In this document: in pieces, positions 1 through 64,000 of the stretch
How positions within the stretch are numbered: the first letter of the stretch is position 1
How the letters are laid out: every line of letters starts with the position of its first letter
Assembly: GCA_030490835.1 (NCBI GenBank)
Contig: CM059971.1
Location: 53,678,012-53,742,011, forward strand
Source: Annona cherimola
Taxonomy: Eukaryota > Streptophyta > Magnoliopsida > Magnoliales > Annonaceae
DNA: 64,000 nucleotides
Direction of reading: 5' to 3'
The notes under the pieces: generated by a model
Databases searched by the model: none
What the model saw: the letters and a program-made list of their open reading frames with translations, nothing else
What the model was told of the DNA's origin: nothing
Position numbers and translations under genes: made by a program

Positions 1-1
1 G

Positions 2-298
2 TCCATAGCGGCCAAACAGGCCGAGGTCCGTCGCATTGTCACTTCTATCTTTGTGGATAGAAGTGGACTAAATTCGTTGACTTCTACCTCCAACGAACTT
101 CAAGCCGAAGTTGACCTCTACAAAGTGAGAATTGATTCAGAGAGTCAGGATATTTCTACTATGGAGGCTAAGGTTGAAGAGATGCGGGCGTATACAGTTC
201 CTCCTGCTGATGTAGTGAACTCTATCCGAGTTTTGAAGGAGTCCTTTCCTTCTACAAGTGAGACTGTAGAGATTCTCTTGCAAATTTTTGATGTATGA
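2..298 (+). CDS. Partial ORF antisense to the Tat pol, coiled-coil-like
   Basis: An open frame enters from the left edge of the window and ends at 298 (about 98 codons visible). It runs opposite to the neighbouring pol and lies just past the integrase C-terminus, where Tat-lineage elements are known to carry extra sense or antisense ORFs, some with a plant mobile domain. The visible part is rich in Glu, Ser and Leu with heptad-like spacing and ends ...LLQIFDV. That fits the coiled-coil tail of such a protein, but no catalytic motif is visible. It could also be chance openness. The true start is outside the window, so the GTG at 53 should not be taken as one. Confidence 0.4.
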   Translation, partial: SIAAKQAEVRRIVTSIFVDRSGLNSLTSTSNELQAEVDLYKVRIDSESQDISTMEAKVEEMRAYTVPPADVVNSIRVLKESFPSTSETVEILLQIFDV

Positions 299-313
299 CT
301 CCCTTTGTAACTT

Positions 314-1375
314 CTACGGATAGTATCTTTTTAAGTAATTCTCATTTACAGTTGCTTTGACTTGATTCTTGCAATTAACAACTTCATATGTGTCATTGCC
401 ATAGACCCTCTCAATGATGTAAGGCCCTTCCCATTTAGGCTCGAATTTACCGGTAAGTTTGCCCCCGACCATAAGCTCTGTGCGTAGCTTTAGCACCAAA
501 TCTCCTCTTTTAAATGAGCGATGCTTCACAACTTTATTGTATGCCTCGACCATCCGAGCTTGATAGAGTTCGATTCATTGTCATGCTTGAATTCGATTTT
601 CATCTAGTGCTTCGAGCTCGTCGAAATGAAGTTTGGCTTGTTGTTCAGTAGTTAATCCAGAATGGATAGCAACCCTTAAGGATTCTAACTGGATCTCCAC
701 TGGTAAAACTACTTCAGCGCCAAAAAGTAGTGAATATGGTGTTACTCCCGTCGCAGTTCTATGTGTGGTTCTGTAGGCCCACAATGCTTTGGGCAGCCTC
801 TCGTGCCAATCACGCTTATTTTTCACAGTGGTCCTTTTGAGGATTTGAATGATATCTTTGTTAAATGCCTCTGCTTGACCATTTCCTTGTGGGTAATAGG
901 GCAATGAGAACACTTGCTTGATTCCAAACTTCCGGCATAACTGATTTACTTTGTCATTTTTGAATGGTGTGCCATTATCTGAGGTGATTTGATAGGGGAC
1001 ACCATAACGGTAGATGATTTTGTGCTTGATAAATTCAACCACCTCTTGCGCTCGAACTCTCTTGTAAGCTTTAGCTTTTGCCCACTTGGAGAAATAATCC
1101 GTAGCGGCTAAAATATATAAGTGTCCTTTGGATGATGACGGGTTTATCGGACCGACCATATCAAAGCCCTACCAAGAGAAAGGCCACGAAATAGGTGCTG
1201 GAGACATTGTTGAAGCAGGAATATAATAAATATCCCCATGCATTTGACAGGCTTCACAGGATTTTGCCAAATTGATGGAGTCTTGGACCATTGTGGGCCA
1301 ATAATAGCCTAATGTTCTGATCCTATGATAAAGATGTCGTCCAGATTGGTGGGAGCCACACTCGCTGGAGTGTGT
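314..1375 (-). pseudogene. Integrase of the Tat element (zinc finger, DDE core, C-terminus)
   Basis: Integrase inserts the cDNA copy into the host genome. An HHCC-type zinc-binding region lies at about 1375-1200 (HQSGRH, then CEAC). It is followed by the catalytic core at 1159-581 with D in AATDYFSKW, D in ITSDNGTPF and E in GNGQAEAFNK, so the DDE triad is intact. The C-terminal SH3-like part (GDLVL, then FEPKWEGPYII) lies at 553-314. A TAG stop between the zinc finger and the core (W-stop-GFDMVGP, near 1165) and further breaks at 554-580 disrupt the frame. No chromodomain is visible after the C-terminal domain, as expected for a non-chromovirus. Confidence 0.85.
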
Positions 1376-1796
1376 CTCTTAAAGAACCTGACAGATATCA
1401 ATCTCGTTAATGCAGCGAAGCCAAAGCCCATTAAAAGCAATCTAATACAAAACCATCTTGAAACATGGTATATTGCAAAACAACCTTTCTCAGTGACTTC
1501 CTTGCATTTTGATCATCTAGTACAATACCATATTTGAGGTAGTTGATGATAGGGATGCGCTAGTCATCATTGTTTGTAGTTACCTCGGATACACACCGTC
1601 CAACTTGATTTACTTGGAGCTCTTCGTCATCTTCTAGTCTTTGCACTCGAACCGTCATGTCATCAACCTCATTGAAAGCGAGAATACTAGCCAACTTTGA
1701 TAGTGCATCAGCAACTACATTTTCTTATCGAGGAACGTGCTCAACAGAAATAATTTTGAACTTTGCCAATAAAGTTTGAGCTTTGTCATAATATTA
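1376..1796 (-). other. Decayed linker between second RNase H and integrase
   Basis: This stretch joins the archaeal-type RNase H to the integrase zinc finger. It has several frame breaks and no long frame on the minus strand. The short plus-strand frame at 1325-1537 is antisense to the integrase zinc finger and I do not consider it a gene. Confidence 0.5.
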
Positions 1797-2525
1797 TTAC
1801 AAATGAGGTTGGTGCACTTCATATTGATTGTTTAACTGTTTAATAACCAATTCATAGTCCCTAAATATTCGCACAAATAAAATATTTGATTGCAAAAGAA
1901 GTTCCATGCCAATGAGTAAAGCCTCATATTCAGCTTCATTGTTTGTTGCACTTTTTCCAAGAAAATATGAGTGCGGGAACAAGTCTTTATGAGGGAAGAC
2001 TATGACAATTCCAACGCCAGCTCCGGATGGCTTTGAAGTGCCATCAAAATACATTTGCCACATTAGATCATCATTTGCATAAAAAACCTTCTCATCAGTT
2101 AGGTTTTCTAAGATAGGAAATTCTTCTTCAAGCGGATTTCCTGCTTTCACTGCCTTTTGTGGCACATATTTGATATCAAATTCAGATAACAGCAGTGAGC
2201 ATTTTACTAGGAATCCTGAAAGCATTGGTCTAGTGATTAGGAACTTAAGGGGGTCAGCTTTTGATATAAGTATGATCTGATGCGCGAGGAAGTAATGTCT
2301 TAGCTTCTGTGCCACAAAGACCAATGCTAGACAAATCTTCTCGATTGAGGAATAATTACATTCAACTTGCAATAATCGACGACTGAGATAATATACGGCT
2401 TGTTCTTTGCCTTGGACATTTTCTTGTGTGAGCAATGCCCCCAGTGATTGTGGATTGGCGGCAATATAGAGAATAAGCGACTTTCCTTTCACTGGGGTTG
2501 TCAAAATAGGAGAATTTTGCAACAA
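1797..2525 (-). pseudogene. RNase H plus second archaeal-type RNase H of the Tat element
   Basis: Two RNase H domains are fused here. The first (residues about 10-95) is the RT-linked type, with the YYLSRRL and SSIEKICLALVFV segments that follow the active site in gypsy elements. The second (about 155-242) has the archaeal/plant-like pattern: D in MYFDGTS, E in NNEAEYEAL and D in RIFRDYELVIKQ. Two RNase H modules in tandem before integrase define the Tat lineage. The frame is open for 242 codons and then stops at 1797. A separate break separates it from the RT upstream. Confidence 0.85.
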
Positions 2526-2564
2526 TTCTTCAATGGCTTCAAAAGCTCGTTGGCATTTCGCGTC

Positions 2565-3434
2565 CTACTGGAGAGTCATATCTTTTTTCATCAACTTGTG
2601 AAAGGGCTGACATCGGCCGGACAAGTTGGAGATGAAACGCCGGATATACGACAATTGGCCTTGCAGGCTCCTAAGTTCTCTGAGGTTTCGTGGAAGCGGC
2701 ATATTTTGAATTGCTTTTGTCTTGAGTGGATTGACCTCGATTCCCCTTTGGCGGATTATGAACCCGAGGAATTTCCCAGATGATACTCCGAATGCACATT
2801 TGAGAGGATTCATCTTGAGATCATACTTTCTTAGACGCAGAAACACCGACCTGAAATCTTCTTTTTGCCTATTGTGACCTTCAGATCTTACAATCAGGTC
2901 ATCGACATAATACTCAACATGTTTGTGTAACATATCATGAAATATATTTTGCATAGCTCTTTGATAAGTTGCGACAGCATTCTTAAGACCAAAAGGAATG
3001 ACTTTGTAGCAAAAGACACCCATCGGTGTTCGAAATGTTATTGCGGCTTCATCTGTTGGAGCCATCTTAATTTGATTGTATCCTGAATATCCATCCATAA
3101 AAGAGAATGTGTCGTACAGAGCCGTGCTGTTGATTAGCAAATCAGTGAAAGGAAGAGGAAATTCATCCTTAAGGCATGCTTCATTTAGATCTCAAAAATC
3201 TGCGCAAATGCGGATCTGCCCATTTTTCTTTTTGATAGGAAGAAAGCCAGAAATCCATCTCGGAAATTTGATTTCCCGAATGAATTCAACATCAATGAGT
3301 TTTTCAACTTCTTTGATGATTTGTTCTTCGAGCTCCGGTCGAAACCTTCGCAGAGCTTGCTTGACTAGCTTTTTATCCCGCGTAATATGCGGATGGTGCA
3401 TTGCAACCCCGGGGTTGAGCCCTGGCATCTCCAA
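2565..3434 (-). pseudogene. Reverse transcriptase of the Tat element
   Basis: Fingers and palm are visible. The fingers (3434-3192) include RWISGFLPIKKKNGQIRICADF. The palm (3140-2565) holds YSGYNQIKMAP, FRTPMGVFCYKVIPFGLKN and the catalytic YVDD box (EYYVDDLIVRS). The thumb/connection includes LGFIIRQRGIEVNPLK. All key RT residues are present, but a TGA near 3189 replaces what is normally Arg right after CADF and splits the domain. This looks like a CGA to TGA transition, the change expected from deamination of methylated cytosine. Downstream it runs into the RNase H with another break at about 2526-2564. Confidence 0.88.
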
Positions 3435-3461
3435 ATACCCCCAAGCAAAAACATCTTTGAA

Positions 3462-4051
3462 TTAACTCAAAAGCTGCCTCAACGCCGCCTTTTCTTTTTC
3501 GGTCAGGTTTTTGGCAATAAAAATGGGTCTCAGCTTCTCCTCAGTCCCAAGATTAAATTCCTCGAGGACATCAATTGTGGGTTGCCCTCCATCCTCGATC
3601 GCAGGTGGGGCATCCTCTGGTTCCATTAATGCCTCTTCATCGTTGCTGAAGTCCTCGCTTGCGGAGATGCAGTAGGTGGTAGCGAAGTCAACGTCTTCTT
3701 CTTCTTTGTACCCGAGGCCGAGTCTTTTGTTACCCTTTTGATAACCAGGAGGTCTTTCAGATAACGGGATAGGGATGTCACTTCCAAGGCCTGATAGATG
3801 TGGTTCGTCGGGGTAGAATCCCATCAAATGCATAATTTTCTTGCTTTCTCTGCTATAGTGATAGAAATCTCATTTCTTGAGCTTAGCAGTGGGCAAGCAG
3901 GAAGATTTGTTAGGGCTACCGTAAACTTTGCCATATTGCTTTATAAAATATTTTTTGGCAAGTTTTTCATCTTGAGGTCCCCGCACACTTGAAGTAGATA
4001 CATTAAACCCCACGAGCATTGCTAAAACCTCATCGAGTGCTTCCCTAGGTT
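3462..4051 (-). pseudogene. Linker between protease and RT of the Tat element
   Basis: The open part (3833-3462) is an acidic linker ending in a NLGTEE...RPIFIAKNL segment, a feature often seen just upstream of RT in Tat-lineage polyproteins. It contains no enzyme motif. The stretch 3834-4051 is broken in all frames. Confidence 0.55.
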
Positions 4052-4052
4052 T

Positions 4053-4910
4053 TTAGTTTTGGTGAGCGGCCGCAGTGGCCATTCCGTCACTCTCACAGCA
4101 AAGTGACTTGGCTTCCTCACTGGCTTGGTTCCGGAATCTCTGAAGAGCTTCTAGATCCACCTCAAATCTAGGGGAATTGGCTTGAGGCGGTTTAGCAACC
4201 TTTTTCAGGACTTCTGGGTCCAAGTAGAACCGTGAGCCTACAGCAGTGTTGCTATAGTTGGTAGGAGGTGGTATGGCTGCCCCCTGTCGTTGTCGCGGTA
4301 GTGGATGTACTGGAACAAGGCTCATATTTTCAAATTTGGTTTGAAACTGAGCCCTTGGTTCTGTCGTTCCTCGTCCATGACCGCGTCCTCGACCACGACC
4401 TTGACCTTCCATCTTCTCACCCCTTGAGAATATGTCTGTGCTTACTGGGGCTGGGGGAGCCTGAGATACCTCTTGCTGACCTTCTAATGTTGTTGCTTCG
4501 ATTGTTTTCATTGATGTGTTGCCAGCAGATGCTAAGTTATAATTCTTAGCATCAGAGTAAAATGATTCCGCCATTGTGAATGGCTTATGGTCAGTAAAGA
4601 TCCTTTTTTCGACTCCATCCTTGCAGTACTTGAAGCATTGATGCACTGTTGATACGATGATCTTGTTGCTGTGGAGCCAAGGCCTCCCTAGTAGCAAGTT
4701 ATATGAGGTCGGAGCATTAATCACAAAGCATGGGATTTCGGTGCAGAAGTCTTCTATTCTTAGTTTCAACTCAATTAGGCCCATGACCTTTTAAGTCCCT
4801 TGATTAAACCCGTGAATCATCATACTAGTGTATTTTAATGCTGATGGAGAAATTTTGATCCTCCTGAGTGTTCGAAGGGGCAGGATATTAATCGTGGACC
4901 CGACATCGAT
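4053..4910 (-). pseudogene. Aspartic protease and following linker of the Tat element (frameshifted)
   Basis: The retropepsin-type protease cuts the Gag-Pol polyprotein. Its active-site motif D-V-G-S is encoded on the minus strand at about 4908-4897, but in a different frame from the upstream gag block, whose frame runs on to 4835. The flap side and C-terminal motif (YNLLLGRPWLH) follow in the frame 4784-4053. A one-base frameshift near the active site therefore separates the catalytic Asp from its upstream context. After the protease comes a Gly/Arg-rich patch (GQGRGRGRGHGRG) and a linker to RT. Confidence 0.7.
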
Positions 4911-5830
4911 CGTGATTCTGCTAACCAATTCACCGGCAGGTCACCTGTAACATATAAAGGTTGGTTGTGATTAATGTCTCCAAGAAACATATCCTCATCA
5001 ATTAATGAGATGATCTCATCACATTCAGTGGCGTCGACCAGGTAAGCGAGATGGACATTTTCGTCTGTCAGAGCACTAACTAGTGTATCCTTGGCTTCTT
5101 GAGACAACTGCAAGGCATCGTAAATACTGAGTCGAGCAGGGAGTCGCTTCAAGTGTTCAAGCACATCATAGCTTACTGAGGACTTCCCATGATTGGCTGG
5201 TATGTGCTGTTCTGGATGAGTACGAATTTCTAGCGCCGAGGCTTCACCCTTGTTTTCTAGTGTGATCCGACCATATTGAAGGATTGCAAGAACGTCCTCT
5301 TCAACTTGCACCATATTGCAAGAGGCAGAGTCCTGAATGTTCGTAGCCAATGTTCGTAGTACATCTGAGAAAAATGGCTGTACTTTTAGGATTTCAGGGA
5401 AATACCCACTCATTGACTTGATGCACTGGTGAGCCATGATTCCTTCTTTATCGAATTGTTGATTGATTATTCTGCAGTTTATCCATCTCAAGATGTAGTC
5501 ATACTGAAATTCTCCTGATAGGAGGTGCATGACTTTTATCATCTCTGGAGGAAACTTTGTTTCATATTCATGGAATCTTAGGATAAACATATCAACGAAC
5601 TCTTCCCATGAACAAAATGCTTCTTCGGGGAGCGAGGAGATCCAGAGAAGAGCGCAACTATCATGGGCCAAGCTCAAGACACAGTGTCCGAGTGCGAACT
5701 CTTCTGTCTACCCCATTTGACAGACCGCTAGTGAATAATCATACAAGTGCGGCAATGCATACTTATGATTCTCATGGAATAACTGAATATGCGGCCAATC
5801 ATAGCTTAACTCCCTAGTTAAGAAAGGGAA
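4835..5830 (-). pseudogene. Gag-like block 3 of the Tat element
   Basis: The frame 5677-4835 begins with a gag-type helix pattern: ALLWISSLPEEAFCSWEEFVDMFILRF, then YDYILRWINCR. That matches the W-x-x-L-P...SWxEF...F pattern of retrotransposon gag proteins. Its C-terminal part leads into the protease. Two similar gag-like patterns lie upstream at 7092-5858 and 8476-7142, so this element carries three gag-related modules in a row. No CCHC zinc knuckle is clear in this block. Stops lie at 5678-5857. Confidence 0.5.
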
Positions 5831-5857
5831 CACTCGAAGGATGGGCGCATCATTTAA

Positions 5858-7092
5858 TTATAGTATGTGTAGGACTTGGAGTTGATTTGTCCTCCCAAAG
5901 CCTTCGACATCGCTAAAAATTGTCTCTTGTTTGAAGCCTTCGACGTCGCTAAAAATTGCCTCTTGTTTAAAGCCTTCGTTGTCGACCCACCGGATTGCCT
6001 TTATGAAAGTTTTGGCTCCAAAGGTCTTGTACCCGTTGTCAGTCGAAGGGCATACTAAATTTGAAAGGTACTTCATGACCACTTCAGGTTCAGGCAACAA
6101 TATGGCTAAGGGATCGCTCCATGTACTGTCTCTGAGATAATTTACGTAATGAGTAGTGGATTCTTGACTGTATTGTATTTCCCTCAAGTAATTACTAGGG
6201 AACGGCTCTCTTTGCCTTGACAGGAAGCGGACCAAGAACGCGTCTATCAAGATGACCCACTCAGTAATTTCTTCGATATGATTATCTCGGTACCAAGACA
6301 TCACTGATTCCCCCAGTGAGTACCAGAAGTATTCTACTCTGGTTTCCCAGGATGCTGGCAGTAGTCGAGATTCTCGCAAATATGTAATGATGTGGTTTAT
6401 TGGTGACATCCCAACTTCAAACTTGGTATAGTTAGGGATGAGCATTGAGGCAGTTCTTCCCCAGTTTGCGGGTTTGGATGCGGACATATTTATATGATAG
6501 CAAGTTTCAGTCTCTCCTTTGTTGCTATCTAGGTCCCAAAATGGACCATCCTCAGGGAACTCACATGGAGTAATGTTCTGCAATTCCTCGAGAATGTATC
6601 TTTCTTTTACTAGTCGAGGTGATCTACCAGCAAGCCGTTGATAGAACGAGAGTAGCAACTCGGGCTGAAGAAAGTCCACGATCAGGAATGGTTGCACCCG
6701 TGAGGATTGCCTCAAATGCCTTGAGAAGAAAGGGAGAATGACCTTATCCCTGATTCTTTTGTCTTCTCTGTATAGATTTTTGAGACATCTTTTCGTTTGT
6801 CTTGGGCTTGGTAGTTTTCGAACAGCTTTCCAATCATCTTTTTCTGCCATCTCGACTGTCACAACATTTGATGAGACCTGCGCTGGAGGACTAAGCTTGA
6901 TAATCTCCTTGTCAATGTAATCTTGCAATATTGCTTGGAGATCCCATCACTTCTTAGTGGGGTGACCGACATATCGGTGGTAACTGTAATATCGCTGATG
7001 AGAAGTACATCCAACTTCTTCTGGCCTTTTTGGGGCAGGCAACTCGAATAGCTCGATTGACATGAGGTTCTGGAATAACATCTCCACATCAT
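5858..7092 (-). pseudogene. Gag-like block 2 of the Tat element
   Basis: A 356-codon open stretch (6928-5858). Near its centre is a gag-like helical pattern: KFEVGMSPINHIITYLRE, then VEYFWYSLGESVMSWY, then FLVRFLSRQREP. A 10-11 residue tandem duplication near the C-terminus (EGFKQEAIFSDV / EGFKQETIFSDV) is also visible in the DNA at 5895-5965. I recognise the gag-like fold pattern only, with no enzymatic motif. It could be a duplicated and diverged capsid domain. Confidence 0.45.
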
Positions 7093-7141
7093 CTTCTCCG
7101 AAGGCGTATTGGATTTCCTCTCTTCAGAAGGGCTTTGCAGG

Positions 7142-8476
7142 CTACTCTTTTGCGGGCGGCTTTACTTTATCTGGCCGCTTCTTAACCTTCGTGGTGTTCG
7201 CAGAGGTCTCTCCATCTTTCTTCTTCTTAAATGTAGTGGTTGTGGATGACTCCTTTTTCCAAGCTTTTTGCTGAGACAACAAATACTCTTTTCGACAAGC
7301 TTCTATGGCTAGGGCCTGAAATGTACTTAGTTGTTCATTCATTAGCAAGGAAATTTTCGTCTTGATGCCATTTCGACAAAGATGGACCTTCATTGCCTGA
7401 GAGAGGGGTGCTTGACACTGGTTAGCAGCCCTCTACCATCTGGTGATGTAGTCTTCAACCGGCTCATCCTTCTTTTGGAACAAGGTTGATAATTCCGATA
7501 ATTGTACTTCTCGTGTAGTATCAACGAATCGGGAAGTGGACATTTCCTTCATCTCTTCCCATGTTCGCACCGAGCCGGTCGGGAGAGATATGCATCACTG
7601 AAAAGCATCACCAGAAAGGGTATTGGGGAACATTCAAAGACAAAAATTTGAATGGTGCGCCCAGTTGCCCATGGCATAGTGGAATGATGCTAGGTGCTTT
7701 AACGCGCTCACGGTCCCATTGAATTGGATCTTTGGTGGCTTCAAATCCCTAGGTAGCAACTCCGATTCTACCTTTGGCGGATAAGGCCTGTTGATTATCG
7801 TTGTAGGGACCCCAGTAAGTTGAGGTGTCTGGCGACGAAGGCATTCAGCCACAAGCTGATGCACCATCTCTTTCTCCGTGACAAAACCCGGGTGGAGACC
7901 CCATGGGTGTGTTTACCTGTGCGTCTTGAGTTCGAGGGGTATTGATACGTAGATTATTGAATTGCGGAAAGCCTTGTGCCAATTCTTCATTTTCATCTTC
8001 CTCGGTCCGCTGCCTGATTGGTTTCTTGGGTTGATGGACTGATTGACGGTTCCTTGGTGATAGCGGCTGATGGGAACTTGTTGTCTTGTCGCCTGGAGTT
8101 TCCATAGCCTATTTCATACACTTAATATCCTCCTGGAGATCATGAATGATCTGGGACTTGGGTGTAAGAACCTCCTCTTCTTCGCCTACCATGTAAGAGG
8201 CTTCAAACTAACCCCTCGGGAGAGAAGCCCTGATACCTTCAGGATGAGAGAGGCTGCAGAAGGGGGACGTGATGGCATTGAGGTTGCCCTTGACCGAGTC
8301 AACATTTCAGAAGCTTTTGAAGTGCTTGGCTGGGTGAGGTCCACCATGTTGACTTCCGTCGTTTGGAGGAGATGCCTCCTCCTTTTAGCTTCTCTCTTGG
8401 GGTGCGGCATCCGGTGCTCTCCTTGGGACGGGGCCACGACAGGCGCATAAGTCATATCCTCCCTCAGTTTGATCAA
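7142..8476 (-). pseudogene. Gag block 1 (capsid-like) of the Tat element
   Basis: The canonical gag region. Around 7867-7634 is LKPPKIQFNGTVSALKHLASFHYAMG, the P-P-K-(x)-F-x-G...HL...F signature. In 7633-7394 the pattern continues in broken frames (P-N-T-L-S-G-D-A-F, then TWEEMKEM). 7393-7142 ends in a Lys-rich stretch. The Ser/Arg-rich N-terminus lies in 8476-7868. Frames change at about 7868 and several stops occur, so this is not translatable. The most upstream plausible Met is near 8476, but the start is uncertain. Confidence 0.6.
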
Positions 8477-10339
8477 TGAGGCGAATTCATTTTTTGTGTA
8501 TAATATTTGGGATCAGCCTGAGCGCCGAACGTGGATACGTTGTATGGCGCTTGTGAGGATACTGCCACTCGTTAAAGAGTCTTGGTTTTTACTGTCTTAA
8601 TTTGCGATCATTCTGTAGTGGCTTCTTTTGCGGCCTACCCCTTTGTTGGGGGTGTGAGAACAACCTATACCTTGGCCCTGGTGGCAGTGGTGGTGAAGCC
8701 TTCAAGTTTAAATGGGAAGTTGTTTTCCCGAACTGCTTTTTCTGATGTGCTTTTTTCCTCGGTTTCCTTGATGCGTGATGAGGACCCTTACTATGTTGGC
8801 AGTATCACGGTGACCTAGAGACTTGGCTCTAGCTTGTGAACTAGACGGAGTAGAGGTTGATTGATGAGACGAATGCGTCAAATCGAGGATGATAAATCGT
8901 AAGGTGCCCAAACTGGATCAGACAATAATAGGTCCTTGCGGCTTGAATCGGTCATCCCTTCTATCGACTGATGGAGCATCAGCCCGAGAAACCTTAGCCG
9001 GTATTCTTGACTTCTTTCACTCCCGGGTGTCGTCGCCGAGAAACCTTGGCCGGTCTTCTTGACTTCTTTCGCTCCCGGGTGTCGTCTCGGCCAGGTCGAG
9101 AGGCTAGGTCAACAACCCTTCAGACAACCCGACGAAATTGGCAAGTGATAATGCATTGAATAAGATTTGGTACAGCTTTGTTCCCATTTCGGGAAACATT
9201 GGCTTCTGGTCGGCAAGTTGGCACTAGCCGAGTTGCAGTAGATTGTCTTGCAGACCTTCTCGTGGAGTGGGATCGCAAGACAGGTTATCCTGCAGGCTGT
9301 TGCGCTGCTGGTTGGGCTAGTGCAGCAAACCAATGGGCGGATTTCTCGACATAGTCTGAATGTAGAACAGGTGGGCCCATTCAGGTTGGCGCCTGCAAAG
9401 ACTTCGTCGGTCGGACAGGAGTGGTCCTAGGGCCTCAAAGAATAAGAGGCTCCTTGAGCGGTGCAGATCGATCCCTCCTTTGCTTGATCGCTGTAGGAGA
9501 GTAGTCGATGTGTCGATAGACATGGTGTTCCGGTTTCTTTGGTACGTGAATGAAGTGATGCGGGATAGCCGCATCCATGTGGTTTGGCTCAGAAATGAAA
9601 AAACCACCATTGGGCAGGAATCCGAAAGCCATCGAATGCGCCATGAGATCTGCAAAGGAACACTCCAGAGTGTCAGCAGTGAGAGATTATATAAAGATCA
9701 TAGTTTTCAGCTCTTAAAGATGAAGGGAGAATGTTTCACGTCAGGTTCACCATTTATTTCGACCTCATGAAAATTTTTAATTGTTTTTTCGGCTTTGAAA
9801 ATAAATGCTTAATTAATTCCCCAGTGAAATTTTAAAGCATTTAATTCTTTAACTGAGTCCGAAAAGTATATCACAGAAATATTTTGCATTGTGTTCCACA
9901 TTCTGATTTTACATCTCCAACTAGAAAATCCTTGATTAAAAGAGCGGAATACAATAGTCTAAAATTTTTATCGAAATGATGATGAAATGCGTAGAAGATT
10001 TTTCTACGACTTTACAAGTGCGCGAAAAATCGTGTCCCACGAAAATACAAAGATAAATGAATACACTTCGCCTCGCGCTGTAATTCGAATATGTGGTACA
10101 TGACGCCACGCGCCATGACTTAAATGTGAGTTTACGCTTAGCTCGTCAACCAGCGATGACTCGGTTTGGGCATAGTGAGAGGCCCGTCGGCTACACTAGT
10201 GACCCTACACAACAAGCTAAGTATGCTCTTTCAACTAAATAAGCCAGCGTGTCCCACCTTCAGTCTCTGGATAAAATAATTGGGTGGTTTTACTAAAAAA
10301 TGGATTTAACCGAATTTTAAAAATATGTTTGGGTCAACT
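8477..10339 (-). other. Upstream (leader-side) region of the Tat element, nothing recognised
   Basis: No domain is recognised. Short frames at 9109-9770 on both strands overlap each other and show no family motif. A clean two-copy tandem duplication lies inside at 8985-9087. From about 9750 the sequence becomes more AT-rich and no PBS complementary to a common plant tRNA end is evident. Confidence 0.4.
8985..9087. repeat. Two-copy tandem duplication, 52 bp unit
   Basis: The unit begins CGAGAAACCTT and ends CTCCCGGGTGTCGTC. It occurs at 8985-9036 and again at 9037-9087 with about four differences. It lies in the leader-side region of the Tat element. Confidence 0.8.
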
Positions 10340-10625
10340 TGGACTAACTAAAGAGGTTCGAGCCCAACTGGGCATGTTGAAAAGAGTTTGGGCCTAACTG
10401 GGCTTGACTCAATCAATTTGGCCTTAACTGGGCTTATTGGGGGATTTTGGGCCCAACTGGGCCTGTTGAAGAGTTTTGGGCCATCTTAGGCCTATTGAAG
10501 AGTTCTGGGCCCAAGTGGGCTTGTTGAAGAATTTTGGGCCCGAGTGAGCTTGTTAAAGAATTTTGAGCCCAAATGGGTTTGTTGGAGGGTCTTAGGCCCA
10601 AGTGGGCTTGCTCGGACATTAAGGC
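10340..10625. repeat. Minisatellite, about 36 bp unit with GGGCCCAACTGGGC core
   Basis: Seven or eight imperfect copies of a unit containing GGGCCCAAGTGGGC followed by TTGTTGAAGA. The open frames through this stretch arise from the repeat periodicity and are not treated as genes. Confidence 0.85.
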
Positions 10626-10669
10626 TTGGGTTGATCAAATAGGTTTTTTGTATATATATATATATAATA

Positions 10670-10735
10670 GAAAGGTACTTATCCCCGTATATCAACTTAA
10701 CCCACTACTTGGGGAGTATTTACTCAGGGAGAAGC
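10670..10735. repeat. Isolated degenerate copy of the 12340-12800 repeat unit
   Basis: The sequence GTACTTATCC...TCAACTTAACCC...TTGGGGAGTAT matches the unit of the array at 12340-12800, about 1.7 kb away. It suggests that the intervening arrays expanded between originally adjacent units. Confidence 0.55.
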
Positions 10736-10799
10736 ATATATAATTTTTTTTTAATAATATACATATATTTTTTTTGAAGGTCTCTAAGATATATGTATG

Positions 10800-11640
10800 T
10801 ATTTTAAAATAAAAATATTTTTTTTGGGGGCCCGCGGGATAAAATATTTTTTTTGAAGACCCATGGGACACATATATATATTTTAGAAAACAAAATATTC
10901 ATTTTTGGAGGCCCGTGGGACATGTATATATATATATATTTTAGAAAAAAAAAATTTTGGATGCCCGCGGGACACATATATATTTCAGAAAATAAAATAT
11001 TCATTTTTTGACACCCGCGGGACACATATATGTATTTTAGAAAGCAAAATATTTATTTTTGGCGGTCCGTGGGACATGTATATATATTTTTTAGAAAAAA
11101 ACATATTTTTGGACGCCCGCGGGACACATATATATATTAGAAAAAAATATTCGTTTTTGGAGGCCCGCGGAACATGTATATATATATTAGAAAACAAAAT
11201 ATTTTTTTTGGACGCCTGCGGGACATATATATATTTTAGAAAACAAAATATTCATTTTTGGAGGCCCGCGGGACATGTTTATATATATTTTTTAGAAAAC
11301 AAAATATTTTTTGGATGCCCGCGGGACACGTATATATTTTAGAAGGCAAAATATTCATCATTTTTGGAAGCCTGCGGGACATATATATATTTTAGAAAAT
11401 AAAATATTCATTTTTGGATGCCCGCGGGACACATATATATTTTAGAAAACAAAATATTCATTTTTGGAAGCCCGCGAGACATGTATATATATTTTAGAAA
11501 ACAAAATATATATATATATATTTGGAGGCCCGTGGGACACATATAAATATTTTTTTGGACGCCCGCGGGACACATATGTATATTTTAGAACATACCACAT
11601 ATATTTTTGGGCCTTTCAAAATATGTATACACATATATAT
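10800..11640. repeat. Minisatellite, about 50 bp unit with CCCGCGGG palindrome
   Basis: About 16 units. Each has a GC-rich palindromic core (GCCCGCGGGACA or a variant with T or A in it), then an AT tract (ATATATAT), then TTTTAGAAAACAAAATATTCA, shortened in places. Cores lie near 10831, 10860, 10911, 10963, 11013, 11066, 11116, 11164, 11213, 11264, 11318, 11372, 11420, 11471, 11529 and 11561. Open frames on both strands here are periodicity artefacts. Confidence 0.9.
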
Positions 11641-11759
11641 TTTGGAAAATAATATAAATATTTTTTTGAGGCCCTTTTTATAAAAACAAATATACTTAAA
11701 AAAAGAGTTGAGAACTTACGTTCTCCGCCTCTTTTTTTTTAGAGAGAGAGCGCGCTTAT

Positions 11760-12295
11760 CTCGGGATGCCCCGTGTCTTTATATATATATATTATTATCT
11801 TTTTTTTACATTATAAAAAAGTACTTAGCTTTATATATATATATATGTATATGGCGTGTCCGGTGAGATCCCGGGACCCCGGGCCTTTATATATATTATT
11901 ATATATTTTTATATATCATAAAAAAGTACTTAGCTTTATATATATAAATATATATATATGCACGACCGGTGGGATCCCAGGTCCTCAGGCCTTTATATAT
12001 ATTATTATCTATTTTTATATATCATAAAAAAGTACTTAGCTTTATATATATATATATATATAGCGCCCGGTGGGATCCCGAGACCTTATATATATTATTA
12101 TCTATTTTTATATATCATAAAAAAGTACTTAGCTTTATATATATATATATGGCGCGCCCGGTGGGGTCCCGGGCCTTTATATATATTATTATATTTTTAT
12201 CATAAAAAAATACTTAGCTTATATATATATAGCGCGCCCGGTGGGGTCCCGAGATCCCAGGCCTTTATATATATTATTATTTTTTTATCGTAAAT
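11760..12295. repeat. Minisatellite, about 100 bp unit with CCGGTGGGATCCCG core
   Basis: Five units. Each has a GC-rich core (CCGGTGGGATCCCG or close), then GGCCTTTATATATATTATTAT, then CATAAAAAAGTACTTAGC and an AT tract. The unit gets shorter to the right. An (AAT)n run follows at about 12292-12316. Confidence 0.88.
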
Positions 12296-12339
12296 AATAA
12301 TAATAATAATAATAATATATGTATATATGTATATATATA

Positions 12340-12800
12340 TATATTTTTGAAGGAGAAAAATACTTAACCCGCGTGTCAATTCAACCCGCCAGTTGGGGAG
12401 TATCCACGTTGGGAAAACTTTTTTTTTGAAAATAATATATATATATATATATGAAAAAATATACTTAACCCGTGTGTCAATTCAACCCGCTAGTCGAGGA
12501 GTATCCGCGTTGGGAAAAGTATTTTTTTGAAAATAATATATATATACTTTTAATAAAACATATATATATTAAAGAATATATACTTAACCCGTCTGTCAAT
12601 TCAACCCGCCAGTCGGGGAGTATCCGCGTTGGGAAAAGTATTTTTGAAAATAATATGTATACATGTGTATATTTATATACTTTTAATAAAACATATATAT
12701 ATTAAAAAATATATTAACCCGTGTGTCAATTCAACCCGCTAGTCGGGGAGTATCCACGTTGGGAAAAGTATTTTTTTGAAAATATATATTTTTTTTTAAT
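12340..12800. repeat. Minisatellite, about 105-125 bp unit
   Basis: Four units beginning TACTTAACCCG, with TCAATTCAACCCGC, then GGGGAGTATCC and GTTGGGAAAAGTATT, separated by AT-rich runs. Starts are near 12362, 12465, 12585 and 12713. Length varies through the AT tracts. Confidence 0.88.
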
Positions 12801-12938
12801 AAGAAAGAAACTTTTTTTACCTAAAAGAAAAATAATCTTAAGAACTTACGTCCTCTTTTCTTTCAGGGTGAGAGAGCTTCTCCAGGTTCTATCTCGCTGT
12901 TGTGTTGAAGTTCTCTTTTTTTTAGAAGCCAAGCTGGG

Positions 12939-12947
12939 CTATTTATA
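12939..12947 (-). promoter_or_regulatory. TATA box, probable Tat LTR promoter
   Basis: On the minus strand the sequence reads CCTATAAATAGCCC, a strong plant TATA box. It precedes a pyrimidine/AG-rich stretch and the tandem arrays, in the same orientation as the Tat gag and pol. Transcription would start near 12905-12915. The U3 would then lie to the right, towards the HUB2 fragment. The LTR ends are not visible, so the assignment is by position and orientation. Confidence 0.5.
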
Positions 12948-13154
12948 GGATTTTTGCCGGCTCGGAACGGGTTCCGCGGCTAAAGGTGTTACCGCGGAAT
13001 TGGATTCACGCGTAACCCCAGTTGGTCCTCATGCACTTCACTGGCCACGTTTCGCCTTTTATGTTTGGTGGAGAATTCCGCGGCTGTGTTGGCGCAGAAT
13101 CTACTCCTGCTTTCCGATACGTCCTCTACTGACGCACATTATGTCCATGTGAGC

Positions 13155-13866
13155 ACGCCACCTCCACAGAGTCCTTCAACTCATGCAACCCCATGCACAC
13201 TAGAAGCTCCTTCTTTCTGCATTTTCAAGTTTACTAATTTTCTCTGGCTTTCCTCAAGTTCCGCCAGGCTTTCCTCCAATTCACCCAACCAAATGAGAAC
13301 ATCTTCTGAAGATAGGTCTCCACGTACACTCGCTGATGAACGTCCAGTCTTTGAGCATTAATAGACTCCTCAACGCGTTTCCTCAATTCCATAATGGATG
13401 AATGGCGAGAAGCAAGAGCTTCCTCAATTTGCTCGGTGGTTCCATTTGAATCACTGCTTTCAATTGGACCGATCTGTAGAACCCTACAAAGAAATGTCTC
13501 CTCTAGAGGACATGATGGGACAGAAAAAGTTTCTAGACCCTATTCATACCCACCAGCCCGGATTACAAGCAGGATCAAATCATCAACTAACTGATTTCAG
13601 AGTTTATTCACTGCAATCAGCATATCATCATATGAGATCTGTTTGTCTTTCAAATATTTGAACTTATCTTCCAATTCATACATTTCATGTTTCTGTGCAT
13701 CTAATTGCTGAACAAGCTTTTGATTCTGATACTGAAGGACTGCTGCATCAACAGATGCGTCGTGCAGCGGAGATAGAGAGGTTTTGGCCATTGCTGGAGA
13801 TGAAACAGAGTTGAGATGGCGCTTCTTTTTCTCTAGCTCGTCCTCGTCGTTCGCGTTCTCCATCAT
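13155..13866 (-). pseudogene. HUB2: Intron-less 5' fragment of HUB2 (histone H2B E3 ubiquitin ligase)
   Basis: HUB2 is the plant Bre1 orthologue that mono-ubiquitinates histone H2B with HUB1. The frame from Met at 13866 carries the HUB2 N-terminus (MENxxxDE...KKRHLxSVS, then VLQYQNQKLVQQLDAQKHEM, then YDDMLIAVNKL). It stops at a TGA (13599-13597) where the family has Trp. It continues in the same frame with NQLVDDLILL, EETFLCRVLQ and EEALASRHSSIMEL. A frame change near 13322 leads to GDLSSEDV, ELEESLAELEESQRKLVNLK and finally ELKDSVE at about 13180. Family order is kept over roughly 300 codons with no introns, although HUB genes have many exons. That points to a cDNA-derived copy. The RING domain and everything beyond are absent. 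Family comparison is from memory of the plant HUB2 sequence. Confidence 0.8.
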
Positions 13867-14159
13867 CTTTCTGTTGCCTCTGTATCTATCACCAGCCCCA
13901 CCATTAATGGTGAGACTTTCTGCCTCTACAGCAAAACTAAAATCCTAGAGTTAAAAGCTCTAACTACCCGAGGGCACCGTTGTCTTTGATTCAGTAAGAG
14001 GGCCGGCGGAGTGTGCTAAAATGCGCATGGTGCGTTCTGACTTCTACGCTTCGCATGCTCTGCCCCACAGCTCTGCTCGAAAGCCTGCCTACAATCACCA
14101 AAAGGATGCTGCAGCTCTGCTGCCAAGCCTTACCCAACTCATGGTTTCATAACTTGTGA
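13867..14159. other. Flank upstream of the HUB2 fragment
   Basis: GC-richer than what follows and possibly HUB2 5' UTR or element U3. No motif allows a decision and no reliable ORF is present. Confidence 0.3.
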
Positions 14160-14670
14160 GTGGCCTCCTGCAAACTTTTTTTTTTGCCATGGTTCTAAGA
14201 AATTTTTTTTATATATATTTTTCATTTTTGCTGCTGACATTCCCGACGCCGAACAACTTTAATAAAATTCTTTGTGGCCAAGGCCCCTTAATTTACTTAT
14301 TTATTTGTTATATATTCTTTTGTATGATTTGGTCATCTCAATCATATATATATATATTTGCTCCTTTTTTATATATTTTTTCGTTCATCATTTTTTTCTC
14401 TTTCTTTTTTGCAACCTTTTCTTTTTGTAATAAGTTTGTCGGTCTCTAAACCAATAAAGGCCCTTGGCTATCTGTGATTTCGTAATAATTAAATTTTTAG
14501 TCATTTGCAAGTTTTTTTTTTCTTTTTCTTCTTCTTTTTTTTTTCTCTTCTTCTTCTTTTTCTTCTTTTTTTTTGCTATCAATTTTCCTTTTGTTGTAAT
14601 TTTTCTCTTTCTTTTTTTTGCTTTTCTTCTTTTTTTTACACATGAAAAATTACATAATTTCATAGACTAA
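14160..14670. repeat. Low-complexity T/C-rich tract
   Basis: Runs of T with CTT and TTC repeats, densest at 14510-14640. The frames that cross it (polyPhe on plus, polyLys on minus) are compositional and not genes. Confidence 0.85.
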
Positions 14671-15172
14671 AATCAATCATATAATCGTAGTGGACCCATG
14701 GTTCAAAATATACCTCATCAACCTCTCATTTAATGCACCCTATGTAATAAGGCTCATTAATGCATATTTGCTTTTTATCTCTTTTATTTAATTTTCTTGA
14801 GATAGGATTCATTAATGCAAATGTCTTTTTGATAATCACCTTGCTAATCAAGAGTTATCATGTGATTTGATAATAATCAAATCCATTTATAACTTAGGGA
14901 CTGTGCCCTTACCTCTCCATAAAAATTTTCATCTTCAAATACTTGGTATGGTCTAAGATAAAAGCACTTAACATCAATTCATGGCACTTCATGAAATTCC
15001 TAGTTATTTTACAACCTTCTAATCATAATTCTTATAATCCACTCCATTCATCTTGTAGAGTACCTTAACTTAGGTTTACCCTAAAAATTTCATGTCAACT
15101 TGCCTTAAACATCTCAAGATATGAGCTTATCACTAGTTAATTCCAAAATTACTCATCAAGCGGGTAATTAAT
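14671..15172. other. Unassigned AT-rich spacer
   Basis: No ORF, repeat or family similarity is recognised. It is the outer flank of the minus-strand LTR that begins at 15173. There is no PBS next to that LTR end, so this is not element interior. Confidence 0.5.
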
Positions 15173-17954
15173 TGTGGCGCCCCCAACCTAAGATGTCACA
15201 TCCTGAGCCTTACTCCAAGATCTTATTGATTGACAAATGTGAATTAGGATTGTTGCCCTGATCATGCGGCGGGTTCTTAATTGGATCTCGTCCAAATTTT
15301 TTTTAGTTTCATTCCTTTTCCTTCATCGTATCATTTCTTTACATTTTACTTCATTCATATCATAAGCGACGATACATTTGTAAATCGTCGCACTTGGTAT
15401 TTTAAAAATACCCTTTGGCTTCCCTTTCATTCATATTCTTATTCATGATCTTACAACCTGACAGTTGTCATTAACTACACATATTATTCATAACATCTCA
15501 ACTTGCTCTTTTACATTAAAGGTCCTCTTGACCTAATCATGATATTTTCATTCCATACTTGTATATATACATTCAATTATTAGTTCACATAGAACTTAAA
15601 ACTTTAAATAAGTTCACATACGTCAACTTAAAACTTTAAGACATACCATCTCATTCATCGTGGCTAATAATTTTAGCCCACATGGGTACCATCTAATACC
15701 TTTCCCTAATTGTTCAGGTCTACGACCTCTTAAGCTTCCCGGTACCTATCTAAGGTTTGGAAAAACAAAACATGAATGATAACTCATTAAGCAAGCATTT
15801 TATCTTTTAGGCAAGCACTTCCCTTTAAAGCATTTTCATAAACATCTTTTCTTAAAATCTTTTGAATGCCACGTCTAGGCTTTTCAAGGAAATGCATACG
15901 AGAATAACCTTTTTTTAGGTAATTCTCTTTATCTTGTGTGAACATTTATAATGTTCCAAGATATTTTACATAAAATCTTCTTTTGCCAATGACATTTTTA
16001 TATCAAAAATATTTTTCTCGTAAATCTTTGTTAGCCAGTTGACATTCTTATGTCCTAAAATATTTTTGACATAACCCTTGTTGGCAACGAACATTTTTAT
16101 GTCCTAAATATCTTTTGACATAAGCCCTTTTTTCGCAACGGACATTCATATGTTCCAAAATATTTTTGACTTAGGCCTTCTTTAGCAATGAACATTTTTA
16201 TGTCCAAAAATATTTTTCCACATAAACCTTTTTTTCATAATCCCCATTTTGGGGCTTGTTTATAGCAAACGAGACGAAAAAAAATTATCCTTTTTCATGA
16301 AAGCATTTGCATAGCAAACATTTCATCTCGTCCTTGATATTTACAACTTTTTGTGTAAAACACCCTTAGGGTAACCTTTTTGTATCGGCTCATAAATCCC
16401 ATTTAGGATAACTTTTCGTATAAATGCTTTTGTGTCCCAGTCTTTGGATTTTTAAGAGAAAAACATATGCAAATGTATTTCTCCTCATCCTGTATTGACA
16501 CTTAGCAAGTGATCATTCTGCCTTTTGAAAGAGAATCCATCATTAACAGCACGCGAGCTAGGCGACTGTTCCTTAATCCTTCTCCCATCTCAAGAAGGGC
16601 GCCACGGGCCTCTTGGAATTCCTTAGCGACTTGGCTATATGTAGAGTGGGCCTTGGAACATCTCTGACTATGCTCTACAACTGGCCTATTCCTTGTATTG
16701 GTGCACCATACATCATCATCATAGATGTCCATATGCTAGCATGATCTCTTGAAACATCACAAACCGCAATCCATGTGGTTTAAAACATCACAGACTGCAA
16801 CCCGTGTCCTTTTAAACTATCTTAAAAAAAATATCAAAGACCACAATCCGTGTCCTTTTAAATCATTTTGAAAAATATCACAGACCGCAATCCATGTCAA
16901 CCTGTAAAGTGAGCGCCCCCACTTTAAATAAGTTATCATTTGAAATCTAGTTTTAGGATGACCCCCTTAAATACTTTTAGAAACATTTTAGGTAAAATAT
17001 TTTGATAATCGTTTGTAATGTTTGAGAAAATAATCTTTTCTAAAAATATTAGTCGTAATAAATCTTAAAATCATCATGATAACGAAACTTCAAAGCTTTT
17101 GAATTTTCAAGAATAAACCATGTATTGCCCTAGCATTTTCTTGGTTTCCATTTTGGGCTTTTTGCCCACAAAGGTTATGCAATTGCATCATTCCCCTTTT
17201 ATCCACCCTGGTATCATATCCTTATTCCACATACCACTCTTGTCATTTTTGTATAAAGAGGGGCTTGCATAACCTTTCGTATGCTATTTTAGCAACCCGA
17301 AATCAAACCATTTTATGAAATCAACTTATCGGGTTGGTCGTCCTTAAACTCCTTTTTAACAACATCCATATAAATATTTTTCAAGACATTTTCAAAATAT
17401 TTCTATCTTTAAAGGAAATAAAAACTTTCCTAATACCATTTCAAATTGATGGACCATGTCCAAATCATTATTTATGTATAAGTGTCTTCGTTTATGTATT
17501 AGTATCATAGAATGGAAAAAACCAATCTTTTTCTACAAATCAAATCTCTTTTTCATTTTCTTTCATAAACACACTTGTTTTTCACAAAATCTCATGGGAG
17601 TAGACTCTAAACTTGTTTGTAAGTATTACTTTGTGAAAAAGTCTAACTCTCCCTTTTTCTTTATAAAATCTTTTTGAAAATCACATCATGAGAAATTGCT
17701 CTCTTGTAAGCAAATTCTTAAAATCATCAACATAAAACATTCCTAATCCTTGCAACACTTGTGATAAAATAATTTTCTTAAACAATGTTGCTTTCTTCCC
17801 ATGAAGCAATCTTTGAGGCTTTTCATTAAAGCCATCATTTTCAAAACTTATGCTTGCCCACTTTTAAGAAATTCATAAAAGCATCAACATAAGCATCTTA
17901 AATCATTTCAACACATAAGAGGAAATCAATATTTTGGAAAGTTCGCTTGCTTAC

Positions 17955-18001
17955 CTGAGATAGCCTTAATCCCTTTCTTCCATACGTTTCCTTGCCTTTA
18001 C
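17955..18001 (-). promoter_or_regulatory. Predicted LTR mini-exon of F (47 nt)
   Basis: On the minus strand the block is preceded by TTTATCTAG and followed by GTAAGCAAGCG, so it is bounded by a canonical acceptor and donor. It ends ...GCTATCTCAG. The same block with the same borders is found in A, B, C and D. Confidence 0.5.
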
Positions 18002-18635
18002 CTAGATAAATGAAAAAGATATTTCATTTATATGCATAAATTCCGAATGCTTGCATCCTTTAGGGTTTCCCAATCTTACATGAATCCATTTGTATTCACA
18101 TTAAACTAGCTTAACCCTCTTGTCTTTCAAGTCGGGTATTCATACATAACAACATAACTTGTTCATCACATCATCCATTCATTCTATTTTTAATACCCTT
18201 ATTTAGGGTAAACATTTCAACATATCATAACCTTTTATTTAATCAACATATGGAGGTTCATTACCTCCCGTTTAACATCCCTTCTTTACATTTTTCACAT
18301 TGGTGCTCATCTAAGGCACCTATTCATGAGTTAGGGCTACTAATCTCAATCTCAAATTTTTGAGATTTTATAATTTTTTCAAAACAGCCCTATACTTCCT
18401 CATTTTACCATGTTTTCTTTCCATTTTTGCATCTTAGCTACTCATACATGGTCATCCTCCCTTCTTGCCATTCATACTTCCCATATTTACTCACTTGAAC
18501 ACACATATATTATGTGTAATTCAAGTTCATATAAAACAGCACTTTTTTTGACATTTTATTACATTTCCATCCATTTTTGCATTTTAGCAAATCTCATGTA
18601 GTCATTTCTCATCTTTGCCATACATACCCTTTATG

Positions 18636-18640
18636 TGCAC
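18636..18640. repeat. Target-site duplication of element A, left copy
   Basis: TGCAC immediately precedes the LTR start TGTGAAACCCC. The matching five bases after the other end (47910-47914) are TGTAC, one transition different. The interrupted minus-strand LTR continues on the far side, which supports the pairing. Confidence 0.6.
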
Positions 18641-19347
18641 TGTGAAACCCCAACCTATGTAGGACTCAATGGTATGCATTGAACATATATATTTGATTTA
18701 TATGTGATTTAAATGAATTTTGAATGATTTATGGATGATTGTATGATTTAATGATATTTTGCAATTAGGGTTTAATTAAGAATAGTGATTAAAAATTTAA
18801 TCGCCGGAGCCCAAAATGAGTCGGTATGACCCGAGGGGCTTAATGAGGATTTAAAGGTGACAATGTGTTATGAATAATCATGTTAATAATCATGATTTAA
18901 TTTATAGAGATTAAAGTGTAATTATGGAATTAAGATGAAAAATGGTAGAAAATTCATAACTTGACGCCTACAAGGCGGATTTCGATGAAATTTAAAAGGT
19001 AAGATCACGACGGTGGGCCCAATCTTATGAATGGATTGGATTAAGGGAATCATGATGGGATTAGGGTGATAATTAATTATTTTTATCCCAAATTCAAAAG
19101 ATAAATTCAAGTGGTCATAACTTGAGTTAGAAACGTCGGTTTGAGATGAAATTTGAAATGATGGAATAAAATTATGAAATCTATGAGATGAATGGAATGG
19201 ATTAAGCTAATTATTATGGGAAGTTGCTTTCTTGGAGAGCAAGTAAGAAGTTACTTAAGAACTAAGTAAAGAGAGGCAATTTGGGAAGGTAAAAATGGAA
19301 TTTACTAAAATGCCCTAAGGATTGCTTAAGCACCAAGAAAAGTGACT

Positions 19348-19355
19348 TATAAAAA
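19348..19355 (+). promoter_or_regulatory. TATA box of LTR A
   Basis: TATAAAAA within GTGACTTATAAAAAG, about 700 bp into the LTR. The equivalent places in LTR B (28096, CCCTATAAAGCC) and LTR F (49069-49062 on minus, TATAAAAG) also have TATA boxes at the same distance ahead of the first donor, which supports a promoter role. Confidence 0.6.
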
Positions 19356-19398
19356 GAGAAAAAAAAGAGAGCAAGGGCTGGATGTTCCGGCAAAGGAG

Positions 19399-19405
<7 letters not shown>

Positions 19406-19458
<53 letters not shown>
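19406..19458. repeat. (GA)n microsatellite
   Basis: An uninterrupted 53 nt AG/GA run, flanked by imperfect GA repeats to about 19490. It sits between the TATA box and the first splice donor of LTR A, so it would be in the transcribed leader. Confidence 0.95.
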
Positions 19459-19466
<8 letters not shown>

Positions 19467-19595
19467 CAGAGAGGAGAGGAAACTAAGGGGAGAAAAATTC
19501 TCCAAAAATCCAACAAGCCTCACATGACCCCAACAGCAAGGAAAGGAAGAAAAGAAGGGAATTTCATGTGCTCAAAGGAAGGATTACCAATTAAT

Positions 19596-19606
19596 CAAGT
19601 AAGTAT
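19596..19606 (+). promoter_or_regulatory. Conserved splice donor 1 in LTR A
   Basis: CAA|GTAAGTAT with the GT at 19599-19600, nearly the full U1 complement. The same string lies at the same position after the TATA box in LTR B (GT at 28278) and in LTR F on the minus strand (GT at 48779-48778), although the surrounding sequence differs between the families. Confidence 0.55.
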
Positions 19607-20150
19607 ATATTAATTTTGATTTTATACTTCAAATTTGGAAGTTATATGATGTTATCAATCAAAATATAAACGAAATAGTAAACGAAATATTTTCACCATG
19701 AAAATTTGTTTACAAGCTCATTATATGATTATTAAGGGATGAAAAAAATTTAAGATTGAAATATTAATCAGGTTTTAAATTAAAAATCCGAGAAGATCAA
19801 CCTAAATAGGGTAGAATGGGTGATGGGATTATCTGTACCAAATGATTTTTAATAATTTTTATACAAGGAATTTTGGATAAAAAGTTTACATGATATATAA
19901 GACATATTGAGGATAACACGACCAAAATAAAAATTAGGTTTCGATGGGTATAAATACACCCCATAATTTACGTGATTCAGGATGTCTAAAAAGGGATGCT
20001 GCTGTCCATCAGAGTAAAAATACCAAAATAAATATAAATACTAAATATTTCATGCTGAAAATATTTATTTTGGTTAATTCATATAATTATTAGGTATAAT
20101 AGAAATTTTAGATCAAAACTACTTGATTTGATATTAATTCAAGATTTTGA

Positions 20151-20171
20151 GAATTCAGTGTGTCTGAATTC
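20151..20171 (+). repeat. Perfect 8 bp hairpin (GAATTCAG / CTGAATTC)
   Basis: Stem 20151-20158 and 20164-20171 with loop TGTGT. One of many short perfect hairpins spread through the A-type LTR. The corresponding hairpin in D is recognisable at about 61335-61355. Confidence 0.8.
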
Positions 20172-20980
20172 AGCATGATGGACATCTTAAGGAATAAATC
20201 AAGATAAATATTAAATTTCAGATTTTTGTAATGGATTTTGACTTATAATGGGATATCAATCATGATTTAGTGTAATTCATATGATGATTTATGAATAGGT
20301 TGCTGATTTTATAAGGTATGGAACCTAGGGTTGCATATATGACTCGATTTTTTCATTTTTATGTTAAAAATTGTATGGAAATGAGATTAAATAATTTATG
20401 GAAGTTATGAAGGGTAAAATACCCTAGTATTAGGGTAAATTTTAATCCCAAAAGTATTTGGGAAGACGAGCCCCAAATCTGATTTTTATAAATTTTATGA
20501 AAAGATGTCCAAATGGGGTGAAAATGGTACTCGAAATGGATGAGTAAGTTGCTATATGGAAACCATTTAATTATGGGATTCAAATATGTGTTAATACCCT
20601 AAATTTGGGTTAATAAAATTATGGTTTAAGGCTGGAAAAGTTGGATTAAAAATCTGTTTAAATCATGTTGCTAAGAGAGCATTGAAATGACGAAAAACGG
20701 ATTCTAAAGTTGCTGTTTTGGGAACCCCATGATAAATGGATTATAAATCCAAAATTAAATAATAAATTATGTGTTAATTAAGGGGTTTAATCATGCTTGA
20801 ATTAGAGACAAGTTTCTGTTTTGAAAAAGTTTAAGAAACACATAAGTATGTGTTGAAAAATGGACTTGTATCGAAGGATGGGTATGAATAAATGATATAT
20901 GGATTATGTAAGTTGTTAAAATGAAAAAATGCATAACAACATGATGAAAAATGTGTATTAGGTTACTGTTTAAGTAAATA

Positions 20981-21009
20981 ATAATAATCTCAAATTTTGA
21001 GATTATTAT
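20981..21009 (+). repeat. 14 bp perfect inverted repeat
   Basis: Arms 20981-20994 and 20996-21009 are perfectly complementary around one central base. The core is ATCTCAAA / TTTTGAGAT. The copies in F (around 18345-18370) and D (60661-60690) keep the pairing. Confidence 0.85.
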
Positions 21010-21304
21010 ATGATGTCTAAGTTAGTAGCTAAGTGCTTACAATGAGCACCATTGTATGAAAAATTGAAAATATGTTAAAAATGATAAATGGAGGTAATGA
21101 AATTCTAAATAATGATTTAATAAAGGATTATTATATGTATGTAAGTTTACCCTACATAAGGGTATTAAAAATGAATGGATAATTTGATATGTATAGGCTA
21201 TGTCGATACGTATGAATACCCGACTTGAAAAGACAAGTGGGTTAAGCTAGATGAACTTATGTAGGTTGGAAAACCTAAAGAATATAAGTATTTGAAGATG
21301 ATGC

Positions 21305-21334
21305 AAATAAATGAAATGTTATTTTCATTTATTT
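21305..21334 (+). repeat. 12 bp perfect hairpin just upstream of the mini-exon
   Basis: Arms AAATAAATGAAA (21305-21316) and TTTCATTTATTT (21323-21334) with a 6 nt loop. The right arm is also the polypyrimidine-like tract of the predicted acceptor at 21335-21336, so folding could mask that splice site. Confidence 0.75.
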
Positions 21335-21336
21335 AG

Positions 21337-21384
21337 GCAAAGACCAGGAAAAGAATGGAAGGAAAGGGATTATGGCGATCTCAG
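21337..21384 (+). promoter_or_regulatory. Predicted LTR mini-exon of A (48 nt)
   Basis: Preceded by TTTATTTAG and followed by GTAAGCAAGCG. Begins GCAAAGACCAGG and ends GCGATCTCAG. Equivalent blocks: 3' LTR 45010-45057 (48 nt), B 29619-29662 (44 nt), C 52172-52215 (44 nt), D 60306-60352 (minus, 47 nt), F 17955-18001 (minus, 47 nt). The borders are conserved better than the middle. Lengths are not all multiples of three, so a noncoding leader exon is more likely than a coding one. Confidence 0.55.
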
Positions 21385-21542
21385 GTAAGCAAGCGAACTT
21401 TCTAAAATGCTATTTTCTTTCTATGTGATTGATATGATTGAAATGTTTATGTTTATGTTTTAATGAATGGGCAAGCACAAGTTTTGGAAAATGATGGCTT
21501 TAATGAAAATTCGTAAGTTTTGGAAAAGAATGGCTTTAAGGA

Positions 21543-23262
21543 TGTAACGCCCCATTCATAAAAATACTCAATAACTAATCAACGGCGCTACACAATCTAA
21601 GAAAAATTCGGCAGCATCTCCCCATAACATACAAGGGGTAATATGGAATACATGACCTGATATTCATAACATTTCCATCTGTAACATTCAATCCATTTTA
21701 TATACTTGCATCTTCATATAATAAGAACATTCATATAGAAGGAAATCATTAAATATTTTCCTTACACATCAAACAGATATAATAGTCATGCATATGTGCA
21801 TCAACAAGGATTACAATCCAATCTGAAATACCAAATACATTATAGTTGTCAAAGCGAATCCGCCTAAGTAATTGTCTACATATATGATTATCAAAAAGAG
21901 TACAAGTTTAAAAGAACTGAAATCAACATATTGTGCTAGGGTATCTCATGTTTGATCTTCAACTTGTTCCATCCTTAAGTTCCCCTTCTGACCTGCGATC
22001 TAAAAGCACAATAACAAATGATATGAGTCTAAATAGACCCAGTAAGTAGATAGTGGTTAGCACAAAATGGAAATAAGCATAATGATGGATGCTCATATAG
22101 TGATGAAGCTAATACACATGGATCCAATACCCACTCCCAAGATCGTATGCATATAACCATACACACAGATTGAACAACACGACCAATCATCTACTCATGT
22201 CCATCAAGGGCCATGAACAACCCTCTCCTCATGTCAATCAGGGGCCATGAACAACCCTTACAACCAACTATTTGAGATAACGCACCATACATAACAGACA
22301 ATGAAACACATCGCAAACCACGCATACAACATCAACACAATTCAGATTCAACACTTAGATCTGTCACACAAGCATTTTATCAAACACATGATAGGTGCGA
22401 AATGAAAGAACCTTCAATTCATACTCTCGATTGGGGCAAATCAATTCACGTCACATTCCAACAATATAACAACTGCTAAGAAGTCTTTTACATCATAGAA
22501 ATCACGCATTCAAAGTAAATTCACCATGAACCCTAACTGTTACGAACTCTACGCCTAATACCATGGAGTCGTTAGAAACCATACATTCCCTCTAGCCTCG
22601 CATCGCGTTTAATATAAAATTTCATCACTAAATCGAGAAGGGGCGACATCTACTTACTTGAATCGAAATTTCCCCCAAAAATAGTGCTCCAGACTTAGAC
22701 GGAGAGATTCGGAACTTCCACGATTCGAGTCGATGATCCTCAAACAGTCGGTAGAGCTTCCTTGAATGAATCTGTGGCTAGCCCGAACTGAATGGTGGGG
22801 AAAGAAGAGAAGACGCAGAGAACGAAAAGAGAAGAAGAAGGAAGATAGCCGGGTGCGAGATGAAAAAAGGAACCCTAGCGCGCGCGGGCTTCCTTTATTA
22901 CTGAATCCCTATCGGGTCGGGTCGGAACATGGATCGGGTCTAATTGCAATTAGTAATTTACTCTCCCACTCATACGACTTAATAATTAAAATTTTCTTCG
23001 GGGGCGCTGCCCCCTTGACCCCCGCGACCTGACCGGGCAGGTCGAACACCGTACCTACTCTGCGAGGGAAACAATAGTCATAGTGCCCATCAATGGAACG
23101 CTAATCATACATGCATATATGCACTATACATCCCCCAAATGTCGTATCCATGTATGTTATGTATCCATTAATATCGTAAAATTCTTACTAGCATGTTCAC
23201 AAGTTACCTCATAAATAGAGAAAAGTTATAATAAAAATAGAATAAAATACCTGGTCCTGACA
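21543..23262 (-). mobile_element. Solo LTR (1720 bp) with perfect 5 bp target duplication
   Basis: Bounded by TGTAACGCCCC and ...GGTCCTGACA, with AAGGA duplicated at 21538-21542 and 23263-23267. The intact sequence at the empty site is present in the 3' LTR of A near 45257, which confirms the insertion. Read on the minus strand it starts TGTCAGGACC and ends GGGGCGTTACA, a form typical of chromovirus LTRs. It contains a perfect hairpin GGGGGC-GCT-GCCCCC at 23000-23014. No internal domain remains, so it is a solo LTR from recombination. Frames inside (for example 22766-23032) are not genes. Confidence 0.9.
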
Positions 23263-23701
23263 AAGGAAAAGCCTCAAGGTTTGCTTCATGGGAAGCAAGC
23301 AATACGTTTTAAGATGAGGATTTTATCATCAGTGTTGCCAAAGATTGGCAATGCTTTATGTTAATGGAATTGAGAATTTTGCTTTTGAGTAAGCAAGTTC
23401 TCTATGATAATGTTTTCAAAGGATTTCATGTTTGATATCGATGGTTTTAAGAATTCTCTTTTAAGTAAGCAAGTTCTTTATGATGTTGTTTCAAAAGTAT
23501 TTTATAAGAAAGAGAGAATTTTTTCCTTTTTCACAAAGCAACAAATGTAAATAAGTTTTGAATTTCTTTTATGATGTTTTATGATAAATAATTATGTTTA
23601 CGAAAGAAAAAGAAAACAGGAATTGATGTATTGATATTTAAATATAAACAATGATTTGGACATAGTTCATATGTTTTGAAATGATATTCGAAAAAGTTTT
23701 G

Positions 23702-23722
23702 ATTTCCTTTAGATAAGGAAAT
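23702..23722 (+). repeat. Perfect 8 bp hairpin (ATTTCCTT / AAGGAAAT)
   Basis: Stem 23702-23709 and 23715-23722 with loop TAGAT, in the predicted second intron of LTR A. Other perfect hairpins nearby: TTGCTTC-ATGG-GAAGCAA (23281-23298) and TTGCCA-AAGAT-TGGCAA (23335-23351). Confidence 0.75.
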
Positions 23723-24262
23723 GTATGTTGAAAATATTTTGAAAAATATTTATACGGATGTGTTGAAGGGGATTAAAGGATGACCAATCTCTCATGTTGA
23801 TTTCATAAAATGGTTTGATTTCGGACTGCTAAATGGTATGCAAAAGATTATGCAAGCCCCTTATGTAAAAATGGTATAATAGAAAGGTGGACAATAATTT
23901 GATTATTAGGGTGGTTGAGAAGGGGTAGCATAATTGCATAACTTTTGTGAGCAAAAGGCCTCGAAATGAAAACCAAATAAATGTTAGAAAATATATGGTT
24001 TAATTTTAAAAGTTCAAAGGTTTTGAAATTCTTTTATTATAAGGGTTTTCAAGATGTATTGTTTCTCAAACGTTTCAAATATTTATCAAAATATTTTATT
24101 CAAAATGGTTTTAAAAGAATTTCAGGAAGGTCATCCTAAAACTAAATTTCAAATGACAACTTGTTTAAAGTGGGTGCGCTCGCTTTATAAGTTGACACGG
24201 ATACGGGTTGCGGTCTGTAATACTTTAAACCAAACAGACTGCGGTCCGTCATAATAGTGTAT

Positions 24263-24425
24263 GGTGCACCAGTACAAGGAATAGGCCGGTTGTAGAGCAT
24301 GATTGGGATGACCGGGACCCACTCTACATATGGCCAAGTCGCTAAGGGATGACAGGAGTGCCAGCGGTGCCCTCCCTGAGATGGGAGCAGGATAAAGGAA
24401 CAACCACCTGGCTAGCGTGCTGTTA
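24263..24425 (+). other. Block conserved in all the chromovirus LTRs here
   Basis: Contains GTAGAG...CTCTAC (stem 24292-24297 / 24322-24327), GGCCAAGTCGCTAAG, CCAGCGG-GCC, GATGGGAG and CCTGGCTAGC. The same order is found at 46366-46520, 29935-30085 (B), 52455-52555 (C, weaker) and, on minus, 58857-59010 (D), 63130-63285 (E), 16548-16712 and 49383-49530 (F). It is the most conserved long stretch between otherwise diverged LTRs. Function unknown. Confidence 0.7.
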
Positions 24426-24764
24426 AGGATTTTCTTCCAAAAGGCAGCATGATCACTTGCTAAGTGTCACTACTGGATGGGGAGAAATGCATTTGCATAC
24501 ATTTTGCTTTTCAAAAGCCCAAAGATTGGGATATAAAAGTATTTATATGAAAAGTTATCCTAAATTGGATTTTTATGAGCTTTATGTATAAGTTACCCTG
24601 AAAGAAAGGGTGTTTTACACAAAAGTGTAAATAACAGGAATAAAAGGAAATTTTTTTATGCAAATGCATTTATGGAAATGGTTTATGTATCTTATATGCC
24701 TTGTTTGTTATAAACATGCCCCAAGATGGGGATTATGAAAAGAATTTATGTCAAACTTGTTTTT

Positions 24765-25304
24765 GGACATAAGAATGTCCATTATTAAAGAGCTTAAATG
24801 AAAAGTGTTTATGGACATGAGAATGTCCAATGCAAAAGTGTCTTAAAGAAAGGTGTTTTAGAACATATGAATATCCATTGCCAAAGGAAGCTATGTGAAA
24901 AATGTTTTGGGACATTAAATGTCTCTGACTAAAAGATTTTATGATGAAAAATATTTTTGGACATAAAAATGTCCTTTTGCCGAGAAAGGCTTATGTAAAT
25001 AATGTTTTAGGACATGAGAATGTCCTCCCTTGCCAAAGGATTTATGAGAAAAATGTTTTGGACGTAAAACGTCCACTGACAAAAGATAGTTTTATGTAAA
25101 TGTCTTGGAACATTGAAAATGTTCACTCAAGACAAAAGGGAATTAATTAAAAATGGTAAAACATGTATGTTTTTCCTTAACAAGCCCAGACGTGGCTTGT
25201 AAATGATTTTAAGAATGAATATTTTATGATAATGTTCAAGGACGTAGAACTGTCCTCATGAACAAAGGATTTCATGATAATATTTTAGGACATATAAATG
25301 TCCT
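24765..25304 (+). repeat. Regular array of ~10 hairpins, GGACAT-loop-ATGTCC, ~49 bp spacing
   Basis: Hairpins at 24765-24780, 24812-24829, 24861-24876 (decayed), 24909-24925, 24959-24974, 25009-25026, 25059-25075, 25101-25134, 25239-25256 and 25287-25304. The first eight are spaced 47-50 bp. Stems are 6-7 bp with loops of 3-4 nt. The spacer often contains TGCCAAAGGA and AAAATGTTTT. Unit 7 has GGACGT/ACGTCC, a compensatory double change. Unit 8 has GAACATT/AATGTTC inside a second perfect stem TGTCTTG/CAAGACA. A hairpin ACAAGCC/GGCTTGT (25180-25200) sits between units 8 and 9. Confidence 0.85.
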
Positions 25305-25420
25305 CAAGAAAAAGGTGTTCCAAATGTTTAATGAAATGATTTCCAAGGAAGTCTTGCCCTAAAAGATAACATGCTTGCTTACTGAGTTATCACTCGCGTT
25401 TTATTTTCCAAACCTTAGAC

Positions 25421-25422
25421 AG
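25421..25422 (+). promoter_or_regulatory. Predicted splice acceptor 3 in LTR A
   Basis: TTTTATTTTCCAAACC then TTAGACAG|GTAC. The same pyrimidine tract and CAG or AG border is present in B (AG at 30352-30353), C (52705-52706), the 3' LTR of A (47471-47472) and, on minus, D (57986), E (62345) and F (15746). It lies about 430 bp before the LTR end in A. Confidence 0.5.
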
Positions 25423-25860
25423 GTACTGGGAGACTCAAGCGGTCGAGGACCTAAGAAATGGAGAAAAGGTACGAGATAGTACCATGTGGGCTAAAAGGAT
25501 TAGCCATGGTGAGTGGAATGATATGAATGAAAGTATTCAGGTATGCTGACATATATGAATTTATTTAAAGTTCTAAGTTCTAGGAGAACTAATGTATGTC
25601 TGGAATGACAATGTCATGAATAGGTCAAGAAGGCCTATGATGTATAACAGTATGTTGAAATGGTTTAAAGGATATGTACAAGTGTACCATTGCTTATGTT
25701 ATAAATGCAATAACGATGAATGAAGAAACGAAAAAAATTTTGGACGAGTTCCAATTAAAATCTCGCCGCGTGCTCAGGGCAACAATCCTAATTCATATTT
25801 ACCAATCAATAAGGTCTTGAGGTAAGGAAGTGACGTCTCGGTTTGGGACGCCACAGGAGT

Positions 25861-25872
25861 TGGTATCAGAGC
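25861..25872 (+). other. Primer binding site of element A (tRNA-iMet)
   Basis: TGGTATCAGAGC, a perfect 12 nt match to the 3' end complement of plant initiator tRNA-Met, separated from the LTR end (25855) by GGAGT. Confidence 0.95.
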
Positions 25873-26777
25873 ATGGATTGGTAAATAAGCGTGGTAAGAA
25901 AAGATTTGATATCACAAAGATGATATTTCAGCAAGGATTGATAGATAAATATAGAAGAAAAATAGAAAATGATGAAAGAGGTAGATTGAGATTATAAGAC
26001 ATATACGATATGTATTGTCTTACATTGTTCATCATTATGACATAAAAATATGGCTAATTAAGGAAATGTAGCTGGATTTCCATATTTCATAGTGTAGATA
26101 GTATATGAGGGAAAAATGATATGAGGATAATGAGATGAAGCAGGAGGTAGGAGAATTTAAGGAAAGACAAAGGATAGAAGGGAATCTGAATAGATGACGG
26201 GTTATGGAACCCTATATAGAGACCCTCCTTACCTCTCACACAAGATAGCACAAGATGGTGCTATATGATATATATGTTTAAGGTGCGACACCATGGCAGA
26301 CATATGGAAGGCACCTGGCGGTCATATGATAGACACCAACGTGCCAACTTTCTAAGTGATTGTTGGTTTAGAATTTATGGTTATAATAAAATGACAGATT
26401 ATGTAGGTATAATCTGTATGTGTAAGGAAAAGCAACCTTACACCATGAAAAGAGAAGATAGAAATGAGAAAGGTAAGAAAAAGGGAGTTTCTTTCGACTC
26501 CTAATGTATGATGTTTGATTTTATGAAAATATAAATGCATTTGATTTCATTCAGATGCTAAGTGTATATGAAAAAGGAAAGGTCATTGATCTTTCTAGAT
26601 TATATGATTGAATATGTATGATATGCATGATTCTATGGTAAGATACGATTACATTAATATGATTTTACATGTTGCTTTTTACAACGTGCCTATCGCCTTA
26701 GTTTTTGAACAAGGGAGAGGCAATTGCGGATATGAGTCAACAAGAAAGAAGATAAGCCAATAGCAAGTCTAAACGAA
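25873..26777 (+). pseudogene. Start of the interior of element A with a decayed accessory ORF
   Basis: The segment at about 26155-26195 (GGAAAGACAAAGGATAGAAG...) aligns with the basic coiled-coil part of the accessory ORF of element B (31026-31070), but a stop follows immediately. The rest has no open frame of note. It is cut at 26777 by LTR B. The mirror copy in element D (56814-57534, minus) matches it over most of its length. Confidence 0.5.
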
Positions 26778-28095
26778 TGTAGAACCCATATGTATGTACT
26801 AATCATATAGATGATATTTATATGTGAATTATTGAATTATGAATGATTTATGTGATTTTGCTAATTATTGCAATTAGGGTTAAGGATTAGCGATAATGAT
26901 GTGATTGATCATTTTGAGCTAAAATGAGACAATGGGATTAGAGCAAATTTTTGTTGATTTAAATGTGCAAATACATCATGGAAAATCATTTTAATTCATT
27001 TAATATGAATTATGAGCATTGGTGAGATAATTGATCATTTTAATGGAAAAACACTAGAAAATTCATAACTCAACGCCTGTAAGGCGGATTTAAGTGAAAT
27101 TTGAAATGGTAGTTAATGATGTTGGACTTGGTATTATGGAATTATTGGGTAATGGAAATTCTTGATGAAATGAGTGTTATGATTTATTGATCGTATCTCA
27201 ATTTCAAACGTTAACTTTAAACGGCTATAACGGGAGCTAGGAAAATTGGATTAAGATGAAATTTGAAACGGTTGAATGAAATTATGAGATGATTAATTTG
27301 GAAGGTTTGTATTAAGCTTAAAATATTGAGAAAATACCTGCATTGAAAAAGGTGAGCATGGTTGACTAATGAACCTCAAAAGTACCTTTCAATTAATGCT
27401 AGAGTACAATGCATAATTGCATGATTTTAATGAGAGTTGATGTGTCAAATGCAGCCCATTTCTAAGGTATTTTATATATTATTGTGAAATTCTAAAATCC
27501 AAATAAAATCCCAGCAATAAAGGTTTATCACGATGAAGCTACAAAGTGCACACAAGAGGCATAGGTAATGTGGCACTATGGGGACATCCAAGGGGTTATA
27601 TTGCTGCATATTTTGATTTTTTTATTTTTTAAAATATGTACTTATGTTGCTGATATGTAGGGACACAAATATTTTCATTCAATCATGCAAATTTCCAGCA
27701 ATAAAAATTATAAAATATAGCTGAATGGGAGAGAGAAAATGAGGACAGCATGTGGGGCAAGTGACGTGCAAAAATCTGCTGGTTTTCTGCCATTTTTTAA
27801 ATTTTTTTAACACAAAATTAATACATAAATTAAAGGGTAATGAGATGTATAATTTACCCTTAAATTAGGGTTGAAAGAAAATGAAAAATTGCTGGAAAAA
27901 TGGGCAGCAAGGGACGTGATGGCTGGACAGCTTGGACGGCCATGAATTAAAGCAGTTTTTGGATTTTTTAAAAATTGGTAAAATGCAATTTTACTTGGCT
28001 AAGAATTTGCCAACACATGATGAGGATAAGGAAACATTTAAGTGTGTGGAAAATGCAGAAAATTGTGGGGTCCACAACTAGATTTGATCCAGCCC

Positions 28096-28102
28096 TATAA
28101 AG
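28096..28102 (+). promoter_or_regulatory. TATA box of LTR B
   Basis: TATAAAG within GCCCTATAAAGCC, about 180 bp before the first predicted donor, matching the arrangement in LTR A and LTR F. Confidence 0.55.
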
Positions 28103-29618
28103 CCATGCACGTTCACATAGCATGGATTTTGGAAAGTTGGCTAAGTGTTGGATTTTTCACCCCAAAGCAACAGCAGCAACTCACGTCCATTTTGGCCAGC
28201 AAGAGAAGGAAGAAAAGAAGGGAATTTGTGGAGGAAATCATCTCCAAGTGATTAGAGTTGAGTTAGCACTAAACCAAGTAAGTATATGTGTTGTCTGAGT
28301 TGGTTATTTTGAGTTTTTAAACTCCAAAATGGGAATATGAAAGGTATGCTTCAAGAATCCTTAAAATGATGATTTAACATGACTTTGATTTAATATGGAA
28401 TTGGTATTATATTATATGCATGAATTTTCATGATTTAGATGATGAAAATAAAGTTTGCAATGATATATGAGTTGAAAACTCAAGTTGACAAACCCTAAAT
28501 CTAAAAGACAAGTTGTTGTTTGATATGGATAATATTTTTAGTTTATTAAACATGTTTTAATGAAGGACATATGTTGAATTGAGATTAAGGAATGAATTTT
28601 AGCAACTATGGACGGTAAAGTCATGTTTATGACCCGAAATCTTCATTTTTAGGTTAAAAATGCTATGTAAATAGGTTTGCATGTTTTGTGAATGATATGT
28701 AGGGTAAAATACCCTAGGTTTAATGTATTATTTATTCTCAAAAGGATTTGAGAAAATAAACTCAAATCTGATTTTTATGGGTTTATGAAATGTTGTATAA
28801 ATGGAGTGAAAACGGGACCCGAAATGGGTAGGCAACTTCCTGTTTTGAGAGATTTTAATTTATGGATGTTAAACATGTGTTAATGACCTAAATTTGAATT
28901 AGGAAAAATGGAATTATTTTCTGAAAATTCGGATTTATTAAACTGCTTAGGGTTATGTGTCAAAAGACACGTTAAATGGGTGAAAAACGGGTTCCAAACT
29001 TGCTGTTTTGGAAACCTATGGTAAGTGGATTTAAACCCCATAAAAATACCCTAAATTCAGTGGAAATTAAGGGTAATTATCATGCTTAAATATGGATTAA
29101 ATTTTTTATTTAGAGAATTTTATGATATACATTATATATATGTTGCCAAATGGGCATATGTGAAGTAATAGATATGCAAGGGTGATGAATGACTTATGAA
29201 ATGTGGTTTTGAGAAAAAATGCATAAAATATGATATATTTCATGAATATACATCTGTTTAGAGTGTATAATGATTAATTTCATATTTTAAAATTTATTTA
29301 TGAAATATGAAGTGACGATGTGTGCATAAAAGAAGCACCGATGTGTGTAATTTGAAAAAGGATTGATAAATGGCAAATTGAGGTTAATAAACCTATGTAT
29401 GATAATTATTGAATGAATTTTATGTGATTGAAATGGATACCCTATGTATAGAGTTATATATGTTATGTGTTAGCCGATGAAATGTGTAAAAATGTGCTAT
29501 ACATGTGCATAATGACTGGAGAAGTCAAATAGATGATATATGTGAATGAAATGGGTTGGAAAACTAAATGAAATATGAGGAAAAAAATATATGAAAAAAA
29601 TATATTATTCTCATGTAG

Positions 29619-29662
29619 GCAAAGGCAAAGAAAAAGAGGAGTCGGAAAGCTAAGGGACACAG
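29619..29662 (+). promoter_or_regulatory. Predicted LTR mini-exon of B (44 nt)
   Basis: Preceded by CTCATGTAG and followed by GTAAGCAAGC. Begins GCAAAGGCAAAG and ends AGGGACACAG. The interior is purine-rich like the A copy, but its length differs by 4 nt. Confidence 0.55.
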
Positions 29663-30757
29663 GTAAGCAAGCAAATTTTCTAAATGAATTTTGTTTTCTA
29701 AACTGTGTACATAAATGAAATTTTTTCTCTAACTTGTTTGATGAAATTATTTCTAATATGTTTAAGGATGGTCATTCGTTAGTTAAATGGTGTTGAAATG
29801 ATGTTTTACTTCAAAAGAAATATTATGAAATTTTCTTTGATAAATGCTATGGTAAAATGATGTGATTCTATGTTTCTTATTGAAAAAATCATGCTAGCAT
29901 GTTAAAGATAGAGTTATGATAAAGTTCATGTGCACAAGGTACTAGGTCCACTTGAAGGGTATAAGCGGACCGATTTTCCTCCCTTGGTGTGGCCAAGTCG
30001 CTTAAAATAGGCCCAAGGCCAGCGGCGCCTTCTCTGAAATGGGAGATGACGTGGACGGATGGCCGCCTGGCTAGCTTCCATCATAAGGGAAATATGTTAT
30101 ATATGTTCATGTTGCTTCCATCATAAGGGAAATATGTTATATATGTTCATGTTTTTATGTGGCATTATGCATATCGTACTCGTGATGGGTACAAAATTTT
30201 ATGTTTTCAAGATATAACTTTGAACAAGGTATAAGTTGCTTTCCAAGATGATTTTAAATGCAAAATGTTGCCTGAAATGATTTGCCTAAAAAATGCAAAT
30301 AGCTTGCTTATTGAGTTTTGACTCACGATTTTATTTTCCAAACCCAAAGACAGGTGAAAGACAGGAAATGGCGAAGGAGTAAGCTCCAGCTTGAGAAAGT
30401 CATGGAAAAACTTTAGTACTTTTATGATATAAAATAATTTATGTTGAATGATTGTAATCATTTGAATGTTTTATGTTGATGACTATGGTTAATACATGCA
30501 GCGACATATGAATTATGTATTTGATGAAATATTTTTAATCAGCATGTTTTGTATATGATAATGGGTTGGAAATGACCTAGATATGTTTGAGATGGAAATA
30601 TGAGAAATCAAGTCCTTATGAGAAAATATTAAATTGGATAAACATCCATTAAAACCCGTCGTGTGATAGGGCAACAATCCTGATCACGTTTACCAATCAA
30701 TACGATCTCGAGGTAAGGCTCAGGATGTGATGCTCGGGTTTGGGGCGCCACAGAGCT

Positions 30758-30769
30758 TGGTATCAGAGT
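30758..30769 (+). other. Primer binding site of element B (tRNA-iMet)
   Basis: TGGTATCAGAGT, 11 of 12 bases of the initiator tRNA-Met site, 5 nt after the LTR end. Confidence 0.9.
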
Positions 30770-32168
30770 ATGGATTGGTAAATAGGCGTGGAAAATTTCT
30801 AAGTATAGGAAATTGAAAGAATATGATGAGATATGCATGATTACACATGATTATGTGATGAATTAGATATGAGTATATGATAATTAGGTAGCTTAGAACA
30901 TGATGAAATGCATGTCATATGATGATAAATTATGTTGCAATACAATTTGATTGCTATGTTTGTACAGATGGCGGATAGGGGTAAGCGGATGATGAGTGTG
31001 GAGGAGTTGAAAAAGGAGATAGAAGAGGAGGAGAGGAGACAGCGAAGGGAAGAGAATATGCACAGGTGGTGGGAATCCCAGCACAACACACCACAGTTTC
31101 CCGTAGTTTCCTCGAGTTAACATGAACAAGGTCTAAGAGAGCCCTCCAGTTACAAACCTAGGGTACGAGTTCTACCAAGAACATATCTCGAAATTCCCCG
31201 GACTCCCGGTGTTCCAACTGACAGAGTAGACCCACGGGATCTCCAGGACTTTTGGAGAAAGACTCAGACACCTACACCCCCCGACGCAGGCCCGTGGTAT
31301 AGGTTCGTTGATGGATTTGTTCAGTTTCGCTATGGAGCACCCTGGGATAGACTCCACCAGCGAGAAATAGACATGGCCCACTATATTGAGAAGCGTCTGT
31401 TGGTCCCGAGTTAATGGCGATTACCCAAGAGGGGAGGGGTGAATTGGATAATTAAAAAATTACAACTTAAATAGAAACTTTACCCCAGATTGATCTAGTC
31501 CCCTTTATGAAGAAACAAAAAGAAAGCAATAGTGTAAAGAGCAGAAACAAAAATGAACACACAAGATTTTATAGTGGTTCGGGCAACCTTCCTACTCTAC
31601 TCTTCCAAGCTCACACCCCTTGTGACTTGGGTTCCACTATGTATTCCGCGAATACAACTAGAGTCTCCACTCTCTTCTAGATTCTATCTCTAGGGGGCAT
31701 ATACAACCAGAGCATCTGCTCTCTTCTAGATTCTAGCTCTAGGGGGCATATACAACCACAACACAAGTAGGTGACGAGTTCCACTTCAATCACACACTAC
31801 TTTGCTCATACTTGATCTTAGTTACCCAAACTAAATCAAGTTCAATGCAACAAGAAATAACAAAAGAAAGTTTCTACACGTTACTGTTGTGTAGACGCAG
31901 ATTTGGCGCAGAGAAGAACTAGTAGTGTAGGCTTAGAGATTCAGCAAGCATCTCTTGGCAGTTTGGAAGCAAAGTTCTTCTACTAAATGTTGGCTTGATC
32001 ACTTAATGCTCTTGAAGATAGGAGTTATGCACACTTAATGAATTCTCAGCTACCCTCCTCGTTCATATTGATTGCCTTTTATAATTGTGGAGGGAATCCG
32101 AACGTTTGGAAGTAGGTGGCGCGCATTTAATGCGCCAACGTTCGAAAATTTTTCGACCGTTGCGACCC

Positions 32169-32334
32169 AAGTCGCAGGTGGAGTCGACTTCGGGTGCGAC
32201 TTCGCCCAAGTCGCAGGTGGAGTCAACTTCGGGTGCGACTTCGCCTGTTTGCAACAACTTTAAGTTTCGGTCTGGGTCGACTTGGTCCTCGACTTGACCC
32301 AAGTCGCAGGTGGAGTCGACTTCGGGTGCGACTT
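32169..32334. repeat. Palindromic repeat cluster 1 in copia LTR
   Basis: Three clear units, each AAGTCGCA, a spacer with the palindrome AGTCGACT, then TGCGACTT: 32169-32202, 32208-32241 and 32301-32334. Arms are 8 bp perfect. The other LTR has the same cluster at about 39092-39260. Confidence 0.85.
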
Positions 32335-32651
32335 CACCTCGACAGCTTGCTTAATGAACTTGAAATCCTTGGAATGCTTTGCTTGCTTGAGTTTCTTCAT
32401 GTTTGGTTGTTGTTCCTTTAAGACTCTTTTTGATTCTTTTGTCTTAAACACATTTGACTCCATGTCTTGAGTCTTGAGTCTTTGAGTATTGGAATGCATA
32501 AGAGAAATCCAAATGCATGATCTCGTCTCGATTCTCCATGAGAAATATGCAGCTTTGCTTTGGTCTTCACTTGATCCTCATTTGATCTTCATTTTCTTTT
32601 GAATCTCTTGAATCTATCATTGAGTTATCTTGATCTGCATGTTTCCGTATT

Positions 32652-33000
32652 GAAGTCGAAGTCGGAGTCGACTTGATCTGCGACTTCACCCAAGTCGCAT
32701 TCGGAGTCGACTTGGGATGCGACTTCGGCAGCTCTTGTTCTCGGTTTCAACTCTGGACAGAAATGACGCCTCCAAGTCGCTACTGGAGTCGACTTGGTCT
32801 GCGACTTCACCTCAAGTCGCAAGCGGAGTCGACTTGGGATGCGACTTCGGCACCTCTCATTCTTGATTTCAGCTCTGGAAGAAACTGGCGTCTTGAAGTC
32901 GCTGCTGGAGTCGACTTGGGGATCGACTTGGCCTAAGTCGATGCCCGAGTCGACTTGGCCTATCGATGCCCGAGTCGACTTGGAAATCGACTTGACTTGC
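32652..33000. repeat. Palindromic repeat cluster 2 in copia LTR
   Basis: Several units with GGAGTCGACTTG flanked by AAGTCGC and GCGACTT, separated by unique spacers. The copy in the other LTR (39575-39895) has one unit fewer, accounting for most of the LTR length difference. A related but diverged series lies in the truncated copia LTR (43310-44040). Confidence 0.85.
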
Positions 33001-33131
33001 CATGCTTTATATTCTTCAAATTTATAACCTTAAATCATTTCCACAAATATATTAGAAACCAAAACTTACTCAAATTAATTTATTAATCATTAAAACATAC
33101 ACTTGGCTTATTTTCCATATATTTCCAACAA

Positions 33132-33144
33132 TCTCCCCCTTTTT
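33132..33144 (-). other. Polypurine tract of the copia element
   Basis: On minus, CAAAAAGGGGGAGA immediately before the 3' LTR, the second-strand primer site. A similar purine run occurs at about 33297. Confidence 0.8.
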
Positions 33145-33426
33145 GATGATTGACAAAACTGATTTGAGTGTATACCTTTCAATGTCTTAGAAACATGCTA
33201 ATTTTGCATTTTGAAGTTTATCACAAGTTAAAAACATTCATACAATCATTTAAAGCTTAAAACTAGTAAAAAAACTTAGACTCAAATCCTGATTTCTTCT
33301 CCCCCTTTTTGTCAATTTATCAAACAATAGAGATAGAATGTGTAAAACTTTTTAAGAATTGTGGGGTTGCTCCCCCTGAACCTGTGCTCCCCCTGAACCT
33401 GTGCTCCCCCTTAGTTTGTGCTTTTG

Positions 33427-34194
33427 CTAAGTTAATTCAAGCATTCCCATATCATTTCTAATTTTATAAAATGGTTCTTTTGCTAGAGGTTTGGTGAATA
33501 TATCTGCAATTTGATCTTCTGTTCTTACATATTCCAAACATATATCATGATTTTCTACATGTTCTCTAATAAAATGATGTCTAAGATCTATATGTTTAGT
33601 CCTAGAATGCAATACTGGATTTTTAGTTAAATATATGGCACTTGTATTATCACATCTAATAGGTATATCTTTAAAATCCATACTATATTCCCTAAGTTGT
33701 TGTTTCATCCAAAGTAATTGGGCACAATAGCTCCTGGCGGCAATGTATTCGGCTTCTGCCGTAGATAGAGCAACATTAGTTTGTTTTCTTGAAAACCATG
33801 AAACCAACATGTTCCTAAGAAATTGACATGTTTCACTAGTGCTTTTTCTATCTACTTTGTAACCGGCAAAATCCGCATCCAAGTAGCCGATTAGATCAAA
33901 ATTAGAGCCCTTTGGATACCAAAGTCCTATGTTGGTAGTGTCTACTAAATATCTGAAAATTCTTTTTACAACTACCAAGGGTGATTCTTTTGGACATGAT
34001 TGAAATCTAGAGCACATACACACACTAAACAATATATCAGGCCTAGAAGCAGTTAAATATAATAAAGAACCTATCATGCTTCTATATAAATTTAAATCAA
34101 TTATTTTTCCTTTCTCATCTTTGTCAATTTTAATTGTTGAGCTCATAGGCGTGTTTGCCCCTTTGCTATTTTCCATGCCAAACTCCATCAACAT
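33427..34194 (-). pseudogene. RNase H and RT C-terminus of the copia element
   Basis: Includes the RT thumb region (TPMSSTIKIDKDEKG, YRSMIGSLLYLTASRPDILF) and the RNase H: D in YLDADFAG, E in STAEAEYIAA, D in IRCDNTSAIYL, and HIDLRHHFIREH at the C-terminus. The domain is intact in itself. It is separated from the upstream RT by a stop near 34240 where the truncated copy at 41877 keeps Gln (CAA to TAA type change). Confidence 0.9.
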
Positions 34195-34239
34195 TTCTTT
34201 GATATACTTGGACTGGTTGATGAAAATCCCTTCATTTAG

Positions 34240-35450
34240 TTACTTGATTTGTAGTCCAAGGAAGAAATTCAGCTCCTCCATCATACTCATCTCAAATTCT
34301 TTCTGCATAAGCTTAGAACATTCTTGATAAAGAATCTCATTAGTAGCACCAAAAATAATGTCATCAACATAAATTTGAATAATCAATATATATTTTTCTT
34401 TATACTTGATAAACAAAGTGGTGTCTACCTTTCCCTTTTGAAAGTTATGATCAATCAGAAATTTGCTTAATCTTTCATACCAAGCCCTTGGAGCTTGTTT
34501 TAATCCATATAATGCTTTGGTTAATTTGTATACAAATTTGGATTGATCTTTCTCCTCAAATCCAGGTGGTTGTTCAACATACACCTCTTCATTTATATAT
34601 CCATTCAAAAATGCACTTTTAACATCCATTTGAAACAATTTAAAGTTCATGTGAGATGCAAAAACTAGTAAGATGCGAATAGCTTCTAATCTAGCAACGG
34701 GGCATAGGATTCCTCAAAATCTATTCCTTCTTCTTGTGAGTATCCCTTTGCCACAAGTCTAGCTTTGTTTCTCACTACAAGTCCACTTTTATCTAATTTG
34801 TTCCTAAAGACCCACTTTGTGCCAATGACAGTACAATCTTTTGGTCTTGGAACAAGATACCAAACGTGGTTTCTTTCAAATTGATTTAGCTCTTCTTGCA
34901 TTGCTATGATCCAGTTTTCATCATCAAGAGCTTGATCAATAGTGGTTGGTTCAATTTTGGATACAAAGGCGTATTGTCCACAAATATTTTGTTTTGACCT
35001 TCTAGTTTTTACACCTTCATACACATTCCCTATAACTTGCTCAATTAGATGGGCATGTTTGAACTTTAAGTTAGTTGAAGATTTATAGGAATTATTACCT
35101 TCACTTACCCTTTCCTCCATGAAATCTTCTTGCTTTTCCACATGCAGTTTTTCAAGGCTACTTGTTATATCATCTGCATCACTTAAATCATCTTTTCTTT
35201 TGAAGCAAGGATTAGTTTCATCAAAGACAACATGTATTGATTCTTCTACAACTTTGTTTCTTTTGTTGAAGACTCTATATGCTTTTCCATTTGATGAGTA
35301 ACCAAGGAATATTGCTTCATCACTCTTAGCATCTAGTTTTCCTAAGTTGGTTTTTCTATTGTTCAAAACATAACATGTGCAACCAAAAGCATGAAAATAT
35401 GAAATATTTAGTTTTCTACCTTTCCATAGCTCATATGAGGTCTTTTTCAA
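34240..35450 (-). pseudogene. Reverse transcriptase of the copia element
   Basis: Copia-type RT with the motifs WVFRNKLDKSG, LVAKGYSQEEGIDF, LFQMDVKSAFLNG, EEVYVEQPPGFE, ALYGLKQAPRAWY and the catalytic YVDD in IQIYVDDIIFGAT. A one-base deletion near 34700 (CCGTTG here, CCGGTTG in the other copia copy at 41411) shifts the frame after FEESYAP. The part upstream (35450-34686) also includes the integrase-RT linker. Confidence 0.9.
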
Positions 35451-36118
35451 GATTGCTCTAATGGTAACTCAGTTCAACACATGACAAGCTATACTTACAG
35501 CTTCACCCCAGAACTTCTTGGATAATTTACTCTCATTTAGCATTGTTCTAGCCATCTCTTGTATGGTTCTATTTTTTCTTTCAACCACTCCATTTTGTTG
35601 TGGAGTTCTTGGTGCAGAAAATGTGTGATGAATTCCTTTTTCATTGCATAATTCTATGAATCGTTTATTTTCAAATTCACCACCATGATCACTTCTTATG
35701 GTCATAATAGTACTTTGTTTTTCATTTTGCACCAAATTGATAAAAGTTGCAAACATAGAGAATACTTCATCTTTGCTAGCTAAGAGAATTACCCATGTGA
35801 ATCTTGAAAAATCATCAACTATTACAAACACATATTTCTTTCCACCAATGGTTAAAATATCGGATGGCCCATATAGATCCATGTGTAGCAATTCAAGTGG
35901 CCTAGTGGTGGAAATCTCCTTTTTGATAGAGAAAGGCATTTTAGGTTGTTTTGACAATTGACATGCCTTGCAAATTTTATCTTTGTCGTATTTTAATTTT
36001 GGCAATCCTTCTACCAAATTCTTTTTCCATAGAGTTTTAATGTTTGACATGTTCACATGTCCAAGCCTTTTATGCCAAACCTATGGATCATTGTCAATGA
36101 CCATTAGACATTGACCAT
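35451..36118 (-). pseudogene. Integrase of the copia element
   Basis: The zinc-binding part begins around 36100 (VWHKRLGHVNM) and includes ICKACQLSKQ. The DDE core has D in LLHMDLYGP, D in IRSDHGGEF and E in NGVVERKNRT, all present. Two nonsense codons break it: a TAG in the pre-integrase region near 36080 and a TGA after CHVLN at 35469-35471. The frame is otherwise continuous with RT. Confidence 0.9.
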
Positions 36119-36499
36119 CTAGTTCATCAAGTGAAACCAAATATACATTTCCATGTCTTTTCCGCTAAACATGATATGTTCTACATCAAATACATTACAT
36201 ATAGATGATTCAAACACAACCTTGTACCCTTTGTCATGTAATTGGCTAATACTTATTAAATTGTGCTTGAGTCCTTCAACAAATAATACATCTTCCATAC
36301 ATGCATTTGAAATACTATAAATATTTCCTTTACCTTTGATTTTACCTTTTTCATTATTTCCAAAAGTAACAGTTCCATCGTTGCAAGGCTTGAGTTTATG
36401 AAATAAACTTCTTTCACCAGTCATATGCCTTGAGCAACCGCTATCCATGAACCAAACGTTGCTTGCCTTTGCTTTGAAACATATCTGAAAAATGAGCAA
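36119..36499 (-). pseudogene. Protease of the copia element
   Basis: Active site D-S-G in VWFMDSGCSRHMTG, followed by the typical GKIKGKGNI and [11 protein letters not shown] segments of copia proteases. It is in a different frame from gag and integrase, so frameshifts lie at about 36505 and 36119. Confidence 0.88.
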
Positions 36500-36506
36500 A
36501 TAAATC

Positions 36507-38273
36507 TTATCTCTTTGGTACCCATCTTTGTTGTTCTAATTTAGAAAGCCCAAATCTCGTGTTTCTTGGAACCCAAACTAATTTTGCACCATGGTCATAT
36601 AATTTCTTAAAGTTACATTTATAGACTTTGTGACCCATCTTATTGCAAAAATTGCAAGCCATTGGTAATCTAGGAGTAGGACTCCAAGTATGTATTGATT
36701 CAATAATTGGCCTTCTAGTCCACGTAGTATGTTTCCCTTTGGGCTTGTGGATAGGTGCAGTTTTGGTTTGATTTTTCCCAAGTATTGGTACATTCGATTT
36801 GCCACTTTCTCTTTGCTCAAATGTGGAGTATCCAAGACCTCTTTTATTTATTTGAGAGGTCATGTTCAGAAATATTTTTACATTTTCTCCTGGATTAGAG
36901 AATTTAGCTAATGATTCATTTAAGGATTCATTCTCCTTTTTCAATTTCTTTACTTCTTTCAAAAGCAATTCATTTTCATCTTTCAGTTTTGATGTACTTT
37001 CAGCTAGTTTTCCATTTACAATAATAATGGAATTGCATTGTTGTCTCTTTAATGATAACTTATTTCCTAGCTTTTTGATTTCCTCATATAATGAATCATA
37101 TGCATGTTGTAATTCTTCTAATTCAGCACATTTGAGACATTTTTGAATAGAAGAGTGAGTAGATTGAGAATAGAAAATTTTGGAAGTTACCTCTTCATTA
37201 CTTGTGTACTTGGTTGAGGTGGTTTGTTCTTCCAAAACTTCCGTTGTGTTTAAACACAACAAATCTTCTTCTTGCTCAATCCGCGCCATGCAGCATATTC
37301 TTGCACAATTTGCCGCATCAAAATCATCGGTTGAGGAGCTACTTGTTGATGAAGTTTCTTCTTTCACGTACATTCTTCTTCCCTTTGGCCTTTGGAATTT
37401 TCTGCTTTCATGTCTTTCCCTCCTTTCTTGTTGATCCTTTGATTTCTCTTCGGGTGTAGGACATTGAGCTTGCATATGTCCCATACCGTCGCATCTATAG
37501 CACTTTGTAGCCTCCTTCTTCTCTTTTCGAGGTTTCTCTTGGAGATCCTTGAAGTTCTTTTCTCTCCTTACGAACTTTCGAAATTTCCTGGTTAACAATG
37601 CAATGTCTTCATCGTCGTTATGAGATGAGGAGGTTGACTAATCCGAGTTATGTGCTGCTTTCAATGCAATAGTTCCCTTGCCTTTGTGTTGATCCTCATT
37701 TCTTTTCTTGATTATCTCATGTGACATTAATGAGCTAATAAGATCTTCTAGCTTCAATATGTTTAGGTCTTTGGCTTCTTCTATTACAGTAATTTTTGGA
37801 GTCCATGAATCGGGTAGCGCCCTTAGAATCTTCATAATCTGTTCAGATTCAGAAATTGCCCTTCCAAGACCTTTCAAGGCATTAGGAATTTTAGAGAATC
37901 TAGCAAACATTTCAGAAATATTTTCTGTTTCTAGCATTTTAAAACTTTCCAATTCTCCTATCAAAATATTTCTCCTTGTCCCTTGGACTTGAGAGGTTCC
38001 TTCGAAAGCGGTAAGAGCACAAAATAAAGAATTCATAGCCTTGGCGTTGCTCTTAACAGTTTTCACTTCTTCATCGGTCCATTTGGAAGCTCTTTCATCG
38101 ATTGGCAAATTCACACCATCTTGGATAGCAATCCAAGAGTCCATATCTGTAGCCATGATGAGTTGTTTCTTACGTAGCTTCCAATAGCCGAAATTGTTCC
38201 CATCAAACAATGGTGGCCTAGTAAAAGATTGGCCTTCGGTAAATGTAGGAACGGAAGTCGATTGGGATGCCAT
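36507..38273 (-). pseudogene. Gag of the copia element
   Basis: Starts at Met 38273, shortly after the PBS. N-terminal RPPLFDGNNFGYWKLRKK is the start of copia gag. The capsid part runs to about 37640, where a TAG interrupts an otherwise continuous frame. Then come a zinc knuckle CYRCDGMGHMQAQC (CX2CX4HX4C), a long coiled-coil (about residues 380-450, LKDENELLLKEVKKLKKENE) and a second CX2CX4HX4C, CNFCNKMGHKVYKC, near the end. Two knuckles and a coiled-coil make this a long gag. Confidence 0.88.
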
Positions 38274-38307
38274 ATCAATAGATCTCTTTGGTATAACTCA
38301 AACACTT

Positions 38308-38319
38308 GCTTTGATACCA
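38308..38319 (-). other. Primer binding site of the copia element
   Basis: On minus, TGGTATCAAAGC, one mismatch from the tRNA-iMet site (A for G at the ninth base), two bases after the LTR end. Confidence 0.85.
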
Positions 38320-38321
38320 CT

Positions 38322-40029
38322 TGTTGGTCCCGAGTTAATGGTGATTACCCAAGAGGGGAGGGGTGAATTGGGTAATTAAAAATTTACAACCTAAACAGAA
38401 ACTTTACCCCAGATTGATCTAGTCCCCTTTATGAAGAAACAAAAAGAAAGCAATAGTGTAAAGAGCAGAAACAAAAATGAACACACAAGATTTTATAGTG
38501 GTTCGAGCAACCTTCCTACTCCACTCTTCCAAGCTCACACCCCTTGTGACTTGGGTTCCACGATGTATTCCGCGAATACAACTAGAGTCTCCACTCTCTT
38601 CTAGATTCTAGCTCTAGGGGGCATATACAACCAGAGCCTCTGCTCTCTTCTAGATTCTAACTCTAGGGGGCATATACAACCACAGCACAAGTAGGTGACG
38701 AGTTCCACTTCAATCACACACTACTTTGCTTACACTTGATCTTAGTTACCCAAACTAAATCAAGTTCAATACAATAAGAAATAAAAAAAGAAAGTTTCTA
38801 CACGTTACTTTTGTGTAGACGCAGATTTGGCGCAGAGAAGAACTAGTAGTGTAGGCTTAGAGATTCAGCAAGCATCTCTTGGCAGTTTGGAAGCAAAGTT
38901 CTTCTACTAAATGTTTGCTTGATCACTTAATGCTCTTGAAGATAGGAGTTATGCACACTTAATGAATTCTCAGCTACCATCCTCGTTCATATTGATTGCC
39001 TTTTATAATTGTGGAGGGAATCCGAACGTTTGGAAGTAGGTGGCGCGCATTTAATGCACCAACGTTCAAAAATTTTCCGACCGTTGCGACCCAAGTCGCA
39101 GGTGGAGTCGACTTCGGGTGCGACTTCGCCCAAGTCGCAGGTGGAGTCAACTTCGGGTGCGACTTCGCCTGTTCGCAACAACTTTAAGTTTCGGTCTGGG
39201 TTGACTTGGTCCTCGACTTGACCCAAGTCGCAGATGGAGTCGACTTCGGGTGCCACTTCACCTCGACAGCTTTCTTGATGAACTTGAAATTCTTGGAATG
39301 CTTTGCTTGCTTGAGTTTCTTCATGTTTGGTTGTTCTTCCTTTAAGACTCTTTATGATTCTTTTATCTTAAACACATTTGACTCCATGTCTTGAGTCTTG
39401 AGTCTTTGAGTATTGGAGTGCATAAGAGAAATCCAAATGCATGATCTCGTCTCGATTCTCCATGAGAAATATGCAGCTTTGCTTTGGTCTTCACTTGATC
39501 CTAATTTGATCTTCATTTTCTTTTGAATCTCTTGAATCTATCATTGAGTTATCTTGATCTGCATGTTTCCGTATTGAAGTCGAAGTCGGAGTCGACTTGA
39601 TCTGCGACTTCACCCAAGTCGCATGCGGAGTCGACTTGGGATGCGACTTCGGCAGCTCTTGTTCTCGGTTTCAACTCTGGACAGAAATGACGCCTCCAAG
39701 TCGCTACTGGAGTCGACTTGGTCTGCGACTTCACCTCAAGTCGCAAGCGGAGTCGACTTGGGATGCGACTTTGGCACCTCTCATTCTTGATTTCAGCTCT
39801 GGAAGAAACTGGCGTCTTGAAGTCGCTGCTGGAGTCGACTTGGGGATCGACTTGGCCTAAGTCGATGCCCGAGTCAACTTGGAAATCGACTTGACTTACC
39901 ATACTTTATATTCTTCAAATTTATAACCTTAAATCATTTCCACAAACATATTAGTAACCAAAACTTACTCAAATTGATTTGTTAATCATCAAAATATAGA
40001 CTTGGCTTATTTTCAACATATTTCCAACA
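38322..40029 (-). mobile_element. 5' LTR of the copia element
   Basis: 1708 bp, TGTTGG...CCAACA, nearly identical to the 3' LTR. Same palindromic clusters at about 39092-39260 and 39575-39895. Confidence 0.93.
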
Positions 40030-40378
40030 GCGTCGTGCCGAGGGAGTCATCGAAATACCTGCACCTCCTAAACCCGATGAGGTTATGCTATACATAATGG
40101 AGAACACAGGGGAAATTGTTCGATTGGCCGAGGTCAATGATGATGACGACCCGATGGAATTCCTCGAGCCTATCGAGGAAGAGGAGGAGGAAGAAGAAGA
40201 CGAAGAAATTGAGGAGGAAGTAGAGGAGGAGATAATTGAGTTTGTAGGAGAGAACGATGATAATGATAGTGAAGAGGATGAGGTCCAGGCGTGGTCCCAC
40301 ACTAGCACTCTCACGGAAGCACCCTCACAAGTTCCATGTAGACGTAGACGTCTAAGGAGAGGTCCAGGAGGACAATGA

Positions 40379-40740
40379 ACTTTCTTGTTTCTTGTTTTGT
40401 TTTTTTAGCTGTGTATATATAAGTGTGGTATGATGACAATATGGTTGCCAAGATGGATTGACATGTATATAAGTATGAAATGTGTGTGCTATGTTAAATG
40501 TGTACATAAGTGTGATTTATTTTCACATGTACTAACTATGGATGAGATGATATGAATATGATGGATATGAATGAATATGTTGATATACTGAATTCTAGAT
40601 GTTTTAGATATGTATGAATGAATGAGTATGAGCTGAATGATGTGATATGATTGTGATTGAATGAATTGGTTGTGACCCTGTGATAATGAAATGCGCATGC
40701 AATGATTTAACGATGATTTTAAATGAAATGCGTATATAAT
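40379..40740 (+). other. Spacer of element B between accessory ORF and (missing) gag
   Basis: AT-rich with ATGAATATGAT-like runs, no ORF on plus. It corresponds to the spacer at 53940-54174 in element C. Element B is lost beyond this point. Confidence 0.5.
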
Positions 40741-40779
40741 GATCTAACGTTAATTGAAAATGAAAAGCAAGAAGAATGC

Positions 40780-42744
40780 CCATCCAAAAGTGATGAGACA
40801 ATATTCCTTGGTTACTCATCAAATAGCAAAGCGTATAGAGTCTTCAATAAAATAAACCAAGTTGTAGAAGAGTCAATACATGTTGTTTTTGATGAATTTA
40901 ATCCATGCTCCAAAAGAAAAGATGATTTAAGTGATGCAGATGATGTCACAAGTAATCTTGAAAAATTGCATGTGGAAAAGCAAGAAGAATCCACGGAGGA
41001 AAGGGTAAGCGAAGGTAATAATTCCTAAAAACCTCCAACTGATTTAAAATTCAAAAATGTCCATCCAATTGAGCAAGTTATAGGCAATATTTATGAAGGT
41101 GTAAAGACTAGAAAGTCAAAACAAAATATTTGTGGACAATACGCTTTTGTATCAGAAATTGAACCAACCACTATTGATCAAGCTCTTGATGATGAAAACT
41201 GGATCATAGCAATGCAAGAGGAGTTAAATCAATTTGAAAGAAACCAAGTTTGGCATCTTGGTCCAAGACCAAAGGACTGTACTTTCATTGACACAAAATG
41301 GGTCTTTAGGAACAAATTAGATGAAAGTGAACTTGTGGTGAGAAACAAAGCTAGACTTGTGGCAAAAGGATACCCATAAGAAGAAGGAATAGACTTTGAG
41401 GAATCCTATGCTCCGGTTGTTAGATTAGAGGTCATTCGCATTTTACTAGCTTATACATCTCACATGAACTTTAAGTTGTTTCAAATGGATGTTAAAAGTG
41501 CATTTTTGAATGGGTATATAAATGAAGAGGTGTATGTTGAACAACCACCTGGATGTGAGAAGAAAGATCAATCTAAATTTGTATACAAATTAACCGAAGC
41601 ATTATATGGATTAAAACAAGCTCCAAGGGCTTGGTATGAAAGCTTAAGCAAATTTCTGATTGATCATGACTTCCAAAAGGGAAAGGTAGACACCACGTTG
41701 TTCATTAAGTATAAAGAAAAGGATATTCTGATTGTTCAAATTTATGTAGATGATATTATTTTTGGTGCTACTAATGAGAACCTTTGTCAAGAATTTTCTG
41801 AGCTTATGCAGAAGGAATTTGAGATGAGTATGATGGGGGAGCTGAATTTCTTTCTTGGACTAAAAATTAAGCAATAAGTGAAGGGATCTTCATAAACCAG
41901 TCCGAGTATGTCAAAGAAATGTTAAAGAAGTTTGGCATGGAAAATAGCAAAGGGGCAAACACGCCTATGAGCTCAACCATTAAAATTGACAAAGATGAGA
42001 AAGGTAAATCTGTTGATTTAAAGTTATATAGGAGCATGATAGGCTCTTTGTTATATTTGACTGCCTCTAAACCCGATATACTGTTCAGTGTTTGTATGTG
42101 CTCTAAATTTCAATCATGTCCAAAAGAATCATATTTGGTAGCTGTAAAAAGAATTTTCAGATATTTAGTAGATACTACCAACATAGGACTTTGGTATCAA
42201 AGGGTTCTAATTTTGATCTAATCGGCTACTCAGATGCGGATTTTGCCGGTTACAAGATAGATAGAAAAAGCACTAGTGGAACATGTTAGTTCTTGGGAAC
42301 ATGTTGGTTTCATGGTTTTCAAGAAAATAAACTAGTGTTGCTCTATCCACCACGGAAGCCGAATACATTGCCGCCGGGAGCTGTTGTGCTCAATTGCTTT
42401 GGATGAAACAACAACTTAGGGATTATGACATGAATTTTAAAGATATACCTATTAGATGTGATAATACTAGTGCAATATGTTTGACTAAAAATCCAGTATT
42501 GCATTCTAGGACCAAGCATATAGACCTAAGACATCATTTTATCAGAGAACATATAGAAAATCATGATATCTGTTTGGAATATGTGAAAATAGAAGATCAA
42601 ATTGCAGATATATTCACCAAACCTCTAGCAAAAGAACCATTTTATAAAATTAGAAATGATATGGGGATGATTGAATTAATTAGGAACAATAAGATTGGAG
42701 AAATGAACTTAGAAAAGTCCAAGTCGAGGGGGAGCACAAGCTAA
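40780..42744 (+). pseudogene. RT and RNase H remnant of the truncated copia element
   Basis: Contains the linker (40780-41028), a stop at 41029, the RT N-part with a TAA near 41377 (GYP-stop-EEGIDF), the RT core 41464-41877 with the catalytic YVDD (QIYVDDIIFGAT), a one-base deletion near 41875, the thumb 41919-42221, and the RNase H C-part 42394-42744 (IRCDNTSAICL, HIDLRHHFIREH). The RNase H N-part (42222-42393) is broken, including CQF changed to C-stop-F. Confidence 0.85.
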
Positions 42745-43144
42745 GGGGGATCACAGGTTCAGAGGGAGCAGCCCCCGCCATTCTCAAAGGATTAACCCGC
42801 TCCACCACCGGATGTCCCTGAGCAGCCCACCATCCCTATTTTTTGATCAATTGACAAAAAGGGGGAGAATAAATTAGGATTTGAGTCTCGAATTTGGGCA
42901 GATTGTACATAAGTTTGCATATGAAAAGCCTGTCTACCTATGTTCTGTTTCTGAATGAATGATATGAATGCTTTTAACTTGAGAATCATTGGAAATGAAA
43001 TATGCAAATGATGAAAATGAAATATGTATGTTAAACTTCAAAATGAAAAAGACCAGTGATTATTCTAAAGATACCAAAACAAGATAAAATAGTATGTTTT
43101 AAAGACATTGAAAGGTATATACTCAAATCAGTTTTGTCAATCAT
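42745..43144 (+). other. 3' untranslated spacer of the truncated copia element
   Basis: GGGGGAGC-type purine runs at 42729-42760 and 42858-42868, then AT-rich sequence up to the polypurine tract. No ORF. Confidence 0.5.
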
Positions 43145-43159
43145 AAAAAAGGGAGAGAT

Positions 43160-44766
43160 TGTTGGGAACATGTATTAAAATCAATGGCAAAATAAGCCAA
43201 GTCTATGTTTTGATGATTAACAAATCAATTTGAGTAAGTTTTGGTTACTAATATATTTGGTGAAATGTGTAAAGGATATAAAAATGAAGAAAATAAAGCA
43301 TGACAGGTAAAGTCGATCCCCAAGTCGACTCCAGCAGCGACTTCAAGAGGCATTTTTCGTCCAGCGTTGAAATCGGGGAGCAAAGCTGCCGAAGTCGCAA
43401 ACGAAGTTGACTCCGCATGCGACTTGGGTGACGTCGTAGACCAAGTCGACTTCAGCTTCGACTTCAGACTGACAATGTAGAACTTCAAGAGCTAAGTCGC
43501 AGACCAAGTCGACTCTATGCTAGACTTGAGTGAAGCTGAAGGCCAAGTCGACTCAAACATTCGACTTGGATCAAACAAAGATCAAAACAAGTCCAAAGAA
43601 TTCATCATGTCGGATCATAAACACATATTTGGACATCTTTCATGCATTCCAAGACTCAAGTACTCAAGAATTCAAGATAAGGAATCCAATGGTTTTCGAG
43701 ATAAATAATCATACAGAGTTCCAAGAAATATAAAACAATAGAAGGACAATTAAGGATGAAGAAGTTAAGTAAGCAAAGTCATTTCAAAAGAGTTTAAGCT
43801 CACTTGGCAAGATAAGGAGGTCAAGTCGCAAACGAAGTCGACTCCAGAATCAACTTGGGTCAAGTCTCAGACCAAGTCGACCTAAAAGACAGACTTGAAA
43901 ATTGGAAGAATCCAAAGTCGGACCCGAAGTCGACTCCAACTACGACATGGGTCAAGTTCAGGACCAAGTCGACCTAGAATGAAACTTGAAGTATTTGCGG
44001 AAAGCCGAAGTCACACCCGAAGTCGACTCCACCTGCGGCTTGGGTCGCAACGGTCGAAAATTTTTTGAACGTTGGCGCATTAAATGCGTGCCACCTACTT
44101 CCAAACGTTCAAATTTCCTCGCCATTTATATAAGGCATTCAAGATGAACGTAGAGGGTAGCTGAAACATCATTGATTGAGCATAACTCCCATCTCTAAGA
44201 GCATTAACTGATCAAGCCAACATCTAGAAGAAGAATTTTGCTTTCAAACTGCCAAGAGCTGCTTACTGAATCATTAAGTCTACTTCACAAGTTTTTCTCC
44301 ATGCTAAATCTGCCTCTACACAACAGTAACGTGTAGAAACCTTCTTTTTATTCTTTCTTGTTGTATTGAACTTGATTTAGTTTTGGTAACTAAGATCAAG
44401 TGTAAGCAAAGTAGTGTATGACTGAAGTGGAACTCGTCACCTACTTGTGCTATGAGTTGTTGATGCCCTCTAGAGCTGGAATCTAGAAGAGAACAGAGTC
44501 TCTAGTTATATTTGTGAAATATATAGTGGAACCCAAGTCACAAGAGGTGTGAGCATGGAAGAGTGGAGTAGGGAAGGTTGCCCGAATCACTATAAAACCC
44601 TGTCTATTGATTTCTATCTCTGCTTTCATTATCTTATTGCTTTCCATTTGCTTCATTAAAGGGGACTGATTTAATCCGGGGTAAAGTTTTAGTTTAAGTT
44701 GAAAAATTTTAAATACCCAATAAACCCCTCCCCTCTTGGGTAATTGTCATTAACTCGGGACCAACA
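43160..44766 (+). mobile_element. 3' LTR of the truncated copia element
   Basis: 1607 bp, TGTTGGGAACA...GGGACCAACA, diverged from the LTRs of the full-length copia element. It contains a series of GTCGACT-centred palindromic units (43310-44040). Confidence 0.88.
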
Positions 44767-46159
44767 GTAATGAACTTCCAAATAATGATTTAATGAAGGA
44801 GTATAATATGTATGTAAGTTTACCCTACATAAGGGTATTAAAAATGAATGAATGATTTGATATGTATAGGCTATATCGATACGTATGAATACCCGACTTG
44901 AAAAGACAAGTGGGTTAAGCTAGATGAACTTATGTAGGTTGGAAAACCTAAGGAATATAAGTATTTGAAGTCGATGCAAATAAATGAAATGCTATTTTTA
45001 TTTATTTAGGTAAAGGTAAGGAAAAAAATGGAAGGAAAGGGATTATGGTAATCTCAGGTAAGCAAGCGAACTTTCTAAAATGCTATTTTCTTTCTATGTG
45101 ATTGATATGATTGAAATGTTTATGTTTGTGTTTTAATGAATGGGCAAGCACAAGTTTTGAAAATGATGGCTTTAATGAAAAGCCACAAGTTTTGGAAAAT
45201 GACGGCTTTAATGAAAAGTCGTAAGTTTTGGAAAAGAATGACTTTAAGGAAAAGCCTCAAGGTTTACTTCATGGGAAGCAATACGTTTTAAGATGAGGAT
45301 TTTATCATCAGTGTTGCCAAAGATTGGCAATGCTTTATGTTAATGGAATTGAGAATTTTTCTTATGAGTAAGCAAGTTCTCTATGATAATATTTTCAAAG
45401 GATTTCATGTTTGATGTCGATGGTTTTAAGAATTTGCTTTTAAGTAAGCAAGTTCTTTATGATGTTGTTTCAAAAGTATTTTATAAGAAAGAGGAAATTT
45501 TGCCCTTTTTCACAAAGCAACAAATGTAAATAAGTTTTGAATTTCTTTTATGATGTTTTATGATAAATAATTATGTTTACGAAAGAAAAAGAAAACGCGA
45601 ATTGATGTATTGATATTTAAATATAAACAATGATTTTGACATAGTTCATATGTTTTGAAATGATATTTGAAAAAAGTTTTGATTTCCTTTAGATAAGGAA
45701 ATCTATGTTGAAAATGTTTTGAAAAATGTTTATACGGATGTGTTGAAGGGGATTTAAGGATGACCAACCTCCTATGTTGATTTCATAAAATGATTTGATT
45801 TCGGGCTGCTAAATGGTATGCAAAAGATTATGCAAGCCCCTTATATAAAAATGGTATAATAGATAGGTGGACAATAATTTGATTATTAGGGTGGTTGAGA
45901 AGGGGTAACATAATTGCATCACTTTTGTAAGCAAAAGGCCCCGAATTAGAAACTAAAAAAATGTTAGAAAATATATGGTTTAATATTAAAAATTCAAAGG
46001 TTTTAAAATTCTTTTATTATAAGGGTTTTTAAGATGTATTGTTTCTCAAACGTTTCAAATATTTATCAAAATATTTTATTCAAAATGGTTTTAAAAGAAT
46101 TTCAGGAAGGTCATCCTAAAACTAAATTCCAAATGACAACTTGTTTAAAGTGGGTGTGC

Positions 46160-46350
46160 TCGCTTTACAAGTTGACACGGATTGCGTTCTGTGATGTGCT
46201 TTTTTTTAAATGATTTGTTTTAAAAAGACACAGACTTCGGTTTGTGATGTTTTTAGGTTATGGATGCAGATTGAGGTCTGTGATCCCGATTTTAAAGGAT
46301 ACGGGCTGCGGTTTGTAATACTTTAAATCAAACGGACTGCGGTCCGTCAT
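46160..46350 (+). repeat. Hairpin repeat series with TGCG, TTCG and TGAG tetraloops
   Basis: At least five units: CACGGA-TTGCG-TTCTGTG, ACAGAC-TTCG-GTTTGT, CAGAT-TGAG-GTCTG, ACGGGC-TGCG-GTTTGT and ACGGAC-TGCG-GTCCGT (46332-46347). Several stems pair only if G-U is allowed on the plus strand, which suggests an RNA-level structure. The 5' LTR (24190-24255) has fewer units. Confidence 0.7.
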
Positions 46351-46857
46351 AATAGTATATGGTGCACCAGTACAAGGAACAGGCCGGTTGTAGAGCACGG
46401 TTGGGATGACCAGGGCCCACTCTACATATGGCCAAGTTGCTAAGGGATGGCAGGAGTGCCAGCGGCGCCCTCCCTAAGATGGGAGCAGGATAAAGGAACA
46501 GCCGCCTGGCTAGCATGCTATTAAGGATTCTCTTCCAAAAGGTAGCATGATCACTTTCTAAGTGTCACTACTGAATGGGGAGAAATGCATTTGCATACGT
46601 TTTGCTTTTCAAAAGCCCAAAGATTGGGATATAAAAGCATTTATATGAAAAGTTATCATAAATTGAATATTTATGAGCTATTATGTATAAGTTACCCTAA
46701 AAGAAAGGGTGTTTTACACAAAAGTGTAAATAACAGGAATAAAAGGAAATGTTTTTATGTAAATGCATTTATGAAAATGGTTTATGTATCTTATATGCCT
46801 TGTTTGTCATAAACAAACCCCAAGACAGGGATTATGAAAAGGATTTATGTCAAACTT

Positions 46858-47350
46858 GTTTTTGGACATAAGAATGTCCAATGCAAAAGTGTCTTAAAGA
46901 AAGGTGTTTTAGGACATATGAATGTCCATTGCCAAAGGAAGCTATGTGAAAAATGTTTTGAGACATTAAATGTCTCTGGCTAAAGGATTTTATGATGAAA
47001 AATATTTTTAGATATAAAAATGTCCTTTGCCGAGAAATACTTATGTAAATAATGTTTTAGGACATGAGAATGTCCTCCCTTGCCAAAGGATTTATGAGAA
47101 AAATGTTTTGGACGTAAAACGTCCACTAGTAAAAGATGGTTTTATGTAAATGTCTTGGAACATTGGAAATATTCACTCAAGACAAAAGGGAATTAATTAA
47201 AGAGGGTAAAACATGTATGTTTTGCAGTAACAAGCCCAGACGTGGCTTGTAAATGATTTTAAGAATGAATGTTTTATGATAATGTTCAAGGACATAGAAT
47301 TGTCCTCATGAACAAAGGATTTCATGATAATGTTTTAGGACATATAAATG
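46858..47350 (+). repeat. GGACAT hairpin array in the 3' LTR of A
   Basis: Same array as 24765-25304 with one unit fewer at its start. Unit differences keep pairing: GAGACAT/ATGTCTC here against GGGACAT/ATGTCTC (G-U) in the 5' LTR, and AGGACAT/ATGTCC where the 5' copy is decayed. Confidence 0.8.
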
Positions 47351-47909
47351 TCCTCAAGAAAAAAGTGTTCAAAATGTTTAATGAAATGATTTCCAAAGAA
47401 GTCTTGCCCTAAAAGATAAAATGCTTGCTTATTGAGTTATCACTCATGTTTTGTTTTCCAAACCTTAGACAGGTACTGAGAGACTCAAGCGGTCGAGGAC
47501 CTAAGAAATGGAGAAAAGGTACGAGATAGTATCATGTGGGCTAAAAGGATTAGCCATAGTGAGTAGAATGATATGAATGAAAGTATTCAGGTATGGTAAC
47601 TTATATGAATTTATTTAAAGTTCTAAGTTCTAGGAGAACTAATGTATGTATGGATGAATGTATGTCTAGAATGATTAGGTCAAGAAGGCCTATGATGTAT
47701 AACAGCATGTTGAAATGGTTTAAAGGATATGTACAAGTGTACCATTGCTTATGTTATAAATGCAATAATGATAAATGAAGAAACGAAAAAAATTTGGACG
47801 AGTTCCAATTAAAATCCCGCCGCGTGATCAGGGCAACAATCCTGATTCACATTTACCAATCAATAAGGTCTTAAGGTAAGGAAGTGACGTCTCGGTTTGG
47901 GGCGCCACA

Positions 47910-49090
47910 TGTACCCTTCTTATTACACATATAATATGTGTTTTCTAATCTTTTTCAAAATAGAAATTTGCCCACTATTTTGGCGTAACTAAAACACTTA
48001 ATTAGCACGTAATTAAGGGTATTTTCGTAGGATTAAAATCCCTTAATCACATGGTTCCAAAATAGTAACTTTGTTACCGTTCTTTCCCCCTTTCAACGTC
48101 CCTATGGACATATGTTTCAAAACGGATTTTTACCTCTTTAATTTCCATTCTTAAACATACTCCTCTTGTCCCATATTTAGGGTATTTACATGGATTTAAA
48201 GTCCATAATTTAAGTTGCCCAAAACAGCAACTTTCCATGCACATCTTGGCCACCCTTGGACGTCCACATATAAATTCCAAAAAATCAGATTTTTGCATTT
48301 TCTCCCATCCTCATGTTGGATGTCCTATGTGCCCTAAATTTAGAGCATTTTACCCTTTAATTCATCCATGTATTACTTGGTTTGGTCCATGTACAAATTT
48401 CATCTCAAAAGAGTGGAATCTTGTCCACATCGTTAACCCTAGGTTTTACCTTTCTAAGGTACTTAAATCATGCCCAATCCAACATATATAAATCATTTAA
48501 TCATTAATCATAATCCAAACATGGAACATGCTTAAAACAGCAACATAATTGGGAACTTCCCAAAAATTCCAGCCAGGTATTCCTAGGGTAATTAACACTA
48601 AAGTCATGCTTAACTCCCTTAAACCCTTGAATTGGATCTTCCCATTCATTTAGCATTTAGAACCCTTATTAAGGGCTTCATAACTCATCATTTAGGGTTC
48701 ATAATGGATCAAATTTATGACCCATGAATGAAGCAAAAAAACTTAGAATTAAATGAATCAAACTTGATTCAATACTTACTTGAAGTTGTGAAATCTTGCT
48801 TCCACCTTTCCTAGCTTGGTTCCTTCCCTTTCTTCTCCTCTTTTCTTCTTCCTTTTCCTCTTTTCTTGGTTGTCCACCTTGCTGGATTTTTTTCTCTTTA
48901 TTTTTTTTCTCCCAAAACGTCCACTAAATGGGACGTAAAGTGCCCTTTTCTCTCTTTTACATAGGGCTGCCTTGGATGTCCCCCACTCGCTACCCCTTTT
49001 TGTGGATTTTCTCCTCACATTGATGCCTTGCAAAACACGTCCAAGGGCTGCCCATTTGCCCCTTTTATAAGGGATAAAATCTACCTTGGT
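47910..49090 (-). mobile_element. LTR F, second part (resumes after element A)
   Basis: Minus-strand continuation of the LTR interrupted at 18640. It contains donor 1 (GT at 48779-48778 on minus) and a TATA box (49069-49062 on minus). The 129-codon minus frame at 49165-48776 covers the predicted leader exon and is basic and low-complexity. I do not treat it as a gene. Confidence 0.75.
49062..49069 (-). promoter_or_regulatory. TATA box of LTR F
   Basis: TATAAAAG on minus (CCCTTATAAAAGGGG), about 280 bp before donor 1, as in A and B. Confidence 0.5.
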
Positions 49091-49544
49091 TTGCACCATT
49101 TTAGCAAACAAGACAAAAACAAATAATCCTTTTTCATGAAAGCATTTGCATAGAAAATATTTCATCTCATCCTTTAATTTACACCTTTTGTGTAAAACAC
49201 CCTATTTTTAGGATAAAATTTTTGTATCGGCTCATAAATCTCATTTAGGATAACTTTTCGTATAAATGTTTTTGTGTCCCAGTCTTTGAGTTTTTAAAAG
49301 CAAAACATATGCAAATGCATTTCTCTCCATCCAGTAGTAGCAATTAGCAAGTGATCATTTTACCTTTTGGAAGAGAATCCATCATTAACAGCAAGTGAGC
49401 CAGACAGCCATTCCTTAATCCTTATCCCATCTTAGGGAGGGCACCGATGGCCTTCTGCCATCCCTTAGCGACTTGGCCATATGTAGAGTGGGCCCCGGTC
49501 CATATCCGATCGTGTTCTACAACCGGTCTATTCCTTCTATTGGT
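49091..49544 (-). mobile_element. LTR F, third part: jump to the LTR's 3' region
   Basis: At a TAGCAAA microhomology near 49090 the minus-strand LTR sequence jumps from just upstream of the TATA box back to the region equivalent to 24650-24280 of LTR A, including the conserved block (49383-49530). This is a rearranged junction between two LTR segments. Confidence 0.65.
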
Positions 49545-52500
49545 TGTGAAACCCATGTTATTTGAAAATTAGTAAATGTGAGGTATACCGAAAGGTTTTA
49601 TGGTGTGTATATTATTGTTGTAAAGTTATAGAAAAATGTGTATGTTTACAAATAATTAAATTGCAATTTTAGAAAAGTGAGATTAAATTACAAATTTAAA
49701 AAGGGGTAAATAATGATTTCATAAATATTAGAAATCAAAATGAATTTTTATAAATTTTTTGGGAAGGAATTTCAAATTTCTGAATTATACCAATTGAAAC
49801 TATTTAAATTCACAGACTTTATGGAAAAATAAAAAAAATTGAAAAATTTGGACCAATTAGGGGTCCTAATTAAGGACTGATTCATGCTATTTTCATTATA
49901 TCTTAAAATATATCACTCAGATCAACAAGAGAATTTAATAGGAAATATTAAATTATATGCTCTTTAATCAAGATGGATTAGATTATGAAAAATAATTGAT
50001 TAAAATGCTTAACTTAAGTGCATTGGAAAACGTGCCAAGAAGTCAAACCCATGCTAGCTTCCACGTACAGAAGCCAGCCATTCATAATTTTTTATTTTAA
50101 GTTAATTGTTTATTAAATTAATATCTTGGGATATTTAAAGTTGTTTGAGATGAAATTTTATGGGCAAACCTATTTTAACATACCCTATGTAATGAAGAAC
50201 TAGATCATGAAAATTATGTTTTAAAAATTTCTAAACAACCATAATTACATAAGATTTCATAAATGAATTTTAAATGTCAATATCTTAAACCATACAAATT
50301 ATTTTGATATGAAAAGTGAGATAGATGGTTAAATTTATATCTCTATAATATGGATAGATTGGAATATGAAAAAGGATTAAATAATACGTTTATATAATTC
50401 CAAATTTTGCATTGAAAAACATGCATGAATTCATCAATGCATGGTACGTCCCTATCCCTTGGAACATGCATATGTAACATTTTCACCATATATTTCACAT
50501 TTCATTAATTGAAATAATTATATATATACAATTCCATTTGAGATAAAATTCTATTTGTAATCCTAAAATAATGCACTTTACTTAGTGATTGGATTAGATT
50601 ATATAAAATATGATTAAAAATTGGTAGAAAAATTAAAATTTCAATGAATTGCATTAGTTAATTTCAAATTCCTATATCTTAATGAATTTGGATCATTTTG
50701 ATAAGAAATTTGATATGAACGACTAATTTTGTACACTTTAAAACATAGATGGAACAGATTATAAATAATCTCTTTACAAAAATTAAACAGAATTTCATTC
50801 GCTAATAATTTAAATGCTAGCTACGCTTTATGTATATAAAATAATTATTTTAGAAGAAAGTGAAGGTCGGTCTTGATAGGCATCATTGTAGCATTGAATC
50901 ATACCTTCCCATCTATTAAATATTGTGGCAGTAGTAGAAAATATATAAAAATAATAATAATTAAAATTAAAGTGAAAATGCTGGCAGCATTTATAGGTAA
51001 AACGATGCATGGGAGGACAGCTACAACCGTGATTTGTCAGCTTGTGATTTGTGGACATGAGTTTGGTGATAAAAATTATCTTAAATGGCTGAGGTATAAA
51101 GATGCAGTTGTGTGTAATATTAAATAACAAAAAGGCAAAAGGACTAGCGGGAGGAGAAACCTCTAGACGGCTAACAAGTTACAGAATTTTTTTTTCTTTC
51201 CTTTTCTTCTTTCATTTCTGGATTCACATCCGTTACCATATAAGCTCTAAGATTTTTTTGTTATATCAGGTATGCTTCCAATAACGTCCAAACCCCATTC
51301 CATAATTTTATTGATTTAAATGCTTTTAATGTAATTATTGGTATTAACTAAAAAAAAGAAAGAGAAAAGGACGAGCGTAGATGTCCAGCCATCTCTGAAT
51401 GGTAGAAAATAAAACAACCTCCAAGGATATTATATGCATCCGAATAAGATGATATTTAAAATTTTTTATTATTATTACTTATCCAGCTCAATGTCCATAA
51501 CAGGTATGGGTGCTGAGAGGAAATTTTTCCTCATTTCTTCCATCTGCTATGCATGGCTTTATAGTTAGATAAGTACAGAAATATTATTTAATTTCCTTGA
51601 TTTTTTTTCTTTTCTTTATATATAGATAGTTGTGGCTTTTATGGATCGTCCATATTATGTATATTTCTTAATTAATGTAGCTGGATTGCACCTGTTGACA
51701 CTGATGAATAATATATTCAAACAGAAAATTAAATTTATATATATATATATATTGGGACCATATTATGTTAATAACATGATTGAATAAAATGAAATGTATC
51801 ATTTCCTTAACACCCAAAATTGACCAAAATGGATGGTTGCTATTTATGCTCAAAACAGAGTTATGTTTTTTTTTTATCTTATTTTATTTTTATGATGATT
51901 AATAGAAATTTTGTAGGCCATATACGATCCACACTTAGACTGAATTATGGGTAATTCATGGGAGTTGTGAAAATTATAAACAAAAAAAAATCTAACTGTT
52001 AAATGAATAAAATAAAAATTCCTGTTTTCCACCACTGTTAACTGTGTGAATAATATGATATGGGTTGAAATCATACTGCATTAATGGTATATATGGTGTA
52101 ATAAAGTAATAGGCATGCAAGTATTAAAATATAATGCAAATATATAAGGAAGCCCTTTTTCATTTGTTTAGGAAAATGAAAAGAAAAATTTGAGGAGGCA
52201 AGCTGATATTCTAAGGTAAGCAAGTAACGCTTTGAAATAATTTATTTTTTTCTAAATGATTGAATGACTTGCAATTCATTTCTTGTTGGCATTTTCAATA
52301 TTATTTAAGGATGGTCATCCCCATAATATGATTTGAAAAATGAATTTATTAATTTGTTCTATAAATGATCATGCCATTTTTTTAATTTGAAAGAGAGAAA
52401 AATGATGAATGTGATTATTTCTTAAAACTATGCTAGCATGTGTATGAAGCATGGTGTACAAAGGTACATGTCCATTCTATAGGTGTTAGCGGACCAAAGT

Positions 52501-53012
52501 CCCCCTCTAATGTGACTGAGTCGCTGATATATGGTCGCCTAGCTAGTGTACCATCTAATGAAGATTTAAGGCATGAATGTGAAATGTGCATATGCATGTG
52601 CATTATTTATGAAATGCCAAATTTTGGAACGAAAATGTTTACTTACATAAAAATACTTGCTTACTGAGTCTAGTACTCACATTTTGTTTTCCCAACCTTA
52701 GATTAGTACGGTAAGGTTTAAAAGAATGTCTCAATTTAGAGACTCTTAGGTTGTATTGTTCTCTTATATTTTGATGAATGGTGAGGTTTTGAGAGTACAG
52801 TACTATAAGGTTACAAAGATTGATGGTGTAAAGGAATTTTAGTGATTTGTAAATATTATATGATTTTAATTGCCAGTAAATGATTGCTTATAAATTGAAA
52901 TCAGATTGAATTGAAAATCCCACCACATGAACAGGGTGACAATCTTGCTCACAGTTTACTAAATAAACGATCCTGGAGTAAGGTTCCAGTGCCTCGGGTT
53001 GGGGGCGCCATA
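49545..53012 (+). mobile_element. 5' LTR of chromovirus-type element C (3468 bp)
   Basis: Starts TGTGAAACCC and ends ...GGGGGCGCCATA (the final CA decayed to TA), with a PBS 5 nt later. It is diverged from A and B but keeps the mini-exon (52172-52215), third acceptor (52705-52706) and conserved block (52455-52555). The first donor and TATA box are not clear. A 12 bp class hairpin GGTCCT-AATT-AAGGAC-like is at about 49862-49879. Confidence 0.8.
52172..52215 (+). promoter_or_regulatory. Predicted LTR mini-exon of C (44 nt)
   Basis: Preceded by TTTGTTTAG and followed by GTAAGCAAG. Begins GAAAATGAAAAG and ends GATATTCTAAG. Flanking sequence is largely unlike A and B, but the borders and length are kept. 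Confidence 0.5.
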
Positions 53013-53017
53013 GAGAG

Positions 53018-53029
53018 TGGTATCAGAGC
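53018..53029 (+). other. Primer binding site of element C (tRNA-iMet)
   Basis: TGGTATCAGAGC, perfect, 5 nt after the LTR end. Confidence 0.92.
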
Positions 53030-53198
53030 GAGGTGTTAGTAAATATGCGTTAATATATATATATTAAAATGATGAATGAAATGAAATTAATTTGTAATAT
53101 TTATATGTCATGTATTATCATTTATATGTGTAAAACTGTGATGTAATGTTTTGACTCTTTTGTAATATATAGCTAATTGATTATGTTTTGAAATATAG

Positions 53199-53935
53199 AT
53201 GGAAAATAAGAGAAAGGCAATAATGGACCCAAACATGATGAGAAGAGAGGCAGAAAAAGCAAAAAAAAGCAAAGGATAGAAGAGAGTTTGAATAGATGGT
53301 GGGCATCAGAAACAGATATTTCTTTTAGACCCCCCATACCTGAGGAGTACCTCAACTCAAACCCTATATCCTCTATGAAAGTAGAAGGTGCAACTGGCCC
53401 TCACCATCACCCCTTGCAACCAGGACCCAGCTTTAGGAGATCTACTAGTAGAACTTCAATACGAGAGGCTACTCCACCCCTTCGAGCAAGCCCATGACCA
53501 CTTCCCCCTGTGGTTACTGATATAATTAATAATAGAGAGTTGTAAATGTGTTGGGTTCAGATACCCACCCCTATTCCGCCTTACCGGGGGCCTTGGTACT
53601 GTTTTGCGGGAGGATATATCCGTTTCCGCTATGGGGTAAGTCGAAATGTAATAGACCAAGAAGAAAAAAAATTTGTTAGGAAAAGGGAAGAAGCTCGAGC
53701 CCAGGGTGAGGAAGTAGTATAAGAAGCCCCTCCACAACAACCAAATGAATATATACTAACAATTCTAGAGAGTATGATGATGAGCCTGTAGGAAATAAGT
53801 GAGAATGATGATGAAGGCCCCAGTGAAGGGTCTATTATAAATGAAAATGAACCAAACTGGTCAAATACCAGTACTATCACTGAGGGGCCTACACTTGAAT
53901 AGCCTAGGCTTAGGAGCCACTAGTGAGACTAGAAT
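53199..53935 (+). pseudogene. Accessory ORF between PBS and gag of element C (homologue of the B ORF)
   Basis: ATG at 53199 opens a basic N-terminus. After a frame shift the frame 53288-53935 continues with NRWW (53288), GPWYCFAGGYIRFRYG (about 53588-53635), an acidic segment and NWSNTSTITEGP (about 53856-53892). Stops occur at 53495, 53543, 53719, 53788 and 53899, but the frame itself is maintained. Order, spacing and motifs match the B ORF: WW pair, PTP...GPWY.F..G...FRYG, acidic tail, W-S-x-T-S-T-x-T-E-x-P. Identity outside these motifs is low, so the motifs look selected. Confidence 0.65.
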
Positions 53936-54174
53936 AGATGGGTCTAGCAGATTTTTCTTTTGATGTTGATGGTATGTATGAGTGTGTAATATGTGTTGGA
54001 TATATTTTGATACTAAAGCACTTTTTTTTGTAAAAACAAACTAATCCATACTGGTGTATGTGAAAAAGAAATGGTTGTTATTGATATTTGTGTTTGTTAT
54101 AAATAATTGTGTGTGATTATTTTAAGGTAATAAGGGATATTACTAATATAATTTTTCTATATCTAGATAACACC
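53936..54174 (+). other. Spacer between accessory ORF and gag of element C
   Basis: AT-rich, no ORF. Ends at the gag ATG. Confidence 0.5.
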
Positions 54175-55480
54175 ATGCCTAACACACGAGCAAGGACTAG
54201 GCTAAATAAAGGAAAAGCAGCTGCAAATGAGGAACCTGTAAGTCAACATGAAATAGGAGAGCCTAGTAATGTATCTAAGCGACCAACTGAAAGGGAACAA
54301 CCAAATCAGAGAACCCGTCAACGCAAAGGTAATGTAAATCCTGATCTAGCCATTGAAAATGAAATTGCCACGGATGATACTAGACAAGCCAGGTGGATAG
54401 AAAAATAAATAGCTGCAGCTGTAAGGGAAGCTATGCAGCAAGCAACCCGAGAATGGGCAACCCAAACGGTTGAAATAATCTAAAACCTTTAGAAAAGAAC
54501 TCAACAAAACCAACTAGGAAGGAATGAAAGAGGAAGATTTGCTCAAGTAGCGACTCCTAACCCGCAACCTAGACTAGTAGAAGTTGAGAATGATATATTG
54601 GAAGCCGACCAAAAGGCTATTAATGCCTTTTTAGCTCAACATCCTCCACAATTTATAGGCAAACCAGATCCTGCTCAAGCTGAGCAATGGATAGCAGAGA
54701 TAAGGAAATTATTTAGGATTTCACCTTACAATGATAATCAAAAGGTTTTGTGTGCTACCCAGTTATTAGCTGGAGATGCAAGTGAATGGTGGAAAACTTT
54801 ATTAGCCACTATGCCAGAACCTGAAAAAGTGACTTGGCAGACTTTTGTGGAAGAACTTAATAAAGAATATCTCCGAATAAGTCTTCAAAGTCAAAAAGTT
54901 ATTGAATTTGAACGACTCTATCAGGGTATAATGACAACTACAAAATATGCAACCAAGTTTAACACCCTAGTAAGATATGTACCTTGGATTGCAAATGTGC
55001 CTAAGAATAAAGATCAAAGATTTCAACAAGGGCTAAGGCCACATTTACGAGAGAGTCTTGCACCCTTTTAATAAAGGATTATGCATCAAGCTTAGAAAAA
55101 GCAAGAGCATTAGAAATAGAGGCACTGAGGACTCAAGAATTACTGCAAGGGTAAAGGCAATTTGTTCCTAAAATCAAAGAAAATGATGCAAGGAAGGAGA
55201 AAAATAAGAGATTATTTGAGGAAAGAAAAAATAAAATTCCTCCTATTTGTAAGAATTGTCAAAAATGCCACTACGGTGAATGTTTAAAGGGCTCAAACAA
55301 GCGTTTCAAATGTGGTCAAACAGGTCATATGGCAAAAGATTGTGGAACTATTGAAACAAGGATGATAAAGTGCTTTATTTGTGGTCAAGTAGGACATATT
55401 GCTCCAAATTGTCCAAACAGAATACAAGGAGCACAAGGACGAGGAAGACTGGCCCAACAGAGAATAACTGCAATTGCCAA
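54175..55480 (+). pseudogene. Gag of element C (capsid and zinc knuckles)
   Basis: Starts at ATG 54175 (MPNTRARTR). The capsid region at 54598-55071 has FLAQHPPQFIGKPDPAQAEQW, LLAGDASEWWKTL and the F-x-x-x-F-N-x-x-Y signatures of chromovirus gag. Downstream are CKNCQKCHYGEC, a damaged knuckle (Arg in place of the first Cys before KCGQTGHMAKDC) and an intact CFICGQVGHIAPNC (55372-55413). Stops at 54406, 54482 and 54489 and a frame change at 55071 disrupt it. Lineage: Del/Tekay-like chromovirus by gag and RT pattern. Confidence 0.85.
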
Positions 55481-55539
55481 TCGTCAGGGAACTTCTACAA
55501 ATCCAGTACAAGTGCATGTATTGACTTGCACTAAGTCAC

Positions 55540-55960
55540 AAGAACAAGAAGGAAAAGTATTTACAAGTATGGTTTATGTTTTGGAAAATTGTGTAATAGC
55601 ATTGTTTGATTCTGGTGTTACGCATTTATTTATAGCATGTCAATATGTAACCAGTCATGCACTGTCGGTAAAAGAAACAAATAATACTAATAATACTATA
55701 CACGTAGAATCCTCTATGTATAGGTTGACAAGTACTAATCAAATTTGTAAAGTATGCCCTATTAAGATAGGTTAAATGATTTTAGAAGCAGACCTAATCC
55801 TCTTACCGATAACTGAATTCGATATAATATTAGGCATGGATTGGTTGAGTCAATGGGGAGTTACAATAAATTGTAAATATAAGAAAGTACAGTTCGAGGC
55901 AGCTCCATATAAAGAAATATCTATTGGAAAGTTGAGGCAGCCAACACTGTAGAGGAAAAA
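55540..55960 (+). pseudogene. Protease of element C
   Basis: D-S-G active site in VIALFDSGVTHLF (about 55595-55633, where the family usually has DSGATHSF) and the C-terminal FDIILGMDWLSQWG (about 55819-55860). A TAA at 55773-55775 separates the halves. The frame changes again before RT. Confidence 0.8.
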
Positions 55961-55984
55961 GAAATACCAATTGAACAAATTCCA

Positions 55985-56813
55985 GTGGTAAATGAATTTA
56001 TGGATGTCTTCCCAAAGGAGTTGCCTAACCTACCCCCAAAAAGAGAAGTGGACATGGTAATCGACATTATACCAGGTACGTCTCCAATATCTAAGGTGTC
56101 GTACCTCATGGCTCCAACAGAAACGGCAGAACGAAAAACTCAGATTCAAGAATTGCTAAATAAAGGATTTATTAGACCCAGTGTGTCACCATGGGGAGCC
56201 CCGGTTTTGTTTGTAAGAAAGAAAGATGGAAGTTTAAGATTGTGCATTGATTATAGGAAATTGAATAAAGTCATTGTGAAAAATAAATATCCTCTTCCTC
56301 GAATTAATGATTTATTTGATCAACTCAAAGGAGCATCCACTTTTTCAAAAATAGATCTACAATCATGTTATTATCAATTGAGAATTAGCCCTGGTGATAT
56401 TCACAAAACAGCATTCCGAACAAGGTATGGACACTATGAATTTTTTGTTATGCCGTTTGGACTTACAAATGCTCCTACTGTTTTTATGGACATGATGAAT
56501 AAAATATTTCAAGAATACTTGGATCAATTTGTTATGGTGTTCATTGATGATATTTTAATTTACTCAAAGTCAGAGAAAGAACACCAAATGCATCTTAGAA
56601 TGGTCTTAGACAAGTTGAGAAAAGAAAAATTATATGCCAAATTGAAGAAATGCCAATTTTGGCTAAAGCAAGTCGCAATTTTAGGACATATTATATCTGA
56701 AAAAGGAATTCAAGTTGACCCTCAGAAAATTGAAGCAATTCTTAAATGGCTAAAACCAACAAGTATTACCAAAATTAGGAGTTTCTTGGGATTAGCTGGG
56801 TATTATAGAAGAT
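55985..56813 (+). pseudogene. Reverse transcriptase of element C, truncated
   Basis: Chromovirus-type RT, 277 codons open: [80 protein letters not shown], catalytic [29 protein letters not shown] and [12 protein letters not shown]. It stops at YYRRF, where the sequence switches to the minus-strand interior of element D, so RNase H and integrase are missing. The key residues are intact and there are no stops in this part. Confidence 0.92.
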
Positions 56814-57534
56814 TTTCCTTTTTCATATACACTTAGCACTTGAATAAAATCAAATGCATTCATATTTTTATAACATCAAACATCATACATTAGGAGTAAA
56901 AAAGAAACTCCATTTTCCCTACCTTTCTCATTTCTATCTTCTCTTTTCATAGCGTAAGGTCACTTTTCCTTACACATACAGATTATGCCTACATAACTTG
57001 TCAATTTAGTATAACTATAAATTCTTAAACCATCAATCAATTAGAAAGTTGGTACCTTGGTGCCTTCCATATGTCCACCATAGCTCTGCACCTTAAACAT
57101 ATATATCATATAACACCGTCTTGTGCTATCTTTTATGAGATATGGTAAAGCCTTAAATATGGGGGGTCTCTATGTAGGGTTCCATAACCCGTCATCTGTT
57201 CTGATTCCCTTCTATCCTTTGTCTTTCCTTAAATTTTCCTACCTCCTGCTTCATCTTATTATCCTCATATCCTTTTTTTTCTTCATATACCATCTACACT
57301 ATGAAATGTAGCAAACCAGCTATATTTCCCTAAATAACTATATTCTTGTGTCATAATGACGCACAATATAAAATAATACATACCGTATATGTCTTATAAT
57401 CGAAATCTATCTCTTTCATCATTTTCCATTTTTTTCTATATCTATCTATCAATCCTTGCTGAAATATCATCTTTGTGATATCAAATCTTTTCTTACCATG
57501 CTTATTTACCAATCCATGCTCTGATACCAACTTT
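56814..57534 (-). mobile_element. Interior start of element D (minus strand)
   Basis: Reverse complement of the interior of A (25856-26580), including the region of the decayed accessory ORF. A PBS lies at 57518-57529. It joins element C's RT at a TTTTCC overlap. Confidence 0.75.
57518..57529 (-). other. Primer binding site of element D (tRNA-iMet)
   Basis: TGGTATCAGAGC on minus, perfect, 5 nt from the LTR end at 57535. Confidence 0.93.
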
Positions 57535-58104
57535 TGTGGCGCCTCAAACCGAGACGTCACTTCCTTACCTCAAGACCTTATTGATTGGTAAATGTGAATC
57601 AGGATTGTTGCCCTGATCACGCGGCGGGTTCTTAATTGGATCTCGTCTAATTTTTTTTCATTTTTCGTTTATCATCATTCATTTTATTCCCCACTACATC
57701 TTTCATCATACCAGCAACAATACACTTGTAATAAATTTCATCATTTCATTCCTAGTATCCCTTCATACTTTTCTACAATGAAAGTCCTCTTGACTAATTC
57801 ATAACTTTTCCATTCCTTACATTCATACATTCATTCATTGATGCACTGGAACTTAAAATTCTAATTAAGTTCATATATACATAAAACATACCTAGCAATT
57901 TAAACTATGCTATCCATACATCTTGGCTACCATCGCATACCTTCTTTCATTGCTTAGGTTTGCGTCCTCCTGAGTTTCCCGGTACCTGTCTAAGGTTTGG
58001 AAAAATAAAACTTGAGTGACAACTTAGTAAGCAAGCATTTTATCATTATGGCAAGACTTCCTTGAAAACCTTTTTCATAAAAATCTTGAACACCTTTTTC
58101 CTTA

Positions 58105-58535
58105 GGACATTTATGTGTCCTAAAATATTATCATGAAATCCTTTGTTCATGAGGACAATTCTATGTCCTTGAACATTTTCATAAAACATTCATTCTTAAA
58201 ATCATTTACAAGCTACGTCCGAGCTTGTTAAAGCAAAACATACATGTTTTACCCTTTATAATTAATTCTTTTTTGTCTTGAGTGAACATTTCCAATGTTC
58301 CAAGACCTTTACATAAAACCATCTTTTGCCAGTGGACGTGTCCAAAAATATTTTTCATCATAAAATCCTTTAGCAAAGAGACATTTAATGTCTCAAAACA
58401 TTTTCACATAGCTTCCTTTGGCAATGGACATTCATATATCTTAAAACACCTTTCATTAAAACACTTTGGCATTGGACATTCTCATGTCCATAAACACTTT
58501 TCATTTAGGCTATTTAATAATGGACATTCTTATGT
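58105..58535 (-). repeat. GGACAT hairpin array in LTR D
   Basis: At least seven recognisable units, for example AGGACATttatgTGTCCT near 58106 and the GTGAACATTTCCAATGTTC unit near 58282. Same order as in A, mirrored. Confidence 0.75.
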
Positions 58536-60305
58536 TCAAAAATAAGTTTGACATAAATCCTTTTCATAATCTCCGTTTTGGGGCTTGTTTATAACAAACA
58601 AGGCGAATAAGATACATAAACCATTTCCATAAATGCATTTGCATAAAAACATTTCCTTTTATTCCTGTTATTTACACTTTTGTGTAAAACACCCTATTTT
58701 TAGGGTAATCATTTCATAAAAATCCCTTTAGGATAACTTTCATGTCTCAATCCTTGGGCTTTTCAAAAATAAAACATAAGCAAATGCATTTCTCTCCATC
58801 CAGTAGTGACACTTAGCAAGTGATCATGCTACCTTTTGGAAGAGAATCCTTAACAGCACGCTAGCCAGGCGGCTATTCATTCATCATACTCCCTTCTCAG
58901 GGTGGGCACCGCTGGCACTCCTACCATCCCTTAGTGACTTGGCCTTATATAGAGTGGGCCCCGATCATCCAAACCGTGCTCTACAACCGGCCTATTCCGT
59001 GTACAGGTGCACCATACATTATTCTGATAGACCGTAGTCTGTTTGGTTTAAAATATCACAGATCGCATCCCATGACCTTTTAAACTGGGATCGCAAACCG
59101 CTGCCTACAACCATACTCACAAAACATCATAGACCGAAGTTTATATCTTTAAAAATTATTTTCAAAAACACATCACAGACCGCAGTCCCTGTCAACTTGT
59201 AAAGCAAGCGCACTCACTTTAAACAAGTTGTCATTTGAAATTTAGTTTTAGGATGACCTTCCTAAAATTCTTTTAAAACCATTTTGAGTAAAATATTTTG
59301 ATAAATATTTAAAATGTTTGAGAAACAATACATCTTAAAAACCCTTATAATAAAAGAATTTCAAAACCTTTGAATTTCCAACAATAAACCATATATCTCT
59401 CTAATATTTTATTGGTTTCCATTTCAGGGCCTTTTGCTTACAGAGTTATGCAATTATACCATCCCCTTCACCACAACCTAAAAATTTAAATTATTGTCCT
59501 CATATCTATTATACTATTTTTACATAAAGGGGAATTGCACAGTCTTTTGCATGCCATTTAGCAACCTAAAATTAAACTATTTCATGAAATCCCCTATTAG
59601 GTTGGTCATCCTTAAATCTCGTTCAACAACATTCGTATAAACATTTTTGAAGGCATTTTCATCATAGATTTCCTTATCTAAAGGAAATCAAAACTTTTTG
59701 AATATCATGTCAAAACAATGGACTATGTCCAAATCATTGTTGATATTTAGTTATCATAACATAACACAAATAATCTTTTCATAAATCAAATCTTCTTTTC
59801 TGTCTTTTATAACACGATTATTTATCATAAAACATCATAAGAGAAATTCAAAACTTATTTACATTTGTTACTTTTTGAAAAAGGGTAAAATTCCCTTATT
59901 CTTATAAAACAATTTTGAAACAACATCAGAAAGAACTTGCTTACTTAAAAGCAAATTCTTAAAACCATCGACATAAAACATAAAATCTTGTGAAATTAAC
60001 ATTATGGATAACTTGCTTACTCATAAGCAAATTCCTCAATCCTATTAACATAAAGCATTGCTAATCCATGACAACATTTGTGATAAATTTTTTTATCTTA
60101 AAAATGTTGCTTGCTTCCCATGAAGCAAACCTTGAGGCTTTTCCTTAAAGCCATCGTTTTCCAAAGCTTGTGGCTTTGCGTTAAAGCCGTCATTTTCAAA
60201 ACTTGTGCTTTCCCATTAGTTAAAACATAATCATAAAATCATTGACATAATTATCATTTTAACATATAGAGAAAAATCCATAATTTAAAAGGTTCGCTTG
60301 CTTAC

Positions 60306-60352
60306 CTGAGATCGCCATAATCCTTTTCTTCCATTCTTTTCCTTGCCTTTGC
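60306..60352 (-). promoter_or_regulatory. Predicted LTR mini-exon of D (47 nt)
   Basis: On minus, preceded by TTTATCTAG and followed by GTAAGCAAGCG. Begins GCAAAGGCAAGG and ends GCGATCTCAG, close to the A copy. Confidence 0.55.
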
Positions 60353-61946
60353 CTAGATAAATGAAAATAACATTTCATTTATTTGCATCATCCTTAAATA
60401 CTTATATTCCTTAGGTTTTCCAACCTACATAAGTTCATCTAGCTTATCCCACTTGTCTTTCAAGTCGGGTATTCATACGTATCGACATAGCCTATACATA
60501 TCAAATCATCCAATAATTTTTAATATCCTTATGTAGGGTAAACTTACATGCATATAACAATCATTCATTAAATCATTATTTGGAGGTTCATTACCTCCAT
60601 TTATCATTTTTCATACAACGGTGCTCATTTTAAGCACTTAGTTGCTAACTTAGACATCATATAATAATCTCAAAATTTGAGATTATCATTATTTACTTAA
60701 ACAGTACCCTAATCCATGTTTTTCATCATGTTGTTATACATTTTTTCATTTTAATAACTTACATGATCCATATATCATTTATTCATACTTATCTCTTCAT
60801 ATATGTCCATTTCTCAACACATAAATTATGTGTTTCTTAAAATTTTTCAACACCGAAACTTATCTCTAATTACCACATGATTAAAACCCTTAATTTAAAA
60901 ATAATGTAGGGTTTAATTTTGAATTTATAATCCATTCATCATAGGGTTCCAAAACAACAACTTTTGGACCCGTTTTACCCATTTTCAACGTCTCTCGGGA
61001 TACTTAAATCAAAAAAGATTTTTAATCCCTAAATTTCAGAAATTAATCATGATTTTATTAACCCAAATTTAGGGTATTAACATATGTTTAAAATTCATAT
61101 ATTGGTTGCTTCCAAAACAGCAACTTTCGTGTACATTTTGGGTACCCTCTGCACCCCTCTTTGAACATCCCTTTGCATATTTTTAAAAAAATCATATTTA
61201 GGGTAATCTTGTTTACCCCTAATAGGTTAAACCCTCATAATAATTTGTTTATATCCCATTATAAGTTAAATTCCATCACAAAACCTGAAATTTAACATTT
61301 ATGTTGATTTATTCCTTAAGCTGTCCATAATGCTGAATTCAGGCACACTGAATTCTCAAAATCTTGAATTAACATGAAATCAAGTAGTTTTGACCTCAAT
61401 TTTCTACCATACCTTAATAACTACATGAATTAATAAAAATAAATATTTTAAGCAAGAAATATTTAGTATTTCTATTTATTTTTGTATTTTTACTGTTTTG
61501 GACAGCAGCATCCCTTTTCTGACAGCCTGAATCACGTAAATTATGGGGTATATTTATACCCATAAAAACTTAATTTTTATTTTGGTAGTGTGATCCTAAA
61601 TATGTCTTATATATACTGTAAAAGTTTCAGCCAAAAATTTCTTGTATAAAAATTATTAAAAAGGATTTGGTGCAGCTGATCCTGCCACCTGTTCAATACT
61701 GTCCAGGTTGATTTTCCCAGATTTTTAATTTGCAACGTACTTATTATTTTAAGCTTAAAATGGGGTCATTCCTTAATAACCCCATCATTAGTATTCCCAC
61801 AAATATTTATGATAAAGATAATTCATTAACTATTTCTTCCATATTTTCCTTTCCAAGTCCAGATTTACTGCACATGAGTGTAGATTAGATGATATGGGCT
61901 GATTAATCCCCAAATTGAACTTTATAAACCAACATATTTAACTAAG

Positions 61947-63839
61947 TGTGGCACCCCCGACCAGATGCCTCCATAAGTCTTACTTCAAGACCATTTCGAT
62001 TGGTAAATGTGATCAGGATTGTTGTCCTGACCACACGGCGGGTTCTTAATTTGATGTCGTCCAAAATTGTTTTTCTTTCCTTTCATCATATAAGCATATA
62101 TTTGTCATTATTCATAGTGGACTCATCCATATCATCATAAAATTTATCGTACAAGTATCTTTACTTTCATATTGTAGACAGTAATGTATTCATAAATAAC
62201 AATTCACGTAGAATTTTATACATAATCACTTATCTATTACACCATACATAATCAATCCCATTTTATTAAAAGAAATGCATTCATCCATTCATTCTTCAAC
62301 ATGCTAATACCTTTTAGCTTTGCTCCTTTCCTCGAGCCTTAAACCTGTCTAAGATTGGAAAAACAAAATGTGAGTGATAAACTCAGTAAGCAAGCATTAT
62401 TTTTTCATTTAAATGCATTCCTTGCCCATTCGGTAGGAGACACTTATCAAGTAATCAACTACCAATAAGAAGAAACCTTTTATAGAAATCTTCCTTATAA
62501 TATACCCATAAAACTTTGTGCATGTCCCCATTTAGAGATTTTTCAAAGGTGATGTCTATACATCTAAACCATTTTTCATGGGACAATTGTTTGTCCCAAA
62601 ATATTTTTCATCTATCATGAGGACATATCTATGTCCAAAAATATTTTTTATATGGCATGAGGACAATTATATGTCCTAAAATATTTTTCTTATAACCTTT
62701 TTCCTCATGAGGACATTTACATGTCTTAAAACATCATTTATTTAAATTTCTTTGTAACCCAACTCGGGGTTATTCAAAAGCAATGCATGTGCATAGAAAT
62801 CTTTTATCTATGCGGACATTCTCATATCCAAAGATATTTTTCCATATAAACCTTTTTTAACCCGCATATAAGATACCAAACCCTTTTTAAACCAACATGG
62901 CAGACATATTCATGTCCTAAAATATTTTTTGGTATCTTCTGAAAACTAAACATAAATCCATTAGAAACCAACACAAATCCATTTAAAATCAAACAGCGTC
63001 GGTGCCCATTTTAGGACTTTTAAAACATAGGGAACATATGTATGTTCCAAAAACATATGGATCTGTGTCTCTGACCCTCAGGTTGGTGACACTTAACAAG
63101 TGATCATCCTTCCCTAGGAAAGAAACCTTACAGCACGCGAGCCAGGCGTATGCTCATGAGCTTCCTCCCATTTCAGAGAGGGCGTCGCCGGCCTCCGGCC
63201 TTCCCTGAGCAACTCGGCTACAGGTAGAGGTGAGCTCTGGTTTACAACCATTTTGGTCCGTAACCGCCCCCACCATGAGCCTAGTACATCATTTTGCATA
63301 CACTCGTATGCTAGCAATGATTTTCACAAAACTTAGCTCAGTCATTTAACTATGCCCTATTTCAAGCCTCAGCTTGATATGTATAAAGCCAACTTAGTCC
63401 GCAAACTATGCCCTTCTCGAATTGAGAACTGGGCATGATTGTTTTGAAAATAAAATATTTTAAACCACTCAGTCTGCAGACTATGCCCTTCTCGAATTAA
63501 GAACTGGGCATGGTTTGTTTTGAAAATAAAATATTTTTGTGAACTATTTCCAAATCCTGATGTTAGGATGACCACCCTTAAAGAGTTTAGCAATGTTTTA
63601 ATAAATTCATTTTACCAAGCATTTGAAATATTTGAGAAGACAATATCTTGCAAAACTATAAAGATTTGCTAAACAACTTTTGAAATTATCATTTTAAGAA
63701 GCTTTTGAACTAATTCAAAACTTGCACAGACAAAAATTTTCTTGATAACATTTTTATGAGCAAAATATATTCTTCTATCCATTGTAATGACATTATCTGT
63801 CTTGTCTACATCACTTCCTTGTTACTCTTATATATAGAG
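61947..63839 (-). mobile_element. LTR E, partial (minus strand, diverged family)
   Basis: Begins TGTGGCACCCCC. It shares with the other LTRs the terminal GGCAACAATCC-like and CGGCGGGTTC-like segments, third acceptor (62345), a hairpin array (62580-62727) and the conserved block (63130-63285), but the intervening sequence is diverged. A 60 bp direct repeat with CTATGCCCTTCTCGAATT is present at 63408-63500. It is interrupted by a copia LTR at 63840. Confidence 0.75.
62580..62727 (-). repeat. Hairpin array in LTR E
   Basis: GGGACAA-TTGT-TTGTCCC (62580-62597), AGGACAT-ATCT-ATGTCC (62620-62636), AGGACA-ATTATA-TGTCCT (62660-62677) and AGGACAT-TTAC-ATGTCTT (62710-62727), spaced 40-50 bp. The stem sequence is kept while loop and spacer differ from A. 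Confidence 0.75.
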
Positions 63840-64000
63840 TGTCGGTCCCGAGTTAATGGCAAAACCCAAGAGGGGAGGGGTGAATTGGGTATTTAAAAAT
63901 TTATAACTTAAACAGAAACTTAACCCCGGATTGATCCAGTCCCCTTAATGAAGAATCGTAATGGAAAGCAATATAATGTAAAGAGCAGATAAATAAATCA
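63840..64000 (-). mobile_element. Start of a third copia LTR
   Basis: TGTCGGTCCCGAGTTAATGG continues as in the LTRs at 31398 and 38322 and runs off the window. Orientation follows those LTRs. The five bases before it (TAGAG) are a possible target duplication that cannot be checked here. Confidence 0.85.

What the first reader, a model, noticed from the sequence alone, without database searches (positions are those of the whole stretch)
19348..25855. Long chromovirus LTRs appear to encode a spliced 5' leader with a conserved 44-48 nt mini-exon
Seen: in LTR A a TATA box (19348) is followed by CAA|GTAAGTAT (GT 19599), then TTTATTTAG|48 nt|GTAAGCAAGCG (21337-21384), then TTAGACAG| (exon from 25423), the LTR end and PBS. 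LTR B has the same order (28096; 28278; 29619-29662; 30354), and so do F (49069; 48779; 18001-17955; 15745) and the preserved parts of C and D. The splice-site borders are kept although much of the sequence between families is not. Known: Ogre elements splice within pol and some copia elements splice to make gag RNA. I do not know of a described two-intron leader lying inside the LTR. Inference: splicing would shorten a multi-kb leader for translation, while unspliced RNA serves as genome.
Basis: partly seen in the sequence, partly recalled or inferred. Interest (0 to 1): 0.87.

Follow-up and report, generated by a model that had tools for sequence, protein, structure and literature searches.

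The report
Retrotransposon LTRs with a mini-exon leader
The long end-repeats of several related, probably plant, jumping genes carry the same splice-site borders around a 44-48-base mini-exon, and splicing there would likely shrink a leader thousands of bases long and full of false start codons to under a thousand bases, giving a translatable RNA beside an unspliced genome RNA.

Summary
The mini-exon (44-48 nt, TAG|GNAAA...AG|GTAAGCAAG) is in six of eight LTRs examined (A, B, C, D, F and an extra one, H). E has lost the region; G, a complete but distant LTR, has the outer donor and acceptor with one intron. A and C are probably two LTRs of one element. The donor AGGTAAGCAAG is the longest word shared by four divergent families. 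The mini-exon is the best acceptor-donor pair in each of the six, and is T-poor inside T-rich sequence, as plant exons are. Introns 1 and 2 hold 119 of B's 160 leader ATGs. I judge leader splicing likely (0.76); no RNA was available.

Exon 3 need not run to the LTR end: in A-F it is T-poor for only 25-46 nt and then meets a GT. Past the primer-binding site, an AG lies directly before an ATG in B, D and H. A third intron may therefore remove the primer-binding site; its donor is uncertain. "Chromovirus" was not tested. Plant retrotransposon introns are known inside gag-pol; the searches made showed no LTR-borne multi-exon leader.

The parts
18641..25855 (+). LTR A (TGTGAAACC...GACGCCACA), 5' LTR of an element whose 3' LTR is probably C
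   Evidence: LTR ends and flanks; PBS TGGTATCAGAGC 25861-25872
19378..19598 (+). predicted exon 1 of A (start inferred 30 nt past TATA 19348); donor CAA|GTAAGTAT at 19599
19599..21336 (+). predicted intron 1 of A, T 0.34, 78 ATG
21337..21384 (+). mini-exon 2 of A, 48 nt
   Evidence: donor rank 1 of 285 GT, acceptor rank 1 of 374 AG; top pair, 0 of 300 shuffles
21385..25422 (+). predicted intron 2 of A; holds nested solo LTR G
21543..23262 (-). nested solo LTR G with 5-bp TSD AAGGA; donor TTCAA|GTAAGTAG (22657) and acceptor ATCGCAG|GTCAG (21992), one predicted intron of 665 nt
25423..25468 (+). predicted exon 3 of A (46 nt, T 0.13); 3' border inferred
   Evidence: acceptor rank 2 of 155, donor test 0.067
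25861..25872 (+). primer-binding site of A
26778..30752 (+). LTR B
28127..28277 (+). predicted exon 1 of B (start inferred from TATA 28096); donor CCAA|GTAAGTATAT at 28278
29619..29662 (+). mini-exon 2 of B, 44 nt, T 0.05
   Evidence: donor rank 1 of 173, acceptor rank 1 of 168; top pair, 0 of 300
30354..30378 (+). predicted exon 3 of B (25 nt); 3' border weakly supported
   Evidence: fraction 0.364
30758..30769 (+). primer-binding site of B (1 mismatch to the searched word)
30968..31117 (+). first piece of an extra ORF (ORF0) of B, ATG directly after acceptor TTTGTACAG|
   Evidence: acceptor rank 2 of 59
45010..45057 (+). mini-exon 2 of C (LTR piece 44767-47909), 48 nt
   Evidence: ranks 1 of 187 GT and 1 of 192 AG; 0 of 300
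47473..47518 (+). predicted exon 3 of C
   Evidence: acceptor rank 4 of 192, donor test 0.112
60306..60352 (-). mini-exon 2 of D (LTR piece ending at 57535), 47 nt
   Evidence: ranks 1 of 279 GT and 1 of 320 AG; 3 of 300
57941..57985 (-). predicted exon 3 of D
   Evidence: acceptor rank 6 of 255, donor test 0.048
62311..62344 (-). predicted exon 3 of E (LTR piece ending at 61947; upstream part lost)
   Evidence: acceptor rank 1 of 107, donor test 0.049; pair not significant, 138 of 300
48780..49039 (-). predicted exon 1 of F (start inferred from TATA 49069); donor TTCAA|GTAAGTATT at 48779
   Evidence: donor rank 1 of 56 GT in that piece
17955..18001 (-). mini-exon 2 of F, 47 nt
   Evidence: donor rank 1 of 182, acceptor rank 2 of 228; 1 of 300
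15700..15745 (-). predicted exon 3 of F
   Evidence: acceptor rank 16 of 228, donor test 0.207
49545..53012 (+). LTR H, a divergent family not in the finding's list
   Evidence: PBS 53018-53029
51122..51269 (+). predicted exon 1 of H (TATA 51095); donor ATATCAG|GTATGC at 51270; not T-poor (0.35)
   Evidence: this donor lay outside the stretch ranked
52172..52215 (+). mini-exon 2 of H, 44 nt
   Evidence: donor rank 1 of 150, acceptor rank 1 of 161; 6 of 300
53199..53971 (+). extra ORF region (ORF0) of H, broken by stops; ATG (53199) directly after GAAATATAG|
   Evidence: acceptor rank 5 of 49
54167..54177 (+). acceptor-like site TTTTTCTATATCTAG|ATAACACCATG at the gag start of H
   Evidence: rank 1 of 43 AG
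57240..57293 (-). stretch that starts with the AG|ATGG of D past its primer-binding site (57529-57518), aligned with the ORF0 start of B and H
   Evidence: rank 3 of 62

Best explanation
The long LTRs of these related Ty3/gypsy elements carry conserved splice-site borders around a 44-48-nt mini-exon, and their transcripts are likely spliced there into a short multi-exon leader. Predicted path: RNA starts just past the TATA box. Exon 1 (about 150-260 nt) ends at CAA|GTAAGTA (CAG|GTATGC in H). Intron 1 (0.9-1.7 kb) runs to the mini-exon. Intron 2 (0.5-2.4 kb, longer in A because of the nested LTR) runs to the AGACAG| acceptor in the last tenth of the LTR. This would remove about three quarters of the upstream ATGs (nearly all, if a third intron is also removed) and give a translatable, exportable mRNA, while RNA that escapes splicing keeps the full LTR sequence and primer-binding site and would serve as genome. 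Shown by calls: the borders, their conservation, their rank, the composition and the ATG counts. Inferred: start sites, splicing itself, use of each RNA, and whether a third intron also removes the primer-binding site.
For: Without alignment or splice model, AGGTAAGCAAG is the only 11-mer common to A, B, F and H; three 10-mers are shared, two of them inside it; a control with B and F reversed shares none at k of 10 or 11. In three of three alignments it is the longest invariant run, with about 8% of columns invariant. With a recalled plant matrix the mini-exon donor ranks 1 in six of six LTRs that hold it and the acceptor 1 in five and 2 in one. The pair tops all pairs in those six, scores 10.0-12.5, against at most 9.0 in 32 overlapping control tiles and 8.8 in nine antisense stretches. 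Borders are kept while the mini-exon interior varies in length and sequence. Mini-exon T is 0.05-0.20 against 0.28-0.38 in the introns; plant introns are reported about 15% more U-rich than exons (PMC3735527, one section read). Introns 1 and 2 hold 119 of B's 160 and 60 of H's 79 leader ATGs. G has the outer donor and acceptor with one intron.
Against: No RNA, and no intron-less copy: four exon-exon junctions gave no match in the window at up to 4 mismatches. The splice matrix is recalled, not trained. The families share ancestry, so ranks are not independent trials, and A and C are probably one element. H fails at acceptor 2 (rank 51 of 93) and its exon 1 is T-rich; F's acceptor 2 ranks 16 of 228, B's 8 of 132. 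Donor 1 ranks only 8 of 285 in A and 6 of 173 in B. With two introns only, about 41 ATGs would stay in B's leader. ATG removal partly reflects low T in exons: over the nine exons tested (A, B, F) 10 ATGs are seen against about 15 predicted from composition, while introns of A and B hold about twice the prediction. E and G pair tests are not significant (138 and 34 of 300).
Confidence: 0.76

Rival explanations
1. The GTAAG motifs are kept to bind U1 snRNP and so suppress early polyadenylation in the 5' LTR and release of truncated RNA, while splicing itself is rare or incidental.
For: The most conserved word is a donor complementary to U1 (complementarity recalled). A further GTAAG near the LTR end is kept in seven of seven LTRs looked at (A-F, H). 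[quoted passage not shown]
Against: It does not explain the paired acceptor (rank 1 in five of six), the short T-poor segment between the two, or the outer acceptor kept down to G.
Confidence: 0.1
2. The blocks are cis elements of another kind (packaging, dimerisation, transcription factor binding), and the match to splice consensus is coincidence.
For: Other conserved blocks in these LTRs (for example ACAATC and CGCCA near the LTR end) have no evident tie to splicing. No Rfam family reaches its gathering score in the window.
Against: Both borders of the mini-exon match splice consensus better than any other pair in the six LTRs, with the composition change of plant exons.
Confidence: 0.06
3. 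Exon 3 is not short: it runs through the LTR end, primer-binding site and ORF start, so there are two introns and every spliced RNA keeps the primer-binding site.
For: The exon 3 donor is weak by test: fractions of AGs with as good a donor are 0.067 (A), 0.364 (B), 0.112 (C), 0.048 (D), 0.049 (E), 0.207 (F) and 0.713 (H).
Against: A and B would keep 22 and 21 ATGs between acceptor 2 and the LTR-end GTAAG alone. T rises from 0.08-0.17 to 0.29-0.33 after the proposed donor in A-F. AG|ATGG past the primer-binding site in B, D and H.
Confidence: 0.4
4. The splice sites work but serve no element function; they are tolerated, or only create host transcripts that start in LTRs.
For: The ORFs of these elements are broken here, and LTR-initiated host transcripts are common (general knowledge).
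Against: Conservation of borders across families far above background is not expected of neutral sites.
Confidence: 0.06

Closest known systems
BARE1 (Ty1/copia, barley) spliced gag RNA, PMC3735527 (abstract and one section read)
   Same: Plant LTR retrotransposon whose intron separates RNA pools for translation and replication; U-rich intron, U-poor flanks.
   Different: One 104-nt intron at the beginning of pr, just past gag, not in the LTR; no mini-exon; different superfamily.
EVD and other Arabidopsis Ty1/copia shGAG splicing, PMC8892269 (passages read)
   Same: Spliced RNA is exported and translated, while unspliced RNA is largely nuclear and the template for RT.
   Different: Splicing makes a short gag RNA and is coupled to early polyadenylation; no spliced leader in the passages seen.
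Ogre (Ty3/gypsy, Tat), PMC6317226 and PMC12786077 (passages read)
   Same: Ty3/gypsy element with a partly spliced intron.
   [quoted passage not shown] non-chromovirus.
HIV-2/SIV leader intron in R-U5, and donors in R of foamy and HTLV viruses (recalled; no passage on it seen)
   Same: Intron or donor inside the LTR-encoded leader, thought to aid translation.
   Different: Animal retroviruses; short leader; no conserved mini-exon between two long introns (all recalled).
Plant 5' UTR introns in host genes (recalled)
   Same: Removal of upstream ATGs and gain of export by leader splicing.
   Different: Here inside a terminal repeat that is copied at every transposition, so splicing must be incomplete.

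Membership tests
Ty3/gypsy LTR retrotransposon | gag and RT of Ty3 type | tested here: met
   H: Retrotrans_gag 5.6e-14, Ty3_capsid 5.5e-13, RVT_1 9.5e-38. Tested for H only; the others are placed by LTR likeness.
Ty3/gypsy LTR retrotransposon | LTR with TG...CA ends, PBS, TSD | tested here: met
   PBS in A, B, D, H; TG...CA for A, B, G, while H ends in TA; TSD AAGGA for G, 4 of 5 for A/C
chromovirus, Tekay/Del clade | chromodomain after integrase and RT clade | not testable with these tools
   No integrase or chromodomain of these elements was identified in the window; two protein searches returned no relative to compare with
spliceosomal (U2) introns of plants | GT-AG borders near consensus | tested here: met
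   Mini-exon donor and acceptor rank 1 or 2 in six of six LTRs that hold it, with a recalled matrix; outer borders weaker
spliceosomal (U2) introns of plants | U-rich intron against exon | tested here: met
   Mini-exon T 0.05-0.20, intron T 0.28-0.38; exon 1 of H and G are exceptions
spliceosomal (U2) introns of plants | spliced RNA | not testable with these tools
   No transcript data held
retrotransposon coding-region introns (Ogre, BARE1, EVD) | intron within or between gag and pol | tested here: not met
   The introns reported here lie in the LTR, upstream of the ORFs
lentiviral leader intron | intron inside R-U5 of the LTR | tested here: inconclusive
   Lies inside the LTR past TATA; R/U5 border unknown, poly(A) site not mapped

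The most novel reading that the evidence does not exclude
Splicing in these elements is a genome/messenger switch. Two mini-exons inside the LTR are joined across a third intron that removes the primer-binding site and lands exactly on AG|ATGG of an extra ORF (and, alternatively, on the acceptor just before the gag ATG), so any spliced RNA can be translated but cannot be reverse-transcribed, and only unspliced RNA can be genome. In B and D the joint would also trade the pyrimidine at -3 of the ATG for a purine.
Probability: 0.4. Interest if true: 0.86.

Novelty: new variant of a known kind. Interest (0 to 1): 0.72.

Why it matters
How one retrotransposon RNA is both messenger and genome is described as a major question (abstract of PMC3735527), and a 2025 review says plant LTR elements generally lack introns, with exceptions including Ogre and EVADE (PMC12786077, passages). 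A leader spliced inside the LTR would be a further answer for elements that have multi-kb LTRs. It would help explain how a leader with 79 (H) or 160 (B) ATGs is tolerated, and it is directly testable in public RNA data for any genome with related families. If the third intron is real, splicing itself would decide which RNA can be copied.

Tried and rejected
Looking for relatives outside the window: an LTR-end plus PBS pattern gave 0 in viral contigs and 1 in genome contigs (L001, an Anaerolineales contig; the 1,200 of its 8,000 bases that I read look bacterial). A donor word and an acceptor motif gave 25 and 13 viral contigs; none of the 39 fetched loci matches the window by blastn at E 1e-3 (loci counted). 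The RT protein gave no relative in viral contigs. Two protein searches gave nothing at E 1e-3, so that library may hold no close plant elements. The window's own genome could not be searched: seven requests unanswered.

Rejected: chance splice sites. The pair 25778-25821, top in A's downstream piece, as an exon: its acceptor lacks a pyrimidine tract and it lies in the conserved LTR-end block, though its donor GTAAG is a real rival for intron 3. Treating A and C as independent was dropped. H's 5-nt exon 3 was dropped as implausible. RNA families: no Rfam match at gathering score.

In some searches the F piece ran 16 bases into A (18641-18656), and F's exon 3 was one base off; one search used the mended border.

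Literature: ten searches of open-access papers only; two searches showed 20 of 89 and 10 of 32 papers. No LTR-borne multi-exon leader in plants was seen in the listings. The one paper with 'intron in the LTR' is an HIV-1 vector paper seen as a listing only. The HIV-2 leader intron is recalled.


Full report
What was checked. The window is a nest of LTR retrotransposons. I mapped the LTRs by self-comparison and by reading the sequence. A spans 18641-25855 and B 26778-30752. C is a piece ending at 47909, D a minus-strand piece ending at 57535, E a minus-strand piece ending at 61947. F lies on the minus strand in two pieces (about 49544-47910 and 18640-15173). H spans 49545-53012. G is a solo LTR of 1.7 kb nested in A (21543-23262, TSD AAGGA). 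A and C flanks TGCAC and TGTAC (4 of 5) and 91-95% identity suggest one element with A and C as its two LTRs. PBS words follow A, B, D and H.

The observation. Every stated coordinate in A, B and F is right. The mini-exon is 48 nt in A and C, 47 in D and F, 44 in B and H. H was not in the finding's list. Of eight LTRs, six hold the mini-exon, E has lost that part, and G is complete but has none (no AGGTAAGCAAG within one mismatch inside it). In the aligned region all six share TAGG-N-AAA at the left border and AGGTAAGCAAG at the right, while the interior varies in length and sequence. Donor 1 is CAA|GTAAGTA in A, B, F and G and CAG|GTATGC in H.

More than chance. (1) Three alignment modes of A, B, F and H give AGGTAAGCAAG as the longest invariant run, with about 8% of columns invariant. 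(2) With no alignment and pieces kept apart, it is the only 11-mer shared by the four; a control with B and F reversed shares three 9-mers and none at k of 10 or 11, against fourteen 9-mers and three 10-mers in the true orientation. (3) With a plant splice matrix written from memory, the donor ranks first of 285, 173, 187, 279, 182 and 150 GT sites in A, B, C, D, F and H; the acceptor ranks first in five and second in F. (4) Among all acceptor-donor pairs 20-70 nt apart it is the best in those six, scores 10.0-12.5. Dinucleotide shuffles reach it in 0 (A), 0 (B), 0 (C), 3 (D), 1 (F) and 6 (H) of 300; 32 overlapping control tiles outside the LTRs reach at most 9.0 and nine antisense stretches at most 8.8. 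Three other stretches scored (A downstream, E, G) gave 19, 138 and 34 of 300. These figures are per LTR, not corrected, and the LTRs are related.

Composition. Mini-exon T is 0.12 (A), 0.05 (B), 0.19 (C), 0.13 (D), 0.17 (F) and 0.20 (H), against 0.28-0.38 in introns. The share of same-length intron windows with T as low is 0.004, 0.000, 0.047, 0.002, 0.041 and 0.053. This is the contrast reported for plant introns and for the BARE1 intron (PMC3735527, one section read). Exon 1 is T-poor in A and F (0.10, 0.14), middling in B (0.24), and not T-poor in H (0.35) or G (0.34).

Upstream ATGs. With starts inferred from TATA boxes, the unspliced B leader has 160 ATGs in 2,841 nt. Introns 1 and 2 hold 83 and 36 of them, so two introns alone leave about 41; with the short exon 3 and a third intron, 1 is left in 220 nt. 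H has 79, of which introns 1 and 2 hold 60; exons 1 and 2 hold 1. A has 259 (nested G included), and its three short exons 6. Introns of A and B hold about twice the ATGs that composition predicts; the nine exons tested in A, B and F hold 10 against about 15 predicted, so part of the contrast is composition.

The last acceptor and exon 3. A-F share CTTGCTTA followed by a TGAGT- or AAGT-like word, CTCA- or TTCA-like word and a T-rich run, then AGACAG| or GATAG|, and G has a recognisable version. Its rank is 2 of 155 (A), 8 of 132 (B), 4 of 192 (C), 6 of 255 (D), 1 of 107 (E), 16 of 228 (F), 51 of 93 (H) and 1 of 85 (G). In A, C, D, E and F the T-poor stretch after it ends at GTA 34-46 nt on, in B at GTAAGC after 25 nt. 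Tested alone, that donor is weak (fractions 0.048-0.364 in A-F, 0.713 in H). A second candidate, GTAAG 34-41 nt before the LTR end, is kept in seven of seven looked at (scores 5.7 in A-D, 1.5 in E, -0.2 in F and H). So the place where exon 3 ends is open.

Beyond the primer-binding site. B has TTTGTACAG|ATGGCGG at 30968 (rank 2 of 59 AGs), D has TAG|ATGG at 57293 (3 of 62), H has TATAG|ATGG at 53199 (5 of 49); in A the aligned place reads TAG|ATAG. T in the 100 nt before and after is 0.37/0.13, 0.39/0.16 and 0.48/0.12. In H the ORF that starts there is not gag, whose domain lies further on: pieces of it in B and H are alike (17 of 38 residues, E 1e-11; 8 of 17 residues in the first piece, E 4e-05; single comparisons), match no Pfam family, and one piece found no relative in the protein library. 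The AG just before H's gag ATG (54167) is rank 1 of 43. A spliced leader reaching these acceptors would lose the primer-binding site. This is my most novel reading, at about 0.4.

How it most likely works. Transcription from TATA; removal of introns 1 and 2; a shorter leader with fewer upstream ATGs that helps export and translation; unspliced RNA, kept in part of the pool, as genome. The fate of the RNAs is inferred by analogy with BARE1 and EVD. Spliced RNA could not rebuild a full LTR from its 5' end, so splicing must be incomplete in an active element (inference).

Known or new. A 2025 review states that plant LTR elements generally lack introns, with exceptions including Ogre and EVADE (PMC12786077, passages); the survey of plant LTR elements mentions the Ogre intron between coding ORFs (PMC6317226, passages). 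Leader introns in HIV-2/SIV and R-region donors in other retroviruses are recalled; I saw no passage on them. Ten searches of open-access papers showed no LTR-borne multi-exon leader in plants in their listings. I therefore call it a new variant of a known kind. Membership: Ty3/gypsy is supported by H; chromovirus is not tested.

Limits. No RNA, no other genome, a recalled matrix, related copies, inferred start sites, species not known (plant is inferred from the element types and intron composition); H breaks the pattern at acceptor 2.

Noticed in passing
30968-31411 and 53199-53902: An extra ORF (ORF0) between PBS and gag in H and at the same place in B, alike in two pieces, no Pfam family, broken by stops or insertion here
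   Followed up: partly
53972-54166: T-rich (0.43) 195-nt stretch between ORF0 and gag of H with a GTATGT start and a TATCTAG end just before the gag ATG; possible further intron or alternative acceptor
   Followed up: partly
25775-25855, 30668-30752, 52933-53012: LTR-end block conserved in the seven LTRs aligned (A-F, H), with a GATCAGGgcaacaatCCTGATT-like inverted repeat in several of them and a GTAAG donor-like word in all seven
   Followed up: partly
49099-49544: The stretch just upstream of F's TATA (minus strand) matches F's and A's own intron 2 (84% and 80%), as if part of the LTR body was copied into U3
   Followed up: no
18641-47909: A and C look like the two LTRs of one element grown to 29 kb by nested insertions (B and copia-like elements inside)
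   Followed up: partly
31398-44766: Elements that look copia-like by eye (ORFs; no domain search made), with direct and inverted copies at about 72-96% identity, nested between B and C
   Followed up: no
10765-12810: Clusters of AT-rich direct repeats with units near 50 and 100-120 nt containing GCCCGCGGGACA and CCCGG words
   Followed up: no
23463, 45442, 59936 (minus): A second AAGTAAGCAAG word in intron 2 of A, C and D, a donor look-alike
   Followed up: no
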